NCBI GenBank assembly: GCA_030537355.1
Contig: JAUNNF010000001.1
Span: forward strand, 141,026 to 205,025
DNA from: Coriobacteriia bacterium
Lineage (GTDB): Bacteria > Actinomycetota > Coriobacteriia > Coriobacteriales > Eggerthellaceae
Length of the DNA stretch: 64,000 nt
Direction of reading: 5' to 3'
Shown: positions 1-64,000 of the stretch, in pieces
Layout: every line of letters starts with the position of its first letter
How positions within the stretch are numbered: the first letter of the stretch is position 1
Translations under genes and position numbers: made by a program
Notes under the pieces: model-generated
Database searches by the model: none
What the model was told of the DNA's origin: nothing
The model's input: only the letters and a program-made list of their open reading frames with translations

Positions 1-1857
1 TACATCCTCAGATATGTTAGGATCTTTTTCAACATCCTCCATAGCTTGTATGCCATCAATTTTTGATTTACTAAATTCACCAATTGTAACTGCTTCTTCA
101 GCTGTCTTAGCATTTTTAACATTTTCTTTAGTTTGGTCAACTATTTCCTTAACATCTGATGAAATATCGGGATCTTTTGCAATATCTTCCATTGTTTTAA
201 TAACAACAATTTGAGAAAGAGCTAAACTACTAATTTTATCCGCTTGGTCTTTTGTAGTAGTTGAAGGATCTTTAAGTTGATCAATTGCTGCTTGTGCCCA
301 ATTTTCTACATCAGGAGACGCGTCAAGTTGAGCTTCTTCTAATGCTTTTATGCCATCTATCTTAGCTTTGGCAACAGATGTTGCATCATCGACATCCTTT
401 GTTGTTGTGCTGCTCTTTATTTTATCGATAGTAGTCTGAGCAATAGCTTCAACGTCAGGTGAAGCACCTTCTTGAGCCTCTTCTAAAGTTTTTATTGAAT
501 CAATCTTTGCAAGACTTAATTCTTCAGTGGCAACTATAATATTTTTATCTGTTGCTGTTTTAACGAATTCAATTGTAATATTAGAAACTTCTACCACATC
601 GTCTGATGAATTATCTTGAGCTTCTTCCATTGCTTTAATGCAATCAATCTTTGCAAGACCCAAATCTTTACTTGTGTCAACCACGCTTACTACTGTAGCT
701 GATTTAATATTGGCGATAGTATCTTTAGCTATATCAGAAACATTATCCGATGGATTTTCGCCCATATCATCTTCTATGCTTTTAATAGCACCAACTTTAG
801 ATAAACCAAGATTAGCAATCTCATCAACTTGAGCTTTTGTAATATTATCATCTTTTAATTTTTCAATTGTCTGTTTTGCTACTTCTTTAATATCGTCAGA
901 AGCATTTCTTGAAACATCTTCCATATCTTTGACACCAGTAATTTTTGCTTCATATAGTTCTTTAACATCATTAACTTTATCAATCGTATCAGCATTATTT
1001 ATCGCTTCTGTGGCCTTCTCTATAATTTCTTTAATATCCGAAGAAGGAAAAAAACCAGCAAACTTGGAAATATAATCAATTGCGGCATCCCTGGCTAACC
1101 AAAGAGCTTTTAAAGTTTCACTAACATAACCACATTCTGGTACTTGACATGTCCAACGCTGTTCGTTTTTAGTACCATAACTATGCGGAGCAAAAGCAGC
1201 TTCAGCAGGAAGAGAACCCTTTTTTGAATAATCTATATTACATCCTAGACCGGTGCATTTATGAAAATGTCCATCTTCGTCAGCAGACCATTCGCTACTA
1301 AACGAATGTGTATGATCGATATATATTTTGACCCAATTGTAAGCAGCAAAAATCGCTGGTGCAAGCTTGCCATCACCAGTAGCAGATATGGTCATATTGT
1401 TTACGTTATTAGAAGCGTTAATTGTTTGTATGCTACCACGACCACCATCCCAGCTGCCACCATTAACTTTAATATTTAGACACTCAGGTAATTCACCAGA
1501 CGATCTTGTAATATGCATTTCAACTTTTTTTATTTTAAGTTCAGAACTAGTATCATTTAAGGATATATTAAAGCTACGACTAGTATTTTCACTCCATAGG
1601 CAAAAACCACGACTACTACCCTGCCAGGCTCGTACTTTTTGTGCTGTTACTTTAAAAAACTTACCTTTAACAGTTACATTATCTCCATCATAATTCGGAG
1701 AACTAATTGTATCGACCAACACAAGTCCGTTATCTGCATTTGAATTAGATTTATTGCTTTCCTCACCAAATACAATCCCAAATAATATAGCGGTAGTCGC
1801 AACAACTAACAACACAATCACAATAGCAATTCTCAAGTTTACTTTATTTTTAATCAT
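1..1857 (-). CDS. Secreted helical-repeat protein, C-terminus beyond the window
   Basis: This frame is open from an ATG at 1857 to the window edge (619 codons), so the C-terminus is not seen. A Shine-Dalgarno AGGAG lies about 7 nt before the ATG. Residues 9-30 are a hydrophobic signal peptide or anchor. Residues 45-185 look like a beta-rich domain of unknown type. Residues 192-254 hold a His/Cys-rich segment with CTGLGC and later C-x4-C pairs, like the zinc-ribbon-like segments of Gram-positive surface proteins. From about residue 280 there is a tandem repeat of about 49 residues with the core KIDGIKALEE, whose copies begin near residues 305, 354, 403, 451, 499, 549 and 599. Each repeat is acidic and predicted helical, recalling Ebh/DUF1542-type rods, though I do not assign that family. 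Likely a cell-surface protein of unknown function. Confidence 0.8.
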   Translation of the reverse strand, partial: MIKNKVNLRIAIVIVLLVVATTAILFGIVFGEESNKSNSNADNGLVLVDTISSPNYDGDNVTVKGKFFKVTAQKVRAWQGSSRGFCLWSENTSRSFNISLNDTSSELKIKKVEMHITRSSGELPECLNIKVNGGSWDGGRGSIQTINASNNVNNMTISATGDGKLAPAIFAAYNWVKIYIDHTHSFSSEWSADEDGHFHKCTGLGCNIDYSKKGSLPAEAAFAPHSYGTKNEQRWTCQVPECGYVSETLKALWLARDAAIDYISKFAGFFPSSDIKEIIEKATEAINNADTIDKVNDVKELYEAKITGVKDMEDVSRNASDDIKEVAKQTIEKLKDDNITKAQVDEIANLGLSKVGAIKSIEDDMGENPSDNVSDIAKDTIANIKSATVVSVVDTSKDLGLAKIDCIKAMEEAQDNSSDDVVEVSNITIEFVKTATDKNIIVATEELSLAKIDSIKTLEEAQEGASPDVEAIAQTTIDKIKSSTTTKDVDDATSVAKAKIDGIKALEEAQLDASPDVENWAQAAIDQLKDPSTTTKDQADKISSLALSQIVVIKTMEDIAKDPDISSDVKEIVDQTKENVKNAKTAEEAVTIGEFSKSKIDGIQAMEDVEKDPNISEDV

Positions 1858-1896
1858 AATAATCTCCTATCCCTTAAATTTTTGAAAAGCAACGCT

Positions 1897-1902
1897 ATTA
1901 TA
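1897..1902 (-). promoter_or_regulatory. -10 box for the secreted repeat protein
   Basis: TATAAT on the minus strand, 39 nt before the ATG at 1857. This leaves a 5' UTR of about 30 nt that contains the AGGAG ribosome-binding site. No convincing -35 hexamer at 17 bp was seen. Confidence 0.5.
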
Positions 1903-1936
1903 ACACTAATTATGGACAATTAAGAATAATTTTGAT

Positions 1937-2695
1937 TTATTTTGAAATTGTTTTTCCAGGTTCAACAGAGTGTGTGAGCCAAACATTGCCACCAATGACA
2001 CAATCATGTCCTATTGTAATATCGCCTAGTATTGTGGCACCCGCATAAACAACAACATTATCCTCAAGATTTGGATGGCGCTTAATGCCTTTGACGACAC
2101 TGCCGTCATCCTCGACAGGAAAACTTTTAGCACCTAAAGTTACGTTTTGGTAAAGTTTCACATTGTTCCCGATTACAGATGTCTCGCCAATAACAACACC
2201 AGTACCATGGTCAATAAAAAAGTTTTTGCCAATTGTAGCTCCAGGATGAATGTCAATACCTGTTAGGCGATGCTCATACTCTGAAATAGCGCGTGGCAGA
2301 ATTGGAATGCTCATGACGTAGAGTTCATGAGCTACTCTGTAGGCGCTAATTGCACGGAAAGCTGGATAGCAAAGTATGATTTCATCAATGCTTTTAGCAG
2401 CGGGATCGCCATAATACGCCGCTTCGATATCTGAAAGAACTAGTTGATGAATATGGTCATACTTAGAGCGAAGTTCTTCAATTTTTTTTGCAGCTAATTG
2501 TTTATCCTCTATGACATAAGAAAATAGTTTTTGGAAACTTGCTATAACATCCACGTCCTCACCATTTGAAAAGTAGCCTGGAAACATTGAGATTATTGTA
2601 TCTTCAACTGCTTTTTTTACGGCTTCGGTAAAACCATTATAGCTAGCATTTGCGTTTACTTCTTGTAGTCTATTTTCTATTTCCTTAATGTTCAT
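1937..2695 (-). CDS. cysE: Serine O-acetyltransferase
   Basis: Transfers acetyl from acetyl-CoA to L-serine, giving O-acetylserine for cysteine synthesis in the cytoplasm. The 252 residues have an all-alpha N-terminal half and a C-terminal left-handed beta-helix of hexapeptide repeats from about residue 150. Typical CysE signatures are present: [20 protein letters not shown] and KRHP. The start overlaps the end of cysK by 11 bp, so the two are transcribed and probably translated together. The short C-terminal tail ends in Lys rather than the Ile typical of tails that bind CysK, so I cannot claim a cysteine synthase complex. Confidence 0.95.
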
Positions 2696-3497
2696 AGCTT
2701 GTTAAATATCTATCTCCGCTGTCTGGAAATAATACCACAATATTTTTATAGTTAAGTTGTTTTGCTGCAAAGTATGCAGCACCACTTGATATGCCGACTG
2801 ATAAGCCATATTTTTTTGAAAGCAATTTGGTACTTTCAATTGCATCCACATCGGATACTTTTATAGTTTCATCAATTACGCTTAAGTCAAAAACATCTGG
2901 GGTAAAACCAGCTCCAATTCCTTGGATTGCATGAGGGTACTGTTTAGGCTCAACAGCAACTATATGGGCATCTTTCAAAACTTTGGCAACGCCTGTGATT
3001 GTGCCGCCAGTACCAACACCAGCAACAAAGCAATCAGGATTAACTTGTTCTAAAATTTCCTCACCAGTTTTAATATGAGCCTTCCAATTACTAGGATTAG
3101 AAAACTGATTTGGCATAAAACTATTTTCGATTTCATCGCATAGTTTCTCAGCAACCTTAACGCTGTCTGCCATATCATCAGCAAGCACTACTTCAGCGCC
3201 ATAGGCTTTAATCATTTGTTGGCGCTCTACAGACATAGTTTTTGGCATTACAATAATGCAATTTAAGCCACGCGATGCACAAATAGCTGCTAATGCAATT
3301 CCTGTATTACCTGATGTGGGCTCAATGACAGTTGCACCTTTACTTAAGTTTGCGTCATTTAGCATCTGAAGCGCTACCCGATCTTTTATGGAGCCAGTTG
3401 GGTTTGTTGATTCAAGCTTGGCATAAATATTATCTTCAAGCTGAATAATTGGAGTATTTCCTATTGCATTTTCTATATTTTGAAAAACATCTAACAT
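2685..3497 (-). CDS. cysK: Cysteine synthase (O-acetylserine sulfhydrylase)
   Basis: PLP enzyme that makes cysteine from O-acetylserine and sulfide. The PLP lysine is K38 in PTGSIKDR, the substrate loop TSGNTG is at residues 61-66, and the phosphate-binding GTGGT loop is present. At 270 residues it is shorter than the usual 300 or more, with a compact C-terminus. The ATG at 3497 has no Shine-Dalgarno, but a TATAAT lies 7 nt upstream, so the mRNA is probably leaderless. The next in-frame Met (residue 45) lies past the PLP lysine, which supports this start. It is the first gene of a cysK-cysE pair. Confidence 0.93.
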
Positions 3498-3504
3498 AAG
3501 TTTT

Positions 3505-3510
3505 ATTATA
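3505..3510 (-). promoter_or_regulatory. -10 box of a probable leaderless cysK promoter
   Basis: TGTATAAT on the minus strand, with 7 nt between the TATAAT and the cysK ATG. Transcription would start at or within a base or two of the start codon. No Shine-Dalgarno is present. Confidence 0.6.
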
Positions 3511-3618
3511 CAAAATTTGCGATTTTAAATTAAATTAATTTTGATGTACAATAATACTATTAAACCCATGTTGGTATAAAAAGTTCTTTAAAAATATCAT
3601 TTTTTACAAAAAATCATT

Positions 3619-3750
3619 AGTTGTGTGGTAAAAAAATGGAAAATTCACATCTTTTTTTGACCTTGATTAAGAATTGTTTACAAAGCACCAGGTGAATAAA
3701 TTTTACATATAAAAATTTTATATTTTAAAACCAAAAATTACCACACAACT
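3619..3750. repeat. 13-bp perfect inverted repeat with 106-bp spacer
   Basis: AGTTGTGTGGTAA at 3619-3631 is matched by its exact reverse complement at 3738-3750. Just to the right of each arm is a near-identical GGAAAATTCAC or GGCAAAATTCAC in direct orientation. No transposase gene or insertion-sequence end is nearby, so paired operator sites upstream of cysK are a possible reading. Confidence 0.6.
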
Positions 3751-3781
3751 CGGCAAAATTCACTAAAAAATGAAATTTAGG

Positions 3782-3804
3782 TGTCATATAAACCTAATAT
3801 GACA
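3782..3804 (-). terminator. Hairpin downstream of the ACT-domain gene
   Basis: Perfect 8-bp stem TGTCATAT / ATATGACA with a 7-nt loop, 36 bp after the ACT gene stop. On the minus strand a T6 run follows only after about 12 nt, so it is a weak candidate for the end of the long glycolysis/aryl-acid operon. It could instead be an operator. Confidence 0.4.
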
Positions 3805-3839
3805 TTAAAAACGTAAATTTCTACTAAATCTAAATGTTA

Positions 3840-4259
3840 TTAAATTTGTGAAACAGTAATATTGTGCTTTTGAAGGGTTTTTTCCATCTTCTCAACATTG
3901 TCAACAGCTATCGCCATATAAGCGGTTGAAGTGTCGCCTTCATCAATCATAGAATACATATAATCAATATTAATTTCGGCTTTGGTGATAATTTCTACAA
4001 GACCTTTGAGGCCACCAAGTTCGTTTGGAATACCTATTAAAAATACAGGAGTTTTAACGCCTACATAATCTGACTTTTGCAAAACATTGATTGCATAATC
4101 AGGGTCTTTTACTATAATACGAAGGACACCATAATCTTCTGTTTCAGAGATGTTTAAAGCATACAAATCAATGTCATTATCAGCAAAAATCTTAAGAAGC
4201 TCAGATAATTGACCTGGTCTATTCTCGAGAAAAACGCTTACTTGATCAATCGTGTTCAT
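3840..4259 (-). CDS. Tandem ACT-domain regulatory protein
   Basis: The 139 residues form two ACT-like halves (about 4-70 and 72-139). The first carries the typical ENRPGQLSELLKIFADNDI pattern. ACT domains bind amino acids and regulate enzymes, and free-standing ACT proteins are often found beside phenylacetate-CoA ligase and IorAB genes. The ATG directly follows the paaK stop (TAG-ATG), with an AGGGGG ribosome-binding site inside the end of paaK. It is the last gene of the operon. Its ligand is not evident; an aromatic amino acid is the natural guess given its neighbours. Confidence 0.85.
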   Translation of the reverse strand: MNTIDQVSVFLENRPGQLSELLKIFADNDIDLYALNISETEDYGVLRIIVKDPDYAINVLQKSDYVGVKTPVFLIGIPNELGGLKGLVEIITKAEINIDYMYSMIDEGDTSTAYMAIAVDNVEKMEKTLQKHNITVSQI

Positions 4260-5546
4260 CTACAACCCCCTCTTATCAATAACTTTTACGGACTTGCCCT
4301 CGCTACGTTCTATACTCTTTGGAGCAACAATCCTAATATTAACTTTAATGCCTAACATTTGCCTAATTGCAGATTCAAGTTTTTTCTGCAAGTTGGTAAT
4401 CTCGCTTAGCTTACCTGTAAATTCAGATTTAGGCATTTCAACTTCAACTACAATATGGTCAGTGTTGTTTTTGCGATCAACAATAATCTGACAGTGATTA
4501 CTGCATCCATTTTGCATAAGAACGGTTTCAATTTGAGATGGAAATACATTAACACCTTTTACAATGAGCATGTCATCGCTTCTACCCATTGGTTTACTCA
4601 TTCTTTTATGTGTGCGTCCACATGAACAAGGTTCTGGATTTAGTACACAAATATCTTTTGTTCTATAACGAAGAAGTGGAAATGCCTGCTTATCGATTGA
4701 ACTAAATACAAGTTCACCACGCTCTCCGTAAGGCAAAACCTCGTGTGTGTTTGGATCAATAATTTCTGCAATAAAATGGTCCTCGTTAATATGAAGCCCA
4801 TCTTGACACTCGCATTCATAAGCAACACCAGGGCCCGAGAGCTCAGTTAAACCATAAATATCATAAGCCTTAATTCCGAGACGATGTTCGATATCTTGTC
4901 TCATCTCTTCAGTCCAAGGCTCAGCGCCGAAAATGCCAGCTCTAAGATTAACGTGAGCATCATGCTCCTCAATATATTCAGCTAAGTAAGCAGCATAAGA
5001 TGGTGTACAACACAAGATTGTAGAACCCAAATCTTCCATGAACTGCACCTGACGAGCTGTGTTTCCAGAAGACATTGGAACAGTCATGCAGCCAAGTTTA
5101 TGGCTACCACCGTTAAGGCCAGCGCCTCCAGTGAAAAGACCATAACCATAAGAAATCTGACAAATATCGGATTTTGTAGCACCAGCAGCGACTAATGCTC
5201 TAGCACAACAATCTTCCCAAATATCAACATCATGTTGTGTATATCCTGCAATAACACGCCGACCAGTCGTGCCAGAAGTTGACTGAATACGAACACAATC
5301 CTCACGTGACACGCCAAACATTCCAAATGGATAACTGTCACGTAGATCATCTTTAGTTAATAAGGGAAGTTTATACAAATCTGAAGTACCTTTAATGTCA
5401 TCAGGTGTAACTCCATTCTCCTCCATTAAATTTCGATAATATGGAACATTTTTCCAGACATGATTAACTTGAGCTACAAGACCTTCGTTTTGAAGTTGAG
5501 CTAACTTTTCTCTATCAATAGTCTCTATGTCTTCTTGAAAATACAC
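4260..5546 (-). CDS. paaK: Phenylacetate-CoA ligase family protein
   Basis: Adenylate-forming enzyme that activates phenylacetate or a related aryl acid to its CoA thioester. The 428 residues match normal PaaK length. The AMP-binding loop STSGTTGRR, the YGLTELSGPG motif and the C-terminal GRSDDMLIVKG hinge are visible. It follows iorB with no gap and leads directly into an ACT-domain gene. The iorA-iorB-paaK-ACT order is known from many anaerobes and archaea that interconvert aryl acids, aryl-CoA and aryl-pyruvates. Aryl-acid substrates are inferred from family and context; the exact one is unknown. Confidence 0.9.
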   Translation of the reverse strand: MYFQEDIETIDREKLAQLQNEGLVAQVNHVWKNVPYYRNLMEENGVTPDDIKGTSDLYKLPLLTKDDLRDSYPFGMFGVSREDCVRIQSTSGTTGRRVIAGYTQHDVDIWEDCCARALVAAGATKSDICQISYGYGLFTGGAGLNGGSHKLGCMTVPMSSGNTARQVQFMEDLGSTILCCTPSYAAYLAEYIEEHDAHVNLRAGIFGAEPWTEEMRQDIEHRLGIKAYDIYGLTELSGPGVAYECECQDGLHINEDHFIAEIIDPNTHEVLPYGERGELVFSSIDKQAFPLLRYRTKDICVLNPEPCSCGRTHKRMSKPMGRSDDMLIVKGVNVFPSQIETVLMQNGCSNHCQIIVDRKNNTDHIVVEVEMPKSEFTGKLSEITNLQKKLESAIRQMLGIKVNIRIVAPKSIERSEGKSVKVIDKRGL

Positions 5547-6092
5547 TTATCTCCCCTGCTCAAAAGCGGCAATATTCATATCTACAAATTCTGGTTTTAC
5601 ACAAGCCTTTATAGCATCTATCCAATCTTTATCTGGATAATCAAAATAACGAGACAAACGTCCAAGCATCATAATGTTTGTAATTCTCTCGTTTCCGGCA
5701 TCTATAGAGTCGACCTTAACGTCAAGCTTATTCAATATGTCACTAGGATATTCGGCCGCTCCTGTAATTACAGGCATTGGCATTATTTCCATCATGTTTG
5801 TTATTAAGACTCCAGTTTTGGGATTTAAATATTCTACCCAACGTGCTGATTCTAAAAGTTCAAAAGAAACAATAAAGTCAGCCTCGCCTTTCTCTATCAG
5901 TGGAGAGTAAACTTTATCCCCATATCTAACATAAGTAACTACACTGCCACCACGCTGACTCATGCCGTGAACTTCTGATACTTTCACATCGAATCCATGA
6001 TCAACAAAAAGTTGACCTAAAACTTTAGAAGCAAGAAGCGTCCCTTGGCCACCTACGCCAACTATCATAATATTCTTAGTCATCGAAGGCAC
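5547..6092 (-). CDS. iorB: Indolepyruvate:ferredoxin oxidoreductase beta subunit
   Basis: Gamma-type domain of a 2-oxoacid:ferredoxin oxidoreductase, 181 residues, with the GVGGQGTLLASK signature near the N-terminus. With IorA it converts aryl-pyruvates and CoA to aryl-acetyl-CoA, CO2 and reduced ferredoxin, or the reverse. It overlaps iorA by 17 bp, typical of subunits made together, and abuts paaK. The start is inside iorA. Confidence 0.93.
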   Translation of the reverse strand: MPSMTKNIMIVGVGGQGTLLASKVLGQLFVDHGFDVKVSEVHGMSQRGGSVVTYVRYGDKVYSPLIEKGEADFIVSFELLESARWVEYLNPKTGVLITNMMEIMPMPVITGAAEYPSDILNKLDVKVDSIDAGNERITNIMMLGRLSRYFDYPDKDWIDAIKACVKPEFVDMNIAAFEQGR

Positions 6093-7782
6093 CTACCTTG
6101 CACATTTGCTTACATAAACCACAACCAACACATAATGCTTGATCAATTTTGGCCTTACCATCATCCATTGTGATGGAAGGACAACCAATTCGCATGCAAG
6201 ACTTACAACCGATGCATTTGTCCGCGTTCACAGAAATAGGACCTGGTGTTTTGACATTTTTAAGTAATACACAAGGTCTCCTAGAAATTATCACAGATGG
6301 TTCATCTACGGCTATTTCTGACTTAATAGCAGCCTCAGTCTCAGCCAAATTATAAGGATCAACAACTCTTACTCTGTTTATACCAATAGATTTAACAAAG
6401 GCTTCTAAATCAACTTTTCCAGCAGGCTCACCTTTAATGTTTAAGCCATTAGCAGGGTTATTTTGATGTCCAGTCATACCTGTAATTGAATTATCTAAAA
6501 TAATTACTGTAGCATTAGATTTATTATATGAAATATCAGTCAGCCCTGTCATGCCCGAGTGAATAAAAGTTGAATCCCCTATTACAGCAACTGCATTCTC
6601 ATCACTACATTTTGCAAAACCATGTAGACCAGACACACTAGCCCCCATACAAAGAGCAGTATGCAGAGAACCTAGCGGTGCTTGCATGCCAAGTGTATAG
6701 CAACCAATATCACCAAAAACATATGTTTTCAATTTTTTAAGTACATAGAAAAGCCCGCGATGAGGGCATCCTGAACAAAGTGATGGAGGACGAGGAGGAA
6801 CATCTTCAGAGAAAGCCTTACCTTTAGCTACGTCAACTCCTAAACTAATCGCTACAGTCCTTTGACTTAATTCATCAATCTCTGGAAGCTTGCCTTTTCC
6901 AATACAATCTATACCAAATGCTTTAACTTTTGTCTCGATAAATGGTGCAAGCTCTTCAACGACAATAAGCTCATCAACTGTTTTTGAAAAATCAATAATT
7001 TGTTCTTGAGCTAACGGATAAACCATCCCGATTTTTAATACTGGATGCTTATCTCCAAAAACTTCCTTAACATATTGATAACTAGTTAAATCACAAATAA
7101 ATCCACGTGAATTATCACTTCCAGACTCCACTTTATTAAAGTCAGCAATATTAGATAATTTTTCTCTACGTTCAACAACAAAAGGATGCCTACGCTTAGC
7201 CATAGCAGGCACCATTACATATTTTTGAGCATCCATCTGAAAATCGCATTTATGCTCTACTCTATCTCCAGTCTCAACCATAGTTTGAGTATGAGATACA
7301 CGAGTACACATTTTGACAAGTACAGGTGTGTCATATTTTTCTGAAAGTTCATAAGCTGCTTTTGTATAATCTAATGCCTCTTGAGAATCACTAGGCTCTA
7401 ACATTGGAATAGAGGTAGCCATGGCATAATACCTGCTATCTTGTTCATTTTGCGAAGAATGCATACCAGGATCATCCGCAACACAAATAACCATTCCAGC
7501 GTTAATTCCTGTATAAGACAGCGTAAACAAAGGGTCAGCAGCTACATTCAAGCCTACATGTTTCATTCCGCAAAAACTACGTTTGCCAGCAAGACTAGCA
7601 CCAAAAGCAGCCTCCATAGCAACTTTCTCATTAGAAGCCCACTCAGTATATATCTCATCAAATTTGGTGGCTTCTTCAGTAATTTCTGTTGATGGGGTAC
7701 CCGGATAAGACGACACAAAACCACAACCGGCTTCATATAAGCCTCTAGCAACTGCTTTATTTCCTAACATTAATTTAGGCAT
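6076..7782 (-). CDS. iorA: Indolepyruvate:ferredoxin oxidoreductase alpha subunit
   Basis: TPP-dependent catalytic subunit of 568 residues, a normal length. The N-terminal pyrimidine-binding domain begins MLGNKAVARGLYEAG. A TPP-binding domain around residues 350-460 includes CSGCPHRG and GDIGCYTLG. The C-terminus has two [4Fe-4S] motifs, CIGCKSC followed by CP, and CVGCGLCKQMC. Soluble, cytoplasmic and oxygen-sensitive, it points to an anaerobe with ferredoxin metabolism. It overlaps the upstream acyl-CoA synthetase by 8 bp. Confidence 0.95.
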   Translation of the reverse strand: MPKLMLGNKAVARGLYEAGCGFVSSYPGTPSTEITEEATKFDEIYTEWASNEKVAMEAAFGASLAGKRSFCGMKHVGLNVAADPLFTLSYTGINAGMVICVADDPGMHSSQNEQDSRYYAMATSIPMLEPSDSQEALDYTKAAYELSEKYDTPVLVKMCTRVSHTQTMVETGDRVEHKCDFQMDAQKYVMVPAMAKRRHPFVVERREKLSNIADFNKVESGSDNSRGFICDLTSYQYVKEVFGDKHPVLKIGMVYPLAQEQIIDFSKTVDELIVVEELAPFIETKVKAFGIDCIGKGKLPEIDELSQRTVAISLGVDVAKGKAFSEDVPPRPPSLCSGCPHRGLFYVLKKLKTYVFGDIGCYTLGMQAPLGSLHTALCMGASVSGLHGFAKCSDENAVAVIGDSTFIHSGMTGLTDISYNKSNATVIILDNSITGMTGHQNNPANGLNIKGEPAGKVDLEAFVKSIGINRVRVVDPYNLAETEAAIKSEIAVDEPSVIISRRPCVLLKNVKTPGPISVNADKCIGCKSCMRIGCPSITMDDGKAKIDQALCVGCGLCKQMCKVGAFDD

Positions 7783-9406
7783 TTGTTTGTGCTCTTACCA
7801 AACCTTCGCTGCAATACTTTTCACGCAGCTTTGGTTTTTCAATTTTCCCAGTAGGATTACGCGGAATATCATCAAATATAATTTTACGAGGCCTCTTATA
7901 GCGAGGCAAAGTTTTACAAAACTCGTTAATTTCATCTTCTGTCGTTGGCTCTTTAACCTCAATAATAGCTGTTGCGATCTCTCCAAGACGCGGATCTGGA
8001 GTACCAATAACAGCCACATCCTTAACTTTGTCAAATGCTCTGATGTGATTTTCAATCTGCACAGGATATAGGTTCTCACCACCAGAAATGATGACGTCTT
8101 TCTTTCTATCAACGAGATAAATGAAACCGTCCTCATCACGCTGAGCAGTGTCTCCTGTAAGCAGCCAGCCGTTGTGAAGAACCTCTTTGGTTGCCTCAGG
8201 GTTTTTATAATACTCAAGCATAACGGAAGGTCCTTTGACAGCAAGCTCACCAATCTCGCCATTTTTAACTTCATTCATATCGTCATCAACAATCTTGGCT
8301 TCCCAATGATCACCAGGGATCCCAATAGCACCAACTTTTTCGATATTCTCTAAGCCTAAATGAACACAACCCGGGCCTAATGACTCACTAAGCCCATAGT
8401 TTGTATCATAATCATGATGAGGAAAAACTTTTTTCCAACGTTTGATCAAGCTAGGAGGTACAGGTTGCGCACCTATATGCATAAGCCTCCACTCATCAAG
8501 TAAATAGTCATCCAAGTTAATTCTACCATCGTCAATAGCGTCAAGTATGTCTTGAGCCCAAGGGACAAGCAGCCAAACTATAGTGCATTTTTCTTCAGTG
8601 ATTGCACGCATAATCCATTCTGGTTTTACACCTCTAAGTATAACCGCCTTAGAATGACTAATTAACGAGCCAAACCAATGCATCTTAGCACCAGTATGAT
8701 AAAGCGGAGGTATAAGCAAAAATACATCATCGTGAGTTTGACGATGGTTTTCCTGTTCTGTTATGCAAGAATATACAAGTGACTTATGGTTATGTAAAAT
8801 AGCTTTTGGGAAACCAGTAGTGCCGCTTGAAAAGTAAATTGCTGCTTCGTCTTCCTCGTCAATATGAACAGGAGATGGAAAATCCGTGCAATATTGAGCA
8901 AGCTCAACTGCACGCTCAGCATATTCTGGACAATGCCTACCAATATAAAAATAGGTATGAACTTTATCCATATCATTATGAATCTTGTCAATACGAGAAA
9001 CAAATTCTCTTCCAAACAGAAGGACTTCTACATCAGCAAGGTCACAACAATATTTAATTTCGTCGCTGTCATACCTAAAATTAAGAGGAACAACAACGCC
9101 TCCAGCTTTTAAGATACCAAAATAAAAAGGGAGCCACTCAAGGCAATTCATTAACAAAAGACCGACTTTAGTACCTTTTTTCAATCCACGACTCAGCAAC
9201 AAATTAGCAATCCTATTGGAGTATAAGTCAAAATGACGCCAATTTAAATCACGTCTATATGGAGCATCAGGATTTGACTGTTCAATAAGCGAGGCTTCTC
9301 GCCAGTTTTTTACCTGATCACGCTCTTCGGTCGGACTAATTTCAACGAGTGCAGTATCGAGGCCGTAGTGCCTAGCATTATGTTCAAGAAAATTAGTTAT
9401 TAACAT
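7775..9406 (-). CDS. AMP-forming acyl-CoA synthetase
   Basis: Acid-CoA ligase of 543 residues in the ANL superfamily. The AMP-binding motif is YFSSGTTGFPKA. The A8 hinge region GWLLTGDT with DRKKDVIISGG and the C-terminal catalytic Lys in NPTGKIEK are all present, so it should be active. The chain is close to medium/long-chain and aryl acid-CoA ligases; the substrate cannot be read from sequence. Its place between an aminotransferase and iorA, overlapping both by a few bases, suggests an acid made or used by the aryl-acid pathway. Confidence 0.88.
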   Translation of the reverse strand: MLITNFLEHNARHYGLDTALVEISPTEERDQVKNWREASLIEQSNPDAPYRRDLNWRHFDLYSNRIANLLLSRGLKKGTKVGLLLMNCLEWLPFYFGILKAGGVVVPLNFRYDSDEIKYCCDLADVEVLLFGREFVSRIDKIHNDMDKVHTYFYIGRHCPEYAERAVELAQYCTDFPSPVHIDEEDEAAIYFSSGTTGFPKAILHNHKSLVYSCITEQENHRQTHDDVFLLIPPLYHTGAKMHWFGSLISHSKAVILRGVKPEWIMRAITEEKCTIVWLLVPWAQDILDAIDDGRINLDDYLLDEWRLMHIGAQPVPPSLIKRWKKVFPHHDYDTNYGLSESLGPGCVHLGLENIEKVGAIGIPGDHWEAKIVDDDMNEVKNGEIGELAVKGPSVMLEYYKNPEATKEVLHNGWLLTGDTAQRDEDGFIYLVDRKKDVIISGGENLYPVQIENHIRAFDKVKDVAVIGTPDPRLGEIATAIIEVKEPTTEDEINEFCKTLPRYKRPRKIIFDDIPRNPTGKIEKPKLREKYCSEGLVRAQTNA

Positions 9407-10538
9407 TTGCCATCACTCTCTTCCAGGCAAGCATGCTATTCAAAATCATTTCTGTAGAAACACAGTAACCAATTCTAAACCATCCCTGTATTCCAAAGCT
9501 ATCAGAAGGTACAACCAAAATGTCCCGGTCCATACATTTCTGAACAAAATCTTCACATGGCGATTTTGCCCATAAGTAAAATGCTCCTTGTGGGTCAACG
9601 TATGTAATGCCAAGTTCATCAAACATCTTAGTTAAAAGTTTTCTATTAGTATCATAAACAGAAACATCAGGTTGTACATCTATACATTTTCCATACATAC
9701 GTTGGAATAATACAGGAGCACAAACATGACCTAATGCTCGCGCTGATCCTGAAATTGCATCAAAGGCTTTTTTATCATTACAAAAAACATGACCAATTCG
9801 CTCACCTGGCATTGACAAAGTTTTTGATGCAGAATCACATACAATTGTATGCTCATAATATTTTGGAACCCATGGAACAGCTTTGCCATAATTTATTTTT
9901 CTATAAGGTTCATCACAAACCAAATAAATTTTGTGATCTGCATCGTTTAAAACGGCTGACAAATCTTTGATATTCTGTTCTGAATAAATAGCTCCTGTTG
10001 GGTTACATGGAGAATTAATTATCACAGCTGCTGTTTTATCAGTAATAGCAGCTTTTACAGCATTAACATCAATTTGAAAAGTTTCTGGATCTGCCATAAC
10101 CTCCACAGGTGTAGCTAGTGCATTTTTAATCCATACGCTATATTCAGGAAAATACGGAGCAATAACAATTACTTCTTCGCCCTCAACAGCAATAGCACAC
10201 ATAACAGAAGCAATAGCTTCTGCAGCTCCAGTTGTTACAAAGATATTTTCTGGACTTGCAGGATAATCATAAGTCTTACTAATATAATCTGCAATCTGCT
10301 CACGAACTTCATCATGTCCAGCAGCAACTGAATATGCATGTAAGCTTACAGGATCCTCATCTAATAATTTTTTTAAAGTATCAGTTGCAACTTGTGGTGT
10401 CGTCGATCTTGGATTTCCTATGCTAAAATCATAAACATTATCCTCGCCAACAATTTTCTTGCGCTCAAGACCATACATAAACATAGTCCTAATAGCACTG
10501 GGCTTAGACCCAAAGTTATATAGTAGTTCATTAATCAT
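9393..10538 (-). CDS. PLP-dependent aminotransferase, class I/II
   Basis: The 381 residues have the fold-type I signatures NSPCNPTG (residues 175-182), D209 in the VCDEPY motif, and the Schiff-base lysine K239 in SASKTLSMPGERIGH. The family includes aspartate and aromatic aminotransferases. Context next to IorAB and two CoA ligases suggests an aromatic amino acid/aryl-pyruvate pair with 2-oxoglutarate/glutamate. It overlaps gpmI upstream by 8 bp and the acyl-CoA synthetase downstream by 14 bp, so it is locked into the operon. Confidence 0.88.
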   Translation of the reverse strand: MINELLYNFGSKPSAIRTMFMYGLERKKIVGEDNVYDFSIGNPRSTTPQVATDTLKKLLDEDPVSLHAYSVAAGHDEVREQIADYISKTYDYPASPENIFVTTGAAEAIASVMCAIAVEGEEVIVIAPYFPEYSVWIKNALATPVEVMADPETFQIDVNAVKAAITDKTAAVIINSPCNPTGAIYSEQNIKDLSAVLNDADHKIYLVCDEPYRKINYGKAVPWVPKYYEHTIVCDSASKTLSMPGERIGHVFCNDKKAFDAISGSARALGHVCAPVLFQRMYGKCIDVQPDVSVYDTNRKLLTKMFDELGITYVDPQGAFYLWAKSPCEDFVQKCMDRDILVVPSDSFGIQGWFRIGYCVSTEMILNSMLAWKRVMANVNN

Positions 10539-12081
10539 TTAATAAACTTTTACCTGTCATCTCCGTTGGTGCGTCAATTCCAATCAGGTCGAGGAATGTT
10601 GGAGCGATATCACAAAGAGCACCACCTTCGTCTTTAAGTTGCCTATTCTTTCCTGTAAAGTCAACGCATACAAAAGGTACAGGATTTGTTGTATGAGCTG
10701 TATGAGGAGATCCATCCTCAGCGACCATCTTATCAGCATTACCGTGATCAGCTGTAATGAGAACAGCACCACCTTTCTGGCTCAATGCATCTACCACTTT
10801 ACCTACACCCTCGTCAACTGCCTCCACTGCTTTAATTGCAGCATCTAAAACACCAGTATGTCCTACCATGTCACAGTTAGCAAAATTGACAATGTATACG
10901 TCAGCCTCATCATTCTCAATTGCCTGAACAAGCGAATCAGTAACTTCAGGTTCACTCATCTCTGGTTGTAAATCGTAAGTTGCAACTTTTGGAGAATCGA
11001 TTAGCTTACGCTCCTCGTTCTTTTTCATAGCCTCACGTCCTCCATTTAAAAAGAAAGTAACGTGTGCATACTTTTCAGTTTCTGCAGTATGGTATTGTTT
11101 AAGACCAGCATCTGCCAAAACATCCGCAAGTACATTTTCAGGAAATTCTTTTGGAAAACATACAGGACATGTAAATGTTGCATCATATTCTGTCATACAA
11201 GCATAATAAAGTTTAGGCTTATCTGAAACATCAAACCCATCGAAACCATCAACAGTTAATGTGCGAGTAATTTCTCTAGCTCTATCTGGTCTAAAATTAA
11301 AGAACACAACAGAGTCGCCATCTTTCATACCACGAGAATTAATTGCTACAGGTTCTACGAACTCGTCAGTTTTATCCTCATCATAAGAATTTTGCATAAC
11401 ATCTGCAGCAGTGATCTCTTCAAAAGGCTTTGCATTTACAATGCAATCATAACCACGCTCTACTCGCTCCCATCTATTATCGCGGTCCATTACATAATAA
11501 CGGCCCTGAACAGACGCAATTTGAATAGATGTTGGCAGATCTTCTGCAACACACTTTGCATTTCTGATTGTAATTTCTTCCTCAAGTTGACGGATATAAT
11601 CAATACCACTCTTTGGTGGAACATCACGTCCGTCCATAAAACAATGAACAAAAACATGTGGAACTTTATTCTTTACAGCCATATCGAGTAGTGCATAAAG
11701 ATGCTCGTTATTTGAATGAACACCGCCATCACTAATCAGTCCCATAAAGTGCAAAACACCTTTGTGCTTTTTGGCATATTCACACGCTTCAAGCAAAACT
11801 TTATTGTTTTCTATGTCACCAGACTTACATGCATTATTTATGCGAGTAAGTTCCTGATAAACAATGCGTCCAGCACCAATATTTAGGTGTCCTACTTCAG
11901 AGTTGCCCATCTGACCATCAGGCAGCCCTACTGCCTCACCACTAGCTTGGAGTTGAGTAGTTACATTGTCAGTAAAAATCTTATCCAAATTAGGAGTTTT
12001 AGCAACACTAATGGCATTAGATGAAGAGGGTTCGGCAATACCGAACCCATCCATAATAATCAAACCAACTGGTAAATTCAT
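10531..12081 (-). CDS. gpmI: 2,3-bisphosphoglycerate-independent phosphoglycerate mutase
   Basis: Interconverts 3- and 2-phosphoglycerate using two Mn ions and no bisphosphoglycerate. It has the usual length of 516 residues. IIMDGFG at the N-terminus supplies a metal ligand, S61 in QMGNSEVGH is the phosphorylated serine, and the C-terminal ITADHGNADKM and HTAHTTNPVPF motifs supply the remaining ligands. It lies 9 bp after tpiA and overlaps the aminotransferase, linking lower glycolysis to the aryl-acid genes in one transcript. Confidence 0.96.
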   Translation of the reverse strand: MNLPVGLIIMDGFGIAEPSSSNAISVAKTPNLDKIFTDNVTTQLQASGEAVGLPDGQMGNSEVGHLNIGAGRIVYQELTRINNACKSGDIENNKVLLEACEYAKKHKGVLHFMGLISDGGVHSNNEHLYALLDMAVKNKVPHVFVHCFMDGRDVPPKSGIDYIRQLEEEITIRNAKCVAEDLPTSIQIASVQGRYYVMDRDNRWERVERGYDCIVNAKPFEEITAADVMQNSYDEDKTDEFVEPVAINSRGMKDGDSVVFFNFRPDRAREITRTLTVDGFDGFDVSDKPKLYYACMTEYDATFTCPVCFPKEFPENVLADVLADAGLKQYHTAETEKYAHVTFFLNGGREAMKKNEERKLIDSPKVATYDLQPEMSEPEVTDSLVQAIENDEADVYIVNFANCDMVGHTGVLDAAIKAVEAVDEGVGKVVDALSQKGGAVLITADHGNADKMVAEDGSPHTAHTTNPVPFVCVDFTGKNRQLKDEGGALCDIAPTFLDLIGIDAPTEMTGKSLLND

Positions 12082-12090
12082 ATAAACCTC

Positions 12091-12858
12091 TTATAAACAA
12101 GCTTTGATTAAGTCAGTGAAGCTGTCAGCCTTCAAAGCTGCGCCACCAATTAATCCTCCATCAATATTTTCTTTTGCGAGAAGTCCTTCTGCGTTTTCTG
12201 GTTTCATTGATCCACCATATAAAACACGAATATTTTGTGCAACAGACTCACCGTAGATGTTTTTAATCTCATCACGAACTGCAGCGCATACTTCTTCAGC
12301 CTGCTCAGGGCTTGCAGTACGTCCTGTACCAATTGCCCAAATTGGCTCGTAAGCAACAATGCAATTTTCAGCATCAGCAGCATCAATTCCTGCAAAAGCT
12401 GCTTTTACCTGATCGCGAACGAACTCGTCATATTTACCATCGTCACGAACACTCAAGCTCTCACCTACACAAATGATTGGAGTGATACCACCTTCGATTA
12501 AAGCCTGAGCTTTTTTGTTAACCATTTCATTAGTCTCGCCAAAAATTTCTCTACGCTCACTATGACCAATAATGCAGTGTGAACAGCCAATTTCCTTAAT
12601 CATTGGAATTGAAATTTCACCAGTAAAAGCACCTGATGGCTCAAAATAACAGTTCTGAGCACCAACACCAATGTTGCATTTATCAAAATCAAAAACCTCA
12701 ACTACAGGTTTTAAGTCAACATAAGGTGTGCAAGTTACAACTTCTACCTTATCTGCCCAGTCATTTTCATAATTATTTGAAAGTTCTTGAGCAAGTTGAA
12801 CACCTTCTGCAATTGTGTTATTCATTTTCCAGTTTCCTGCCATTACATACTTACGCAT
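12091..12858 (-). CDS. tpiA: Triosephosphate isomerase
   Basis: Glycolytic TIM-barrel enzyme of 255 residues interconverting dihydroxyacetone phosphate and glyceraldehyde 3-phosphate. Motifs are GNWKMN near the N-terminus, the catalytic His in CIIGHSERRE, the catalytic Glu in VAYEPIWAIGTG, and LYGGSMKPEN for phosphate binding. A strong AAGGAGATATT precedes the ATG. A 57-bp gap separates it from the upstream fic gene and may hold a promoter, with TAAAAT or TAAATT candidates. Confidence 0.97.
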   Translation of the reverse strand: MRKYVMAGNWKMNNTIAEGVQLAQELSNNYENDWADKVEVVTCTPYVDLKPVVEVFDFDKCNIGVGAQNCYFEPSGAFTGEISIPMIKEIGCSHCIIGHSERREIFGETNEMVNKKAQALIEGGITPIICVGESLSVRDDGKYDEFVRDQVKAAFAGIDAADAENCIVAYEPIWAIGTGRTASPEQAEEVCAAVRDEIKNIYGESVAQNIRVLYGGSMKPENAEGLLAKENIDGGLIGGAALKADSFTDLIKACL

Positions 12859-12915
12859 AATATCTCCTTTAACTAATTTACAAAATGGTATTTTAACACT
12901 TTATTATGAAAAGAA

Positions 12916-13494
12916 TCAGTGTAAATCTTGTGCTTTATAAAGATTATATCCCTCGTAATCGTAACTCTTATCGATACCCTTCATAAAAACATTACGACTA
13001 GCATCTTTAGTTAAAGCTGGTTTTAACAACACAGCAAGTTCCGTATTACTTTTTATACTTAACTCCATAGCTAACAGGTATTTTTTCTTATCAATTTTTG
13101 ACCAGTCAACTACGCATTTTAATTCATGTTTAAAAATATGATCTAACCAAATACGAGTAGCCCTACCATTTCCTTCTCTAAATGGATGCACCATGTTCAT
13201 TTCGATATATTTGTTTATTATTTCTTCAAAAGTATTTTGTGGCATTAACTCTACCTGTGAAATAGCCTCATTAATATAGATAGCAGAAGCAAATCTTGTA
13301 TATCCTTTAGACATATTGACAGTTCTTATTTTTCCAGCAAAATCATAGATATCTTCAAATAAATGCTTATGAATAAATTGAAGACACTCAAAAGAGCCAG
13401 CCTTATAGTCAGATAACAAATTCTTATCATAAATCTCTATTGCCTTTAGTTTAGAGACTTTCTCTTCGTTATGTGCAAAAGTTAAGCTATCCAT
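12916..13494 (-). CDS. fic: Fic-domain AMPylation enzyme, class III type
   Basis: Fic proteins transfer AMP to hydroxyl side chains of target proteins. The catalytic loop HPFREGNGR is intact at residues 103-111, with H103 as the catalytic base, and a beta-hairpin flap TRFAS precedes it. The C-terminus contains SYDYEG (S177-G182), matching the (S/T)xxxE(G/N) autoinhibitory helix. Its place after the core makes this a class III Fic, as in the Neisseria meningitidis protein, where the Tyr after that Ser is self-AMPylated; Y178 is the counterpart. A -10 box within the end of the DUF1015 gene, 6 nt before the ATG, and no Shine-Dalgarno suggest leaderless expression. No antitoxin gene is needed or seen. 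Confidence 0.9.
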   Translation of the reverse strand: MDSLTFAHNEEKVSKLKAIEIYDKNLLSDYKAGSFECLQFIHKHLFEDIYDFAGKIRTVNMSKGYTRFASAIYINEAISQVELMPQNTFEEIINKYIEMNMVHPFREGNGRATRIWLDHIFKHELKCVVDWSKIDKKKYLLAMELSIKSNTELAVLLKPALTKDASRNVFMKGIDKSYDYEGYNLYKAQDLH

Positions 13495-13497
13495 AGC

Positions 13498-14613
13498 TTA
13501 ATTATACAATAAATTGATAAATAAACCAGAACGCAATTTTGGTTCGAACCAGGTAGATTTTGGTGGCATCAACAAACCAGCGTCAGCAACAGCTAATAGT
13601 TCGTCCATGCTAGTAGGATACATACCAAAAGCAAGTGGATATTTCTCTAGCTCCTTATATCCTCTAATACCACCAACAAAGTCAATGTTTTTATCAATTT
13701 TTGGATCTGATATCCCTAACATTGGCTCTAATATTTGATCTTGCAAAAGCGATACATCTAAACTTTTTACCGGATCATTAGTATCTGCTTTCAATTTAAT
13801 TAACTGCCATTTATCTTTAAACCAAACAGCAACTTCACCTTTTTCTTTTGGCTTATGAAAATCATAAACTTCAAAATCATCTAGAGTAAAATCTTTAGGA
13901 TCCAAAATAACTCTGTTATAGTCAAAGATCTTTAACTCATCTTTGTTAAACAAAACAGACAAAAAATAATCTGTACCACCTACTTTGCAAGCAGAGGCAC
14001 ATCTGTGATGGCCATCAGCAATGTAGGTATAAGGAATTTTATCAAATGCAGATTTTATATATTCTGTATCACGCACAACCCATACAGTATGAGTAATACC
14101 ATCATCTGAAGTAAAACTGTATTCAGGTTCATCTTCAGTCCACCTAGTTAAATCTATATCACCCTTATACGTGAGGAAAATTGGGCCTGTCTGAGCACCT
14201 AAATGTTTAATATGCTCAATCCTATCCTTTTCTTTTTCAGCTCTAGTGTTCTCATGCTTTTTAACAATACCATTATTGTATTCATCAATTGAACTCAATC
14301 CCACAATACCAGTTTGACATCTACCATCCATGATAAGCCTATAAATATAAAAGCAGTCACAATCGTCTTGAACTAACTTGCCATCTTTAATCATCTGTCG
14401 AAAAGCAGAAGCACCAGAATTATAAACTTCCTCAGAATACATATCCACGCCCAGCGAAAATGCAGTTTCAGGCCTATCGATATTCAAGAATGAATCAGGT
14501 TTAACAGCAGCTTTTGCTTCTTCCCTATTGTATACATCATAAGGAAGAGCAGCAATCTTTGATTCTAAACCTGCAGCTGGTCTTAATGCCTTAAATGGTA
14601 AAACTGTAGCCAT
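13498..14613 (-). CDS. DUF1015 family protein, linked to serine metabolism
   Basis: The 371 residues carry the family hallmark ADGHHR in mid-protein, a motif recalling ParB/Srx-fold nucleotide-binding proteins, a group that also includes free serine kinases. The N-terminus LPFKALRP and the segment KKHENTRAEKEKDR are also typical of DUF1015. Its ATG overlaps the serA stop by one base (TAATG), so translation is coupled. DUF1015 genes often accompany serA or serC, which supports a role in serine or phosphoserine metabolism. The actual activity is not established here. Confidence 0.85.
   Translation of the reverse strand: MATVLPFKALRPAAGLESKIAALPYDVYNREEAKAAVKPDSFLNIDRPETAFSLGVDMYSEEVYNSGASAFRQMIKDGKLVQDDCDCFYIYRLIMDGRCQTGIVGLSSIDEYNNGIVKKHENTRAEKEKDRIEHIKHLGAQTGPIFLTYKGDIDLTRWTEDEPEYSFTSDDGITHTVWVVRDTEYIKSAFDKIPYTYIADGHHRCASACKVGGTDYFLSVLFNKDELKIFDYNRVILDPKDFTLDDFEVYDFHKPKEKGEVAVWFKDKWQLIKLKADTNDPVKSLDVSLLQDQILEPMLGISDPKIDKNIDFVGGIRGYKELEKYPLAFGMYPTSMDELLAVADAGLLMPPKSTWFEPKLRSGLFINLLYN
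13501..13506 (-). promoter_or_regulatory. -10 box of a probable leaderless fic promoter
   Basis: TGTATAAT on the minus strand, inside the last codons of the DUF1015 gene, with 6 nt between the TATAAT and the fic ATG. It would let fic be transcribed apart from the serA operon. Confidence 0.55.
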
Positions 14614-15761
14614 TATTTAACAATTCTAACTTTATAGACTTCTTCAATTTTGTTGAGATGCTCAACAACATCATCTGTTACTGGAGAATCAACATCAACA
14701 ACAGTATATGCAACGTCATCTTTTGACTTGTTAGTCATGTTGGCAATATTAACTGAAGAATATCCAATTACTTTAGCAAAGCGAGTAATCATGTTAGCAA
14801 CGTTTTTATGCAAAATACAAATTCTGCCTTCGCCTTTACAAACACCCATATCTAAAACTGGATAATTAACTGCATGATGAATGTTTCCATTCTCCAAATA
14901 GTCAGCCAAATTAGCAGCAGCCATAATAGCGCAGTTATCTTCTGACTCAGCAGTTGAAGCTCCTAGATGAGGAGTTACAATACATTTAGGGTTTGATGCA
15001 ACAGTAGGATTTGCAAAGTCGGTAACATAATATTTGACTTTTGCTGAATCTAAAACATCTTTTTCACTAACAAGTTTATCGCGAGAAAAATTGAGGATTA
15101 CAACATCATCTTTCATGTGCTCAATTGCCTCTGCATTAATTGTGTTTTCAGTGGATGGCAAACATGGAACATGAATTGTAATATAATCACTGAGCTCAAA
15201 AAGCTCATTTATATCTTGAATACGATGAACATTTTGATTTAAGCGCCATGCAGCATTAATAGAGAGATATGGATCATAACCATAAACATCCATACCAAGT
15301 TCATAACATGCGTTCGCAATCATAGCACCAATTGAACCAAGGCCGATAACACCAATACTTTTTCCAGCAAGTTCATGACCAGCAAATTGCTTCTTTTCTT
15401 TTTCAGCAAGTTTCTTAATGTCAGAATTATCAGCATTTTCTCTTACCCAATTAATTCCACCGATAATGTCACGGCTAGACAAAAGCATTCCAGCAATAAC
15501 GAGCTCTTTAACAGCATTAGCATTACCACCTGGAGTGTTGAACACTGGAATACCCATTTCAGTGCACTTATCAACAGGTACATTGTTAACACCAATGCCT
15601 GCTCTGCTGATACAATCAACGTTTGTTGGAATATCTTCCATCTTGTAAGATCTAAGAATAATTCCATTAGCCTCTTCTACATTTTCTGTTTGCTCGAAAT
15701 TTTTACCTAATTTATCGAGGCCTACTTGAGCAATACTGTTATAACAATAATACTTATACAT
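14613..15761 (-). CDS. serA: D-3-phosphoglycerate dehydrogenase
   Basis: NAD-dependent first step from 3-phosphoglycerate to serine. The 382 residues contain a substrate-binding domain (SRAGIGVNNV), the Rossmann motif GVIGLGSIGAMIA, the catalytic Arg region NFSRDKL, the Glu region and His in VTPHLGASTAE, and a C-terminal ACT-like domain from about residue 310, which in this family mediates serine feedback. An AGGAG ribosome-binding site lies within the end of gdhA, whose TAG stop abuts the ATG. No serC or serB is present in the window; the DUF1015 gene occupies the next position. Confidence 0.93.
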   Translation of the reverse strand: MYKYYCYNSIAQVGLDKLGKNFEQTENVEEANGIILRSYKMEDIPTNVDCISRAGIGVNNVPVDKCTEMGIPVFNTPGGNANAVKELVIAGMLLSSRDIIGGINWVRENADNSDIKKLAEKEKKQFAGHELAGKSIGVIGLGSIGAMIANACYELGMDVYGYDPYLSINAAWRLNQNVHRIQDINELFELSDYITIHVPCLPSTENTINAEAIEHMKDDVVILNFSRDKLVSEKDVLDSAKVKYYVTDFANPTVASNPKCIVTPHLGASTAESEDNCAIMAAANLADYLENGNIHHAVNYPVLDMGVCKGEGRICILHKNVANMITRFAKVIGYSSVNIANMTNKSKDDVAYTVVDVDSPVTDDVVEHLNKIEEVYKVRIVK

Positions 15762-17060
<1,299 letters not shown>

Positions 17061-18248
17061 TTATCTCCTTAAAGCTTCCACTCCAGGAAGTTTCTCCCCC
17101 TGTACAAGTTCCATACTAGCTCCGCCACCAGTTGATACAAAAGTCATCTGGTCAGCCAAACCATATTTATTAACAGCAGCTACACTATCGCCACCGCCAA
17201 TGATTGAGTCAGCATCTCTGTTTGCAGCAACTGCCTCACAAATTGCCTTTGTACCTTTTGCGAATGCTTCAAATTCAAAAACACCACATGGACCATTCCA
17301 GAAAATTGTTTTTGACTCAGCAATAGCAGCACTAAACAATTTAACAGTTTCGTCGCCAATATCTAGAGCTTCCATATCATCAGGAATCTCATCTACACTT
17401 ACCTGCTTATGATTTGCGTCAGCAGCAAATTCATCAGCAACAACAACATCAACAGGAAGTAATACTTTAACACCCTTAGATGCAGCTTTCTCTAGCATCT
17501 CACCAGCTTTATCTACCCAATCTTCTTCCAAAATTGATTTACCAACAGTTTTACCTTGAGATACTAAGAAAGTATATGCCATGCCTCCACCGATAATCAA
17601 AGTGTCGCATTTATCAATTAGTGAATTAATGACTTTAATCTTGTCAGAAACTTTAGCACCACCTAAAATTGCACAGAACGGACGCTTAGGATTTTCTAAC
17701 ATGCCGCCTAAAGTCTCAACTTCATTTAAAATCAAATATCCACCATATGCTGGTAAGTAATCAGCAACACCAGCGGTTGATGCATGAGCTCTGTGGGCTG
17801 TACCAAATGCATCGTTTACATATAAATCAGCGAGAGATGCCAATTCTTTTGCAAACTCAGGATCGTTCTTTTTCTCACGTTTATCAAAACGAAGATTCTG
17901 TAATACCAAAATCTCGCCTGGTTGTAGCGCATCAGCTTTTGCCTTAGCATCCTCACCACAAATGTCATCAGCTTGAATAACTTTGGTGTCTACAAGCTCA
18001 GCTAATCTTTTAGAAGCAGGTTCTAGTGAAAAATCACTTTCAAATCCCTCACCTGATGGACGACCTAAATGGCTCATTAGAATTACTTTGGCACCTTTGT
18101 CTAACAAAGTTTTAATTGTAGGGAGGGCGCGTCTAATACGTGTATCATCAGTAACTTTTCCATCTTTTACTGGAACATTAAAGTCCACTCTAACAATAAC
18201 TTTTTTGCCTTGACATTCAATCGAATCTACTTTTTTAATCTCAGACAT
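17061..18248 (-). CDS. pgk: Phosphoglycerate kinase
   Basis: ATP-forming glycolytic step from 1,3-bisphosphoglycerate to 3-phosphoglycerate. I choose the ATG at 18248 (395 residues, normal length) because AAGGAGG lies 5 nt upstream and the protein begins MSEIKKVDSIECQGKKV. The frame stays open upstream for another 88 codons, but that stretch crosses the promoter and has no homology features. Motifs are RVDFNVPVKDGKV, LMSHLGRPSGEG, the central ILGGAKVSDKI, and the ATP-site GGGDSVAAVNKYG. It is the first gene of the long minus-strand operon. Confidence 0.96.
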   Translation of the reverse strand: MSEIKKVDSIECQGKKVIVRVDFNVPVKDGKVTDDTRIRRALPTIKTLLDKGAKVILMSHLGRPSGEGFESDFSLEPASKRLAELVDTKVIQADDICGEDAKAKADALQPGEILVLQNLRFDKREKKNDPEFAKELASLADLYVNDAFGTAHRAHASTAGVADYLPAYGGYLILNEVETLGGMLENPKRPFCAILGGAKVSDKIKVINSLIDKCDTLIIGGGMAYTFLVSQGKTVGKSILEEDWVDKAGEMLEKAASKGVKVLLPVDVVVADEFAADANHKQVSVDEIPDDMEALDIGDETVKLFSAAIAESKTIFWNGPCGVFEFEAFAKGTKAICEAVAANRDADSIIGGGDSVAAVNKYGLADQMTFVSTGGGASMELVQGEKLPGVEALRR

Positions 18249-18273
18249 TTTTTCCTCCTTAAAATCGTGTAAA

Positions 18274-18281
18274 ATTATAAC
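18274..18281. promoter_or_regulatory. Overlapping divergent -10 boxes for pgk and the acyltransferase-like gene
   Basis: On the minus strand TATAAT (18279 to 18274) lies 25 nt before the pgk ATG, leaving room for its ribosome-binding site. On the plus strand TATAAC (18276-18281) lies 19 nt before the ATG at 18301. The two -10 boxes share bases, so RNA polymerase could serve only one direction at a time. Confidence 0.5.
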
Positions 18282-18300
18282 ACTTGAAATTGGAGGATTA

Positions 18301-19404
18301 ATGAAAAATAGAATTTTATCACTTGATATATTACGAGGAATAGTTATGTTTGCAATGGTAATTGTAAACATCCCTACAGGCAAAATGTATCCATTCCTAT
18401 TACACTCTGAAGTATTTGGTTTAACTTTAGCAGACATGATTTTCCCTGCTTTTTTAACAATTTGTGGGGTTTCTCTTTTCTTTTCTTTAAGTAAATTCAA
18501 CTTTAGATTCACTAAAAAATCTTTTATAAAAATATTGAAACGATTTATATTGCTCTTAATAGTTTCTTATTTAATGTACTGGATTTGTAATATTATCACC
18601 GGACTTTTTGATGGTCAAAAACTTATTGAAGTAGCATTAGATTTTAGTAAATTTAGAATTTGTGGAGTCTTACAACGTATAGCTGTCGCATGTTTTTTAG
18701 CTTCGTTAATTATTCTTTTGATAAAAAACAAAAAAACAATAATTTCTATAATTGTAATTATGATACTAGGATACAGCTTAATTTTAATTTTTGGTTCAGG
18801 ATTATCTAATGGACCAGAAAATATTCTTAAACAAATTGATGTTTCCGTATTCGGTGAAGCGCATTTATATACAGAAATTAATGAAGATGGAACAAAAAAT
18901 ATATTCGATCCTGAAGGTTTGATTTCTACAATTTTTTGTACTTCTCAAGTATTAATTGGCTTTTTAGTTGCTAAATCCTTAAAAGAGAAAGACTCTTTAA
19001 AACTTTTTGTATCAGGTTTTTCATTGATGATAATAGGTTTTATTTACAGCTTTTTTATTCCAATAGGAAAAATCTATTGGACACCATCATATATGTTAAT
19101 GACTACAGGAATTACTGTATGTTGTTTAGCTCTTCTTTGCTGGATTGTTGATATAAAAGGATATAAAAAATGGGGAAAATTTTTCGAAATATTTGGGAAA
19201 AATGCACTTACTATTTATGTTCTAAGTCAAATATTTTATTTTATCCTAGCTGGAAGCTGCATCTCAACTTATGGAAATAACTTATTCTTAAGTATATGTG
19301 GTATTCCTGAGCTTGCCTCGTTAATATTCTGTATCCTGTTTGCATTATTCATGTGGTTAATTTCTTTTGTATTGTATAAATTTAAAATATTTATCAAATT
19401 ATAA
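18301..19404 (+). CDS. Polytopic membrane acyltransferase-like protein (HGSNAT/YeiB type)
   Basis: Integral membrane protein of 367 residues with about ten hydrophobic segments. It begins with RILSLDILRGIVMF, contains CGVLQRIA and an extracytoplasmic FDPEGLISTI stretch, and ends with the paired helices typical of the DUF1624/DUF5009/YeiB superfamily. Relatives include heparan-alpha-glucosaminide N-acetyltransferase, which moves an acetyl group across a membrane onto a sugar. A role in acetylating a cell-envelope glycan is inferred. TTGGAGG precedes the ATG at good spacing. It is the only plus-strand gene between pgk and gapA. Confidence 0.8.
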   Translation: MKNRILSLDILRGIVMFAMVIVNIPTGKMYPFLLHSEVFGLTLADMIFPAFLTICGVSLFFSLSKFNFRFTKKSFIKILKRFILLLIVSYLMYWICNIITGLFDGQKLIEVALDFSKFRICGVLQRIAVACFLASLIILLIKNKKTIISIIVIMILGYSLILIFGSGLSNGPENILKQIDVSVFGEAHLYTEINEDGTKNIFDPEGLISTIFCTSQVLIGFLVAKSLKEKDSLKLFVSGFSLMIIGFIYSFFIPIGKIYWTPSYMLMTTGITVCCLALLCWIVDIKGYKKWGKFFEIFGKNALTIYVLSQIFYFILAGSCISTYGNNLFLSICGIPELASLIFCILFALFMWLISFVLYKFKIFIKL

Positions 19405-19406
19405 AA

Positions 19407-19431
19407 AAGGACGAGCAATATGCCCGTCCTT
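19407..19431. terminator. Bidirectional terminator between the acyltransferase-like gene and gapA
   Basis: Stem AAGGACG / CGTCCTT with two extra inner G-C pairs, flanked by an A-run on the left and AATTTT on the right. It serves the two convergent genes. Confidence 0.75.
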
Positions 19432-19454
19432 AATTTTAGGTTTATGAAAAATCC

Positions 19455-20534
<1,080 letters not shown>

Positions 20535-20576
20535 TTAGGTATTCTAACTTATTATGCCCTACGTGCTCCAATTATT

Positions 20577-21404
20577 TTACAAATCATGGAATACAGGCTG
20601 CATTTTTTCGAATGTACAGAATTGTTTAAAACCAATCTTTTTTAAGGCGAGGACATTTTCTTTGTATCCAATACCAAGTTGTCCAGGCCTATGTGAGTCA
20701 GATCCGATAGTTATAATCTTACCACCTAAATCATGATACAACTTTAATATCTCAGTACAAGGGGTGAGCTCACCAACATCAAACCTGGCAGATGATGTGT
20801 TAAGCTCGATACCTTTACCGTCAGCTATAGCAACATTCAAAATTTTTGTAACAATCGGCTTAATTACCTCAAAGTCCATAGGACCATGTTCGTCTCGCCT
20901 GTTTACAACATCTAAGTGAGCGAGTACGCTGTAATGCTTAAATGACTTAACTAAATCATATAATGCTTCGTAATATTCCATGTTGTATTCAACTTGACTC
21001 TTGCCTTGCTTGAAGTCAGGAAGCCACAAAGCCTCGCCATTGATTGAATGAACAGACAACAACACAAAATCGTAATCATAGGAATCGTATAATTTTTCGA
21101 ACTTATCTAATACATGCTTTTGAAGACCAAATTCCTGACCTGTCTTAATAGTGATTTTATCTGCATATTTTTCTCTAAACTCTTCTATCGTATGGTAATA
21201 CTCAGGAAAATAATCGTATGTCTTATCAGTATTATCGACAATTTCGCCTGTTTTGCCCAAATATACTTTTTTCATGCCATAATCAACATGGTCTGTAAAG
21301 CATATTTCATCCATACCTAACTCAATTGCATCTAATATTTCCTTCTCCATTGGATATGGCGAGTCAGGACTAAAATCTGTGTGCATGTGATAATCTACAA
21401 ACAT
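20577..21404 (-). CDS. PHP-domain phosphoesterase (histidinol-phosphatase type)
   Basis: The 275 residues of the PHP fold show the metal motif DYHMHTDFSPDS at the N-terminus, then CFTDHVDYG, SVHSING, LAHLDVVNR and the final GSDSHRPGQLG. The family includes HisJ/HisK histidinol-phosphatases, but no histidine genes lie nearby, so the substrate is open. I start at the ATG at 21404; the upstream in-frame extension would run into the divergent glycosyltransferase gene. No Shine-Dalgarno is seen, and the -10-like TATTAT/TTATAC lies within about 5-10 nt, so the mRNA may be leaderless. Confidence 0.85.
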   Translation of the reverse strand: MFVDYHMHTDFSPDSPYPMEKEILDAIELGMDEICFTDHVDYGMKKVYLGKTGEIVDNTDKTYDYFPEYYHTIEEFREKYADKITIKTGQEFGLQKHVLDKFEKLYDSYDYDFVLLSVHSINGEALWLPDFKQGKSQVEYNMEYYEALYDLVKSFKHYSVLAHLDVVNRRDEHGPMDFEVIKPIVTKILNVAIADGKGIELNTSSARFDVGELTPCTEILKLYHDLGGKIITIGSDSHRPGQLGIGYKENVLALKKIGFKQFCTFEKMQPVFHDL

Positions 21405-21410
21405 ATGTTG

Positions 21411-21416
21411 TATAAT
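21411..21416 (+). promoter_or_regulatory. -10 box for the glycosyltransferase gene, overlapping the divergent PHP promoter
   Basis: TATAAT on the plus strand, 23 nt before the ATG at 21440, leaving a 5' UTR that contains GGAGG. The same bases read TATTAT on the minus strand, close to the PHP gene start. Confidence 0.5.
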
Positions 21417-21439
21417 AATACAAAATGGAGGAATAGAAA

Positions 21440-22636
21440 ATGAGAATTTTAATGATGAACATAATGCCACTAACTGGATCTGGCAGTGGAGTTTATTGCG
21501 TAAACATGTCTAATGCGCTAGTTAGACAGGGTCATGAAGTATGTGTCATTTGCACAGAAAATGAGCCATTTGATGGACATGAATATAATTTTAAAACTCA
21601 CCCTATTTACTTCACAAGAGATGATGGTACTAAACCTAATGTTGACGAGGATGTCCTGCCATTTAACTTTCCTTGTATGACAACTCATCCTAGAAGCATC
21701 TTTAATTTCAGAGACCTCACAACTGAACAAGAGCAAATGTATTGCGACGCTTTTCGTAAAGCTATAAAAGAGGAAATAGACGAGTTTAAACCAGACATTA
21801 TTCATAGCGGTCATATATGGATATCATCTGCAGTCGCATCAGAATTCAATATCCCACTCGTAATTACATGCCATGGCACAGACATTCAAGGTTTTGTTGA
21901 ATCAGACAGATACCATAACTATTGCCACCGTGCAGCTGATGCATGTGGTGCCATCATATGTATCTCTGATAAAAATGCAAAGGAAGCAAGAGAATGTTTC
22001 CCTAATAACGCTGATAAGGCAATAACAATGCCAAATGGTTATGATTCTCACGAATTTTATCCTGAAGATGTAAGCAGAGAAGATGTTCTCGCAAGCTATG
22101 GTATTAAAAACTACAAGCACTTAGTTTCTTTTGCGGGTAAATTTGCCCATTTCAAAGGAATTGATATCTTGCTTAAAGCAGCTGCAATTTACGAGGACGA
22201 GGACACTGCAACTGTACTTGCAGGAGACGGGGCACTTTTTGACGAGATGACAAAACTCAAAGAAACACTCGGCCTAAAAAATGTATTCTTCTTACATAAC
22301 CAACCACACGATAAATTAAGACACATATACAACGTAGCTGAAGTATCTCTTGCGCCTTCACGCAATGAGCCTTTTGGACTAGTTGTTATCGAGGCTAACG
22401 CATGCGGAACTCCTGTTATAGGCACTAACGACGGTGGCATTGCAGGTATTCTCACAGACAAAACAGGCATCTTAATCAACCCAGAAGATCCACAAGCGCT
22501 AGCAGATAGTGTTAAAGCTGTGCTTTCTGGAGAAAGACAATTCAATAGAGAAGAATGCGCAAAATCCACAAAAGAAACGTTTAGCCAAGATTCTCTAATT
22601 TTAAAAACAATCGACCTCTATAAAGCCCAATTGTAG
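21440..22636 (+). CDS. Glycosyltransferase family 4
   Basis: Retaining GT-B glycosyltransferase of 398 residues. The N-terminal domain opens RILMMNIMPLTGSGSGVY, and the nucleotide-sugar domain shows SFAGKFAHFKGID and the acid/E-x7-E signature NEPFGLVVIEANACGTPVIG. Similar enzymes glycosylate envelope lipids, polysaccharides or small thiols (MshA-like); acceptor and donor cannot be read from sequence. GGAGG precedes the ATG. It ends 19 bp before sstT. Confidence 0.88.
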   Translation: MRILMMNIMPLTGSGSGVYCVNMSNALVRQGHEVCVICTENEPFDGHEYNFKTHPIYFTRDDGTKPNVDEDVLPFNFPCMTTHPRSIFNFRDLTTEQEQMYCDAFRKAIKEEIDEFKPDIIHSGHIWISSAVASEFNIPLVITCHGTDIQGFVESDRYHNYCHRAADACGAIICISDKNAKEARECFPNNADKAITMPNGYDSHEFYPEDVSREDVLASYGIKNYKHLVSFAGKFAHFKGIDILLKAAAIYEDEDTATVLAGDGALFDEMTKLKETLGLKNVFFLHNQPHDKLRHIYNVAEVSLAPSRNEPFGLVVIEANACGTPVIGTNDGGIAGILTDKTGILINPEDPQALADSVKAVLSGERQFNREECAKSTKETFSQDSLILKTIDLYKAQL

Positions 22637-22641
22637 TAAGA

Positions 22642-22647
22642 TATAAC
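22642..22647 (+). promoter_or_regulatory. -10 box of a probable leaderless sstT promoter
   Basis: TATAAC just after the glycosyltransferase stop, 8 nt before the sstT ATG. There is no Shine-Dalgarno between them. Confidence 0.45.
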
Positions 22648-22655
22648 ACCCATAC

Positions 22656-23963
22656 ATGAGTAAAATTTTAAGAAAATACATGAGCGTAAATTTAATGCTA
22701 AGAATAGGTATCGGACTTCTGGTAGGTTCTATTTTAGGTGGCGTTACTTATACAACAAACCTACAACAAAGCGTACCAGAATTGTATACATGCCTTGAAA
22801 CTATATTTGTAATTTTAGGAAACTTATTTATTGGTGCGCTTAGAAGTATTGCTCCAGTTTTAATCTTTTTCATAATATCTACAGCTTTAATGCAAAAACC
22901 AAAGTCACAAAGCAAAACCATACAGCGTCAAATGATGCTATATGTTCTTGGTACTTTTTTTGCTGCTCTAATTGCTGTAATTATAAACTGTAGTTTTCAT
23001 GTAACCATTCCTATTCCAGATGATATAAAAACAGACACACCTACAGGACCAGCAGACCTACCTCAAGTTCTAATTACAATTTTTAATAGTATTGTCTCAA
23101 ATCCAATTGATTCAATCGCAAACGGTAACTTTTTAGGAGTTTTATTTTGGGCTATTATGTTTGGATTTGCAGCAAGACAATTTGCAACAAAAGGCATGAG
23201 ATCAGGTTTTGAGGCTGTAACAAACACATTTACAAAACTTATCAGTATCATAATTGAATTTGCGCCATTTGGAATTTGCGGTCTTGTTTTTATGTCAATA
23301 ATTAATAGTGGTATCGGAATATTCACAGATTATGGATTTTTGCTTATCGTTTACCTTATCTGCACACTATCTATGTTCTTTGTATTTAATGCACTACTTG
23401 TATTTATAGTTCTTAAGCGCAACCCTTACCCGCTAATATGGAAAACAATAAAAGATAGTGCTGTTACAGCATTTTTCTTTAGATCGTCAGCAGCAAATAT
23501 TCCAATAAATATGGCTTTATGTAAACGCTTAGGACTCGATAAAAATAATTATTCTATTTCCATTCCTATTGGATCTACTATCAACATGGAAGGTGCTGCA
23601 ATTACAATTATCACATTATCCTTAGTAGCTTGTTTTTCACTAGACATTCAGGTAGATTTTGGACCAGCACTTATACTATCTATTGTAGCCACAGTCAGTG
23701 CTATAGGCGCTTCAGGTGTTTCAGGTGGATCAATTTTGCTTGTTCCTATGGCTTGCAGTTTGTTCGGTATTAATGGCGATATGGCCAGCGCAGTTGTGGC
23801 CGTAGGATTTATTATTGGTGTTATTCAAGATTCTGTTGAGACTGCATTAAACTCATCAACCGATGTATTGTTTACAGCAACTATTCAATTTTTTGAGAAG
23901 ATAAAGAAAGGCGTGCCGGTCCACAAAGTTGTAGGCGGCACGCTTGATGACGTTAAAGATTAA
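22656..23963 (+). CDS. sstT: Serine/threonine:sodium symporter
   Basis: DAACS-family transporter of 435 residues with about eight transmembrane helices and two re-entrant hairpins. The diagnostic stretches RSSAANIPINMALC, SIPIGSTINMEGAAITI, GASGVSGGSILLVPMACSLFG and IGVIQDSVETALNSSTDVLFTA closely match SstT. It imports serine and threonine with sodium. The ATG at 22656 has no ribosome-binding site and a -10-like TATAAC 8 nt upstream. Its end overlaps the convergent xpt by 4 bp, with no terminator between. Confidence 0.93.
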   Translation: MSKILRKYMSVNLMLRIGIGLLVGSILGGVTYTTNLQQSVPELYTCLETIFVILGNLFIGALRSIAPVLIFFIISTALMQKPKSQSKTIQRQMMLYVLGTFFAALIAVIINCSFHVTIPIPDDIKTDTPTGPADLPQVLITIFNSIVSNPIDSIANGNFLGVLFWAIMFGFAARQFATKGMRSGFEAVTNTFTKLISIIIEFAPFGICGLVFMSIINSGIGIFTDYGFLLIVYLICTLSMFFVFNALLVFIVLKRNPYPLIWKTIKDSAVTAFFFRSSAANIPINMALCKRLGLDKNNYSISIPIGSTINMEGAAITIITLSLVACFSLDIQVDFGPALILSIVATVSAIGASGVSGGSILLVPMACSLFGINGDMASAVVAVGFIIGVIQDSVETALNSSTDVLFTATIQFFEKIKKGVPVHKVVGGTLDDVKD

Positions 23964-24529
23964 TTAAACTCAATTTTGTTTTCGGATATACTTTTGATTT
24001 TAGCTAGACTCTCTATTTGATATCCTTTTTCTCTGAGTTCACGACCGCCACGTTGAAAGGTTTTTTCGATTAGAATACCGATTCCTTCGACTGTCGCTTC
24101 TGCCTGAGCGCAAATTGAAAGTAATCCTCTTAGCGCACTGCCGTTTGCCAAAAAGTCATCAAGAATCAACACATGGTCACCAGCTTGTAAAAACTTTTTA
24201 GAAACTATTACATCGTATTCTCTAAAATGAGTGTATGAAACAATCTTTGAGCTGAATACGTCACCATGAAGGTTGATGCTCTCGGTCTTTTTGGCAAAAA
24301 CAAATGGAAGGTTTAATTTGTGTGCGACTGCATATGCAATAGCTATTCCTGATGTTTCGATAGTTAAGACTTTCGTAATTTTTTTGTCTTTGAAAATCTT
24401 GATAAACTCGTCAGCCATTTGATCGTAAAGAACTGAATCAATTTGATGATTAATAAAAGAATCTACTTTTAGGATATCATGGTCTGTAACAATGCCATCT
24501 GATTTAATACGATCCTCAAGAATTTTCAT
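23960..24529 (-). CDS. xpt: Xanthine phosphoribosyltransferase
   Basis: Purine salvage enzyme of 189 residues making XMP from xanthine and PRPP. The PRPP-binding loop is VLILDDFLANGSA (residues 120-132), and TIETSGIAIAYAVAHKL and the C-terminal FQRGGRELREKGY are characteristic of Xpt. A GAGGTG ribosome-binding site precedes the ATG. It lies 20 bp downstream of a tRNA gene on the same strand. I saw no purine riboswitch in the short leader. Confidence 0.94.
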   Translation of the reverse strand: MKILEDRIKSDGIVTDHDILKVDSFINHQIDSVLYDQMADEFIKIFKDKKITKVLTIETSGIAIAYAVAHKLNLPFVFAKKTESINLHGDVFSSKIVSYTHFREYDVIVSKKFLQAGDHVLILDDFLANGSALRGLLSICAQAEATVEGIGILIEKTFQRGGRELREKGYQIESLAKIKSISENKIEFN

Positions 24530-24549
24530 ATTTCACCTCATAAATAGAC

Positions 24550-24624
24550 TGGTGGGCCCGGCAGGATTCGAACCTGCAACCAAAGGATTATGAGTCCTCT
24601 GCTCCACCATTGAGCTACGAGCCC
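24550..24624 (-). tRNA. tRNA with CAU anticodon (Met, or Ile2)
   Basis: The 75 nt including an encoded CCA fold as a cloverleaf: acceptor GGGCTCG / CGGGCCC with one G-U pair, D stem GCTC / GAGC, anticodon stem GAGGA / TCCTT with loop CTCATAA, and T arm GCAGG-TTCGAAT-CCTGC. The anticodon is CAT. The G1-C72 pair rules out initiator tRNA. Elongator Met and the lysidine-modified Ile2 tRNA cannot be told apart by eye. A TAAAAT -10 box at 24640-24645 precedes it. Confidence 0.93.
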
Positions 24625-24639
24625 GCGTTGCGATTTGAC

Positions 24640-24645
24640 ATTTTA
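24640..24645 (-). promoter_or_regulatory. -10 box of the tRNA promoter
   Basis: TAAAAT on the minus strand in TGTTAAAATG, 15 nt before the tRNA 5' end. Confidence 0.45.
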
Positions 24646-24684
24646 ACACAAAAATTTAAATTTTTATTTAAAAATGAAGCATTC

Positions 24685-25875
24685 TTATCTTAATAACCAG
24701 CTCTCTAGATCGTACACCTGTATTCCTTCTATGTCGTAATCCTCATGCTTTGTATTAGCAATCAATATTTTAGGATATGCATCTTTTATAGCACGCAAAG
24801 CAGAAAGCTCTCGCTCTAAGGTTTTTGAATCTGAAATGTTGTCGCTAACTTGTATATAAACTTTTTCATTTTGTTTAAGTGCAACAAAATCAATTTCTTT
24901 TTTGTAAAGTTTTCCTACATATATATCATAACCTCTTCTAAGAAGCTCTAGATATACAACATTCTCATACACCCTACCAAAATCCATGTTTTTCTTACCT
25001 AACACTGCATACCTAAAACCTATATCTGAAGCATAATATTTATTGATTGACTTGAGATGTTTTTTTCCTCTAAGGTCATAACGCATTACCTTATAATACA
25101 AAAAGGCATTTTCTAAATAATCGATATACTTATTAACAGTTTTATTTGTTATATTTCCTCCAGCTGAACCAATGCTATCTGATATGTTATTTATAGATAA
25201 AAGATTAGATATATTATCAAGCATATAGTTTGATATTGATTGTAAATCTGCAAGATTACGAATTTTATACTTTTGAACTAAATCTCTTGTGATAATAGTA
25301 TTGTATACATTTCTTATATAAGTATATTTTTCATTATCTTTTGCATACAAATAAGACCCAGATAAGCCTCCATGCAATATATAATCGTTAAAATTATGTC
25401 CAAGATTATTTAAATCATGAAATTCAACATATTCTTTATATGAAAATGGCATCACATCGATTTTCATGGTCCTACCGGTAAATAATGTTGCAAGGTCATT
25501 ACTTAACAAAAAAGCATTAGATCCTGTAATGTATAAATCAAACATTCTTTTTGAATGTAAGCTATTAATAGCCCATTCAAATTTATCACATAATTGGACC
25601 TCATCTATTAAAACTAAATTTCTAACATCTTTTATGTATCTAGCAACAATATAATCATGCAAATTTTTGTGTGATCTCAATTCGTCATTATCTAGATCTT
25701 GTAAATTAATAAAAACAATATTTGTATTTGGTTCGTTCTCTTTTACATATTGTATATAATGATTTATTAAAATAGACTTACCACACCTTCGCACACCTGT
25801 TACAACCTTAATATCTGGTGTGTTGGCACAATCAATCATTTTGTGTAGGTATTTTATTCTCTGAATCTCTTTCAT
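24685..25875 (-). CDS. AAA-type ATPase with DUF4143 domain
   Basis: The 396 residues start at the ATG at 25875, which has GGGAGG 6 nt upstream; an upstream TTG/GTG-type extension lacks this. The N-terminal AAA_14 domain has a Walker A GVRRCGKS (K33) and Walker B LVLIDEVQ. The C-terminal DUF4143 domain ends in a restriction-endonuclease-like stretch, KEIDFVALK then YIQVS. These proteins are common and variable in gut anaerobes; their function is not settled. A TGGTACAAT extended -10 lies upstream. The neighbouring tRNA and stand-alone nature fit a mobile or accessory gene. Confidence 0.87.
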   Translation of the reverse strand: MKEIQRIKYLHKMIDCANTPDIKVVTGVRRCGKSILINHYIQYVKENEPNTNIVFINLQDLDNDELRSHKNLHDYIVARYIKDVRNLVLIDEVQLCDKFEWAINSLHSKRMFDLYITGSNAFLLSNDLATLFTGRTMKIDVMPFSYKEYVEFHDLNNLGHNFNDYILHGGLSGSYLYAKDNEKYTYIRNVYNTIITRDLVQKYKIRNLADLQSISNYMLDNISNLLSINNISDSIGSAGGNITNKTVNKYIDYLENAFLYYKVMRYDLRGKKHLKSINKYYASDIGFRYAVLGKKNMDFGRVYENVVYLELLRRGYDIYVGKLYKKEIDFVALKQNEKVYIQVSDNISDSKTLERELSALRAIKDAYPKILIANTKHEDYDIEGIQVYDLESWLLR

Positions 25876-25920
25876 TGTAACCTCCCAACTTTTAAAAAAT
25901 TGTACCATAAATAGAAAGTC

Positions 25921-25959
25921 TATTCCAAAAATTTAAAAAATATTTAATTTTTTGGAATA
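25921..25959. repeat. AT-rich inverted repeat between folC and the ATPase gene
   Basis: TATTCCAAAAA at 25921-25931 is mirrored by its reverse complement at 25949-25959, and the inner AT-rich bases can pair further. It lies 11 bp after the folC stop and could act as a terminator without G-C content, or as an operator for the ATPase gene. Confidence 0.5.
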
Positions 25960-25969
25960 ATTATATTCG

Positions 25970-27127
25970 TTATATTAAATTTATAAATTGATTATATAAT
26001 TTTCCAGCAACATATAAAGATCCAAAACATACTATGACATCGTCTTTGTTAGATGCCGATAAAACCTCTTGTGCAGATTCAAATACTTTTGCCTCGCCAA
26101 TGAAATTTGCTAAATCAGTTGCATCTAATGCCCTGGGATTATCAGGACTAGACGTGAAGATCTGTTTTGCATAAGGTTTAATTAACTCTACCATTGTCTC
26201 GTAATCTTTATCTGCAAGAACTGACATGATAAATGTAAATTTCTTATTTGGAAAAATATCTAATAGAGAATCAATAAGCGCTTTAACACCTTGAACATTA
26301 TGAGCCCCATCAATAATTACATAAGGGCTTCTTCGAACAATATCAAAACGTACAGGCCATTGAGCATTTGCTATTCCCAATTTTATTTTGTCTTCATCAA
26401 TATTTAGAAGCTTTGCCGCTTCAATTGCGAGCGCCGCATTATGAGGTTGATAAGTAGCTAGTAGTTTAGTCTCATAATTTTTATCCTTATACTTAAATCG
26501 GCGAGTATACGTATTAGTTTTACCAATGCTCACTTGATCAATATCAGTGTATCGAACAACAGGAACATCTGGCTTGATAATGCCCTCTTTCTCAGCTGTA
26601 ATATCAGACAATGTATTGCCAAGATACTCTGTATGGTCAAGACCAATACGAGTGATAACGCTGGCAAGAACAGTTGATACAACATTTGTCGAATCCAAGC
26701 GGCCACCCATACCAACTTCCAGAACTACGATGTCTGTTTTCTTTTGTGCGAAATACACAAACGCAACAGCAGTCATAAGCTCAAACTCTGTTGGATGATC
26801 TACCATTTTATCGGCTTGCTCTTTAACTTTAAGTGTTGCCTGCAACAAATCCTCGTCAGAAATTGACTCATTGTTGATTTTAATACGCTCATTAAACTCG
26901 AAGATAAAAGGACTTGTAAATAGCCCAGTAATGTTGCCTGCCTCAATTAAAATCTGATTGATATATGCACATACAGAACCTTTACCATTTGTGCCAGCAA
27001 CGTGGATAAAGTTCAATTCATTTTGTGGGTTTCCTAGACGTTCACATAGCTCAGTTATGCGTTCAAGACCAGGACGCGAATTGCTCCATTTCGGACTGTT
27101 TATGTATGTTTTGGCGTCAAAATGCAT
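25970..27127 (-). CDS. folC: Folylpolyglutamate synthase (possibly also dihydrofolate synthase)
   Basis: Mur-ligase-family enzyme of 385 residues adding glutamates to folate in the cytoplasm. The ATP loop is HVAGTNGKGS (residues 42-51). VLEVGMGGRLDSTN, the metal/ligand region GLDHTEYLG, and ITAEKEGIIK are typical. The C-terminal domain shows IIDGAHNV. The ATG at 27127 lies inside the end of the upstream Fic-like gene (28-bp overlap) and lacks a clear ribosome-binding site, suggesting coupling. Dual activity is common in bacteria and cannot be judged here. Confidence 0.92.
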   Translation of the reverse strand: MHFDAKTYINSPKWSNSRPGLERITELCERLGNPQNELNFIHVAGTNGKGSVCAYINQILIEAGNITGLFTSPFIFEFNERIKINNESISDEDLLQATLKVKEQADKMVDHPTEFELMTAVAFVYFAQKKTDIVVLEVGMGGRLDSTNVVSTVLASVITRIGLDHTEYLGNTLSDITAEKEGIIKPDVPVVRYTDIDQVSIGKTNTYTRRFKYKDKNYETKLLATYQPHNAALAIEAAKLLNIDEDKIKLGIANAQWPVRFDIVRRSPYVIIDGAHNVQGVKALIDSLLDIFPNKKFTFIMSVLADKDYETMVELIKPYAKQIFTSSPDNPRALDATDLANFIGEAKVFESAQEVLSASNKDDVIVCFGSLYVAGKLYNQFINLI

Positions 27128-28044
27128 TTTTCGCTTAAAAATTTTAATATATCTTTGTTGATATCTTCGTAGTAATCAATCAATAGTTCTTTAAATTTTT
27201 TAATATTATCTTCTTCTATGACAAGGAGCCCTGCTCCATGAGAAATCAAAAAATGATTTGTCAAAATAACAGCAGCTCTTTTGTTTCCGTCCTGGAAAAC
27301 TTGAGACTTCATGCAAAACATACAAAGCTCAGTTGCCCGTCTTGCATAAGAAGTTTTTTTATTAAGAATCTTATTAATGCTATCTTTTATGTTTTCAACA
27401 TCGGGAATAGGAGGAACATACGAAGTTCCAGATATTTTTACTGCAAGAGTCCTAGCATTACCACCGTTGTACAAAAAGCCTTCGTTAATAATTTTTGCTA
27501 TAGCGCTATAAATACTATAATCTGTAGGATATTGTATTGTAGCCTCGTCTAAAATAAATTCCCAAGCATGTTTAAGATTTAATATTTTTTGAACATCTTG
27601 AGTGCTTACGTTATGAATTATCCCGTTTTCAATAATATCTTCAGTTTGAGGGAAAGTAGCACCAACGCCTTCTAAAACAGCCTGACTATATATAAGATTT
27701 TTAATATTGGAACGAGCAAGATCTATATTATTCATAACCTGCAGGGATAGCTTGTCTTCATTAAATCCTAATTCAAGAAGTTGTTTATTAATCGCTCTGA
27801 TTTGTTTGTTTAGGTCTTTTCTCTCAGTATTGTTTTTTAAGAGCAACTCATATAGCTCCTCAGAAAAAACATCTACATATTTAGAAGTAAGCTTTCCGGC
27901 TATCCTTTTCCTAATATAAAGATATTGCTTACCATTACGATCTTTAATTTCTGGTGTTCCATCGTATGGCAATTGAGAAAGGCGAAAATTACATCTTACT
28001 CTCTCTTCTAATAAATTTTTTATATTTGATGGTATATTTTCCAT
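27100..28044 (-). CDS. Fic/DOC-like protein lacking the catalytic histidine
   Basis: The 314 residues carry the Fic fold with an N-terminal helical extension. The active-site loop reads QVFQDGNKR at 248-256, so the catalytic His of HxFxDGNxR is Gln248; the anion-binding GNKR is kept. An EG motif (E125-G126) in SQAVLEGVGAT corresponds to the N-terminal autoinhibitory helix, though the Ser/Thr is one residue out of register. AMPylation by the usual mechanism is therefore doubtful; relatives with a substituted His can use other chemistry or be inactive. The mRNA looks leaderless (TATAAT 7 nt before the ATG). Confidence 0.82.
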   Translation of the reverse strand: MENIPSNIKNLLEERVRCNFRLSQLPYDGTPEIKDRNGKQYLYIRKRIAGKLTSKYVDVFSEELYELLLKNNTERKDLNKQIRAINKQLLELGFNEDKLSLQVMNNIDLARSNIKNLIYSQAVLEGVGATFPQTEDIIENGIIHNVSTQDVQKILNLKHAWEFILDEATIQYPTDYSIYSAIAKIINEGFLYNGGNARTLAVKISGTSYVPPIPDVENIKDSINKILNKKTSYARRATELCMFCMKSQVFQDGNKRAAVILTNHFLISHGAGLLVIEEDNIKKFKELLIDYYEDINKDILKFLSEKCILTPKHT

Positions 28045-28051
28045 GGTTTGG

Positions 28052-28057
28052 ATTATA
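28052..28057 (-). promoter_or_regulatory. -10 box of the leaderless Fic-like/folC promoter
   Basis: TATAAT on the minus strand in GATATAATCC, 7 nt before the ATG at 28044, with no Shine-Dalgarno. Confidence 0.6.
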
Positions 28058-28111
28058 TCAAAATTGGGGAACTTTCTATTAAAAATATTATAATTTTGTT
28101 CCCCAATAAAA

Positions 28112-28140
28112 TAGGGACATCTAAATCAAAGATGTCCCTA
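28112..28140 (-). terminator. Terminator of the CrtI-like/reductase operon
   Basis: Perfect 10-bp stem TAGGGACATC / GATGTCCCTA with a 9-nt loop, 46 bp after the reductase gene stop, followed on the minus strand by TTTTATT. Confidence 0.75.
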
Positions 28141-28185
28141 CCACTTCTGACCTAAATTAGCCAAAAGGCGAATTTATATCCGAAG

Positions 28186-29403
28186 CTAATTCCAATACTC
28201 TCCTGGAACTGTTAGTTCACAATCACTTAGAGGGAAAGTTGCACATGGATGGATGACATTATCCTCTGTATCGCAGAATCTGCGTCCATCAGTATCTTCA
28301 GGAATAAACACCTTGCCTGATTCTAATTGAGAACGGCACCAACCGCACTCTCCACTTCTACAACGAGAAGGAGCTTTAATGCCAGCACGCTCAATTGCAA
28401 CTAACAATGTCTCATTTGCCATGGCCTCAAGGTCATAATCTTTTGTACCCTGGTGAACTTTTAGCTTGTATGTTGCATCTGGATTACCCTTGTAGCCTTT
28501 CATGTTTGCAACATCTTTAGTAACACCTAACAACTCACGGCGAACAAAACGACGAGGTAATTTAAGCTTTGTAATTTCTTTTTCTAAGAACTTATACATA
28601 GCCTCTGGACCACAGATAAATACGCTGTAATCCTCGTCTTTTGGAGCATATTTCTTAATAATGTCAGCACTAATAAATCCGTGCTCATAGCCTTCAACTT
28701 CCTCATCAGATAAGATGTGAACAACCTTAACCTTACCATTAGAAGCTTTTGCAACTTTGTCAAGCTCAGTTTTAAATAAAATGCTATCAAGTGTACGTGA
28801 ACCAAAAAGAATTGTTAAATTAAAATCCTCAGCACCCTCAGCGATAGCACCTGCCATGGACAAAAAAGGTGTAATACCACTACCACCAGCAAGAGCAACA
28901 ACATTTTTTGCATCGCGAAGTGGCTCATAGTAAAACTGACCTTGAGGGCCAGATGCAATAACACGGTCACCCTTCTTGAAATTGTTTAGCATCCAATCAG
29001 CAGCAAATCCACCAGGATTTGTTTTTACAGTAACTGCAACCTTACCATTGCGAGTTGCATCATGGGGTGTTGAGCAAATTGAATAAGGACGAGTAACAGC
29101 ACTGCCATCAATCTCAAGTTTAAGTGAGAGATACTGACCTGCACGGAAGTTTGCAGGATTACCTCCACCTTGACGCTTGAAAACAAACTTCTTTGCACCT
29201 GCTTCAGGATAATCCTTAATTCTGTCAATTACTAAATCCTGGTAATCTGGATGCAAGCGTTTTGCATTTTGATTGATTGGGAATGAGGCTTTAATATCGG
29301 CATTAGATGCAGCATCAATTGTTGCCTCGCGGTCTTTTCCCATATTTTTAAATTTGAGCATGTCTAAAAGGCCAATTAAGCCTACTTTAATTTTCAAAGC
29401 CAT
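28186..29403 (-). CDS. Ferredoxin-NAD(P)H reductase-type flavoprotein with C-terminal [2Fe-2S] domain
   Basis: The 405 residues are laid out as an N-terminal hydrophobic or linker segment, an FAD-binding beta-barrel with RPYSICST, an NAD-binding domain with VVALAGGSGITPF and the ICGPEAMY motif, and a plant-type [2Fe-2S] ferredoxin with ligands C348, C353, C356 and C387. This is the layout of electron-transfer components of oxygenases and other reductases. The start overlaps the CrtI-like gene stop by one base (TAATG), so the pair is translationally coupled. It probably passes electrons between NAD(P)H, ferredoxin and the partner flavoenzyme. The substrate is unknown. Confidence 0.85.
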   Translation of the reverse strand: MALKIKVGLIGLLDMLKFKNMGKDREATIDAASNADIKASFPINQNAKRLHPDYQDLVIDRIKDYPEAGAKKFVFKRQGGGNPANFRAGQYLSLKLEIDGSAVTRPYSICSTPHDATRNGKVAVTVKTNPGGFAADWMLNNFKKGDRVIASGPQGQFYYEPLRDAKNVVALAGGSGITPFLSMAGAIAEGAEDFNLTILFGSRTLDSILFKTELDKVAKASNGKVKVVHILSDEEVEGYEHGFISADIIKKYAPKDEDYSVFICGPEAMYKFLEKEITKLKLPRRFVRRELLGVTKDVANMKGYKGNPDATYKLKVHQGTKDYDLEAMANETLLVAIERAGIKAPSRCRSGECGWCRSQLESGKVFIPEDTDGRRFCDTEDNVIHPCATFPLSDCELTVPGEYWN

Positions 29404-30956
29404 TACTCATCACCGCCTTCCCATTCTTTCATGTCCTTTAGGGCAAGCCTTGCCATCATCTGTCCAGTTAGGTATGTAGCACTGTAGCCAAGAGATCGAG
29501 GGCCAGCAGCACCAATAGGACGCAAACCCTTAATTGGATAATCTGCACCTAAAGTTTGTAATCTGTTCATCATGCCATCCCAATTGCTGGCTTCATGACC
29601 ATACACAGAACCTTCTGGAGTGTTTAAGTATCTTGCAAATGTCCATGCTGATGCAACAGACATTTCTTCGATATGACCATGAAGGTCAATATTTGCTTTT
29701 TCTTTGAGCATCTTTAGGAACTTCTCAGCCCACCACTGCTTTTGCTTGAAATAATCTTCCTGAGACAAGTCATTCCAGTCATTTGGAGAAGCAAAAGTTG
29801 TAAATGAACAAATGCAAGTTCCATCTGGTGATGCTTTTGGATTAGCAATGTTGTAGCATAAGAAAATGGCGAATTGATTAGCGTCTCCACCTTCCAATAA
29901 GCCTTTGTATGCCTCAACAGAATCTGCAGTACCTTGCATAAAGATTGAATAATCGGAAATACCAAGCTCCTCAGCTGGTACATCCATGCAGAAGTATGCA
30001 GTAATCATACGTCCGCCATATTTACCAGCTCTAGCATTTGCCAGTTTGACCTGACGCTCAGGAACCAACTCTTTTGGAACCATCTTTCCATATACTATAT
30101 CAGGATTAATATTAGGAAGCGCAAAATCACACTCAACATCACCAAGTGTTGTTTTAACACCACAAAGTTTATCTCCATTAAAGAGGAATTTCTCAGCTCT
30201 GCAGTTATACCAAACATCTCCACCTAGCTCACGAATCCTCTTGATAAAAGCCTGTGATAATTCATGTGAAGTATATGTTGGAATATAAGCACCACGAGAT
30301 ACATATTTATGAACCATAGCGCAATAGTGTACAAAGCCCAATCTCTCTAAGTTAACACCAAGATAGCACCAATATGTTTGCAAGATATTTTGACAACGCT
30401 CAGGAATTCCCATTGCGTCAAATACTTTCTTTGTAGAATAAGCACCTGTGCGTAATGTATTTGGGAAATGCTCCTTCATATAATTGCTATCTGGGTTACC
30501 ATTTGAACTTGAGATGTAATAAATTGTGTCAAGAACTTCTTGGAAAAGTTCAAAGAGTTCTTTCATCTTAGGTTTTGAACCTGGAACATACTCTTCCATT
30601 TTATTGATGAAATTATCAATACCAGCAGGCATTGTAACATCCATAGGCTCGCCTGTATCAGTCCATTTGGAAACCAATCTAAAGCAGTCAGGACATTCAT
30701 TCCATCTGATCTTCAAACCAAATTCTTTAAATAATTCTCTAACCTCACCTGGTTCCTTTTCTGATCCTACATCGCAAAGTTCATGCAAGCTTGGCTCAAT
30801 TTCAAATCTGCCTCGCCTAAAACTTGATGCAGAACCACCTGGCAAATTATGTTGCTCAATCAGCAATGTTTTTTTACCAGCAAGTGAGAGCTGTAATGCA
30901 GCAGCAAGACCTGAATTGCCTGCACCGCAAACAACTGCATCATATTTTTTTGCCAT
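29403..30956 (-). CDS. CrtI/phytoene-desaturase-like FAD oxidoreductase
   Basis: The 517 residues have the N-terminal FAD-binding dinucleotide fold GAGNSGLAAA (from G11) with the adenine-ribose Glu in LLIEQHN, the CrtI-type LPGGSASSF loop, and a C-terminal GLRPIGAAGPRSLGYSATY that closes the FAD site. The family includes carotenoid desaturases and isomerases and retinol saturase; there are no other carotenoid genes here, so a lipid or isoprenoid substrate is only a guess. GAGGAGG precedes the ATG. It begins 23 nt after the fdx terminator, so expression probably needs read-through. Coupled to the downstream reductase. Confidence 0.83.
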   Translation of the reverse strand: MAKKYDAVVCGAGNSGLAAALQLSLAGKKTLLIEQHNLPGGSASSFRRGRFEIEPSLHELCDVGSEKEPGEVRELFKEFGLKIRWNECPDCFRLVSKWTDTGEPMDVTMPAGIDNFINKMEEYVPGSKPKMKELFELFQEVLDTIYYISSSNGNPDSNYMKEHFPNTLRTGAYSTKKVFDAMGIPERCQNILQTYWCYLGVNLERLGFVHYCAMVHKYVSRGAYIPTYTSHELSQAFIKRIRELGGDVWYNCRAEKFLFNGDKLCGVKTTLGDVECDFALPNINPDIVYGKMVPKELVPERQVKLANARAGKYGGRMITAYFCMDVPAEELGISDYSIFMQGTADSVEAYKGLLEGGDANQFAIFLCYNIANPKASPDGTCICSFTTFASPNDWNDLSQEDYFKQKQWWAEKFLKMLKEKANIDLHGHIEEMSVASAWTFARYLNTPEGSVYGHEASNWDGMMNRLQTLGADYPIKGLRPIGAAGPRSLGYSATYLTGQMMARLALKDMKEWEGGDE

Positions 30957-30982
30957 TGTTCCTCCTCGATTGATTAAACAAA

Positions 30983-31008
30983 AAACCCCGCATTGAGACG
31001 CGGGGTTT
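30983..31008 (-). terminator. Rho-independent terminator after the ferredoxin gene
   Basis: G-C-rich 9-bp stem AAACCCCGC / GCGGGGTTT with an 8-nt loop, followed by a T6 run on the minus strand. It lies between fdx and the CrtI-like gene and may act as an attenuator. Confidence 0.85.
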
Positions 31009-31016
31009 ATCTTAAC

Positions 31017-31190
31017 TTAAAGTGTGATTGCACTTACTGGGCACTCCTCTACACAAGCGCCGCATTCTACACACTCGTCTGGGTTAGCTACTGTGGCTAC
31101 ATCGCCAAGCTCTAACACACCTGATGGACATGCATCTACACATGCTCCGCATGCTGTGCACTCATCAGCATTAACTACTGGTGCTGCCAT
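31017..31190 (-). CDS. 2[4Fe-4S] ferredoxin
   Basis: The 57 residues start at the ATG at 31190, which has AAGGAGAG upstream; the frame is open further but the protein aligns from [11 protein letters not shown]. Two CxxCxxCxxxCP cluster motifs lie at [12 protein letters not shown] and [13 protein letters not shown] small soluble electron carrier, likely partner for IorAB and for the reductase pair downstream. A strong terminator follows, so it is made mostly as its own short transcript. Confidence 0.93.
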
Positions 31191-31265
31191 TTTTCTCTCC
31201 TTTTCTCGATTACTAATAGTATGAAGATATTTTAACAAATTTTAATGTATATTTTATATAAATTT

Positions 31266-31363
31266 AGGGGCGGAGTTATTGGCGCCATTTGGATCCTTAG
31301 GGACAACCTCAAAAATTCAAGGGTGTCCCTATAGTGCCATTTGGCTCCTTTAACTACGCCCCT
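31266..31363. repeat. Nested hairpin element after whiA
   Basis: Outer arms AGGGGCGGAGTT (31266-31277) and AACTACGCCCCT (31352-31363) pair with one mismatch. Inner arms TAGGGACA (31298-31305) and TGTCCCTA (31324-31331) pair perfectly. Between them GCCATTTGG is repeated directly (31284-31292, 31336-31344). The right outer arm overlaps the whiA stop codon. It may serve as a terminator, or be one copy of a dispersed intergenic repeat. Confidence 0.7.
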
Positions 31364-32294
31364 ATTTAATATTTTTGGCTAATTGCTCAAGCCTTCTAAC
31401 TCTACCACTCATAGCAGACTTTGAGAGTGGAGGGTCTGCCAATGCTCCTAATTCAGATAGCGAGGCTTCCCTATTTTTAATTCGAAGGAGAATAAATTCT
31501 TGTAATTTTGGGGATAAATTTTGTAAGCCATAATGGGTAGCAACTTTTTTAATCATTAGAAGTTGATCGAATGCCGCATCAATAGTTCTTCTCGAATTTG
31601 CAATATCTGCATTAACTCGTCTGTTTTCCTCGTTTGCAATACTTTTATAAACTCGCACCTGTTCCATATCAAGAGCTGCTTGATGCGCACCAGAAAAAGC
31701 AAGAAAATCTGCAATCCCTTGGCCGCTTTTAATATATAAGATATGTTTGTTTCTTCTCTGACAAACACCAGCTCGAATATCTTTTTTCTTCAAAATGAAT
31801 TGCATATCACGAGCTTGCTCTCGGCTCTCAACAGAAATCTCAAAATGAAAATCCCCTTGAGGCTCAGAGACATAACCAGAACCTAAAAAAGCGCCTCGCA
31901 AATATGCGGCACTACAACATTCTTTTTCCTTAAAATCTTTCTTGATGCCTTTGCATATATTTCCGATACTTCCCTCAATAATTCCCATATCTTCCATTGC
32001 AAAAACCAATTTTGGACCTTGAAGCAAATCGAGAAGATAATTAGGAGTGTTGTGAAGCACGCTTCTACGAAAAGCAAGCTCAGTATCAAGATCGTAGACT
32101 CCTCTAAAATTTGCGAGGGCAAAGCGCGCGATACTCGCATTATCAGTTACAAACTCAACGCTGTACTTTCCGCCTCCGTGAATTTTGAGTGTGCCTTGAC
32201 TTTTAACAAGAGCTGAAAGCATAGCTTTTGAACATGACTCACACTCTGGTTCAACATGAGACAATTCTTCTTTAATGACAGTTGTAAAAGACAT
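31362..32294 (-). CDS. whiA: Sporulation/cell-division regulator WhiA
   Basis: DNA-binding protein of 310 residues, normal for the family. The N-terminal part resembles a LAGLIDADG endonuclease fold without catalytic residues (CSAAYLRGAFLGSGYV), and the C-terminal part is a helix-turn-helix (LSELGALADPPLSKSAMSGRVRRLE). WhiA is conserved in Gram-positive bacteria and in Actinobacteria controls division genes. It starts 3 bp after the rapZ stop without a clear ribosome-binding site, suggesting coupled translation. yvcK, often between rapZ and whiA, is absent here. Confidence 0.95.
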   Translation of the reverse strand: MSFTTVIKEELSHVEPECESCSKAMLSALVKSQGTLKIHGGGKYSVEFVTDNASIARFALANFRGVYDLDTELAFRRSVLHNTPNYLLDLLQGPKLVFAMEDMGIIEGSIGNICKGIKKDFKEKECCSAAYLRGAFLGSGYVSEPQGDFHFEISVESREQARDMQFILKKKDIRAGVCQRRNKHILYIKSGQGIADFLAFSGAHQAALDMEQVRVYKSIANEENRRVNADIANSRRTIDAAFDQLLMIKKVATHYGLQNLSPKLQEFILLRIKNREASLSELGALADPPLSKSAMSGRVRRLEQLAKNIK

Positions 32295-32297
32295 GAG

Positions 32298-33356
32298 CTA
32301 ACGATTGATTGGAGGCCATGCACCTGAAGTGCCTGGATTAGTTTTTGGAATATTACCTGATTTACCAGAAGCTTGTGCAACAGCCATCTCAAGATCCCTA
32401 TGTGCAATACTTACCCTGTATGCACGAGCTTTTAGATAGTCTCCAGTAATCTCAGCAATTGTCACGCTTCTATGTTGACCACCTGTACATCCAATAGCAA
32501 TAGCCAATTGCTGTTTGCCTTCTTTAACGTACCCTGGTATTAAAATATCAAGAAGCGCAAACCACTTTTCTAGAAAATTTTGAGTTTCTTCTCTTGCCAT
32601 TACAAAATCATGAACTGGAGCATCCAAACCTGATAGCGGACGCATATCTGGATCCCAATATGGGTTTGGAAGAAAACGAACATCTATGACAAGATCTGCG
32701 TCATAAGCAGCACCATTTTTAAAACCAAAGGAATAAACTGTTATAGACAATCCTTCCATTTGTTTATCAGCTTTAAATAAAGTTCTCAAATTAGTGCGAA
32801 GCACCTGTGGCATTGTATTGGTTGTATCTATCACATAATGTGCCATCTCGCGAATGCTATAGAGAAGTGCACGCTCTTTCTGAATACCTTGAGCAATAGT
32901 CTCGCCACTATTACACATAGGATGACGTCTACGAGAAGATTTATAACGAGCAATAAGTTTATCATCTGAAGCATCAAGAAAAACGATACGATAATCAACA
33001 TCCATTTCCTCGACTTTTAGGATTTCATCACGAAGAGAACCAAAGTAATCACCGTTGCGTGCGTCGCAAACTACAGCAAGTTTAATGTGCTCTTTGCTTT
33101 TCTTTTCAACAGCAACTGTGTTTGCGAGCATAACAGCTGGTAGGTTATCAATACAGAAATAACCAAGATCCTCAAAAACATGCATGGCCTCAGTACGTCC
33201 ACCGCCACTAATGCCAGTAATAACTATAAGTTCTGGCATATTCTCGGCACGTAACGCATCAACTTGAGCAGCTTTTGAATAAGCAGCTTCTTCTTCCTCA
33301 GCTGCTCGAGCATCTGGGGCTGCGGCTATTGCCTCATCTGTACTCATTTTTTTCAT
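32298..33356 (-). CDS. rapZ: RNase adapter/nucleotide-binding protein RapZ
   Basis: The 352 residues include an N-terminal acidic, Ala/Glu-rich extension of about 40 residues not usual for the family, then a P-loop GISGGGRTEAM in which Arg replaces the Walker Lys, as often in actinobacterial homologues. The C-terminal domain has DVRFLPNPYWDPDMRPLSG and IGCTGGQHRSV. It binds nucleotides; the adapter role for small RNAs is known in Escherichia coli, but the role in Actinobacteria is less clear. ATG 33356 lies 6 nt after a TATAAT and has no Shine-Dalgarno. A later ATG at 33347 (MSTDEA) is the alternative. Confidence 0.94.
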   Translation of the reverse strand: MKKMSTDEAIAAAPDARAAEEEEAAYSKAAQVDALRAENMPELIVITGISGGGRTEAMHVFEDLGYFCIDNLPAVMLANTVAVEKKSKEHIKLAVVCDARNGDYFGSLRDEILKVEEMDVDYRIVFLDASDDKLIARYKSSRRRHPMCNSGETIAQGIQKERALLYSIREMAHYVIDTTNTMPQVLRTNLRTLFKADKQMEGLSITVYSFGFKNGAAYDADLVIDVRFLPNPYWDPDMRPLSGLDAPVHDFVMAREETQNFLEKWFALLDILIPGYVKEGKQQLAIAIGCTGGQHRSVTIAEITGDYLKARAYRVSIAHRDLEMAVAQASGKSGNIPKTNPGTSGAWPPINR

Positions 33357-33362
33357 ACATTA

Positions 33363-33368
33363 ATTATA
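33363..33368 (-). promoter_or_regulatory. -10 box of a probable leaderless rapZ-whiA promoter
   Basis: TATAAT on the minus strand, 6 nt before the ATG at 33356. The preceding ATATTG at 16 bp could be the -35 box. Confidence 0.55.
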
Positions 33369-33399
33369 ACTGATTATTTTGTTTCAATATATGCTTATT

Positions 33400-36300
33400 T
33401 TAATTAGAAAATTTCTTTTCCATTACAATATAAAACAAATCATCCATAAAATGTGAATCACTGTGCCATGCCCTGACCCACTCGCCTGAAGTCTTATTAA
33501 CATGGAATATATCTACAAAGCCATCATCACCTTTTTGCGTAGACCATAAATCTATATGATCACTATTAAAATATGTATTGATGATCTCATTTACAGAAAT
33601 TCCTTCAATTTTTGGAGGAGTTTTATCTGCTGGCTTATCCATTGTTAAAGTTGTACACTCTTCTTCATTAAATTTCTTGCCTCTGTAATCATTCGCTTGT
33701 AGGTCTTCTCCAAACGCATCCATCCATGATTCATTAACAAGCCTTATGGCATTAAAACTAACATCGTTATCCATAACATAATATAATACATTTTTCAGAT
33801 CTTTTATATGGTAAACACTGCCATCTTCAGGAATAATTATATTTCCGTCATAATCATAAAATTTAATTTTGCTGAAAGGTAGTTCTTTAAAAACAGGTTT
33901 ATAATTGTAAATTTTTCCATCATAAGTATAATTTAAAGATGAAAGTTCTTTTGTGGTTATAGTAATATTTTGCGATGACCCATCAACAGTTGAAGCAATA
34001 TGATAATAAGCATTTTCATCAGGCAGTACTTCTGTGCCATTATATGTTACATGAGAAACCCCATAACCAGGCTTTGTTTCAATTTTAAATTTATAATCAG
34101 AATTTGTTAACAAACCGAATTCATCATGAACTATATGCCCTTGAGAATCAGTTACGTTTAATACGCCATCGTCTTTATTTAAATAAACTTTATTGACTGG
34201 AAAATCACGAACAATAACAACATCGCACATTTCGTCTTCGTCATCATGAACATTGCCTTGTATATGATTTTCTATGCAATTCCAAGCATAAGCATAATAA
34301 TGGAAATACCAATCTGCATATTTACAGTAATTAGACCAAAATAATCCTTTATCTGTTCCAAATCCTACATTTTTATAGGCATTATAAACAGACGTTAAGC
34401 CTATACCATTTATAAGAGGTTCAGATTCTACATTATTTGATTTGTAAAAAATTAAAACAGAATCGCCACTGATTAAGTTATTATTAAATCCGTACTTACA
34501 ATTGTCTCGAATGAGCTCGTCTTCTTTCTCAAATTTATATACATCATCCCATTTTACAGAATTTACGCTTCTGACAGCTTGAAATACTGGATATGCATTA
34601 TCCACAGCAGTAAATTGTGTTGCTTGCTGCAAATCAGAAAGAACATATTTATTGTTTAGACCAGTAGGTTCCAATTTGTTTCCATTTGAATCAAAGAAAA
34701 TAATTTCATCAGTTGATAAATTATTTGCTACAGGATGATATAGATATTTATTATCAACAATCAATGAAATTGTTTTATAAGAAACAACTTCTATATTCGA
34801 ATTATTATAAACTTTTTTAACAGTATAAAAGCCATCAGAGTCAGGGCTTGTTTCTTGGCCATTAATTGTTACGAAATTTTTGATATGCTCAGGCTTGAAT
34901 ACAACTTTAAAACGAAAATCTTTACCAGATAGAGCTTCAATGTTTTCGTTTATAGGATTATTGTTCTCGTCAACAATACTGCTAACACCATCATCTTTAC
35001 TGAAATTAAAAGTATAGGAATTTTTAAATTCTCTTAAAGCTACAACTGATTTAATATCCGTTCTAGGATTTACGATCCATTGACCACTTGGATTGGTCTC
35101 ATTAAATTCAAAAGCTGCAGCGACGTTTTCGTTATATGATTCATTACCCCAAAAACTATTTTCATTAATAGAATATATATTTTTAAGTTCTAGTAATTCA
35201 TGATTTTGTATAATAGGCATCGTTCCTACAGCCATATCAAGAGAAACACATCTTGTGGCTCCATCTATGTCTCCAGCTAAATATTCATTAGCTACACCAA
35301 TAGTTGAACCAAATGCCTCATCCCAAGTATGAGAAATCATACCTACTGCTTTAAAATCATATTTACCATTAGCGCTAAACCTTACAGCATCTTTTAAGTC
35401 TGCCATTCGATATGACAAACCATTAACTGGCTTAATATACTCACCTGATTCATTATAAAATTTTACTTCAGATACGCTTAAACCGTTATCGTCATCTATA
35501 ATCGGCCTATAAATTACGTCGTTAACCTTTAACGATACAGTTTTTAATGACGTAGTTTCAACATTTAAAGAATTTTGTATAGCTGAAGTGTTGGCAACAA
35601 TACGATAATAACCATCGGCATCTGGCTTTACTTCTTGGCCTGAAAATGTGATGGTGTTTTTAACATAATCATCATTAAAAATAGGCTTAAATCTGATTTC
35701 TTGTCCAGGTAATACTTTTACAATATCAGATAGCGTCTCACCATTATCATCTACAAAACTATTAACGCCCTCATCCTTATTAAGTTTTATATCTAAAGAT
35801 TTTTTAGAAGAAAAGGTCGTTGATATTAAAAAGGAAGCTACAGAGCTTTTATCTTGTTCGAATAGCCATTCGTATTTCATATCATACATAGCAGCTTTAT
35901 GAATATCTACTGAACAAGGAGACCAAAATGCATTGTCAGAAAAATAAGCATTAACAACTTCATTAATTGACCTACCACTTATATATGGTGTTTGTCCTAC
36001 TTCAAAATTTAGTGAAGCACAAGATTGATTGCTGTCTAATTCAGGAAGATATTTTGGTGCATTAACTTTGCTATCTATATCACCAAATGCATCAATCCAT
36101 GTTTTTCTATCTACACTAACTGCGTCAAAAGAATAATCGTCAGCAACAAATTGTGTAGCGTTAGCTAAATCACTTATTTTATAGCTATAACCATTATTCC
36201 CAGTAGGATGAATGAAACAATTATTATTATCGTAAAACTTAATCTGAGGAAATGATAGATATTCGAACACTGGATGGAATATTTTATCTCCAACCATTAA

Positions 36301-39300
36301 CGACTTTGATTCTGCAGATTTAACAACAATGTTTGTATCTTCATTTATACGAGGAACAACATAAACACCTTCAAAATTTGGATATATATTTGTTCCGTTG
36401 CAATATACTTCATTAACTAAGTAGTTATCTTTTGTATTGACTTTAAACTTAAGATTTGTTCCCGCCGAAAACTTATCTAAAAATGGAGAATCATCAATAT
36501 TCGTACCGTTGAGATCAGTTATTTTTTCAATATTTTCATCATAAGAAAAATTAATATTACAATTTTTACCACTAAAAGTACGATCGAATAACGTTGAAGC
36601 AGTATTGTTCTTAGATTCTTTTCTGAAAATACCATGTCCACCAAATACCCAAGCAGAATCATCAACACTATCAGAAGTCCAGCAATTACAATAATTTGAG
36701 AAGTATACAATACTTATTAAAGTTAAAGATACGTCTCTATCGTTAATGTCTTTAATATTTATATCTTTAGAATCTTCCGAATAATGGAAACCTAATGAAG
36801 TACAATTTTCGCCAAAATTCATTTGACCATTATATTTTGTTGCAATATCTTGTTCAACATTGCCATAAGTTTCAGACCACTTATCTCCAGTTTTAAGACG
36901 TACTGCCTTAAATTGGTATGTATCTTTTGCGATATATTGTGTAGCATTTTTAAGATCTTCCATATTATATGAATCACCATAACCCTTAGGAGGTAAATAA
37001 TGTCCGCTTTCATCATAAAATTTAATATCACTTGTTTTAGCTTGCCCATAAGCAAAAATTGGATGGTATAAGTCGTCATTAATACGAAGCGGCTGAGTCT
37101 TTTTGTATGTCACTGTAATGTTAACATCGAGTACTGGACTATTTAATCTATAAATATTGTCGTATGGAACAATCTCAGTCTCGTTTGCATACACCTTATC
37201 TATTGCATATCCATCCTTAAGTTTTACGCTAAATTTAAAATCATTAGATCTTGGATTTTGAACTGTCTGATTAAGTGTATTACCTGATGGATCAATAAAA
37301 CTATCAGTTGCTTCTGACTTTACAAAATTTATATTTTGTGGGCGACTATTAAATTGTCGAGATACGACCATAGCACATCCACCATCTACATCAAGGCCAA
37401 TTCTGTTATCTGTTTCAGTTGTATAACTATTAAAATAATAAGCATAGTGGAATGCAACCCATATGGTACCACGAATATGGTTAGTCCAAAAATGGAAAGT
37501 ATTAAGTAGGCCAAATCCAACTTTATTATATGCTTCATATATACGATTAAGTGGGACAGAATTTATTGTAGGCATTTGAGGCATGTCATAGTGTTTGAAA
37601 AAACAAACATTATCGCCAGCATGTAGCTTAGCTTTAAAATCATCTTGCAGGTCAAAAATGTCACCATTATCAGCATCCTTATGATCAAATATATTTTCCC
37701 ATTCGGATTCTATTATAGACCTAACAGCTGTAAGTGAAAAATTTGGAATGTCACTATCATATTGAGTGGCACTAGCTATATCTGACATAACATAATATCT
37801 ATATCCTTTTGCATCAGGAACTTCATCACCGTTTGCTTTTAATAAATTACCCTTCGCATCGTAAAATCTTATATCTTTAGAAGATAATTTATCAAATACT
37901 GGATGATATAAATCGCCATCTGCATAAAGAGATTGTAGTACCTTAGTTGTTTTTGACTGAGTTTTAACTGTAATCTCAGAGTTTATGTTCACAAGTCTAA
38001 AATATCCATCTGATTCAGGTTTTAGTGTATGATTATTGATAATTACTTCATTAGTAAATCCAGCTAGATTTACAACTTTAAAACGAAAATCAGATCCATA
38101 AGGCACATTCAAAGAATCATTAATTACATGACCTTTATCATCAATGAATTTTTCAGCACCAATATCTTTAGAAAAATGAATCTTAGGAGTATTGGTAATC
38201 TTTTTTGAAATGACAATTGTTCCTTGTTGAGTTCTCTGTATATTTTGCCACCATTCTCCTTTGGTTGCTGTTTCTGGATATTTATAGCAATACGTAAGAT
38301 CTTGTGAAATAGTTTCATTTCCTAAATATAAATCATTTTCAAAATTATATGATGTTTTTATTTCGTCAAAAGAAATATCGTCAATTTTTACTTTATTTTT
38401 TCTGTTAAATGCAAGATTTTCACAAGAGTCATTACAATCTAGATCATCATAAACATAACTAGTAGCTATTTCTTGTGTATCCTCACCAAATGCTTCATCC
38501 CATGAGTGATCAAGAAGTCCTATAACTTTAAATGCCGAAGGATTATATGTAATAAACTCTCTTGCATCTTTTAAATCACTCATAATGTAGCTAGTACCAT
38601 TATCTTGAGATGGTTGAATAAAATGGCCATTTGTATCATAAAACTTTACATCATAAACAGATATATTTTTAAATACAGGTTTATAAATCAAGTCAGGATG
38701 TTTTGACGTCTTGGAAGATTTTAAAGAAATCGATTTAGTAGAGCTTATGTTAATAATCCGTGGTCCAATAATATTCTCAATAGTATAAGAATTGTTTTCT
38801 TTATCGTAATTAAGAATGGAAGCGCCATCTTTAACAGAATTTTCTACATAACCATCCTTATATTGTACATGGAATGTAAAATTAGAACCCTTTTCATCGA
38901 CAGTATATGGAATTCCGCATTTAACGTTGTTGCCTTGATCGTCAGTAATTTTTTCAATTCCTTCATCTTTATGAAACTCTACTTTACATGCTGGATCAGC
39001 CTTGCCAAATTCCCTAGTAACAGCCAAACAACATCCATTAGGGACTTCATCACCTATATGAATATCTTTGAAATGACATACCTCCCTGGAAGAATCATAA
39101 CTGTCATAATAATAAGTATGATGATATAGGTCACCTTGAAAATTAATGTCATTGGTCCAAAAATGGAAAAAACTATTATTACCTTGCTTTATACCAAAAC
39201 CAGTGTTTTTATATGCTTCGTATATACGGCCTAGAGATATCGAGCCTATTGAAGGAGATTCTTTGCTTGTGAAAAAATGAACAGTATCATTACTATCGAT

Positions 39301-40450
39301 ATTTTCTTGCCTAAATTTATCTTGTAGCTTTGTAACATTTCCATTACCTATACCGTCACGATCAAAAGTATCTTCCCATTCTAAAGGAGTGGTCACAGAC
39401 CTTACAGCAGTAATTTTTACGTCAGCTTTACTTAATATTTTATACTTTGTAGCATATGCAGTGTCACTCATGACATAATCATTGTAATCAAAGCCAAGAT
39501 AACGTTTTGAAGCATTTAAGCATTGTCCATCATTATCAAAAAATCTTATATAAGGAAAACCTTCAGTATCAAAAACCGGATGATATAAACCTCTATTAGT
39601 CATAAAAGAATTAACATAAGTAGTTTTTATCTTAACAACATGTCCTGTTGAATCTGCATGATTAACATTCTTTAATGTATACTTTAAAGTATCGTTGTTA
39701 ACTATTAAATCACTTAAATCATTCTCGTTACCATTAATAGAAACTTCAGCTTGCTGAACTGATTCAGTGCCTCTATCATCAAGACATTTAATTTTGAATT
39801 CAAAATTTTGAGAATCTTTTAAAATCATTGCTCCGTTTGTAATATCTTTGCCGTTAGCATCAACAATTTGTTTTACTCCATCATCAGCCTCAAATTTGAC
39901 ACTATATACATCAGAAAATTCATGCTGAATCACAGCATTATGACTCTCTCCGTTTGAATCGGTGTCTCTAAAGCCAGAATCCTTTGTATCTGATAAATGA
40001 AAAACATAAGAATTGTCATTATCTAGGACATCTGGATACCAAAAAATTCGTTCGTCCAGATTATAAGCCCTAACGAAATCTCCCAAATAAACATCATTTA
40101 TAATAGGCATGCTGTTTTCATTGTCAAAAGAAAGAGTTGAACAGTAATCTCCTGTAGCCAATCTACCTTTGTATGATGTTGCTTTACCATCCTTAACACC
40201 ATCAAAAAAGTTTTTCCATGTATCATTGTCAAATCTTATTCCTTGAAACTTATAACCAGTACCTGTGTAATAACAAACATTTTTTAAATCTGACATAACA
40301 TAATCATGTCCGTAGTTAACACTTGGCCAAATCAATTTACCTTCATTGTCATAAAACTGAACTTGATCAAAAGACAGAGTCTTAAAAACAGGGCGATAAC
40401 TAAAATTCTTATGATTTTCCCTTATTTTTAGCATATTTGCTTCTTGAGAA
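33400..40450 (-). repeat. Nine tandem modules in giant protein 1
   Basis: Part A FYD-G motifs fall near 40355, 39545, 38655, 37870, 37025, 36245, 35465, 34705 and 33875, a spacing of about 780-890 bp. Copies are diverged in DNA but clear in protein, which indicates old duplication under selection. Confidence 0.85.
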
Positions 40451-42432
40451 ATTATTTGAACATTTTTATGAGTTGATATGTTGTTAATGGTGTAACAATT
40501 ATCATGATCAGGCTTAATAGTTTCACCATTGACCTTTACTTCTTTTATGATATAAGGCTGCCACTCATTATATTTTACTTTAAATTCAAAAGAGTCATTT
40601 AGCATTACCTGATGAAAATCAGATATTTCATTACCATTTTTATCAGTTATTTCAAATACGTGTTCATCTTTATCAAAATTGATATCAAATTTTGTTTGTT
40701 TGTCAATATAAATACAATGCAAGCCATATCGATTGCCAACTGTAAAAACGCCATTATCATATTTAAGTTCATTAATTCCATCATAAACTCGAGGTACGGA
40801 TAAACTATCTTTCATTACTACTTTGAATTTAAAATCAGGATCATAATTAAATAATGTATTATTAAAGTATGTTTTATCTCCTGTAATGTTTGTTACTTTT
40901 TCAACAACAGAATCATCATAATCTAAAAAGCATAAAGATTCATGTTGAGCCTCAGGACTATTTTTACTTAAACTAAAATATCCTGGATTGCATTTACCTT
41001 CGTCAATACGAGCAAGTCCACCGTAAATATTTGCAGCATTGTAAGCTGTTCTATTTTGTCCAACCAAAGAAGTGCAGGCAGCAAACATATTGCTACTCTC
41101 CTTAACGGTTTGCGACCAATCTGCATCAAATCTAGTATCAATTGTAGTTAAACTAGAACATCCGCTAAACATATCAGCAGTATAATTAATATGAGCAGAC
41201 TCTTCATTATTTGATAAATCCCATTTTCCTAAATCAACATAAGTTAATTTTTCGCATGATTGAAAAGCTGAAACTGAAGAAGAAACTGTATTAGCAATAA
41301 CAGAACCATCTTTTTCGACATATAAAGAAGTACCATTCTCTAACATGCTAGAAGCGTCAACGGTTTTTAAATTATGGCACTCGTAAAATATTGCAGTAAT
41401 AGAATATATAGGATGACCAAATACTACATTATCATTAAAACTCTCAAGAGCGCTTCTAGAAAACATAGAAGAGGCATTTTCAACTTTAGGAAGCACAATA
41501 TTTTTAGATTCAAATTTAGTAAGGTTACTGCATAAAGAAAAAGCATATTGGCAATTCTTAAGAACATCACTATTAGAAAGTTTTGTCAAAAACATATCTA
41601 GTGTATTTTCATCCAATCCAGTGTCAATAAACATTCCAGCAGCATTTTCTAGAGATTTGAAATAATTTGAATTTGCTTTAATATAATCAATATCTGCTTC
41701 GTTTAATGATTCTAATGATTTAGTACCAGAGAACATAAAAGCTGAATTTACAACTTTATCCATATTTATATATTTAAGCCCTGATATTGATTTAAGAGAC
41801 GAATAAGAAAAATCTGAACTATCAGAAACATAAGAACCGAACCATTGCATGGTAGAAATTGGATGAAAAAGTCGAACACTATTTTCAATTTCAACACTTG
41901 TTATCTTGCTAGAATAATCTTTACAATATCCAGGGACGCCAGTATCTGTATCTTTGATAATAAACAATTTTTCATAATTATTTTCAGATGGTTCATTTGC
42001 ACTAAGAACTAAATTATACTGATTTGAACCGTCTTTTATAAGAGTAGCGTAAATCTGATGACACTCAAAATCTAATGGATTATCGTTAGGATCAGATTCT
42101 CCAGATCCACCTGGTTCGACATCAGTTTTTTGTTCTTGAGTAGACTGTTCATTTAAAAGCTCAATAGACTTATTTATATATCCAGGTATATTATCTAGTG
42201 TTTGACGAGAAGGAACAGCATTAAATACCTCATCAGCACTTTGTGGAAGTGATCCCGCTTTTTCAATAACAGGAGATTGAGCAGGTTGATTACTTTCGTA
42301 ATTTGCTTCTTCTGACACGATAGAATTGTCTACTTCATTTTGGTTAAAATAATTAACCCCAAAAAGACAAATGCAACAAAAAACAATAGACAATAATGAA
42401 ACAATTGCTATTTTTACTTTTACGTTTTTCAT
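33400..42432 (-). CDS. Giant BspA-like secreted repeat protein 1
   Basis: The 3010 residues start at the ATG at 42432, which has GGGAGG 7 nt upstream. A signal peptide spans residues 1-30. After a low-complexity linker, residues of about 185-490 form a DUF285/BspA-type leucine-rich region with cysteine-bearing units such as MFSGCSSLTTID. From about residue 670 to the end run nine modules of about 260-300 residues. Each has a part A with F(Y/F)D..G, a DL..AT.F motif and a conserved FW, and a part B with DEGI.KI.D..G and FRFKV. No LPXTG, GW or S-layer anchor is visible, and the protein ends at a module boundary. Likely a long adhesin or polymer-binding surface protein. It is collinear with the next giant gene. 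Confidence 0.9.
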   Translation of the reverse strand: MKNVKVKIAIVSLLSIVFCCICLFGVNYFNQNEVDNSIVSEEANYESNQPAQSPVIEKAGSLPQSADEVFNAVPSRQTLDNIPGYINKSIELLNEQSTQEQKTDVEPGGSGESDPNDNPLDFECHQIYATLIKDGSNQYNLVLSANEPSENNYEKLFIIKDTDTGVPGYCKDYSSKITSVEIENSVRLFHPISTMQWFGSYVSDSSDFSYSSLKSISGLKYINMDKVVNSAFMFSGTKSLESLNEADIDYIKANSNYFKSLENAAGMFIDTGLDENTLDMFLTKLSNSDVLKNCQYAFSLCSNLTKFESKNIVLPKVENASSMFSRSALESFNDNVVFGHPIYSITAIFYECHNLKTVDASSMLENGTSLYVEKDGSVIANTVSSSVSAFQSCEKLTYVDLGKWDLSNNEESAHINYTADMFSGCSSLTTIDTRFDADWSQTVKESSNMFAACTSLVGQNRTAYNAANIYGGLARIDEGKCNPGYFSLSKNSPEAQHESLCFLDYDDSVVEKVTNITGDKTYFNNTLFNYDPDFKFKVVMKDSLSVPRVYDGINELKYDNGVFTVGNRYGLHCIYIDKQTKFDINFDKDEHVFEITDKNGNEISDFHQVMLNDSFEFKVKYNEWQPYIIKEVKVNGETIKPDHDNCYTINNISTHKNVQIISQEANMLKIRENHKNFSYRPVFKTLSFDQVQFYDNEGKLIWPSVNYGHDYVMSDLKNVCYYTGTGYKFQGIRFDNDTWKNFFDGVKDGKATSYKGRLATGDYCSTLSFDNENSMPIINDVYLGDFVRAYNLDERIFWYPDVLDNDNSYVFHLSDTKDSGFRDTDSNGESHNAVIQHEFSDVYSVKFEADDGVKQIVDANGKDITNGAMILKDSQNFEFKIKCLDDRGTESVQQAEVSINGNENDLSDLIVNNDTLKYTLKNVNHADSTGHVVKIKTTYVNSFMTNRGLYHPVFDTEGFPYIRFFDNDGQCLNASKRYLGFDYNDYVMSDTAYATKYKILSKADVKITAVRSVTTPLEWEDTFDRDGIGNGNVTKLQDKFRQENIDSNDTVHFFTSKESPSIGSISLGRIYEAYKNTGFGIKQGNNSFFHFWTNDINFQGDLYHHTYYYDSYDSSREVCHFKDIHIGDEVPNGCCLAVTREFGKADPACKVEFHKDEGIEKITDDQGNNVKCGIPYTVDEKGSNFTFHVQYKDGYVENSVKDGASILNYDKENNSYTIENIIGPRIINISSTKSISLKSSKTSKHPDLIYKPVFKNISVYDVKFYDTNGHFIQPSQDNGTSYIMSDLKDAREFITYNPSAFKVIGLLDHSWDEAFGEDTQEIATSYVYDDLDCNDSCENLAFNRKNKVKIDDISFDEIKTSYNFENDLYLGNETISQDLTYCYKYPETATKGEWWQNIQRTQQGTIVISKKITNTPKIHFSKDIGAEKFIDDKGHVINDSLNVPYGSDFRFKVVNLAGFTNEVIINNHTLKPESDGYFRLVNINSEITVKTQSKTTKVLQSLYADGDLYHPVFDKLSSKDIRFYDAKGNLLKANGDEVPDAKGYRYYVMSDIASATQYDSDIPNFSLTAVRSIIESEWENIFDHKDADNGDIFDLQDDFKAKLHAGDNVCFFKHYDMPQMPTINSVPLNRIYEAYNKVGFGLLNTFHFWTNHIRGTIWVAFHYAYYFNSYTTETDNRIGLDVDGGCAMVVSRQFNSRPQNINFVKSEATDSFIDPSGNTLNQTVQNPRSNDFKFSVKLKDGYAIDKVYANETEIVPYDNIYRLNSPVLDVNITVTYKKTQPLRINDDLYHPIFAYGQAKTSDIKFYDESGHYLPPKGYGDSYNMEDLKNATQYIAKDTYQFKAVRLKTGDKWSETYGNVEQDIATKYNGQMNFGENCTSLGFHYSEDSKDINIKDINDRDVSLTLISIVYFSNYCNCWTSDSVDDSAWVFGGHGIFRKESKNNTASTLFDRTFSGKNCNINFSYDENIEKITDLNGTNIDDSPFLDKFSAGTNLKFKVNTKDNYLVNEVYCNGTNIYPNFEGVYVVPRINEDTNIVVKSAESKSLMVGDKIFHPVFEYLSFPQIKFYDNNNCFIHPTGNNGYSYKISDLANATQFVADDYSFDAVSVDRKTWIDAFGDIDSKVNAPKYLPELDSNQSCASLNFEVGQTPYISGRSINEVVNAYFSDNAFWSPCSVDIHKAAMYDMKYEWLFEQDKSSVASFLISTTFSSKKSLDIKLNKDEGVNSFVDDNGETLSDIVKVLPGQEIRFKPIFNDDYVKNTITFSGQEVKPDADGYYRIVANTSAIQNSLNVETTSLKTVSLKVNDVIYRPIIDDDNGLSVSEVKFYNESGEYIKPVNGLSYRMADLKDAVRFSANGKYDFKAVGMISHTWDEAFGSTIGVANEYLAGDIDGATRCVSLDMAVGTMPIIQNHELLELKNIYSINENSFWGNESYNENVAAAFEFNETNPSGQWIVNPRTDIKSVVALREFKNSYTFNFSKDDGVSSIVDENNNPINENIEALSGKDFRFKVVFKPEHIKNFVTINGQETSPDSDGFYTVKKVYNNSNIEVVSYKTISLIVDNKYLYHPVANNLSTDEIIFFDSNGNKLEPTGLNNKYVLSDLQQATQFTAVDNAYPVFQAVRSVNSVKWDDVYKFEKEDELIRDNCKYGFNNNLISGDSVLIFYKSNNVESEPLINGIGLTSVYNAYKNVGFGTDKGLFWSNYCKYADWYFHYYAYAWNCIENHIQGNVHDDEDEMCDVVIVRDFPVNKVYLNKDDGVLNVTDSQGHIVHDEFGLLTNSDYKFKIETKPGYGVSHVTYNGTEVLPDENAYYHIASTVDGSSQNITITTKELSSLNYTYDGKIYNYKPVFKELPFSKIKFYDYDGNIIIPEDGSVYHIKDLKNVLYYVMDNDVSFNAIRLVNESWMDAFGEDLQANDYRGKKFNEEECTTLTMDKPADKTPPKIEGISVNEIINTYFNSDHIDLWSTQKGDDGFVDIFHVNKTSGEWVRAWHSDSHFMDDLFYIVMEKKFSN

Positions 42433-42462
42433 GGCTTCCTCCCAAGATTTACACACTATTCT

Positions 42463-42491
42463 ATTATACACTAAATTTAATAAAAAAGCAA
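42463..42491 (-). promoter_or_regulatory. Consensus promoter of giant gene 1
   Basis: -35 TTGCTT (42491 to 42486), 17-bp spacer, -10 TATAAT (42468 to 42463). The ATG follows 30 nt later behind a GGGAGG site. One of the best sigma-70 promoters in the window. Confidence 0.75.
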
Positions 42492-42524
42492 ATCTAATCT
42501 GGGAAACACTCTATTCAAAATTTA

Positions 42525-42547
42525 TGCCCCGCAATAAATACGGGGCA
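42525..42547 (-). terminator. Terminator of giant gene 2
   Basis: Stem TGCCCCG / CGGGGCA with a 9-nt loop, 27 bp after the stop of giant gene 2, followed by TAAATTTTG on the minus strand. It separates the two giant genes into two transcripts. Confidence 0.75.
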
Positions 42548-42574
42548 CAAAAAATCACTTTATTTTCTTGTAGA

Positions 42575-45500
42575 TTATCTACTTCCTTTGGCAACTATAT
42601 CAATATTGTTGTCTATACTAAAAACATAATAATAACCGTTTTTATCTGGCCTTAAAATTTGATTTCCCATTTTCACTTGTCTTACAAAATGGCCAGGTAC
42701 TGGTACAACTTTAAATCTCAAAGAAGAATTCTTAGCAACACTTATGCTGCTAGGTAATTCTTTTCCGTCATCTCCAATAAATTTATCAATGGAATGAGAA
42801 TTATTGTCTTTTAGCATATTAATCTGAACATTATCTGACTCCAATTTATTCAAATTGGTAGTATTTTTAAACTCTCTTTCAAAAACTACGCAGGCATAAT
42901 AATTATCTTGACGTTCGTCCATATAATCAATAAAAGTCCAATTACCTTTTGGAGATGAAGGCTTATATACATCAACAGTAGCATTCGACCTCTTGTTTGG
43001 TAAAATCAATGGATATTCACTGCTATACTTTTCATGATAAACAGGGAAAATTAAGTCTGCAGAAATACCGCAAATTTTTGGAGCCAAATCACCTTCTTTA
43101 CTAATATTCAAAGTAGAGAGCACTTCGTCAGAATATATAGGATAAATTTTATCACCATAAGCCTTGTATTGTTCGATGCTAGCCTCAAAGGCATCACCAA
43201 AAGCTTGCTTATACGACAACCAACCTGTACGTACAGCTTTAAATGTAACATCATCATCCATTACATAATTTGAAACTTTTGATGATAGATCGGTAGTATG
43301 ATATACACCATTTTCTCCTGGTAACATTAAATTATTATTATTATCATAAAACTTGATCTTATTAAATGATAGTTCTTCAAAAACAGGCTTATATTCAATA
43401 TCTTTATCTCCATGCTTTATTGTAAGTGAAGATGGTTTTGCGCTTTTTGCAGAGACAAATCCAGAAAACATAGGTTTTGCTGTATACACACCTTCCGAAC
43501 TTGGTATAAGCTCCTCTTCATTACACATTATATGACTACCAACAAAACCATTTTTAAATACTACTTTAAACTTACAATCATTACCTGAGTAGAGATTAAT
43601 AGTGCTTATAGTTTGACCATCCAAATCAGTGAATTTTTCTATACCATTGTCCTTTTCAAAATTTAATGTAATTGTATTAGAAAAAGTTCGAGTAATAAGT
43701 ACGTCTGAGGATCCACGATACGGACTATTTATAAATTTTTGCTGATTAATATCCCATAAGATTCCCTGATAATTATCGCCCCCGTCATTATATTCACAAC
43801 TGTTTGACCAAAATCTTTTGTTTTTGCCAAAATTTGGATCATCTTTATACGTATTCCAAATATCAGTAATTTTGACATTGTCAACTTCTGGCTCATTAAC
43901 TGGTTTTGCATCTTTATTAAATATAAAAACAGAATCTCCGTTTTCTAAAGTATCTTTAAAACTTTGTTTAGCATCAGAACGAATTTGGATTTTTTTTACT
44001 TCTTCAAAATCATACACAGTATCCCATGAAACACCATTTACACTCCTAACAGCAGTAAAGCTAAAATCAAGATTTAATAACAAATATTTTGTTGCTGGTG
44101 TTAAATCAGACATAAGATAATATTTATAACCTACTGTCCCTGGAACCTCTGATCCTGTAGCCTCTAATAAATTATCATTGTCATCATAAAATAATATATC
44201 TTTGTTTGATAAATTATTCGAAACTGGATGATATTTATCCCTACCAACTTGTAAAGAAATTTTACTACCATCCATTTGAGATTTTGCATCCACTAAATAT
44301 GAGGAATTAATACTGGCAATTGTATAAAAACCATATTCGTCTGGAATAGCTGGTTTATTGTATATAGATAATGATTTATGTTTGTATTTATCTTTGTAAA
44401 CTACCTTAAAACGCAAAGAAGTATCTGAATCAACATTATATATTTTTGGTAATTCTTTACCAGAATCGTCAACAAACTTTTCTATACCATCATCTTTTGA
44501 GAAATGAACATATGATTGTTCTGTAAATTCTTTTTTTATTAAAATTGGTAAATTGCTTGTTCTAGAACGAACATTATCCCAATAGCCATCTGGATGTTCT
44601 GAATTAAATCGATAAGAATATGCAGTATCATCTTTTGACTCGTTACCCCAAAACTCACTGATATTTAAGAAAGCATTTTTTATATTCAATAATGGAATAT
44701 TATCCACTTTTGGCAAATTATCCTCTTTATTTAAATCCAAAGTGACGCACTTACAAGAAGGATCAATGTCACCTGCTATATACTCACTAGCTTTTCCTTG
44801 AGTATCTTCACCAAATGCGCTATCCCATGTATGTTCAATAATTCCTACAGCATTGAACTTATAAGTAGATTTATTCAATAACGTAAACTGCGTTGCATAT
44901 TTTAGATCAGACATTACGTAATCGTCACCAGAAGGAGCAATGTAATTTTTTGAATCATCATAAAACCTATAATCATTAGGTGATAACTTATCAAAAAGAG
45001 GTTTATATATAACTCCATTAACATTTAATGAATGAAGTTTACTTGTTGTGACTTCAACATCAATATTGTTGTTTTCTAATAACGAATCGAGCAAAACATG
45101 ATAATAACCATCAAAACCTAAATTAATTTCTTTATCATTGATCTTTACATATTTTATAACTGAATTTTTATTTAAGTTAACTTTAAATCTAATTTCCTGA
45201 CCAGGTATAGCATCAACTTTTTCAGGAATTTCTGAACCCATATGATTTACGATGTTGATAACACCAGAGTCTCTCCTGAAATCAACGTTTATAGTATTCT
45301 TACTTGAAAAAGTTGTTTTAAATAAGAATCCATTATCGTTCATTTTGCTGTCAGTATTTCCCCATCCATCATTTATGTCATACACATATGCATTATTTAA
45401 ATCAACTGAAATTGGAGACCAATATTTAGTTGAAGATTTGAAATAAATATTTGAAATATCACTTAAAGATTTACCGCTGATATAAGGCTTCTGTCCATAG

Positions 45501-48500
45501 TCAAAATTAAGAGCAGTACATGTCTGATTTTGTTCTAAATTTAATACCGTATCTGTTGCTCGTCCTTTGTTAATGAACTTTGAAAAAGTGGTTATCCACA
45601 TATAATTTTTAAAACAAACAGCGTCGAAACAATAGTCTTTTCCATAAAACTGTGTAGCCTCTTCTAGGTCTTCCATAATATAAGTCTTGCCATCATCTTC
45701 AGAAGGTTCTATAAATTCATCATTTGAGTTATAAAACTTAACTTGGTCAACAGAAATTCTATCAAATACAGGCTTATAAACACAATCTCCAAGACTCTCA
45801 GTTTTTACAATAAGAGATTTGAGCTTTAATGTACTCAATTTTACGTGATTTGAATTTTTAATTACACAGGAATCAGCAAGAATATGATAATAGCCATCCT
45901 TACCTAATTCAAGCTCTTGATTGTTAAAAGTATATCTATCTTTAATATAACTTTGATTTAAATAGAACTTGAATTTTATCTCCTGTCCAGGAACAAGAAT
46001 AATATTATTAGGAATTTCTTTATCATTATCATCAACAATCTGTTTTATACCTACATCTTTATCAAAATAAATATAAATTTGATTATCTGTAGAAAATGTT
46101 TTCTGTATTAATATGGAATTTTTTATACTTTTATCTGCATTTTCAATCCAGCCATATTCAATATCATAAAGCGAGGCTCTAGCAGAGTTCATTGAATATG
46201 GCGTCCAAAAAGTTTTTTTATCACGAAAATATGCACTAGTTATATCATCAATAGGGACATCATGCAAATATGGTTTACTGTATTGCAAAAACTTAAGTGC
46301 AGTACATGTTTCATCTAAATTAATGGTAGGGACATATCTTGTTGCAACGCCAGCATCTTTTTCACCAAAAGCTTCTATCCAAGAATTTTCTTTTAAACAT
46401 ACAGACTCAAAAGAAAAGGAATTATCAAGATAGGCAAATTTCGTTGCATAAAATAAATCATTCATGACATACGAATAGCCATTGTTGCCAGTTGGTCGAA
46501 TGTAATTATTATCGTTGTCATAAAAACTTATTTTATTTGCAGGAGCATTATTAAATATTGGATAATATCGTTCTTGCCCCACTATTAAAGAAGAACATTT
46601 AATTGCTTCAATTTTAATAGAAATATTTCCTTTTGGATGGGTAATTATATAAACATTATCAATAGGATTAAACTTTTCATCATTTACATATAGAAATTTG
46701 ACACAATAACCATCTTTAGCTACTACCTTAAATTTAAAATCTGATACAGTAGGATACACAAAAGAGGATTTTAGTTCCGTTCCATAAATATCTGTAACTT
46801 TTTCAATGTTGGCATCTAAACTGAAATTAATATTACTCGAACCATGACCAAACATCCTTTCTATTACTATATCATTTAATGTGCTTTTTATGTTAGTGTT
46901 GAAACTCCAAACATTATCATTTAAAGAATATTCCCAAGCAGTATCTTCTAAAACCTCGTCGGCAGTCCAAAAACTAGTCGTTTGATCAAAATACGCCTCT
47001 TTTATCTTTTTGACATCTACATTTTTATTATCTGCATCAATAATGAGCAAATCTTTTGGTGTTTCTGAATCGTAATGAAAAGTTAAGGATGAACATGAAT
47101 CACCAGGCAACATAGGTTGATTATATATTGTTTTTCCTTCTTTAAAAGCAAATGCATCATACCATGAGTTTTTAACCGTACGTACAGCCTTAAATCTATA
47201 ATCGCCCTCAATTATATATTGTGTAGCAGTTTTTATATCTGCCATTGAATATGTGTTTCCGTCACCCTTTGGATATAACAAATTACCATCTTTATTGTAA
47301 AACTGAATATCGTCGGTTGATGCCTTATCAAAAATTGGGAAATAATCATATTGGTCATATTTTAACAATTCAGAGGTTTTTGTAGTTGCCGTAATAGTGT
47401 TGTCAAGTAAACTACTATTAACTGTAAATATATGAGTAATTTTGTCTTCATGAATAACTGCATCATTAATCGTTACTTTATCAACGACATGACCTTCTTT
47501 ACATTTAACTTTAAATTTAAAATCTTTAGACCTGTAATTTTGAACAGAACTTGGAAACTCTCTTCCTTCTACATCAGTAAAACTTTCAATACCTTCAGAT
47601 TTGTCAAATTTGATCGTCTGTAATTCTGAAAAATTTCTTGTAATAAGAATATCGCCAGGATTATAATTAAAATAAGTAAAAAACAATTCGTTCTTTGCAT
47701 AAGACCAGAAAGAAGCATAATATAACCCATTTGACATAAATTCAGCAAAGTAATAAGCATTACCAAAAAAATACCCAGATTTTAAAAACGTACTATCGTT
47801 ACTATAAGCATTTCTTAATTTACTTATAGGTACTCCATCAATGGAAGGCTCTGTATAGATTACTTTATCCTTAAATAAACAGAAAACAGAATCACCATCA
47901 TGTAAAAGACCTTCTTTTACATCAAAAACAAATTGAATATATTTCTTTTCATCATCTTTGTATTCAAATATTTCATTCCATAGTTTATTACCAATACATC
48001 TTGCTCCCTGAAATGAATAAGCATTATCACATACATATTGAGTTGCAGTTTTTAAATCCTCAAGTAAATAATAATGATATTCTTCATTGCCCTGTACTGG
48101 ATCGCCATGTGCTTCTAATAAATTTCCATTCGCATCAAAAAACTGAATATCTTTAAAAGATAATTTATCTGATATGGGATGATACCAATCACCTTTAAAA
48201 TATAATGATTTTAATAATGGCTGTTGCGAATTTACATTAATTGAAACATGGCTAACAATATTTTTAATGTTAAAAAATCCATCATTGTCAGCGGTAATAT
48301 TTATACCATTGGCAGTTACATTTTTATGAACAAAACCGTTTTTATAAATTATTTTAAAACGTAAGTTGGAACTAAAAGGCACAGAGGTGTTTTCACTAAT
48401 TTCTTGACCTTTATCATCAATAATTTTTAAAACACCTTCATCTTTCTTAAATTCGATATTGGGATTATTCACAAAATTTCTTGTTAAGACTATATTAGTG

Positions 48501-51500
48501 TTATAATCCCTAGAAATTGTTCCCCATTCTATTTTGTCTTTATATGTTACACACATCGTAGCTTTATTGTCGGGGGCATAATTAGACCAATAATATAATT
48601 CATTATTAAAATACAGATTATTTAAATCAATTAATTTGTGATTATCAACCATGGGCTCTTCTTCGGGATTAATATGCAAGGTAGCACATTCATCAAACTC
48701 TTCACGGTCGTCCGCAATGTATTCTTTAGCAGTTCCAGTAGTAGTGTTTCCAAAAGCTTCGTCCCAAGTATGTTTTAAAATTCCTACAACCTTAAATGAA
48801 AAATGTCCTGTTGCAATAAAATCTTTAACATCAGCTAAGTCGTTTATTACATAATTAGTTTCAGAGTCTTGAGAAGGACGAATAAAATGACCATTTTTGT
48901 CATAAAACCTAACTTCATTTACAGAGAGCTTATCAAATATTGGCTTATAAATCATACCAGGATGCTTTGTCCCTTCTGGTAACACTAAGGAATATGATTT
49001 TTGAGAAGAAACATTGACAAAATGCTGGTTTTGTACATTATTAATTACATATGAATTATTATCTTTATTGTACGCAAGAGAAATTGAACCATCTTTAACA
49101 GAATTTTCTACATAGCCATCTTTATATTGTACATGAAAAATAAAATTTGAACCTTTATCAACTGAAACTTTATAATCAGTTATATCTACACCATCATCAT
49201 CAGTAATTTTTTCAATTCCATCATCCGTTTGAAATTCTAATGTGCAAGATGGTTTAGTATTACCAAATTCTCTTGAAATAACCATACAGCATCCATTATC
49301 AATTACATCGTAAGGCTTAACATCACTATTATAAAGAATCCTGGTATCATCATATTTATTAAAGAAATATCCACATTCGGATACATAATTAATAAAAAAA
49401 TGAAATGTATCTTTTATCCCAAAACCGTACTGATTGTAAGCTTCATAGATATCAATAAGCGAAACATCATTAACATAAGGATGATATAAGTAATCAAAAT
49501 AACAAACATTATCATTCTCATTAAGCTTATTCATAAAGCCTTGTTTAAGCTTTTTTACATAAAGATTGGTATTATTCTCTCGATCAAAAACATCATCCCA
49601 TCTTGATTCAGTAATAGATCTGACAGCAATAATATTTGGACTCCCATTTTTAATTTTATACTTTTCTGCATTTGCAACATCACTCATAATATAGTTTTCA
49701 TATTCACCAGGGCGTTGTATGGCCGACAAACATTGGCCATCTTTGTCATAATAAGCATAAGAAGTAAAGTAATGTTTGTCAAATACTGGATGATATAAAC
49801 AATTATCAACAATCAAGGAATTAACATATGTAGTACCTATTTTTATAAGACATCCAGTAGTGTCATCATGTTCTATATTCTTTACAGTATATTTTAATGT
49901 TGAATTATTCAAAGAAAGGTTAGTAAAGTTATAGTTATTGCCACCTATAGAAATTTCTGCTTGCTCTACGTTTTCTGTACCATGATCTTCAACGCATTTA
50001 ACCTTAAACTCAAAATCCTCATTTTTCAAAATTTTTGTACCATTTGTAATATCTTTATTATTACTATCGACAATCTGTTTAACCCCTTCATCACCTTCAA
50101 ATTTAATATTATAATAATCAGAAAATTCTCGTTGTATAACAGCATGATGTTCCATTACTCTATCATTAACAATCCAAGATCCCGATTGTAGTGTATTTTC
50201 TAACATATATACATATACAGAAGATTCATCAAATGTATCCGAGCCCCAAAAAGATTTTACATCTATATTGTATGCTTTAAGTACATCTCCTATAAATACA
50301 CCATCAATTGAAGGCTTATTGTTATCTTTGTCAAAAGATAATGTGGAACAATAATCTCCGTCAAGTAATTTACCATTATATTTAGTAGCTTTATCGTTTT
50401 CAACACTAAATAAATCCGACCACCTACCATTTTCTAGCCTTATTGCTTGAAATTTATAATCTCTACCAATAAAGCTTTGAGCATTTTTTAAGTCTGCCAT
50501 GACATACTCATCGCCATTAATAATGTGCGGCTGAATATACTTTCCTTCATCATCGTAAAATTTTATAGTATTTGCTGACAGCTTTGTAAATACAGGATAA
50601 TAAAAATATGTACTATTCTCTTTTGATAATGTTAACGACTCGGATTCTTGCGAGAATATTTGCACATTAATATTATTGTCAATATTGCTAATTGAATAAC
50701 AATTATTCTCATCTGGCTCAATTATTTTCTTGTTAAATCTGACTTCCTTTATGACGTGTGAATAATCATGATTATATTTAACTTTAAATACAAAATCTTC
50801 ATTAAGAGTTGCAATTGGATTATCTTGCTTATTTCCATCTTTATCAGTAATTTCTATATTATCTTGGTCGCATTCAAAATTAACATTAAATTTTGTCTGT
50901 CTGCTAATATAAATATTATGTGCACCACTTCGCTCATCAACAGTATAAATGTCATTATCGCTCATAAGTTTTTTCACTCCATCATCAACTTTTGGAACAA
51001 AAGAACTATCTTTCATAACAACCTTAAACTGTTTGTAAGCATCACCATGTACAAAAAATTTAGTATTTTTAGGATAAGTTATTTGACCATTAATACTAGT
51101 AACTTTTTGAACTACATTATCATCATAGTCAAAAGAAACAGTAGTTATTTCATTAGAAACCTCACCGACAGGTACCATGTGTCTTACATCAAATAATTTT
51201 TCTATTAGAACACTTAATGGATTTTTTCCATATTCTGAAAAATATATATGGGTTTTAGCATTATAAGCAAAATAATTACCTCCTATATCAGAGTCCTTTT
51301 GTTTAGACCAATAATCATGTTTATCATGCAGTTCGCTTTGATAAGCTTCCCAAATACTATCAATTGAAACTCCGTTTGATAAAGCTGGACGCTCTTTTGT
51401 CATGGTAAAGGATAGTAATTTTTCATCTATAGCTAATTTATTCAAAAACTCCTGAGTTGGTTCACTTGTTTCATGCGAATAAACATCTGCCCATTCAACA

Positions 51501-53184
51501 TTATCATAATTTCTAAAACTAATAAATGATGAAGTTCCACTAAAATATACAGCATCAAGTAGATCACTCATTAAGTAATACGAACCATTTTTTGGGTAAA
51601 TTATATCTTTGTTAGAATTATAAAAAATTAGATCAGCAGGTAATTTATGATTTTCGTCACATACAGGATAATAAAATATCCCATTTTCTATAGGACTTTC
51701 TAAAGAATAAATCGGAGTTGACGGTTTAGAACTTTTTTCACTTAAAGTAAAATAACCAGGTTTATTTTTACCTTCATCAATGCAAGCATAACCAATGTGA
51801 ATATTATTTGTACTATACGTAGTTCTATTTTGTCCTACTAACGCATTGCAACCTAAAAACATATTAATGCTATTTTTGGATATGGTTTCCCATTTAGCAT
51901 CATATCTAGCACAAATTGTAGTGAGCTTACTACATCCATTAAACATGTTATTTGTATAATTAATATGCGCTGCATTTTGTTTGTTAGACACATCCCATTT
52001 GCCTAAATCCACATAAGTTAAATTTTCACAATATTGAAAAGTAGATACAGCTGATGTTACTTCATCTGTAATGCTAGATCCGTCTTTTTCAATATAATAC
52101 GATGTGCCATTTTCTAACATACTAGAAGCATCAACATATTTTAAATTATGACATTTATAAAATATTGACGTAATAGCATAAACACTATTACCAAAAATAA
52201 TATTATTATTAAAACTCTCAAGAGCACTTCTAGAAAACATGGAAGAAGCATTTTCAACTTTAGGAAGCATTATATTTTTAGATTCAAATTTTGAAAGTTT
52301 GCTACATAAAGCAAAAGTATATTGACAATCCTTAAGAATATCACTATTAGAAAGCTTTGTCATAAACATATCTAGTGTATTTTCATCTAATCCAGAGTCA
52401 ATAAACATTCCAGTAGCATTTTCTAAAGATTTGAAATAATTTTCATCAAATTTTATGTAATAAAAATCTTCATCACTCAATGATTGTAAGTATTTTGTAC
52501 CAGAAAACATAAAAGCTGAATTTTTAACCTTATCCGTTTTTAAATATCTGAGTCCTGTTATTGAAGAAAGACTTGAATAAGGAAACTCAGAACTGTCTCT
52601 AACATACGAGCCAAACCATTGCATTGTAGATACAGGATGAAAATTTTCAATACTTTTGTCAATAATTACATTAGATATCTTCGTAGAATAGTCTTTACAA
52701 TACAGAGGAACACCCTCATCTGTATCGTTTATAGGAAAAACAGCATCAAATATACCTTCTTCAGGTTTTTCGGCTGTTAATGATAACTCATATAAATTAC
52801 CGTTCTTTTTTAATCCTGCATAAATTGTATGAATTTCATCAGCTTTAAAAATACCCATAAAAGAGGTCGGGACATTATCGTTAGTGGCTTTTTCATCCTG
52901 TTTTACATTATTATCAAGTAGTTCAATCGATTTGTTAATATACGTTGGTAAGTTATCCAGAGTTTCTTTAGAAGGTACAGCCTTAAACACTTCATCAGAA
53001 CTTTGAGGAAGAACACCGGCTTTAACAACAACTGGAGTTGAATTATTTTCATTATTTAAATTTTTAGATATATCATAATTATATGATTCGCCCTTACTAA
53101 AAGAAATAAAACAAAATGCAAAAAAGAAACATAAAAAAAAGTCAATAATGAGATAATTACAATATTAATTTTCTTGCTTCCCAT
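42575..53184 (-). CDS. Giant BspA-like secreted repeat protein 2, frameshifted in its signal peptide
   Basis: From the ATG at 53184 (GGAGG 6 nt upstream) translation gives a normal signal-peptide start, MGSKKINIVIISLLTFF, then leaves frame at a run of eight T. The long frame (3471 residues from a GTG at 52990) resumes with FFFAFCFISFSKGES and is intact to 42575. One extra T would restore one protein of about 3536 residues. Architecture equals giant 1: signal, linker, DUF285/BspA leucine-rich region, then eleven modules. Compared with giant 1 it has two extra modules, the first and the eighth. No anchor motif is visible. Either a phase-variable surface protein read in its OFF state, or a homopolymer sequencing error. 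Confidence 0.88.
42578..51715 (-). repeat. Eleven tandem modules in giant protein 2
   Basis: Part A motifs fall near 51630, 50560, 49760, 48910, 48155, 47310, 46530, 45745, 44965, 44195 and 43355. Modules 2-7 and 9-11 match modules 1-6 and 7-9 of giant 1 in order, by shared idiosyncratic residues such as GQCL, GHFI.PSQD and PTGNNG. Confidence 0.85.
53134..53141 (-). repeat. Poly-T tract (T8) at the frameshift of giant gene 2
   Basis: Eight consecutive T on the coding (minus) strand, codons 15-17 of the signal peptide. Nine T would join the start codon to the 3471-residue frame. A T6 run lies 11 nt further on. Confidence 0.85.
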
Positions 53185-53211
53185 GGTATTCCTCCGATTC
53201 GTGACATTTAT

Positions 53212-53217
53212 ATTATA
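53212..53217 (-). promoter_or_regulatory. -10 box of giant gene 2
   Basis: TATAAT on the minus strand, 27 nt before the ATG at 53184, with TTTACT 16 bp upstream as a possible -35. Confidence 0.55.
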
Positions 53218-53273
53218 CTAGTAGCTTGCTAAAAGTAAAGCCAATATCGCAGAAATCATCAATTACACAAAAT

Positions 53274-53459
53274 TTAATATATAAATTCATCATTTGTTAA
53301 ATCTGCGTAAAGCATTTTGCAAATTGAAGGACAATGAGGACCATCAAATGGACAGTTAGAACAATTTGTCGTACATGATTCAGTTATTAAATCAGCATTC
53401 CAACCAAAATGAACAATATCAATAGTTGGTGATAAATATTTTTTTTTGAATTTTCCCAC
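53274..53459 (-). CDS. 61-residue Cys-rich small protein, possible RiPP precursor
   Basis: I start at GTG 53459, because a promoter with -35 TTGCAT, a 17-bp spacer and -10 TAATAT ends 7 nt before it, giving a leaderless mRNA. The frame is also open from a TTG at 53495. A lysine-rich N-terminus (KFKKKYLSPTIDIV) leads to a C-terminal core with five cysteines, C29, C33, C36, C43 and C47, in TESCTTNCSNCPFDGPHCPS. The leader-plus-Cys-core layout resembles precursors of ribosomal peptides or small metal-binding proteins. No radical SAM or protease gene is in this window, so function is open. Confidence 0.6.
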   Translation of the reverse strand: MGKFKKKYLSPTIDIVHFGWNADLITESCTTNCSNCPFDGPHCPSICKMLYADLTNDEFIY

Positions 53460-53466
53460 CTTTTTT

Positions 53467-53495
53467 ATATTAACATAGAATAAATAAATATGCAA
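53467..53495 (-). promoter_or_regulatory. Promoter of the Cys-rich small gene
   Basis: -35 TTGCAT (53495 to 53490) directly after the uvrC stop, 17-bp spacer, -10 TAATAT (53472 to 53467), then 7 nt to the GTG. Confidence 0.65.
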
Positions 53496-55292
53496 CTATT
53501 CATTTTGCTTCAATACTAAGTAAAGTTCTTCGACAACTTCCTCAGGTATCGTATGAGAATCCTTAATTTCGTCTAGTGTAGCCTCGCGTAATTTTTTGAA
53601 ACTACCGAAATATTTAAGCAGAGCCCTACGTCTTACAGGACCTAAACCAGAAACTGAATCTAGTATGGAAGATGTCATGCCTTTACCTCGTAATTCTCTG
53701 TGAAATGTTATTGCAAAACGATGGGCCTCATCACGAACTTGCTTAACAAGATAGAGAGATTCAGAACCAGACGGAAGTACAACTTCTCCCCAATCGGTAA
53801 TTAGCTCTTCATCACGTTTTGCAAGACCAACGATATTGATCTCATTTCCTAATATTTCTTTTGCAGCCGTGAGTTGAGGCTTACCACCATCAACAATAAT
53901 TAAATCAGGTTTAGCACCAAAGCGCACATCTCCCAAGCGCTCAAACCTTCTCTTTAAAACTTCCTGCATACACAAAAAATCATTAGCTTCATCGAGCGGT
54001 GTTTTAATTTTAAATCGACGATACTGATTTTTGTCCGGCTTACCACCAGTAAAAACGACCATTGACGCAACTGTATAAGAACCATGAATAGTAGAGATAT
54101 CATAACACTCAATACGCATAGGGCTTGAATCGAGTGCCAATGCACTTTCCAATTGGAGTAAAGCTTTATTGATTCGCTTATCATCATGATTGGTTTTTAC
54201 TTTATAACGAAGCAGTGTATGTTTAGCATTGCGAGTGGCCATTTCAACAAGTTTTACTTTTTCGCCACGTTTTGGATTTAAAAACTTAGAGCCAATCCAA
54301 GCACTTAATTCCTTCTCGTCTTCAAAATTATATTGGATTATTATATTTTTCGGAATGGAAGTAGTAGTGTCGTAATATTTCAATATAAAAGCGTGTTCCA
54401 TATCAAGGCCAGGCTTTAAGATAAACTCATTGCTGTTAATAACACGTCCTTCGCGAACAATCAATACATGAGCAGCTGCTATGTCTTCATCAACATAAAA
54501 ACCTATAACATCAGCGGACAAATTGTTGTCTGCAACAATATGTTGTTTGTTAGTTAAGCTTTTAACAACGTCCATATTTTGTTTAATGCGGCCTGCACGT
54601 TCAAAATTAAGCGAGTCTGCTGCATCCTGCATCTCAGATTCCATGTTATCCAAAAACTCTTTTTGATTACCGTTTAGAAATTTCTCGACTTTTGCAACGT
54701 TTTCAGCATAATGCTCATCGCTTACACAATTACAACATGCACCAGGACCTAGGCCTACATGATAATCAAAACAAGGGGAAGCCTGAAACTTACCTGTCTT
54801 GTTCAATTTTCTCCAAGTAGCACAAGAAGTAGCACAAATAGGAACAATTCTGCGAACTATATCAACAGTACGTCTTGCCGCCCTACTATCTGTATACGGA
54901 CCAAAATATCGAGTTGAAGCTATATGCTTTTCTCGAGTGTATTTAATAGCCGGAAACTTATCCCCTTTTGTAATAGCAATAAATGGATAAGATTTATCGT
55001 CCTTAAAATCGGCATTGTAATAAGGTTTATATTGCTGAATTAAATTCTTCTCTAAAATTAAAGATTCGTGTTCGTTCTCAACAACAATGTATTCAAAGCT
55101 ATCGATCTCTGAGACGAGTAAAGGAATCTTATCACGCTCATCCTGGAAATTGACATACTGTCTCATACGAGCACGCAGCTGCTTGGCCTTACCAACATAT
55201 ATTACATCACCATCGGCATTTTTCCACAAATAACAACCAGGTGTTGTTGGCACATGGTTTAACTGTTCTTTAATTTTGTCTAACTTGTTCAT
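53496..55292 (-). CDS. uvrC: Excinuclease ABC subunit C
   Basis: Makes both incisions in nucleotide excision repair. The 598 residues start with a GIY-YIG domain (PGCYLWKNADGDVIYVGKA), then a Cys-rich region, a UVR motif for UvrB contact, the RNase H-like domain (IECYDISTIHGSYTVASMVVF, with IIVDGGKPQ), and a C-terminal helix-hairpin-helix (VSGLGPVRRRALLKYFGS). The start overlaps coaX by 23 bp with no ribosome-binding site, so translation may be coupled. In related actinobacteria uvrC is followed by rapZ; here two giant genes and a small gene intervene. Confidence 0.96.
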   Translation of the reverse strand: MNKLDKIKEQLNHVPTTPGCYLWKNADGDVIYVGKAKQLRARMRQYVNFQDERDKIPLLVSEIDSFEYIVVENEHESLILEKNLIQQYKPYYNADFKDDKSYPFIAITKGDKFPAIKYTREKHIASTRYFGPYTDSRAARRTVDIVRRIVPICATSCATWRKLNKTGKFQASPCFDYHVGLGPGACCNCVSDEHYAENVAKVEKFLNGNQKEFLDNMESEMQDAADSLNFERAGRIKQNMDVVKSLTNKQHIVADNNLSADVIGFYVDEDIAAAHVLIVREGRVINSNEFILKPGLDMEHAFILKYYDTTTSIPKNIIIQYNFEDEKELSAWIGSKFLNPKRGEKVKLVEMATRNAKHTLLRYKVKTNHDDKRINKALLQLESALALDSSPMRIECYDISTIHGSYTVASMVVFTGGKPDKNQYRRFKIKTPLDEANDFLCMQEVLKRRFERLGDVRFGAKPDLIIVDGGKPQLTAAKEILGNEINIVGLAKRDEELITDWGEVVLPSGSESLYLVKQVRDEAHRFAITFHRELRGKGMTSSILDSVSGLGPVRRRALLKYFGSFKKLREATLDEIKDSHTIPEEVVEELYLVLKQNE

Positions 55293-55995
55293 AAATATAT
55301 TTTAGAGAATCTAAAATTAAGTACTTGTCATAGTGAGCTTTATGTTTCATATGAGATGTAACAAGATCCGCCCAGCCACCAGTTGTTATTACATTAACTT
55401 TGTAGCCTAACTCATTCTCAATTCGGTCAATTAAACCATCAATTTTTGATGCTTCGCCCACAACAATACCGCTTCTAATTGCCTCATCTGTTGACTTACC
55501 TATTACAGATTCAGGTGATTTTAATTCGATATCGCTCAATGCACTAGCTTTACCTATTAATGCATTAAGCGAAGTTTGAAGGCCAGGAGCAATAATACCT
55601 CCAATAAAAAATCCACACTTGTCAACAATATCAACATTAGTAGCAGTGCCTAAATCAAATACAACACATGGGCATCCGTACTTTTTAATACCACCAACAG
55701 CCCCAGCAATAAAATCTGCACCGATTTCAGAGGCATTAGGATATTTTGTTTTAAATAAGTTTTTTGGAACAGTATTGGAGTTTAGACTAAAAAAATCAAC
55801 ATTAAGTTTGCTAGCTTTATCTTTAATCTTTGTTTCCGCATCAGCAACAACACAACTTAGAGCTATTGCATCTAAATTGTCAATTGAGCCCAAATCTATT
55901 TCACTCATTGAAGAGACATTCCAAGATTTAACCATTTCTTGATCAAAAAGTGCAAGATTTGTAAATGTATTTCCTACATCAATGGTTAAAAGCAT
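55270..55995 (-). CDS. coaX: Type III pantothenate kinase
   Basis: First step of coenzyme A synthesis, in the ASKHA fold and dependent on a monovalent cation. The 241 residues show the phosphate-1 motif IDVGNTFTNLALF, GADFIAGAVGG, the phosphate-2 motif VVFDLGTATNVDIV, and ITTGGWADL near the end. The ATG has no Shine-Dalgarno and a TATACT 6 nt upstream, so the mRNA is probably leaderless. It is transcribed divergently from tsaB-rimI-tsaD and is followed by uvrC. Confidence 0.94.
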   Translation of the reverse strand: MLLTIDVGNTFTNLALFDQEMVKSWNVSSMSEIDLGSIDNLDAIALSCVVADAETKIKDKASKLNVDFFSLNSNTVPKNLFKTKYPNASEIGADFIAGAVGGIKKYGCPCVVFDLGTATNVDIVDKCGFFIGGIIAPGLQTSLNALIGKASALSDIELKSPESVIGKSTDEAIRSGIVVGEASKIDGLIDRIENELGYKVNVITTGGWADLVTSHMKHKAHYDKYLILDSLKYIYEQVRQN

Positions 55996-56001
55996 AAATT
56001 A

Positions 56002-56025
56002 AGTATATCAAAAAAGTGTTAAAAT
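56002..56025. promoter_or_regulatory. Interlocked divergent -10 boxes for coaX and the tsa fusion
   Basis: Minus-strand TATACT (56007 to 56002) is 6 nt before the coaX ATG. Plus-strand TAAAAT (56020-56025) is 9 nt before the fusion ATG. The boxes are only 12 bp apart, so the promoters overlap head to head. Neither gene has a Shine-Dalgarno. Confidence 0.6.
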
Positions 56026-56034
56026 ATTCCAACC

Positions 56035-58167
56035 ATGACTTATAAGAAAAACATACTCGCAATTGACACTGCTAACGAGCAAATAACTGTAGCATTCAAC
56101 GACAAAGAAGCTACCTTACCTGCTCACAGAGCATCCAATACAATGTTGCTCCCTACACTGCAGAAACTAGGAATTAATCCAAAAGAAGTTAATGCAGTAG
56201 CAGTAGGACGAGGCCCAGGTTCTTTTACAGGTGTGAGAATTGCCCTTGCAACTGCAAAAGGAATAGCTAGTGCATTAGGCGTAAAATTAATAGGAGTATC
56301 AACATTAGATGCTGTTGCTTGGAATATGTGGAACAATAATGTAAGAGGCAAAACCTATGTTGTAGCAGACGCAATGAGAAAAGAAATATATCCTGCACTC
56401 TATGACATTACAGATGATGGTCCTAAACGTTTAACACCAGACAGAGTTGAAAAAGCAGATAAAGTCATAGAAGAATGTGGTGATACATTAGTTGCAGGTG
56501 ACGCGTTAACAAAATATAAATTCAAAAATCAAGCTCCAGAAAAACTATGGAATCCAACCGCCAAGAGTTTACTTTTAGCAATAAATAGTAAACCCCAAGA
56601 TCCAGGAACAGTTCTTCCTGTATATACAAGATTGTCAGATGCTGAGGAAGGCGAACGAGTCAAACTCAAAGATAAAAATTTAGTGAGTGGAGTTCAAGGA
56701 AATACATTTGCTCCGCTTAATGCTAGCAATCTAGACAAAGTTGTAGAGCTAGAAAATGAGCTTATGAAAGACGATGCTTGGACAAAAGAGAAATTCAACC
56801 TTGATAACATCTGGTGGCAAGCAACAAAAGATAACAAACTCATGGCTTATGCAGGTGGCATACTCGCAGGCGACACATTCGAAATACTGAAAATCGCTGT
56901 TGACACAAAATATCAAAATCAAGGCATAGCAACAAAACTTATGTCAAAACTAGCAAATGATGCCAGAGACTTAGGTGCCAAAACATTCACTCTCGAAGTT
57001 AGAGAATCTAATCCAGCAATTAAGTTTTATGAAAAATTAGGGCTAAAACAAATCTCTAGAAGAAAAAATTATTATAGCGATGAAGATGCAATAATCATGC
57101 AGGGTCCGCTCCCTATCATCAACAAAGATGTTGCAGGAATGGATCTTAAGACAGAAACAGCAAACAACAAAGTAGAATATCCAGTAATCCTCTCAATCGA
57201 ATCTTCATGTGACGAGACTGCTGCAGCAATCACTTTCAACGGAAAAGTCATCTCAAATGTTGTTGCCTCTCAGGTTGATTTCCATAAACGCTTTGGCGGC
57301 GTTGTTCCTGAAATCGCTAGCCGCAAACACATTGAAGCTATTTGTGGTGTGGTCGACACGTGTTTAGAACAAGCAAATATTAAATGGACAGACATAAATG
57401 CTGTAGCTTCAACTTATGCCCCCGGACTCGTAGGTGCCTTAGTTGTAGGCATGGCCTATGCCAAAGGTGTAGCTTGGGCGCTCGACGTTCCTTTTATCGG
57501 AGTCAATCACTTAGAAGGACACCTCTATGCAAACAAATTATCAGGCAAAGAAATCAAACTTCCAGCAGTAGCATCAATCATCTCAGGTGGAAACACAATG
57601 CTTGTTGAAGTGAAAGATTGGGGCGACTATAAAACATTAGGCACGACCATTGATGATGCAGTTGGCGAGGCTTTTGATAAAGTTGCCAAAGCTTTAAACT
57701 TAGGCTATCCAGGAGGACCTATCATCTCGAAACTGGCTAAAACAGGAGATCCAAAAGCTATTAACTTCCCTCGTGCAATGTTGCATTCAGGGGACTTAAA
57801 GTTCAGTCTCTCCGGATTAAAAACTGCTGTTATCACATACATTAAGGAAAATCCAAAAGCAAATATAAACGACATATGTGCAAGTTTTCAACAAGCTGTA
57901 ATAGACGTACAAGTTTCCAAAGCAAAAACAGCAATTGAACAAACAGGTGCTAAATCATTCATGTTTGGCGGTGGTGTTGCTGCAAATCCAGAACTTAGAG
58001 CTGCTTATGAAAATCTCGGTGTAGACATAATAATGGCACCTCTTGAATATTGCGGCGATAACGCAGCTATGATTGGACTTGTTGCTAATGAGCGCTATAA
58101 ACAACAGAAGTTTTTTGACCTATCCGCTGATGTGAGCGCTCATGCAAGTCTAGATATTAAATATTAG
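56035..58167 (+). CDS. tsaD: TsaB-RimI-TsaD triple fusion (tRNA t6A synthesis and ribosomal protein acetylation)
   Basis: The 710 residues make three proteins in one. TsaB (1 to about 210) has VGRGPGSFTGVRIALATAKG. A GNAT acetyltransferase like RimI (about 230-360) has the acetyl-CoA loop QNQGIATKL at 295-303. TsaD (about 383-710) has IESSCDETAAAI, the metal ligands in HLEGH (H492, H496), and GDNAAMIG. TsaB and TsaD form part of the complex that adds threonylcarbamoyl to A37 of ANN-decoding tRNAs; RimI acetylates ribosomal protein S18. Fusion of the three is known in some Actinobacteria. TsaC and TsaE are outside the window. Confidence 0.95.
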   Translation: MTYKKNILAIDTANEQITVAFNDKEATLPAHRASNTMLLPTLQKLGINPKEVNAVAVGRGPGSFTGVRIALATAKGIASALGVKLIGVSTLDAVAWNMWNNNVRGKTYVVADAMRKEIYPALYDITDDGPKRLTPDRVEKADKVIEECGDTLVAGDALTKYKFKNQAPEKLWNPTAKSLLLAINSKPQDPGTVLPVYTRLSDAEEGERVKLKDKNLVSGVQGNTFAPLNASNLDKVVELENELMKDDAWTKEKFNLDNIWWQATKDNKLMAYAGGILAGDTFEILKIAVDTKYQNQGIATKLMSKLANDARDLGAKTFTLEVRESNPAIKFYEKLGLKQISRRKNYYSDEDAIIMQGPLPIINKDVAGMDLKTETANNKVEYPVILSIESSCDETAAAITFNGKVISNVVASQVDFHKRFGGVVPEIASRKHIEAICGVVDTCLEQANIKWTDINAVASTYAPGLVGALVVGMAYAKGVAWALDVPFIGVNHLEGHLYANKLSGKEIKLPAVASIISGGNTMLVEVKDWGDYKTLGTTIDDAVGEAFDKVAKALNLGYPGGPIISKLAKTGDPKAINFPRAMLHSGDLKFSLSGLKTAVITYIKENPKANINDICASFQQAVIDVQVSKAKTAIEQTGAKSFMFGGGVAANPELRAAYENLGVDIIMAPLEYCGDNAAMIGLVANERYKQQKFFDLSADVSAHASLDIKY

Positions 58168-59776
58168 CAACCTTTTTCAAAATCTCAAAACAATCATTTC
58201 CGTAAGGTAACATTTTAGCCACAGCATCACTACATATAGCTTTGCCTTGAGGTTTTAAATATTTAAACATAGCCCACATTTCTTCAAATTTATCAACAAG
58301 TAAACTTGCGCTACAATCTGCATACAAGATATTATCAAATACAGGATTTGTCTGATCACCTACAGGACAATATTTACCATCACAAACTTCATATGCATCC
58401 TTATTTGTTAGAACAAGAGTACGCTCTGTGTTGTTTTCTAATCCAGAAACAATATCTTCAATTGATGGTTGCTCACCAGCAGGAACATTAGGATGTGGGC
58501 ACACGAGAAGTTCCATAAACTCATCTTCAATAAAATGCATTAAATCGATATCGTGTTTAAGCTGTTCTTTATCAACGTGAGCAAGTTTTAAAATCATAGG
58601 CGTATTACCAAGATCTTTTGTAGCCTCGTAAGCGCATATACCAACAGGTTCATAATCGTTGTGATTGTGATAACTTTTGAGGTGCTCACCTGAAAAGAAT
58701 CCGCTGCCCATATCACCAGTAATATCATGTTTTAATATAATGTATTTTTTGATTGCGTTCTTTACAATATGATAATCATCTGAATGCTTTTTGAACGCAT
58801 CTTCGTCAAGGTAAGCATCCAAAGACCAATCAACAATACAATTGCCTGCAACATCACGAGCATATTCCCTTGTTGTGGAATCACCCATTGGCCTACAATT
58901 TGTTTCTATCAATACAGGTCCCTGCTTGTCAATTTTATATTCACCATGAATTGGACCATATTTAACACCAACAGCATCTGCTACTTTAAATGAGTAATCT
59001 ATAAGTTCTTTTATTTCATCGGTAATCTCGTCAACAAGAGTGCTTGTATCGTAGATCATATCACCGTTTTCAGTCGTTACTTTTTTATATCTCCAAATAT
59101 CTGTAACTTTATGATTTCCCTTACAAGTTACAGTATTGACAACATATTCAGTTCCTTCTATCACTTCTTGTGCAAGAACGTCTCCTCCGGAATCACCAAA
59201 ATAATCTTTAGAGTTCATAATTACATCAAAATATTTGATAGCATCATCCAAGTTGCTGCACGTTTTATTGCCATAACTACCAGCACCTTCAGAAAATTTC
59301 ATAAAACAACGATCCAATTTATTTTCATTAAAAAAGTTAACAATATCTTGTTTCTTTTCAATGCGAGCAGTTTTAATAGCTCTAAGTCCAGCATGATTTA
59401 AACTTTCTATCATACCAAGTTTTGTACACCTACAATAATTTGTTTTTGGATTGTTGCCTTTTACGCCTAACATAAAAGCAACATCATCAATTGTCTTAAC
59501 GCCATATTCACTGCCAGCAACTGCACATATAATATTGTGACCCTCACACATATCAAAAATTGCCTGAGCGTTATTATCTGCATAAACACATTCATATTGA
59601 TCTTTTGAATATTTACTTTCAAAATTAGATTGAATTTTGTGTTTTAACTGCATCAAATGGTCATTTCCACAAGTAGGATTTACAACAAAAGCTTTATAGC
59701 CCCTATCTATAATTTCATCAACATACATAATTGCCGATGACATACATTCAATAACTAAAATTTCTTCTCTTTCCAT
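58157..59776 (-). CDS. ATP-grasp ligase-like protein
   Basis: The 539 residues have a preATP-grasp N-terminal domain, an ATP-grasp fold with KFSEGAGSYGN as the ATP-lid loop, and catalytic Mg-binding residues in HGEYKIDKQGPVLIETNCRP, then a C-terminal extension of about 200 residues. Relatives include L-amino acid ligases and other carboxylate-amine ligases that make dipeptides and peptide metabolites. AAGGGG precedes the ATG and the MATE gene stop lies 3 bp upstream, so ligase and transporter form an operon. This suggests a small peptide-like product and its export. The end overlaps the convergent tsaD end by 11 bp. Confidence 0.8.
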   Translation of the reverse strand: MEREEILVIECMSSAIMYVDEIIDRGYKAFVVNPTCGNDHLMQLKHKIQSNFESKYSKDQYECVYADNNAQAIFDMCEGHNIICAVAGSEYGVKTIDDVAFMLGVKGNNPKTNYCRCTKLGMIESLNHAGLRAIKTARIEKKQDIVNFFNENKLDRCFMKFSEGAGSYGNKTCSNLDDAIKYFDVIMNSKDYFGDSGGDVLAQEVIEGTEYVVNTVTCKGNHKVTDIWRYKKVTTENGDMIYDTSTLVDEITDEIKELIDYSFKVADAVGVKYGPIHGEYKIDKQGPVLIETNCRPMGDSTTREYARDVAGNCIVDWSLDAYLDEDAFKKHSDDYHIVKNAIKKYIILKHDITGDMGSGFFSGEHLKSYHNHNDYEPVGICAYEATKDLGNTPMILKLAHVDKEQLKHDIDLMHFIEDEFMELLVCPHPNVPAGEQPSIEDIVSGLENNTERTLVLTNKDAYEVCDGKYCPVGDQTNPVFDNILYADCSASLLVDKFEEMWAMFKYLKPQGKAICSDAVAKMLPYGNDCFEILKKVANI

Positions 59777-59779
59777 GTA

Positions 59780-60661
59780 TTACCCCTTTTTTAAGATTCC
59801 GTACTTCTTACCTTTTGTAATGATAAATATTATAGTGAGTATTGCTGACATTATCTCTGCAAATATTGCAGCATACCAAATACCATCTCCAGCAAAAATC
59901 ATAGGAAGTATTATCAACGCAATAACTTCAAACACAACTGTTCTCAAAAATGCAATTAAAGCTGATATTAAACCATTTCCAAGAGACGTAAACAACGAGG
60001 AGCCATAAATACTGATTCCAAAGAACATGAATGAAATTGCATATATACGAAAGACGTATATAGAAAAATCTACTAGCTCTTTACTGTACCCTACGAAAAG
60101 TATAACTAGCGGTTCTGCGCATAGCTGGGATATAGCAAAGGATACAACGGAAAATATAACAATTATTATTATACAATTTTTAAATAAACTGTGCATTTCG
60201 AGTTTATTTTTAGCACCTTGTTGATAGCTCATCAAAGGTGCTGTTGCCATGCTAAAGCCAATAAACAAAGAATTAAAAACCAACCATGCATATTCAGTAA
60301 CACCATAAGCAACAATACCATCATCACCATAAAATACATTTATCTGGTATATGCATAAAAGTGACACAAGAGAAATTGCGATATCTTGAACAGTCTCGCT
60401 TGAACCATTTATTGATGCCTTAATAAGAAGTGCAATTGAATTTGGATTTTCGTTTTTGAATGCAATACTAGGAGATACTAAATGTAAGTAACTCTTATTA
60501 TTTTTTCTCGCAAAATAAATAAATGGAAATATAGCGCCAACGTATATTGTGCAAGTGAGTGCTATTAACACACCATCTATACCCATTCCTAAAAACATTA
60601 CTAAAATAATGTCTAAAATTAAAATGATTATTGTGCAAATAATTGCTGTGAAAAAGCCCAT
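59780..60661 (-). CDS. MATE-family efflux transporter, C-terminal fragment
   Basis: These 293 residues hold the second half of a MATE transporter (about six to seven helices). In the same frame before the Met at 60661 lie codons reading IYGLFNTAGKPN, a family-typical loop, which shows the true protein continues upstream. The first half is in another frame (60628-61134), so the gene is split by a single-base change near 60707-60717. Where intact, the product would export cationic or peptide-like compounds with Na+ or H+. The reading frame after the break is long and undamaged. Confidence 0.8.
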   Translation of the reverse strand: MGFFTAIICTIIILILDIILVMFLGMGIDGVLIALTCTIYVGAIFPFIYFARKNNKSYLHLVSPSIAFKNENPNSIALLIKASINGSSETVQDIAISLVSLLCIYQINVFYGDDGIVAYGVTEYAWLVFNSLFIGFSMATAPLMSYQQGAKNKLEMHSLFKNCIIIIVIFSVVSFAISQLCAEPLVILFVGYSKELVDFSIYVFRIYAISFMFFGISIYGSSLFTSLGNGLISALIAFLRTVVFEVIALIILPMIFAGDGIWYAAIFAEIMSAILTIIFIITKGKKYGILKKG

Positions 60662-61134
60662 ATTAGGTTTGCCTGCAGTATTAAATAAACCATAAATGCC
60701 ATTTGCAATAAATAACCAGGAATTGAAAAGCTCATAATATGTTCATAATAAATAGATAGATCTAAAAGCTCGCCTTTTGCTCCTAAAAGAATAGCTACGG
60801 GTTCAACGAGAACAAAACATACAAAAGTTAATACAATTCCTAATATTATTGCAAAATAAACAAACATTGAAAAATAACGCCTGGCAGTGCCCTTGTCCTT
60901 CTCGCCTAATTTATTAGCAATAAGAGCACTTGAACCAGTGCCTACCATGAGTCCAACAGTGGAAAAAATCATAATTAATGGCCAGATTAAATTTTCAGCA
61001 GCAAAAGCGGTAGGACCAGCATAATTACTTAAGAAAAACCCATTTACAAATGAGTAAGCTGAAACTGCTATCATCATAGCAATTGCAGGCAATGAATAAA
61101 TAACTAGATTAAATTTAGAAAAGTGTTTATCCAT
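60628..61134 (-). CDS. MATE-family efflux transporter, N-terminal fragment
   Basis: These 168 residues hold the first half of a MATE transporter (about four helices), with GLMVGTGSSALIANKLGEKDKG, the classic MATE loop. The family-like sequence stops at about FSIPGY, after which the frame reads LLQMAFMVYL and ends at 60628. The other frame continues the family sequence as FIANGIYGLFN. Adding one T would join them into one protein of about 451 residues, a normal MATE length. The ATG lies 3 bp after asnS, without a ribosome-binding site. Confidence 0.8.
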   Translation of the reverse strand: MDKHFSKFNLVIYSLPAIAMMIAVSAYSFVNGFFLSNYAGPTAFAAENLIWPLIMIFSTVGLMVGTGSSALIANKLGEKDKGTARRYFSMFVYFAIILGIVLTFVCFVLVEPVAILLGAKGELLDLSIYYEHIMSFSIPGYLLQMAFMVYLILQANLIWAFSQQLFAQ

Positions 61135-61137
61135 TAT

Positions 61138-62457
61138 TTAAAATTCAGCATTACCTACTGTGCGAGGATGCGGAAGCACATCCCTAATGTTTGAAACTCC
61201 TGTGAGATACATGATTAAACGCTCAAAACCAAGTCCAAACCCTGCATGTTTACATGAACCATAACGTCGAAGGTCAAGATAATATTTATATTGCTGCGGG
61301 TCCATACCTAAATCCTTAATGCGAGACTCCAGTAAGTCTAGGCGCTCTTCACGCTGAGAACCACCAATAATCTCGCCAATTTGTGGAACCAAACAATCAG
61401 TTGCAGCAACAGTCTTACCATCATCATTTAAGCGCATATAAAATGCTTTAATATCAGCTGGATAATCATAAACAAATACTGGTTTCTTAAAATGAATTTC
61501 TGTTAAATAACGCTCATGCTCAGTTTGCAGGTCAACACCCCACTTAACTGGATAATCAAATTTTTTATCAGCTTTAGATAAAATATCAATAGCATCAGTG
61601 TAGGAGACTCTAACAAAGTCGGAATTTGCAACTTGATTGAGTCTATCTTTTAGGCCCTTATCAACAAACTTATTCAACATTTCAAGTTCGTCCTCACACT
61701 TATCCATAACATACTTAATTACAAATTTTAGCATGTCTTCAGCTAAATCCATATCGTCATCAAGATCTGCAAAAGCAATTTCTGGTTCTATCATCCAAAA
61801 TTCTGCTGCATGGCGAGGAGTATTAGAGTTTTCTGCTCTAAAAGTTGGGCCAAATGTATAAACATCACCAAAAGCCATTGCAAAATTTTCAGCATTTAAC
61901 TGTCCTGACACTGTAAGTGATGCAGGCTTGCCAAAAAACTCCTCTTTACCACTTGTAGTAACTTCAAACATTTCCCCTGCGCCCTCGCAATCAGAAGCTG
62001 TAATGATTGGAGTATGTACATATACAAAACCTCTGTCCTGAAAGAATGTATGTATAGCATGAGCAGCTACACTTCTAATTCTAAACACTGCACGAAACAA
62101 ATTTGTTCTTGGACGTAAGTGCTGAATAGTTCTCAAGAACTCAGGTGTCGTACGCTTTTTTTGAAGAGGATAATCAGGACCTGCCTCGCCTTCAATAATA
62201 ATCTCATCAGCTTGTAGTTCAAAAGGCTGGGGAGCATCAGGTGTTAATTTTAATGTACCTTTTGCAATAATAGCAGAGCCTGTTGATGCATCAGATCTAT
62301 CGGCAACAATTTGTAAATCTTTGAAGCAACTACCATCATTAATTGTGATAAAAGCAAAAGTCTTCATGTCACGAACTGACTTTACCCAGCCAGCTACAGT
62401 TATATTGCTATTGTCTTCTTTGTTTTTGTAAATGTCTACAATTCTGGTACGCTTCAT
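61138..62457 (-). CDS. asnS: Asparaginyl-tRNA synthetase
   Basis: Class IIb aminoacyl-tRNA synthetase of 439 residues charging tRNA-Asn. The N-terminal OB-fold anticodon-binding domain ([14 protein letters not shown]) is followed by the catalytic core with motif 2 ([25 protein letters not shown]) and motif 3 ([15 protein letters not shown]). The context [11 protein letters not shown] and length favour AsnS over AspS. A GAGG ribosome-binding site precedes the ATG, 9 bp after the membrane-protein gene, so they are co-transcribed. Confidence 0.95.
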
Positions 62458-62466
62458 AATACCTCG

Positions 62467-64000
62467 TTAATCAATACTTGTAACGTTTTGTGTCTTCTCA
62501 CCATCTGTATAGTGGAACTTAATTTGATCTCCGACCTTGTATTTAACAATGTCGATAAGACCTGGTATTGCAAAATCATAAATATGAGCATCACCTGCAA
62601 TTGTTACCAAGAAATGCGAATTATTATCAAACACAACTTGTGTCATATTGGCAATAGTTCCAGATATTTGTTTCCCGTTTGAAACATTACTACCTGTTAT
62701 TTCAATGCCCTCACGAGTCAGCAATTGCTGATATGCCTTTTGGCATTCTGCAACAGTATCGCCAATTGCAACATTTTGATAACGCTGAATATCTATCATC
62801 GCGAACTTCTTAACGAGTCCAGCTGAATCTTTCAGCGCCATAAAGTATGTCGGCTGGTTCGCAACGTTTATCAGTATCGGGAAAGTCGACACATAACGCA
62901 AGTGTTGTACCTGACCTTCTGCAGATTCCATGGCAGATACTTCAGTTGCACCAGCGATAGAATAAAAGTGAGACTCGGCAGTACGTTGATTTATAAGAAT
63001 AAATCCAACAATTGACGAATCTGATGTGGCAGAAGTTACACCTGTATATACCCATACGTCATCATCTTTAGCGATGTAGTTATAGCCTAATGATTTAGAA
63101 ATATTTGAAGATCCGTTAGCTGAAGATGTAGTTCCTGGAGTTGTTTTTACTACACCACTCTGTCCTATCCAAGAGTTAAGCCAACCATTCTTGTACTTAC
63201 CACTCCAGTTATACTGCTCTAACAACAACTCTGATGGATAAACTCTATCAGCCCATTGTGGGACTTCTGATACATCCATATCTTGACACTCGCCAGTAAC
63301 AGCATCACATAAAACTGCACGACTAATTGTTTTACCGCCAAAAAGTCCAATCGTACGTTCTTGTACTGGACAAATCCACCATGGATGACCTTGCTCATCT
63401 ACCTCAAATGAGAACTCATCAAACATATAGAATGGATATTTAAGCTGAATATAACGTTCAATATTTCTAGCTAGAGGCTCAGACTCTGAGTATTTAATTC
63501 CTTGTCCTTCAGTACCGTCAACATCACTAATGCGAACAATCTTTGCATTTTGTGTAGCCATATCAATTATGCAATATGCCGGAATACCTTGCTCTCTATT
63601 TGTTAGCCATTTGAATAGGTCAGCATACATCAAACAACTAACACGAACAGGTTTGCCTTGGAAATTAATTTGACTATAAAGGTCAGAAATTTCAAACTGA
63701 CTTACATAATCAGGGATGGAACCCATCTCTTTTGTTCCGAGTACGCGGGCTGTTTCTCTATCAATGATAGGAATTTGATTGTAGTTAGCCTCTTGAATAT
63801 CTGTCTTAAAATCAAGGTCTTGAGTTTTTAGAACAGATGCATATTTCTCAGCATTACCTGGGAAGAAAGATGCACTAACAAGCATACCAAGTAAGCCTAA
63901 GGCAGCAAGGCCCAGTGGAATACAGGCAAGTATCTTGTATTTTTTAGCTTGCTTAGCATTCTCATCCTTCATCATTTTTTTAGTATCATTCTTGTCTTTA
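62467..64000 (-). CDS. Conserved membrane-anchored protein of unknown function, N-terminus probably beyond the window
   Basis: The frame is open from 62467 to the right edge. The first in-window Met pair is at 63975, giving 502 residues, but there is no ribosome-binding site there and the codons upstream continue a hydrophilic Lys/Asp-rich stretch, so the true start probably lies outside. A single transmembrane helix (KILACIPLGLAALGLLG) is followed by a large extracytoplasmic domain of about 450 residues without cysteine clusters or known catalytic motifs. I do not recognise the family. It is the first in-window gene of an operon with asnS, the MATE gene and the ATP-grasp gene. Confidence 0.75.
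   Translation of the reverse strand, partial: KDKNDTKKMMKDENAKQAKKYKILACIPLGLAALGLLGMLVSASFFPGNAEKYASVLKTQDLDFKTDIQEANYNQIPIIDRETARVLGTKEMGSIPDYVSQFEISDLYSQINFQGKPVRVSCLMYADLFKWLTNREQGIPAYCIIDMATQNAKIVRISDVDGTEGQGIKYSESEPLARNIERYIQLKYPFYMFDEFSFEVDEQGHPWWICPVQERTIGLFGGKTISRAVLCDAVTGECQDMDVSEVPQWADRVYPSELLLEQYNWSGKYKNGWLNSWIGQSGVVKTTPGTTSSANGSSNISKSLGYNYIAKDDDVWVYTGVTSATSDSSIVGFILINQRTAESHFYSIAGATEVSAMESAEGQVQHLRYVSTFPILINVANQPTYFMALKDSAGLVKKFAMIDIQRYQNVAIGDTVAECQKAYQQLLTREGIEITGSNVSNGKQISGTIANMTQVVFDNNSHFLVTIAGDAHIYDFAIPGLIDIVKYKVGDQIKFHYTDGEKTQNVTSID

What the first reader, a model, noticed from the sequence alone, without database searches (positions are those of the whole stretch)
33400..53184. 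Two collinear giant paralogues built from an unrecognised module of about 260-300 residues
Giant 1 has nine modules and giant 2 eleven; module order and idiosyncratic residues match one to one apart from two extra modules in giant 2 (first and eighth). This points to duplication of a whole multi-module gene followed by module gain or loss. Each module pairs a part A (FYD-G, DL..AT.F, FW) with a part B (DEGI..ITD..G, FRFKV) that I cannot assign. The ends carry no known anchor, so retention on the cell is unexplained.
Basis: partly seen in the sequence, partly recalled or inferred. Interest (0 to 1): 0.75.

Follow-up and report, generated by a model that had tools for sequence, protein, structure and literature searches.

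The report
Giant surface arrays of lectin-like modules
Two neighbouring giant surface proteins of an anaerobic bacterium, with two more copies elsewhere in its genome, are strings of 9-11 lectin-like binding modules of the same kind that this bacterium's own hypermutation device (a diversity-generating retroelement) randomises in its smaller proteins; the part of each module matching the randomised stretch is where the copies differ most, which suggests many different grips on one molecule.

Summary
Two adjacent giants (G1 3,010 aa from its Met; G2 about 3,535 aa) consist of a ~171-residue part A (9 and 11 copies) and a ~79-residue part B (10 and 12 copies). Modules pair by position, not by protein. 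It is incomplete: the genome has four such giants, and A also occurs without B at the end of smaller proteins. Neither part matches Pfam, NCBIfam or PDB by sequence. AlphaFold models are excellent (pLDDT 96). A resembles C-type-lectin-like domains: Legionella Lcl C-terminal domain, snake-venom lectins, intimin, invasin. B resembles the InlB-B-repeat/'bacterial repeat' class. The unexpected link lies outside the window: one A-domain protein in this genome is the target of a diversity-generating retroelement (reverse transcriptase; template and variable repeats differ at 26/44 template adenines but 2/72 other bases). The giants carry no template match and no DGR codon signature, so they are not current targets. 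Yet in all ten positional groups the variable-region-equivalent stretch is the least conserved (23% versus 43% identity). Best reading: multivalent surface adhesins/receptors, held by an N-terminal signal anchor, with many distinct binding faces. G2's start is out of frame at a T8 tract. A was not found in about 500 related genomes.

The parts
33400..42471 (-). Giant G1 open frame; probable Met start 42432; signal anchor - LRR - B - B - (A B)x8 - A
42575..53184 (-). Giant G2; body frame 42575-53164; signal anchor (out of frame) - LRR - A - B - B - (A B)x10
42355..42411 (-). G1 N-terminal hydrophobic segment (residues 8-26 from Met), predicted signal anchor
   Evidence: hydropathy 2.89, no A-X-A-like site
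53133..53140 (-). T8 run in the signal-anchor coding part of G2; puts the ATG (53184) out of frame with the body
40957..42249 (-). G1 LRR-like region (PARCEL/BspA type, below curated cut-off)
51731..53011 (-). G2 LRR-like region (PARCEL/BspA type, below curated cut-off)
39913..40416 (-). G1 A1 (C-type-lectin-like)
39007..39609 (-). G1 A2
38200..38703 (-). G1 A3
37348..37932 (-). G1 A4
36571..37089 (-). G1 A5
35809..36303 (-). G1 A6
35026..35535 (-). G1 A7
34201..34755 (-). G1 A8
33406..33912 (-). G1 A9 (C-terminal)
51191..51691 (-). G2 A1 (extra module, shared with giant g3; grouped with the DGR-type A domains, support 85/85)
50120..50620 (-). G2 A2
49265..49819 (-). G2 A3
48473..48967 (-). 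G2 A4
47627..48208 (-). G2 A5
46850..47365 (-). G2 A6
46091..46591 (-). G2 A7 (one of the duplicated pair A7/A8)
45305..45790 (-). G2 A8 (one of the duplicated pair A7/A8)
44525..45031 (-). G2 A9 (with the following B: modelled, pLDDT 95.7)
43679..44257 (-). G2 A10
42869..43405 (-). G2 A11
40702..40920 (-). G1 B1 (InlB-repeat-like)
40450..40686 (-). G1 B2
39670..39906 (-). G1 B3
38740..38988 (-). G1 B4
37954..38184 (-). G1 B5
37108..37335 (-). G1 B6
36316..36561 (-). G1 B7
35548..35793 (-). G1 B8
34783..35016 (-). G1 B9
33952..34191 (-). G1 B10
50903..51142 (-). G2 B1
50654..50890 (-). G2 B2
49877..50113 (-). G2 B3
49004..49246 (-). G2 B4
48227..48460 (-). G2 B5
47384..47617 (-). G2 B6
46607..46834 (-). 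G2 B7
45833..46075 (-). G2 B8
45044..45292 (-). G2 B9
44279..44512 (-). G2 B10
43472..43669 (-). G2 B11
42587..42826 (-). G2 B12 (C-terminal)

Best explanation
G1 and G2 belong to a family of four collinear giant cell-surface proteins. SHOWN by sequence: each is an N-terminal hydrophobic segment, an LRR-like region, and a long array of A (about 171 aa) and B (about 79 aa) domains whose members correspond by position between proteins. SHOWN by structure prediction: A resembles C-type-lectin-like (CLec) domains and B is a small domain like the InlB-B-repeat/'bacterial repeat' class. SHOWN by sequence: A is the same domain family that a diversity-generating retroelement (DGR) in this genome hypermutates in a smaller protein, and the stretch equivalent to the DGR variable region is the least conserved part of A between positional counterparts. 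INFERRED: the giants sit in the membrane by an uncleaved signal anchor and project through the cell wall; the B domains are spacers; each A domain offers a separate ligand-binding face on the variable-region side; so one molecule binds several ligands, or one polymeric ligand (host or plant glycan, mucin, another cell) with high avidity. The giants are no longer, or never were, DGR targets: their diversity is fixed in the array, while the small A-domain proteins are diversified at speed. T8-tract slippage may switch G2 on and off.
For: Domain anatomy and collinearity. Four giants. CLec fold of A: model pLDDT 96.5, pTM 0.91. Best PDB match is the Legionella Lcl C-terminal domain (probability 0.99, E 0.031, 45 columns, 29% identity, 2.4 A); most other top matches are snake-venom C-type-lectin-like proteins (TM to target up to 0.47), plus intimin and InvE. 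Lcl-CTD itself was found similar to those classes of protein and binds sulphated glycosaminoglycans (PMC11162425). B: 83-87-column matches at 2.4-3.3 A, probability 1.0, to phage proteins; profile comparison with this genome's own PF18998 repeats E 2.7e-4, probability 41%, full length. Homology of giant A to DGR-target A: a model built from G2 modules alone finds t2 at 1.5e-19 and s1 at 1.7e-22. DGR. Variable-region-equivalent stretch 23% identical versus 43% before and 52% after, lower than the preceding part in 10 of 10 positional groups; the three lowest 10-residue windows of the domain (0.18-0.23) lie there. W, C, H, S, Y, D, N enriched and aliphatics depleted there. Recent insertion: uvrC and rapZ are direct neighbours in 8 of 8 same-family genomes but 20 kb apart here.
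Against: No Foldseek PDB match of A reaches E<0.001; global TM-scores to C-type lectins stay below 0.5, and A is larger than a canonical CLec domain. Profile-profile comparison with PF07603 and one PF09603 protein is not significant, although the only aligned segment falls on the equivalent FWSS/YWSS strand. Loops of any domain, binding or not, can be the least conserved part. No ligand, expression or localisation data. G2's start is out of frame in this assembly.
Confidence: 0.7

Rival explanations
1. The arrays are mainly structural: long stalks whose A and B domains only hold the LRR region (or a few tip modules) away from the cell. The variable-region-equivalent stretch diverges because it is unconstrained.
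For: Very long regular arrays; B is of a spacer-like class; loops diverge by default.
Against: Position-specific conservation of the rest of each A module over four paralogues with divergence concentrated in one stretch. Enrichment of W, Y, H, S, D, N there is what binding faces show. The same domain is a DGR target in this genome, and DGRs target ligand-binding faces.
Confidence: 0.2
2. Part A is a new fold only superficially like C-type lectins, and its use as a DGR target is limited to this genome.
For: Foldseek E-values above 0.001 and TM below 0.5 against PDB; no profile match to known CLec families.
Against: Snake-venom lectins, Lcl-CTD, Bd2740 CTD, intimin and InvE dominate the hit list, the same classes reported for Lcl-CTD. 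The domain carries a genuine DGR variable region at its C-terminal end, the usual CLec arrangement (PMC10907252).
Confidence: 0.12
3. The giants are targets of the DGR now: the retroelement rewrites their modules in trans.
For: Same domain family; remote variable regions exist elsewhere in this genome (s1 retains the exact 19-mer of the template) and remote targets are known in cyanobacteria (PMC7517822).
Against: No match to the template's 19-base 3' segment in the window with up to 3 mismatches. Codons at variable positions end in C/T in 63% versus 59% elsewhere, while DGR products reach 100% (t2, s1A2). GC of the stretch is 33% versus 62% in t2.
Confidence: 0.03
4. G2 is a decaying pseudogene and the family is shrinking.
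For: ATG out of frame at the T8 run; s4 on the same contig is broken into pieces.
Against: More than 3,500 codons without a stop and strong conservation of module positions; a homopolymer slip is reversible or may be an assembly error.
Confidence: 0.12

Closest known systems
C-type-lectin-fold variable proteins of diversity-generating retroelements (Mtd, TvpA, LdtA; CLec paralogues of cyanobacteria, PMC7517822)
   Same: Same kind of fold; A-domain protein t2 is a genuine target in this genome; dispersed CLec paralogues without their own RT are known from cyanobacteria
   Different: Known paralogues carry one C-terminal CLec domain; here 9-11 copies are strung in one protein, mostly internal, alternating with a second domain, and without variable-region signature
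Lcl C-terminal domain (DUF1566, PF07603) of Legionella
   Same: Best structural match; lectin-like, surface-exposed, binds sulphated glycosaminoglycans (PMC11162425)
   Different: Single domain on a trimeric collagen stalk; A is not detectable as PF07603 by sequence and has a longer N-terminal part
Intimin / invasin family
   Same: Extracellular beta-domain arrays with C-type-lectin-like domains, used for adhesion
   Different: There the lectin-like domain caps the tip once; here every second domain is one; no outer-membrane barrel
BspA-like / DUF285 / PARCEL LRR surface proteins
   Same: N-terminal LRR region of the giants hits TIGR02167 (below cut-off); s1 of the same genome is a clear DUF285 protein
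   Different: The array of A and B is not part of that family
Divergent InlB B-repeat domain (PF18998, Flg_new_2) / bacterial repeat domain
   Same: Part B aligns over its full length with PF18998 repeats of the same genome and matches phage domains of this class structurally
   Different: No Pfam hit by sequence; has its own DxGxxxxTDxxG...FxFKV signature

Membership tests
C-type-lectin-like (CLec) fold, part A | Characteristic alpha/beta topology matching solved CLec structures | tested here: inconclusive
   Lcl-CTD probability 0.99 over 45 columns, many snake-venom lectins, TM to target up to 0.47, no E<0.001
C-type-lectin-like (CLec) fold, part A | Ca2+/sugar motifs and disulphides of classical C-type lectins | tested here: not met
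   alignment A1 shows no such invariant motif and no conserved cysteine pair; Lcl-CTD lacks them too
DUF1566 / Lcl_C (PF07603) and Fib_succ_major (PF09603) | Sequence profile above curated cut-off | tested here: not met
   hhalign not significant
DGR variable protein (for t2, outside the window) | TR/VR pair with adenine-specific differences next to a DGR-type RT | tested here: met
   26/44 A versus 2/72 other; RVT_1 6e-21; IGNICSQ and YVDD motifs; RT closest to phage DGR-type RTs
DGR variable protein (for giants G1/G2) | VR matching the TR, NNY codons at variable positions | tested here: not met
InlB B-repeat / Flg_new_2 (PF18998), part B | Sequence profile above curated cut-off | tested here: not met
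InlB B-repeat / Flg_new_2 (PF18998), part B | Same fold / profile-profile similarity | tested here: inconclusive
   E 2.7e-4, probability 41%, full length; structural matches at 2.4-3.3 A, several proteins in that list named 'bacterial repeat domain'
BspA-like / PARCEL LRR (TIGR02167) | Score above curated cut-off | tested here: not met
   19.7 and 25.5 bits against cut-off 30
LPXTG-sorted or S-layer-anchored wall proteins | C-terminal LPXTG + TM, or SLH/CWB domains | tested here: not met
Signal-anchored (type II) membrane proteins | N-terminal K-rich segment plus uncleaved hydrophobic helix | tested here: inconclusive
   hydropathy 2.4-3.2 over 19 residues in the members checked, no convincing cleavage site in most; no dedicated predictor run

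The most novel reading that the evidence does not exclude
The giants are a fixed library of lectin specificities: binding modules first diversified by the DGR were duplicated into arrays, freed from the retroelement, and kept as multivalent receptors, while the small A-domain proteins remain the fast-evolving edge.
Probability: 0.2. Interest if true: 0.88.

Novelty: new variant of a known kind. Interest (0 to 1): 0.7.

Why it matters
Known DGR-type lectin domains come singly, usually at the end of a protein. Here the same domain family exists in one 1.5-Mb genome both as DGR targets and as four giant proteins with 9-11 non-target copies each, 38 in all. That makes a natural comparison of fast (retroelement) and slow (duplication and divergence) diversification of one binding scaffold, and offers dozens of natural variants to screen for ligands. 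It also turns an 'unrecognised module' into a testable binding domain, and adds a CLec-like family absent from Pfam and from the ~500 related genomes searched.

Tried and rejected
Sequence search of modules in Pfam, NCBIfam, PHROGs and PDB: only sub-threshold chance hits. Structural match of the AB model to the PDB: led by SraP and other adhesins at low TM, not informative for A. A-domain search in 138 genomes of the family, 397 of the order and 398 of the class (overlapping sets): only this genome; the one weak hit, a 3,703-aa frame in G211, is an unrelated MBG-repeat-like protein. Scans of GTDB r220 contigs and IMG/VR with the N-terminal region and with the DGR-type A domain: nothing. tblastn of the DGR-type A domain in phages: nothing. 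Profile comparison of A with PF07603/PF09603: not significant. The first comparison of B with PF18998 used four rows, three of them near-identical, and failed; with seven more diverse rows it gave E 2.7e-4. The second RT (C12) proved to be a probable prophage DGR with its own repeat pair, unrelated to part A.
Full report
OBSERVATION. Translation confirms two adjacent minus-strand giants. G1 starts at Met 42432 (MKNVKVKIAIVSLLSIVFCC...). G2 has an open body from 53164 to 42575, but its only plausible ATG (53184, with a Shine-Dalgarno-like GGAGG upstream) is in another frame; the break is a run of eight T at 53133-53140 inside the hydrophobic segment. A model built from G2 modules alone finds the others in both proteins; separate models give 9 A and 10 B in G1, 11 A and 12 B in G2. 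The order is LRR-B-B-(AB)x8-A in G1 and LRR-A-B-B-(AB)x10 in G2.

Reciprocal best matches between G1 and G2 are collinear for all 8 paired A and all 8 paired B domains. A maximum-likelihood tree places modules by position, with starred support for many groups, e.g. G1-A1/G2-A2/g3-A2/g4-A1 and G1-A2/G2-A3/g3-A3/g4-A2. Several deep nodes are open, and a few pairings with g3 and g4 are not collinear, so the history is not fully resolved.

MORE COPIES. The genome in which the window lies (1.51 Mb, 19 contigs) holds two more giants, g3 (3,110 aa, contig C13) and g4 (2,952 aa, C7), collinear with G1 and G2. N-terminal regions of G1, G2 and g3 are 63-66% identical and g4 about 50% to each, so G1 and G2 are not an especially close tandem pair. 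Domain A also occurs without B in smaller LRR-type proteins: s1, s2, s4 on the window's own contig and t1, t2 on C10. In eight of eight genomes of the same family uvrC lies next to rapZ; here G1 and G2 sit between them, so the pair arose or was inserted in this lineage.

WHAT THE DOMAINS ARE. By sequence neither part is in Pfam, NCBIfam, PHROGs or the PDB. AlphaFold2 gives high-confidence models: AB module pLDDT 95.7, A domain of t2 pLDDT 96.5, pTM 0.91. The A model's best PDB match is the C-terminal domain of the Legionella collagen-like protein (DUF1566); most of the following matches are snake-venom C-type-lectin-like proteins, with intimin and InvE further down. The paper on that Legionella domain reports the same likeness to snake-venom toxins and invasin/intimin C-type-lectin-like domains and shows binding of sulphated glycosaminoglycans (PMC11162425). 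No match reaches E<0.001, so the fold assignment is strong circumstantial evidence, not proof. B matches phage proteins over 83-87 columns at 2.4-3.3 A, and several proteins in that hit list are named 'bacterial repeat domain'; it aligns over its full length with PF18998 repeats from the same genome (E 2.7e-4, probability 41%).

THE RETROELEMENT. The C10 contig carries a reverse transcriptase (RVT_1 6e-21, motifs IGNICSQ and YVDD) directly downstream of t2. At the start of that frame lies a 116-base repeat of the end of t2's A domain. Template and variable repeat differ at 26 of 44 template adenines and at 2 of 72 other bases, both close to the 3' end (Fisher p 4.5e-12). This is the signature of a diversity-generating retroelement; the RT is closest to DGR-type RTs of gut phages. 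s1, on the window's own contig, keeps the exact 19-base 3' segment of the template in two of its A domains and shows the same adenine bias (p 2e-5 to 1e-3 over three domains), which ties the retroelement to the same organism and marks s1 as a likely remote target. So domain A is a scaffold that this bacterium hypermutates.

THE GIANTS ARE NOT CURRENT TARGETS. The window has no match to the template segment even with 3 mismatches. Codons at variable positions end in C/T in 63% of cases in the giants against 59% elsewhere, while true DGR products show 100% (t2, s1A2). Yet in the ten positional groups the stretch equivalent to the variable region is 23% identical, against 43% in the preceding part and 52% in the last strand; it is lower than the preceding part in all ten groups, and the three lowest windows of the domain lie there. 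This stretch is enriched in W, C, H, S, Y, D and N. The simplest reading is that each module has its own binding face and that faces diverged faster than scaffolds after duplication. The paralogues are too diverged for a dN/dS test, which I did not attempt.

MECHANISM. Shown: anatomy, collinearity, family membership of A with a DGR target, divergence pattern. Inferred: membrane retention by an uncleaved signal anchor (members checked have a 19-residue core with hydropathy 2.4-3.2 and mostly no cleavage motif; no LPXTG or wall-binding domain), projection through the wall, B as spacers, A as ligand-binding units, avidity through multiple modules. [quoted passage not shown] The T8 run in G2 could be a phase switch, a dead start or an assembly error; I cannot tell these apart here.

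COMPARISON AND NOVELTY. Dispersed CLec paralogues of DGR targets are known in cyanobacteria, most often with one C-terminal CLec domain (PMC7517822), and several variable regions in one gene are known (PMC6642488). My literature searches returned no description of giant proteins with arrays of such domains; the library covers only open papers. The A domain was not found in the other genomes searched of the same family, order and class, nor, with narrower patterns, in GTDB r220 contigs or IMG/VR. I therefore call it a new variant of a known kind.

Noticed in passing
L035:6682-9823 (contig C10 of the window's genome, outside the window): Cellular diversity-generating retroelement: target t2, VR 8014-8129, TR 7835-7950, RT 6682-7929; no accessory (Avd) gene recognised on the contig.
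   Followed up: yes
L099:5562-8580 (contig C12): A second, prophage-borne RT with a repeat pair (6764-6872 / 6999-7107, 90% identical) at the end of a tail-region gene: a probable phage DGR.
   Followed up: partly
53133-53140: T8 run in the signal-anchor part of G2 leaves the ATG out of frame; candidate phase-variable switch.
   Followed up: partly
L033:5612-12727 and 13636-19344: s1 and s2 share an almost identical first ~370 residues but differ downstream: recent duplication with exchange of the distal modules.
   Followed up: no
31362-33356: rapZ and whiA are adjacent here, while in relatives about 1 kb (the usual place of yvcK) lies between them.
   Followed up: no
56035-58167: One 710-aa frame appears to fuse TsaB, RimI and TsaD.
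   Followed up: no
59780-61134: Two overlapping frames look like one MATE-type transporter gene broken in two.
   Followed up: no
L034:212-4809: s4, a third LRR/A-domain gene on the window's contig, is split over three frames: probably a pseudogene.
   Followed up: no
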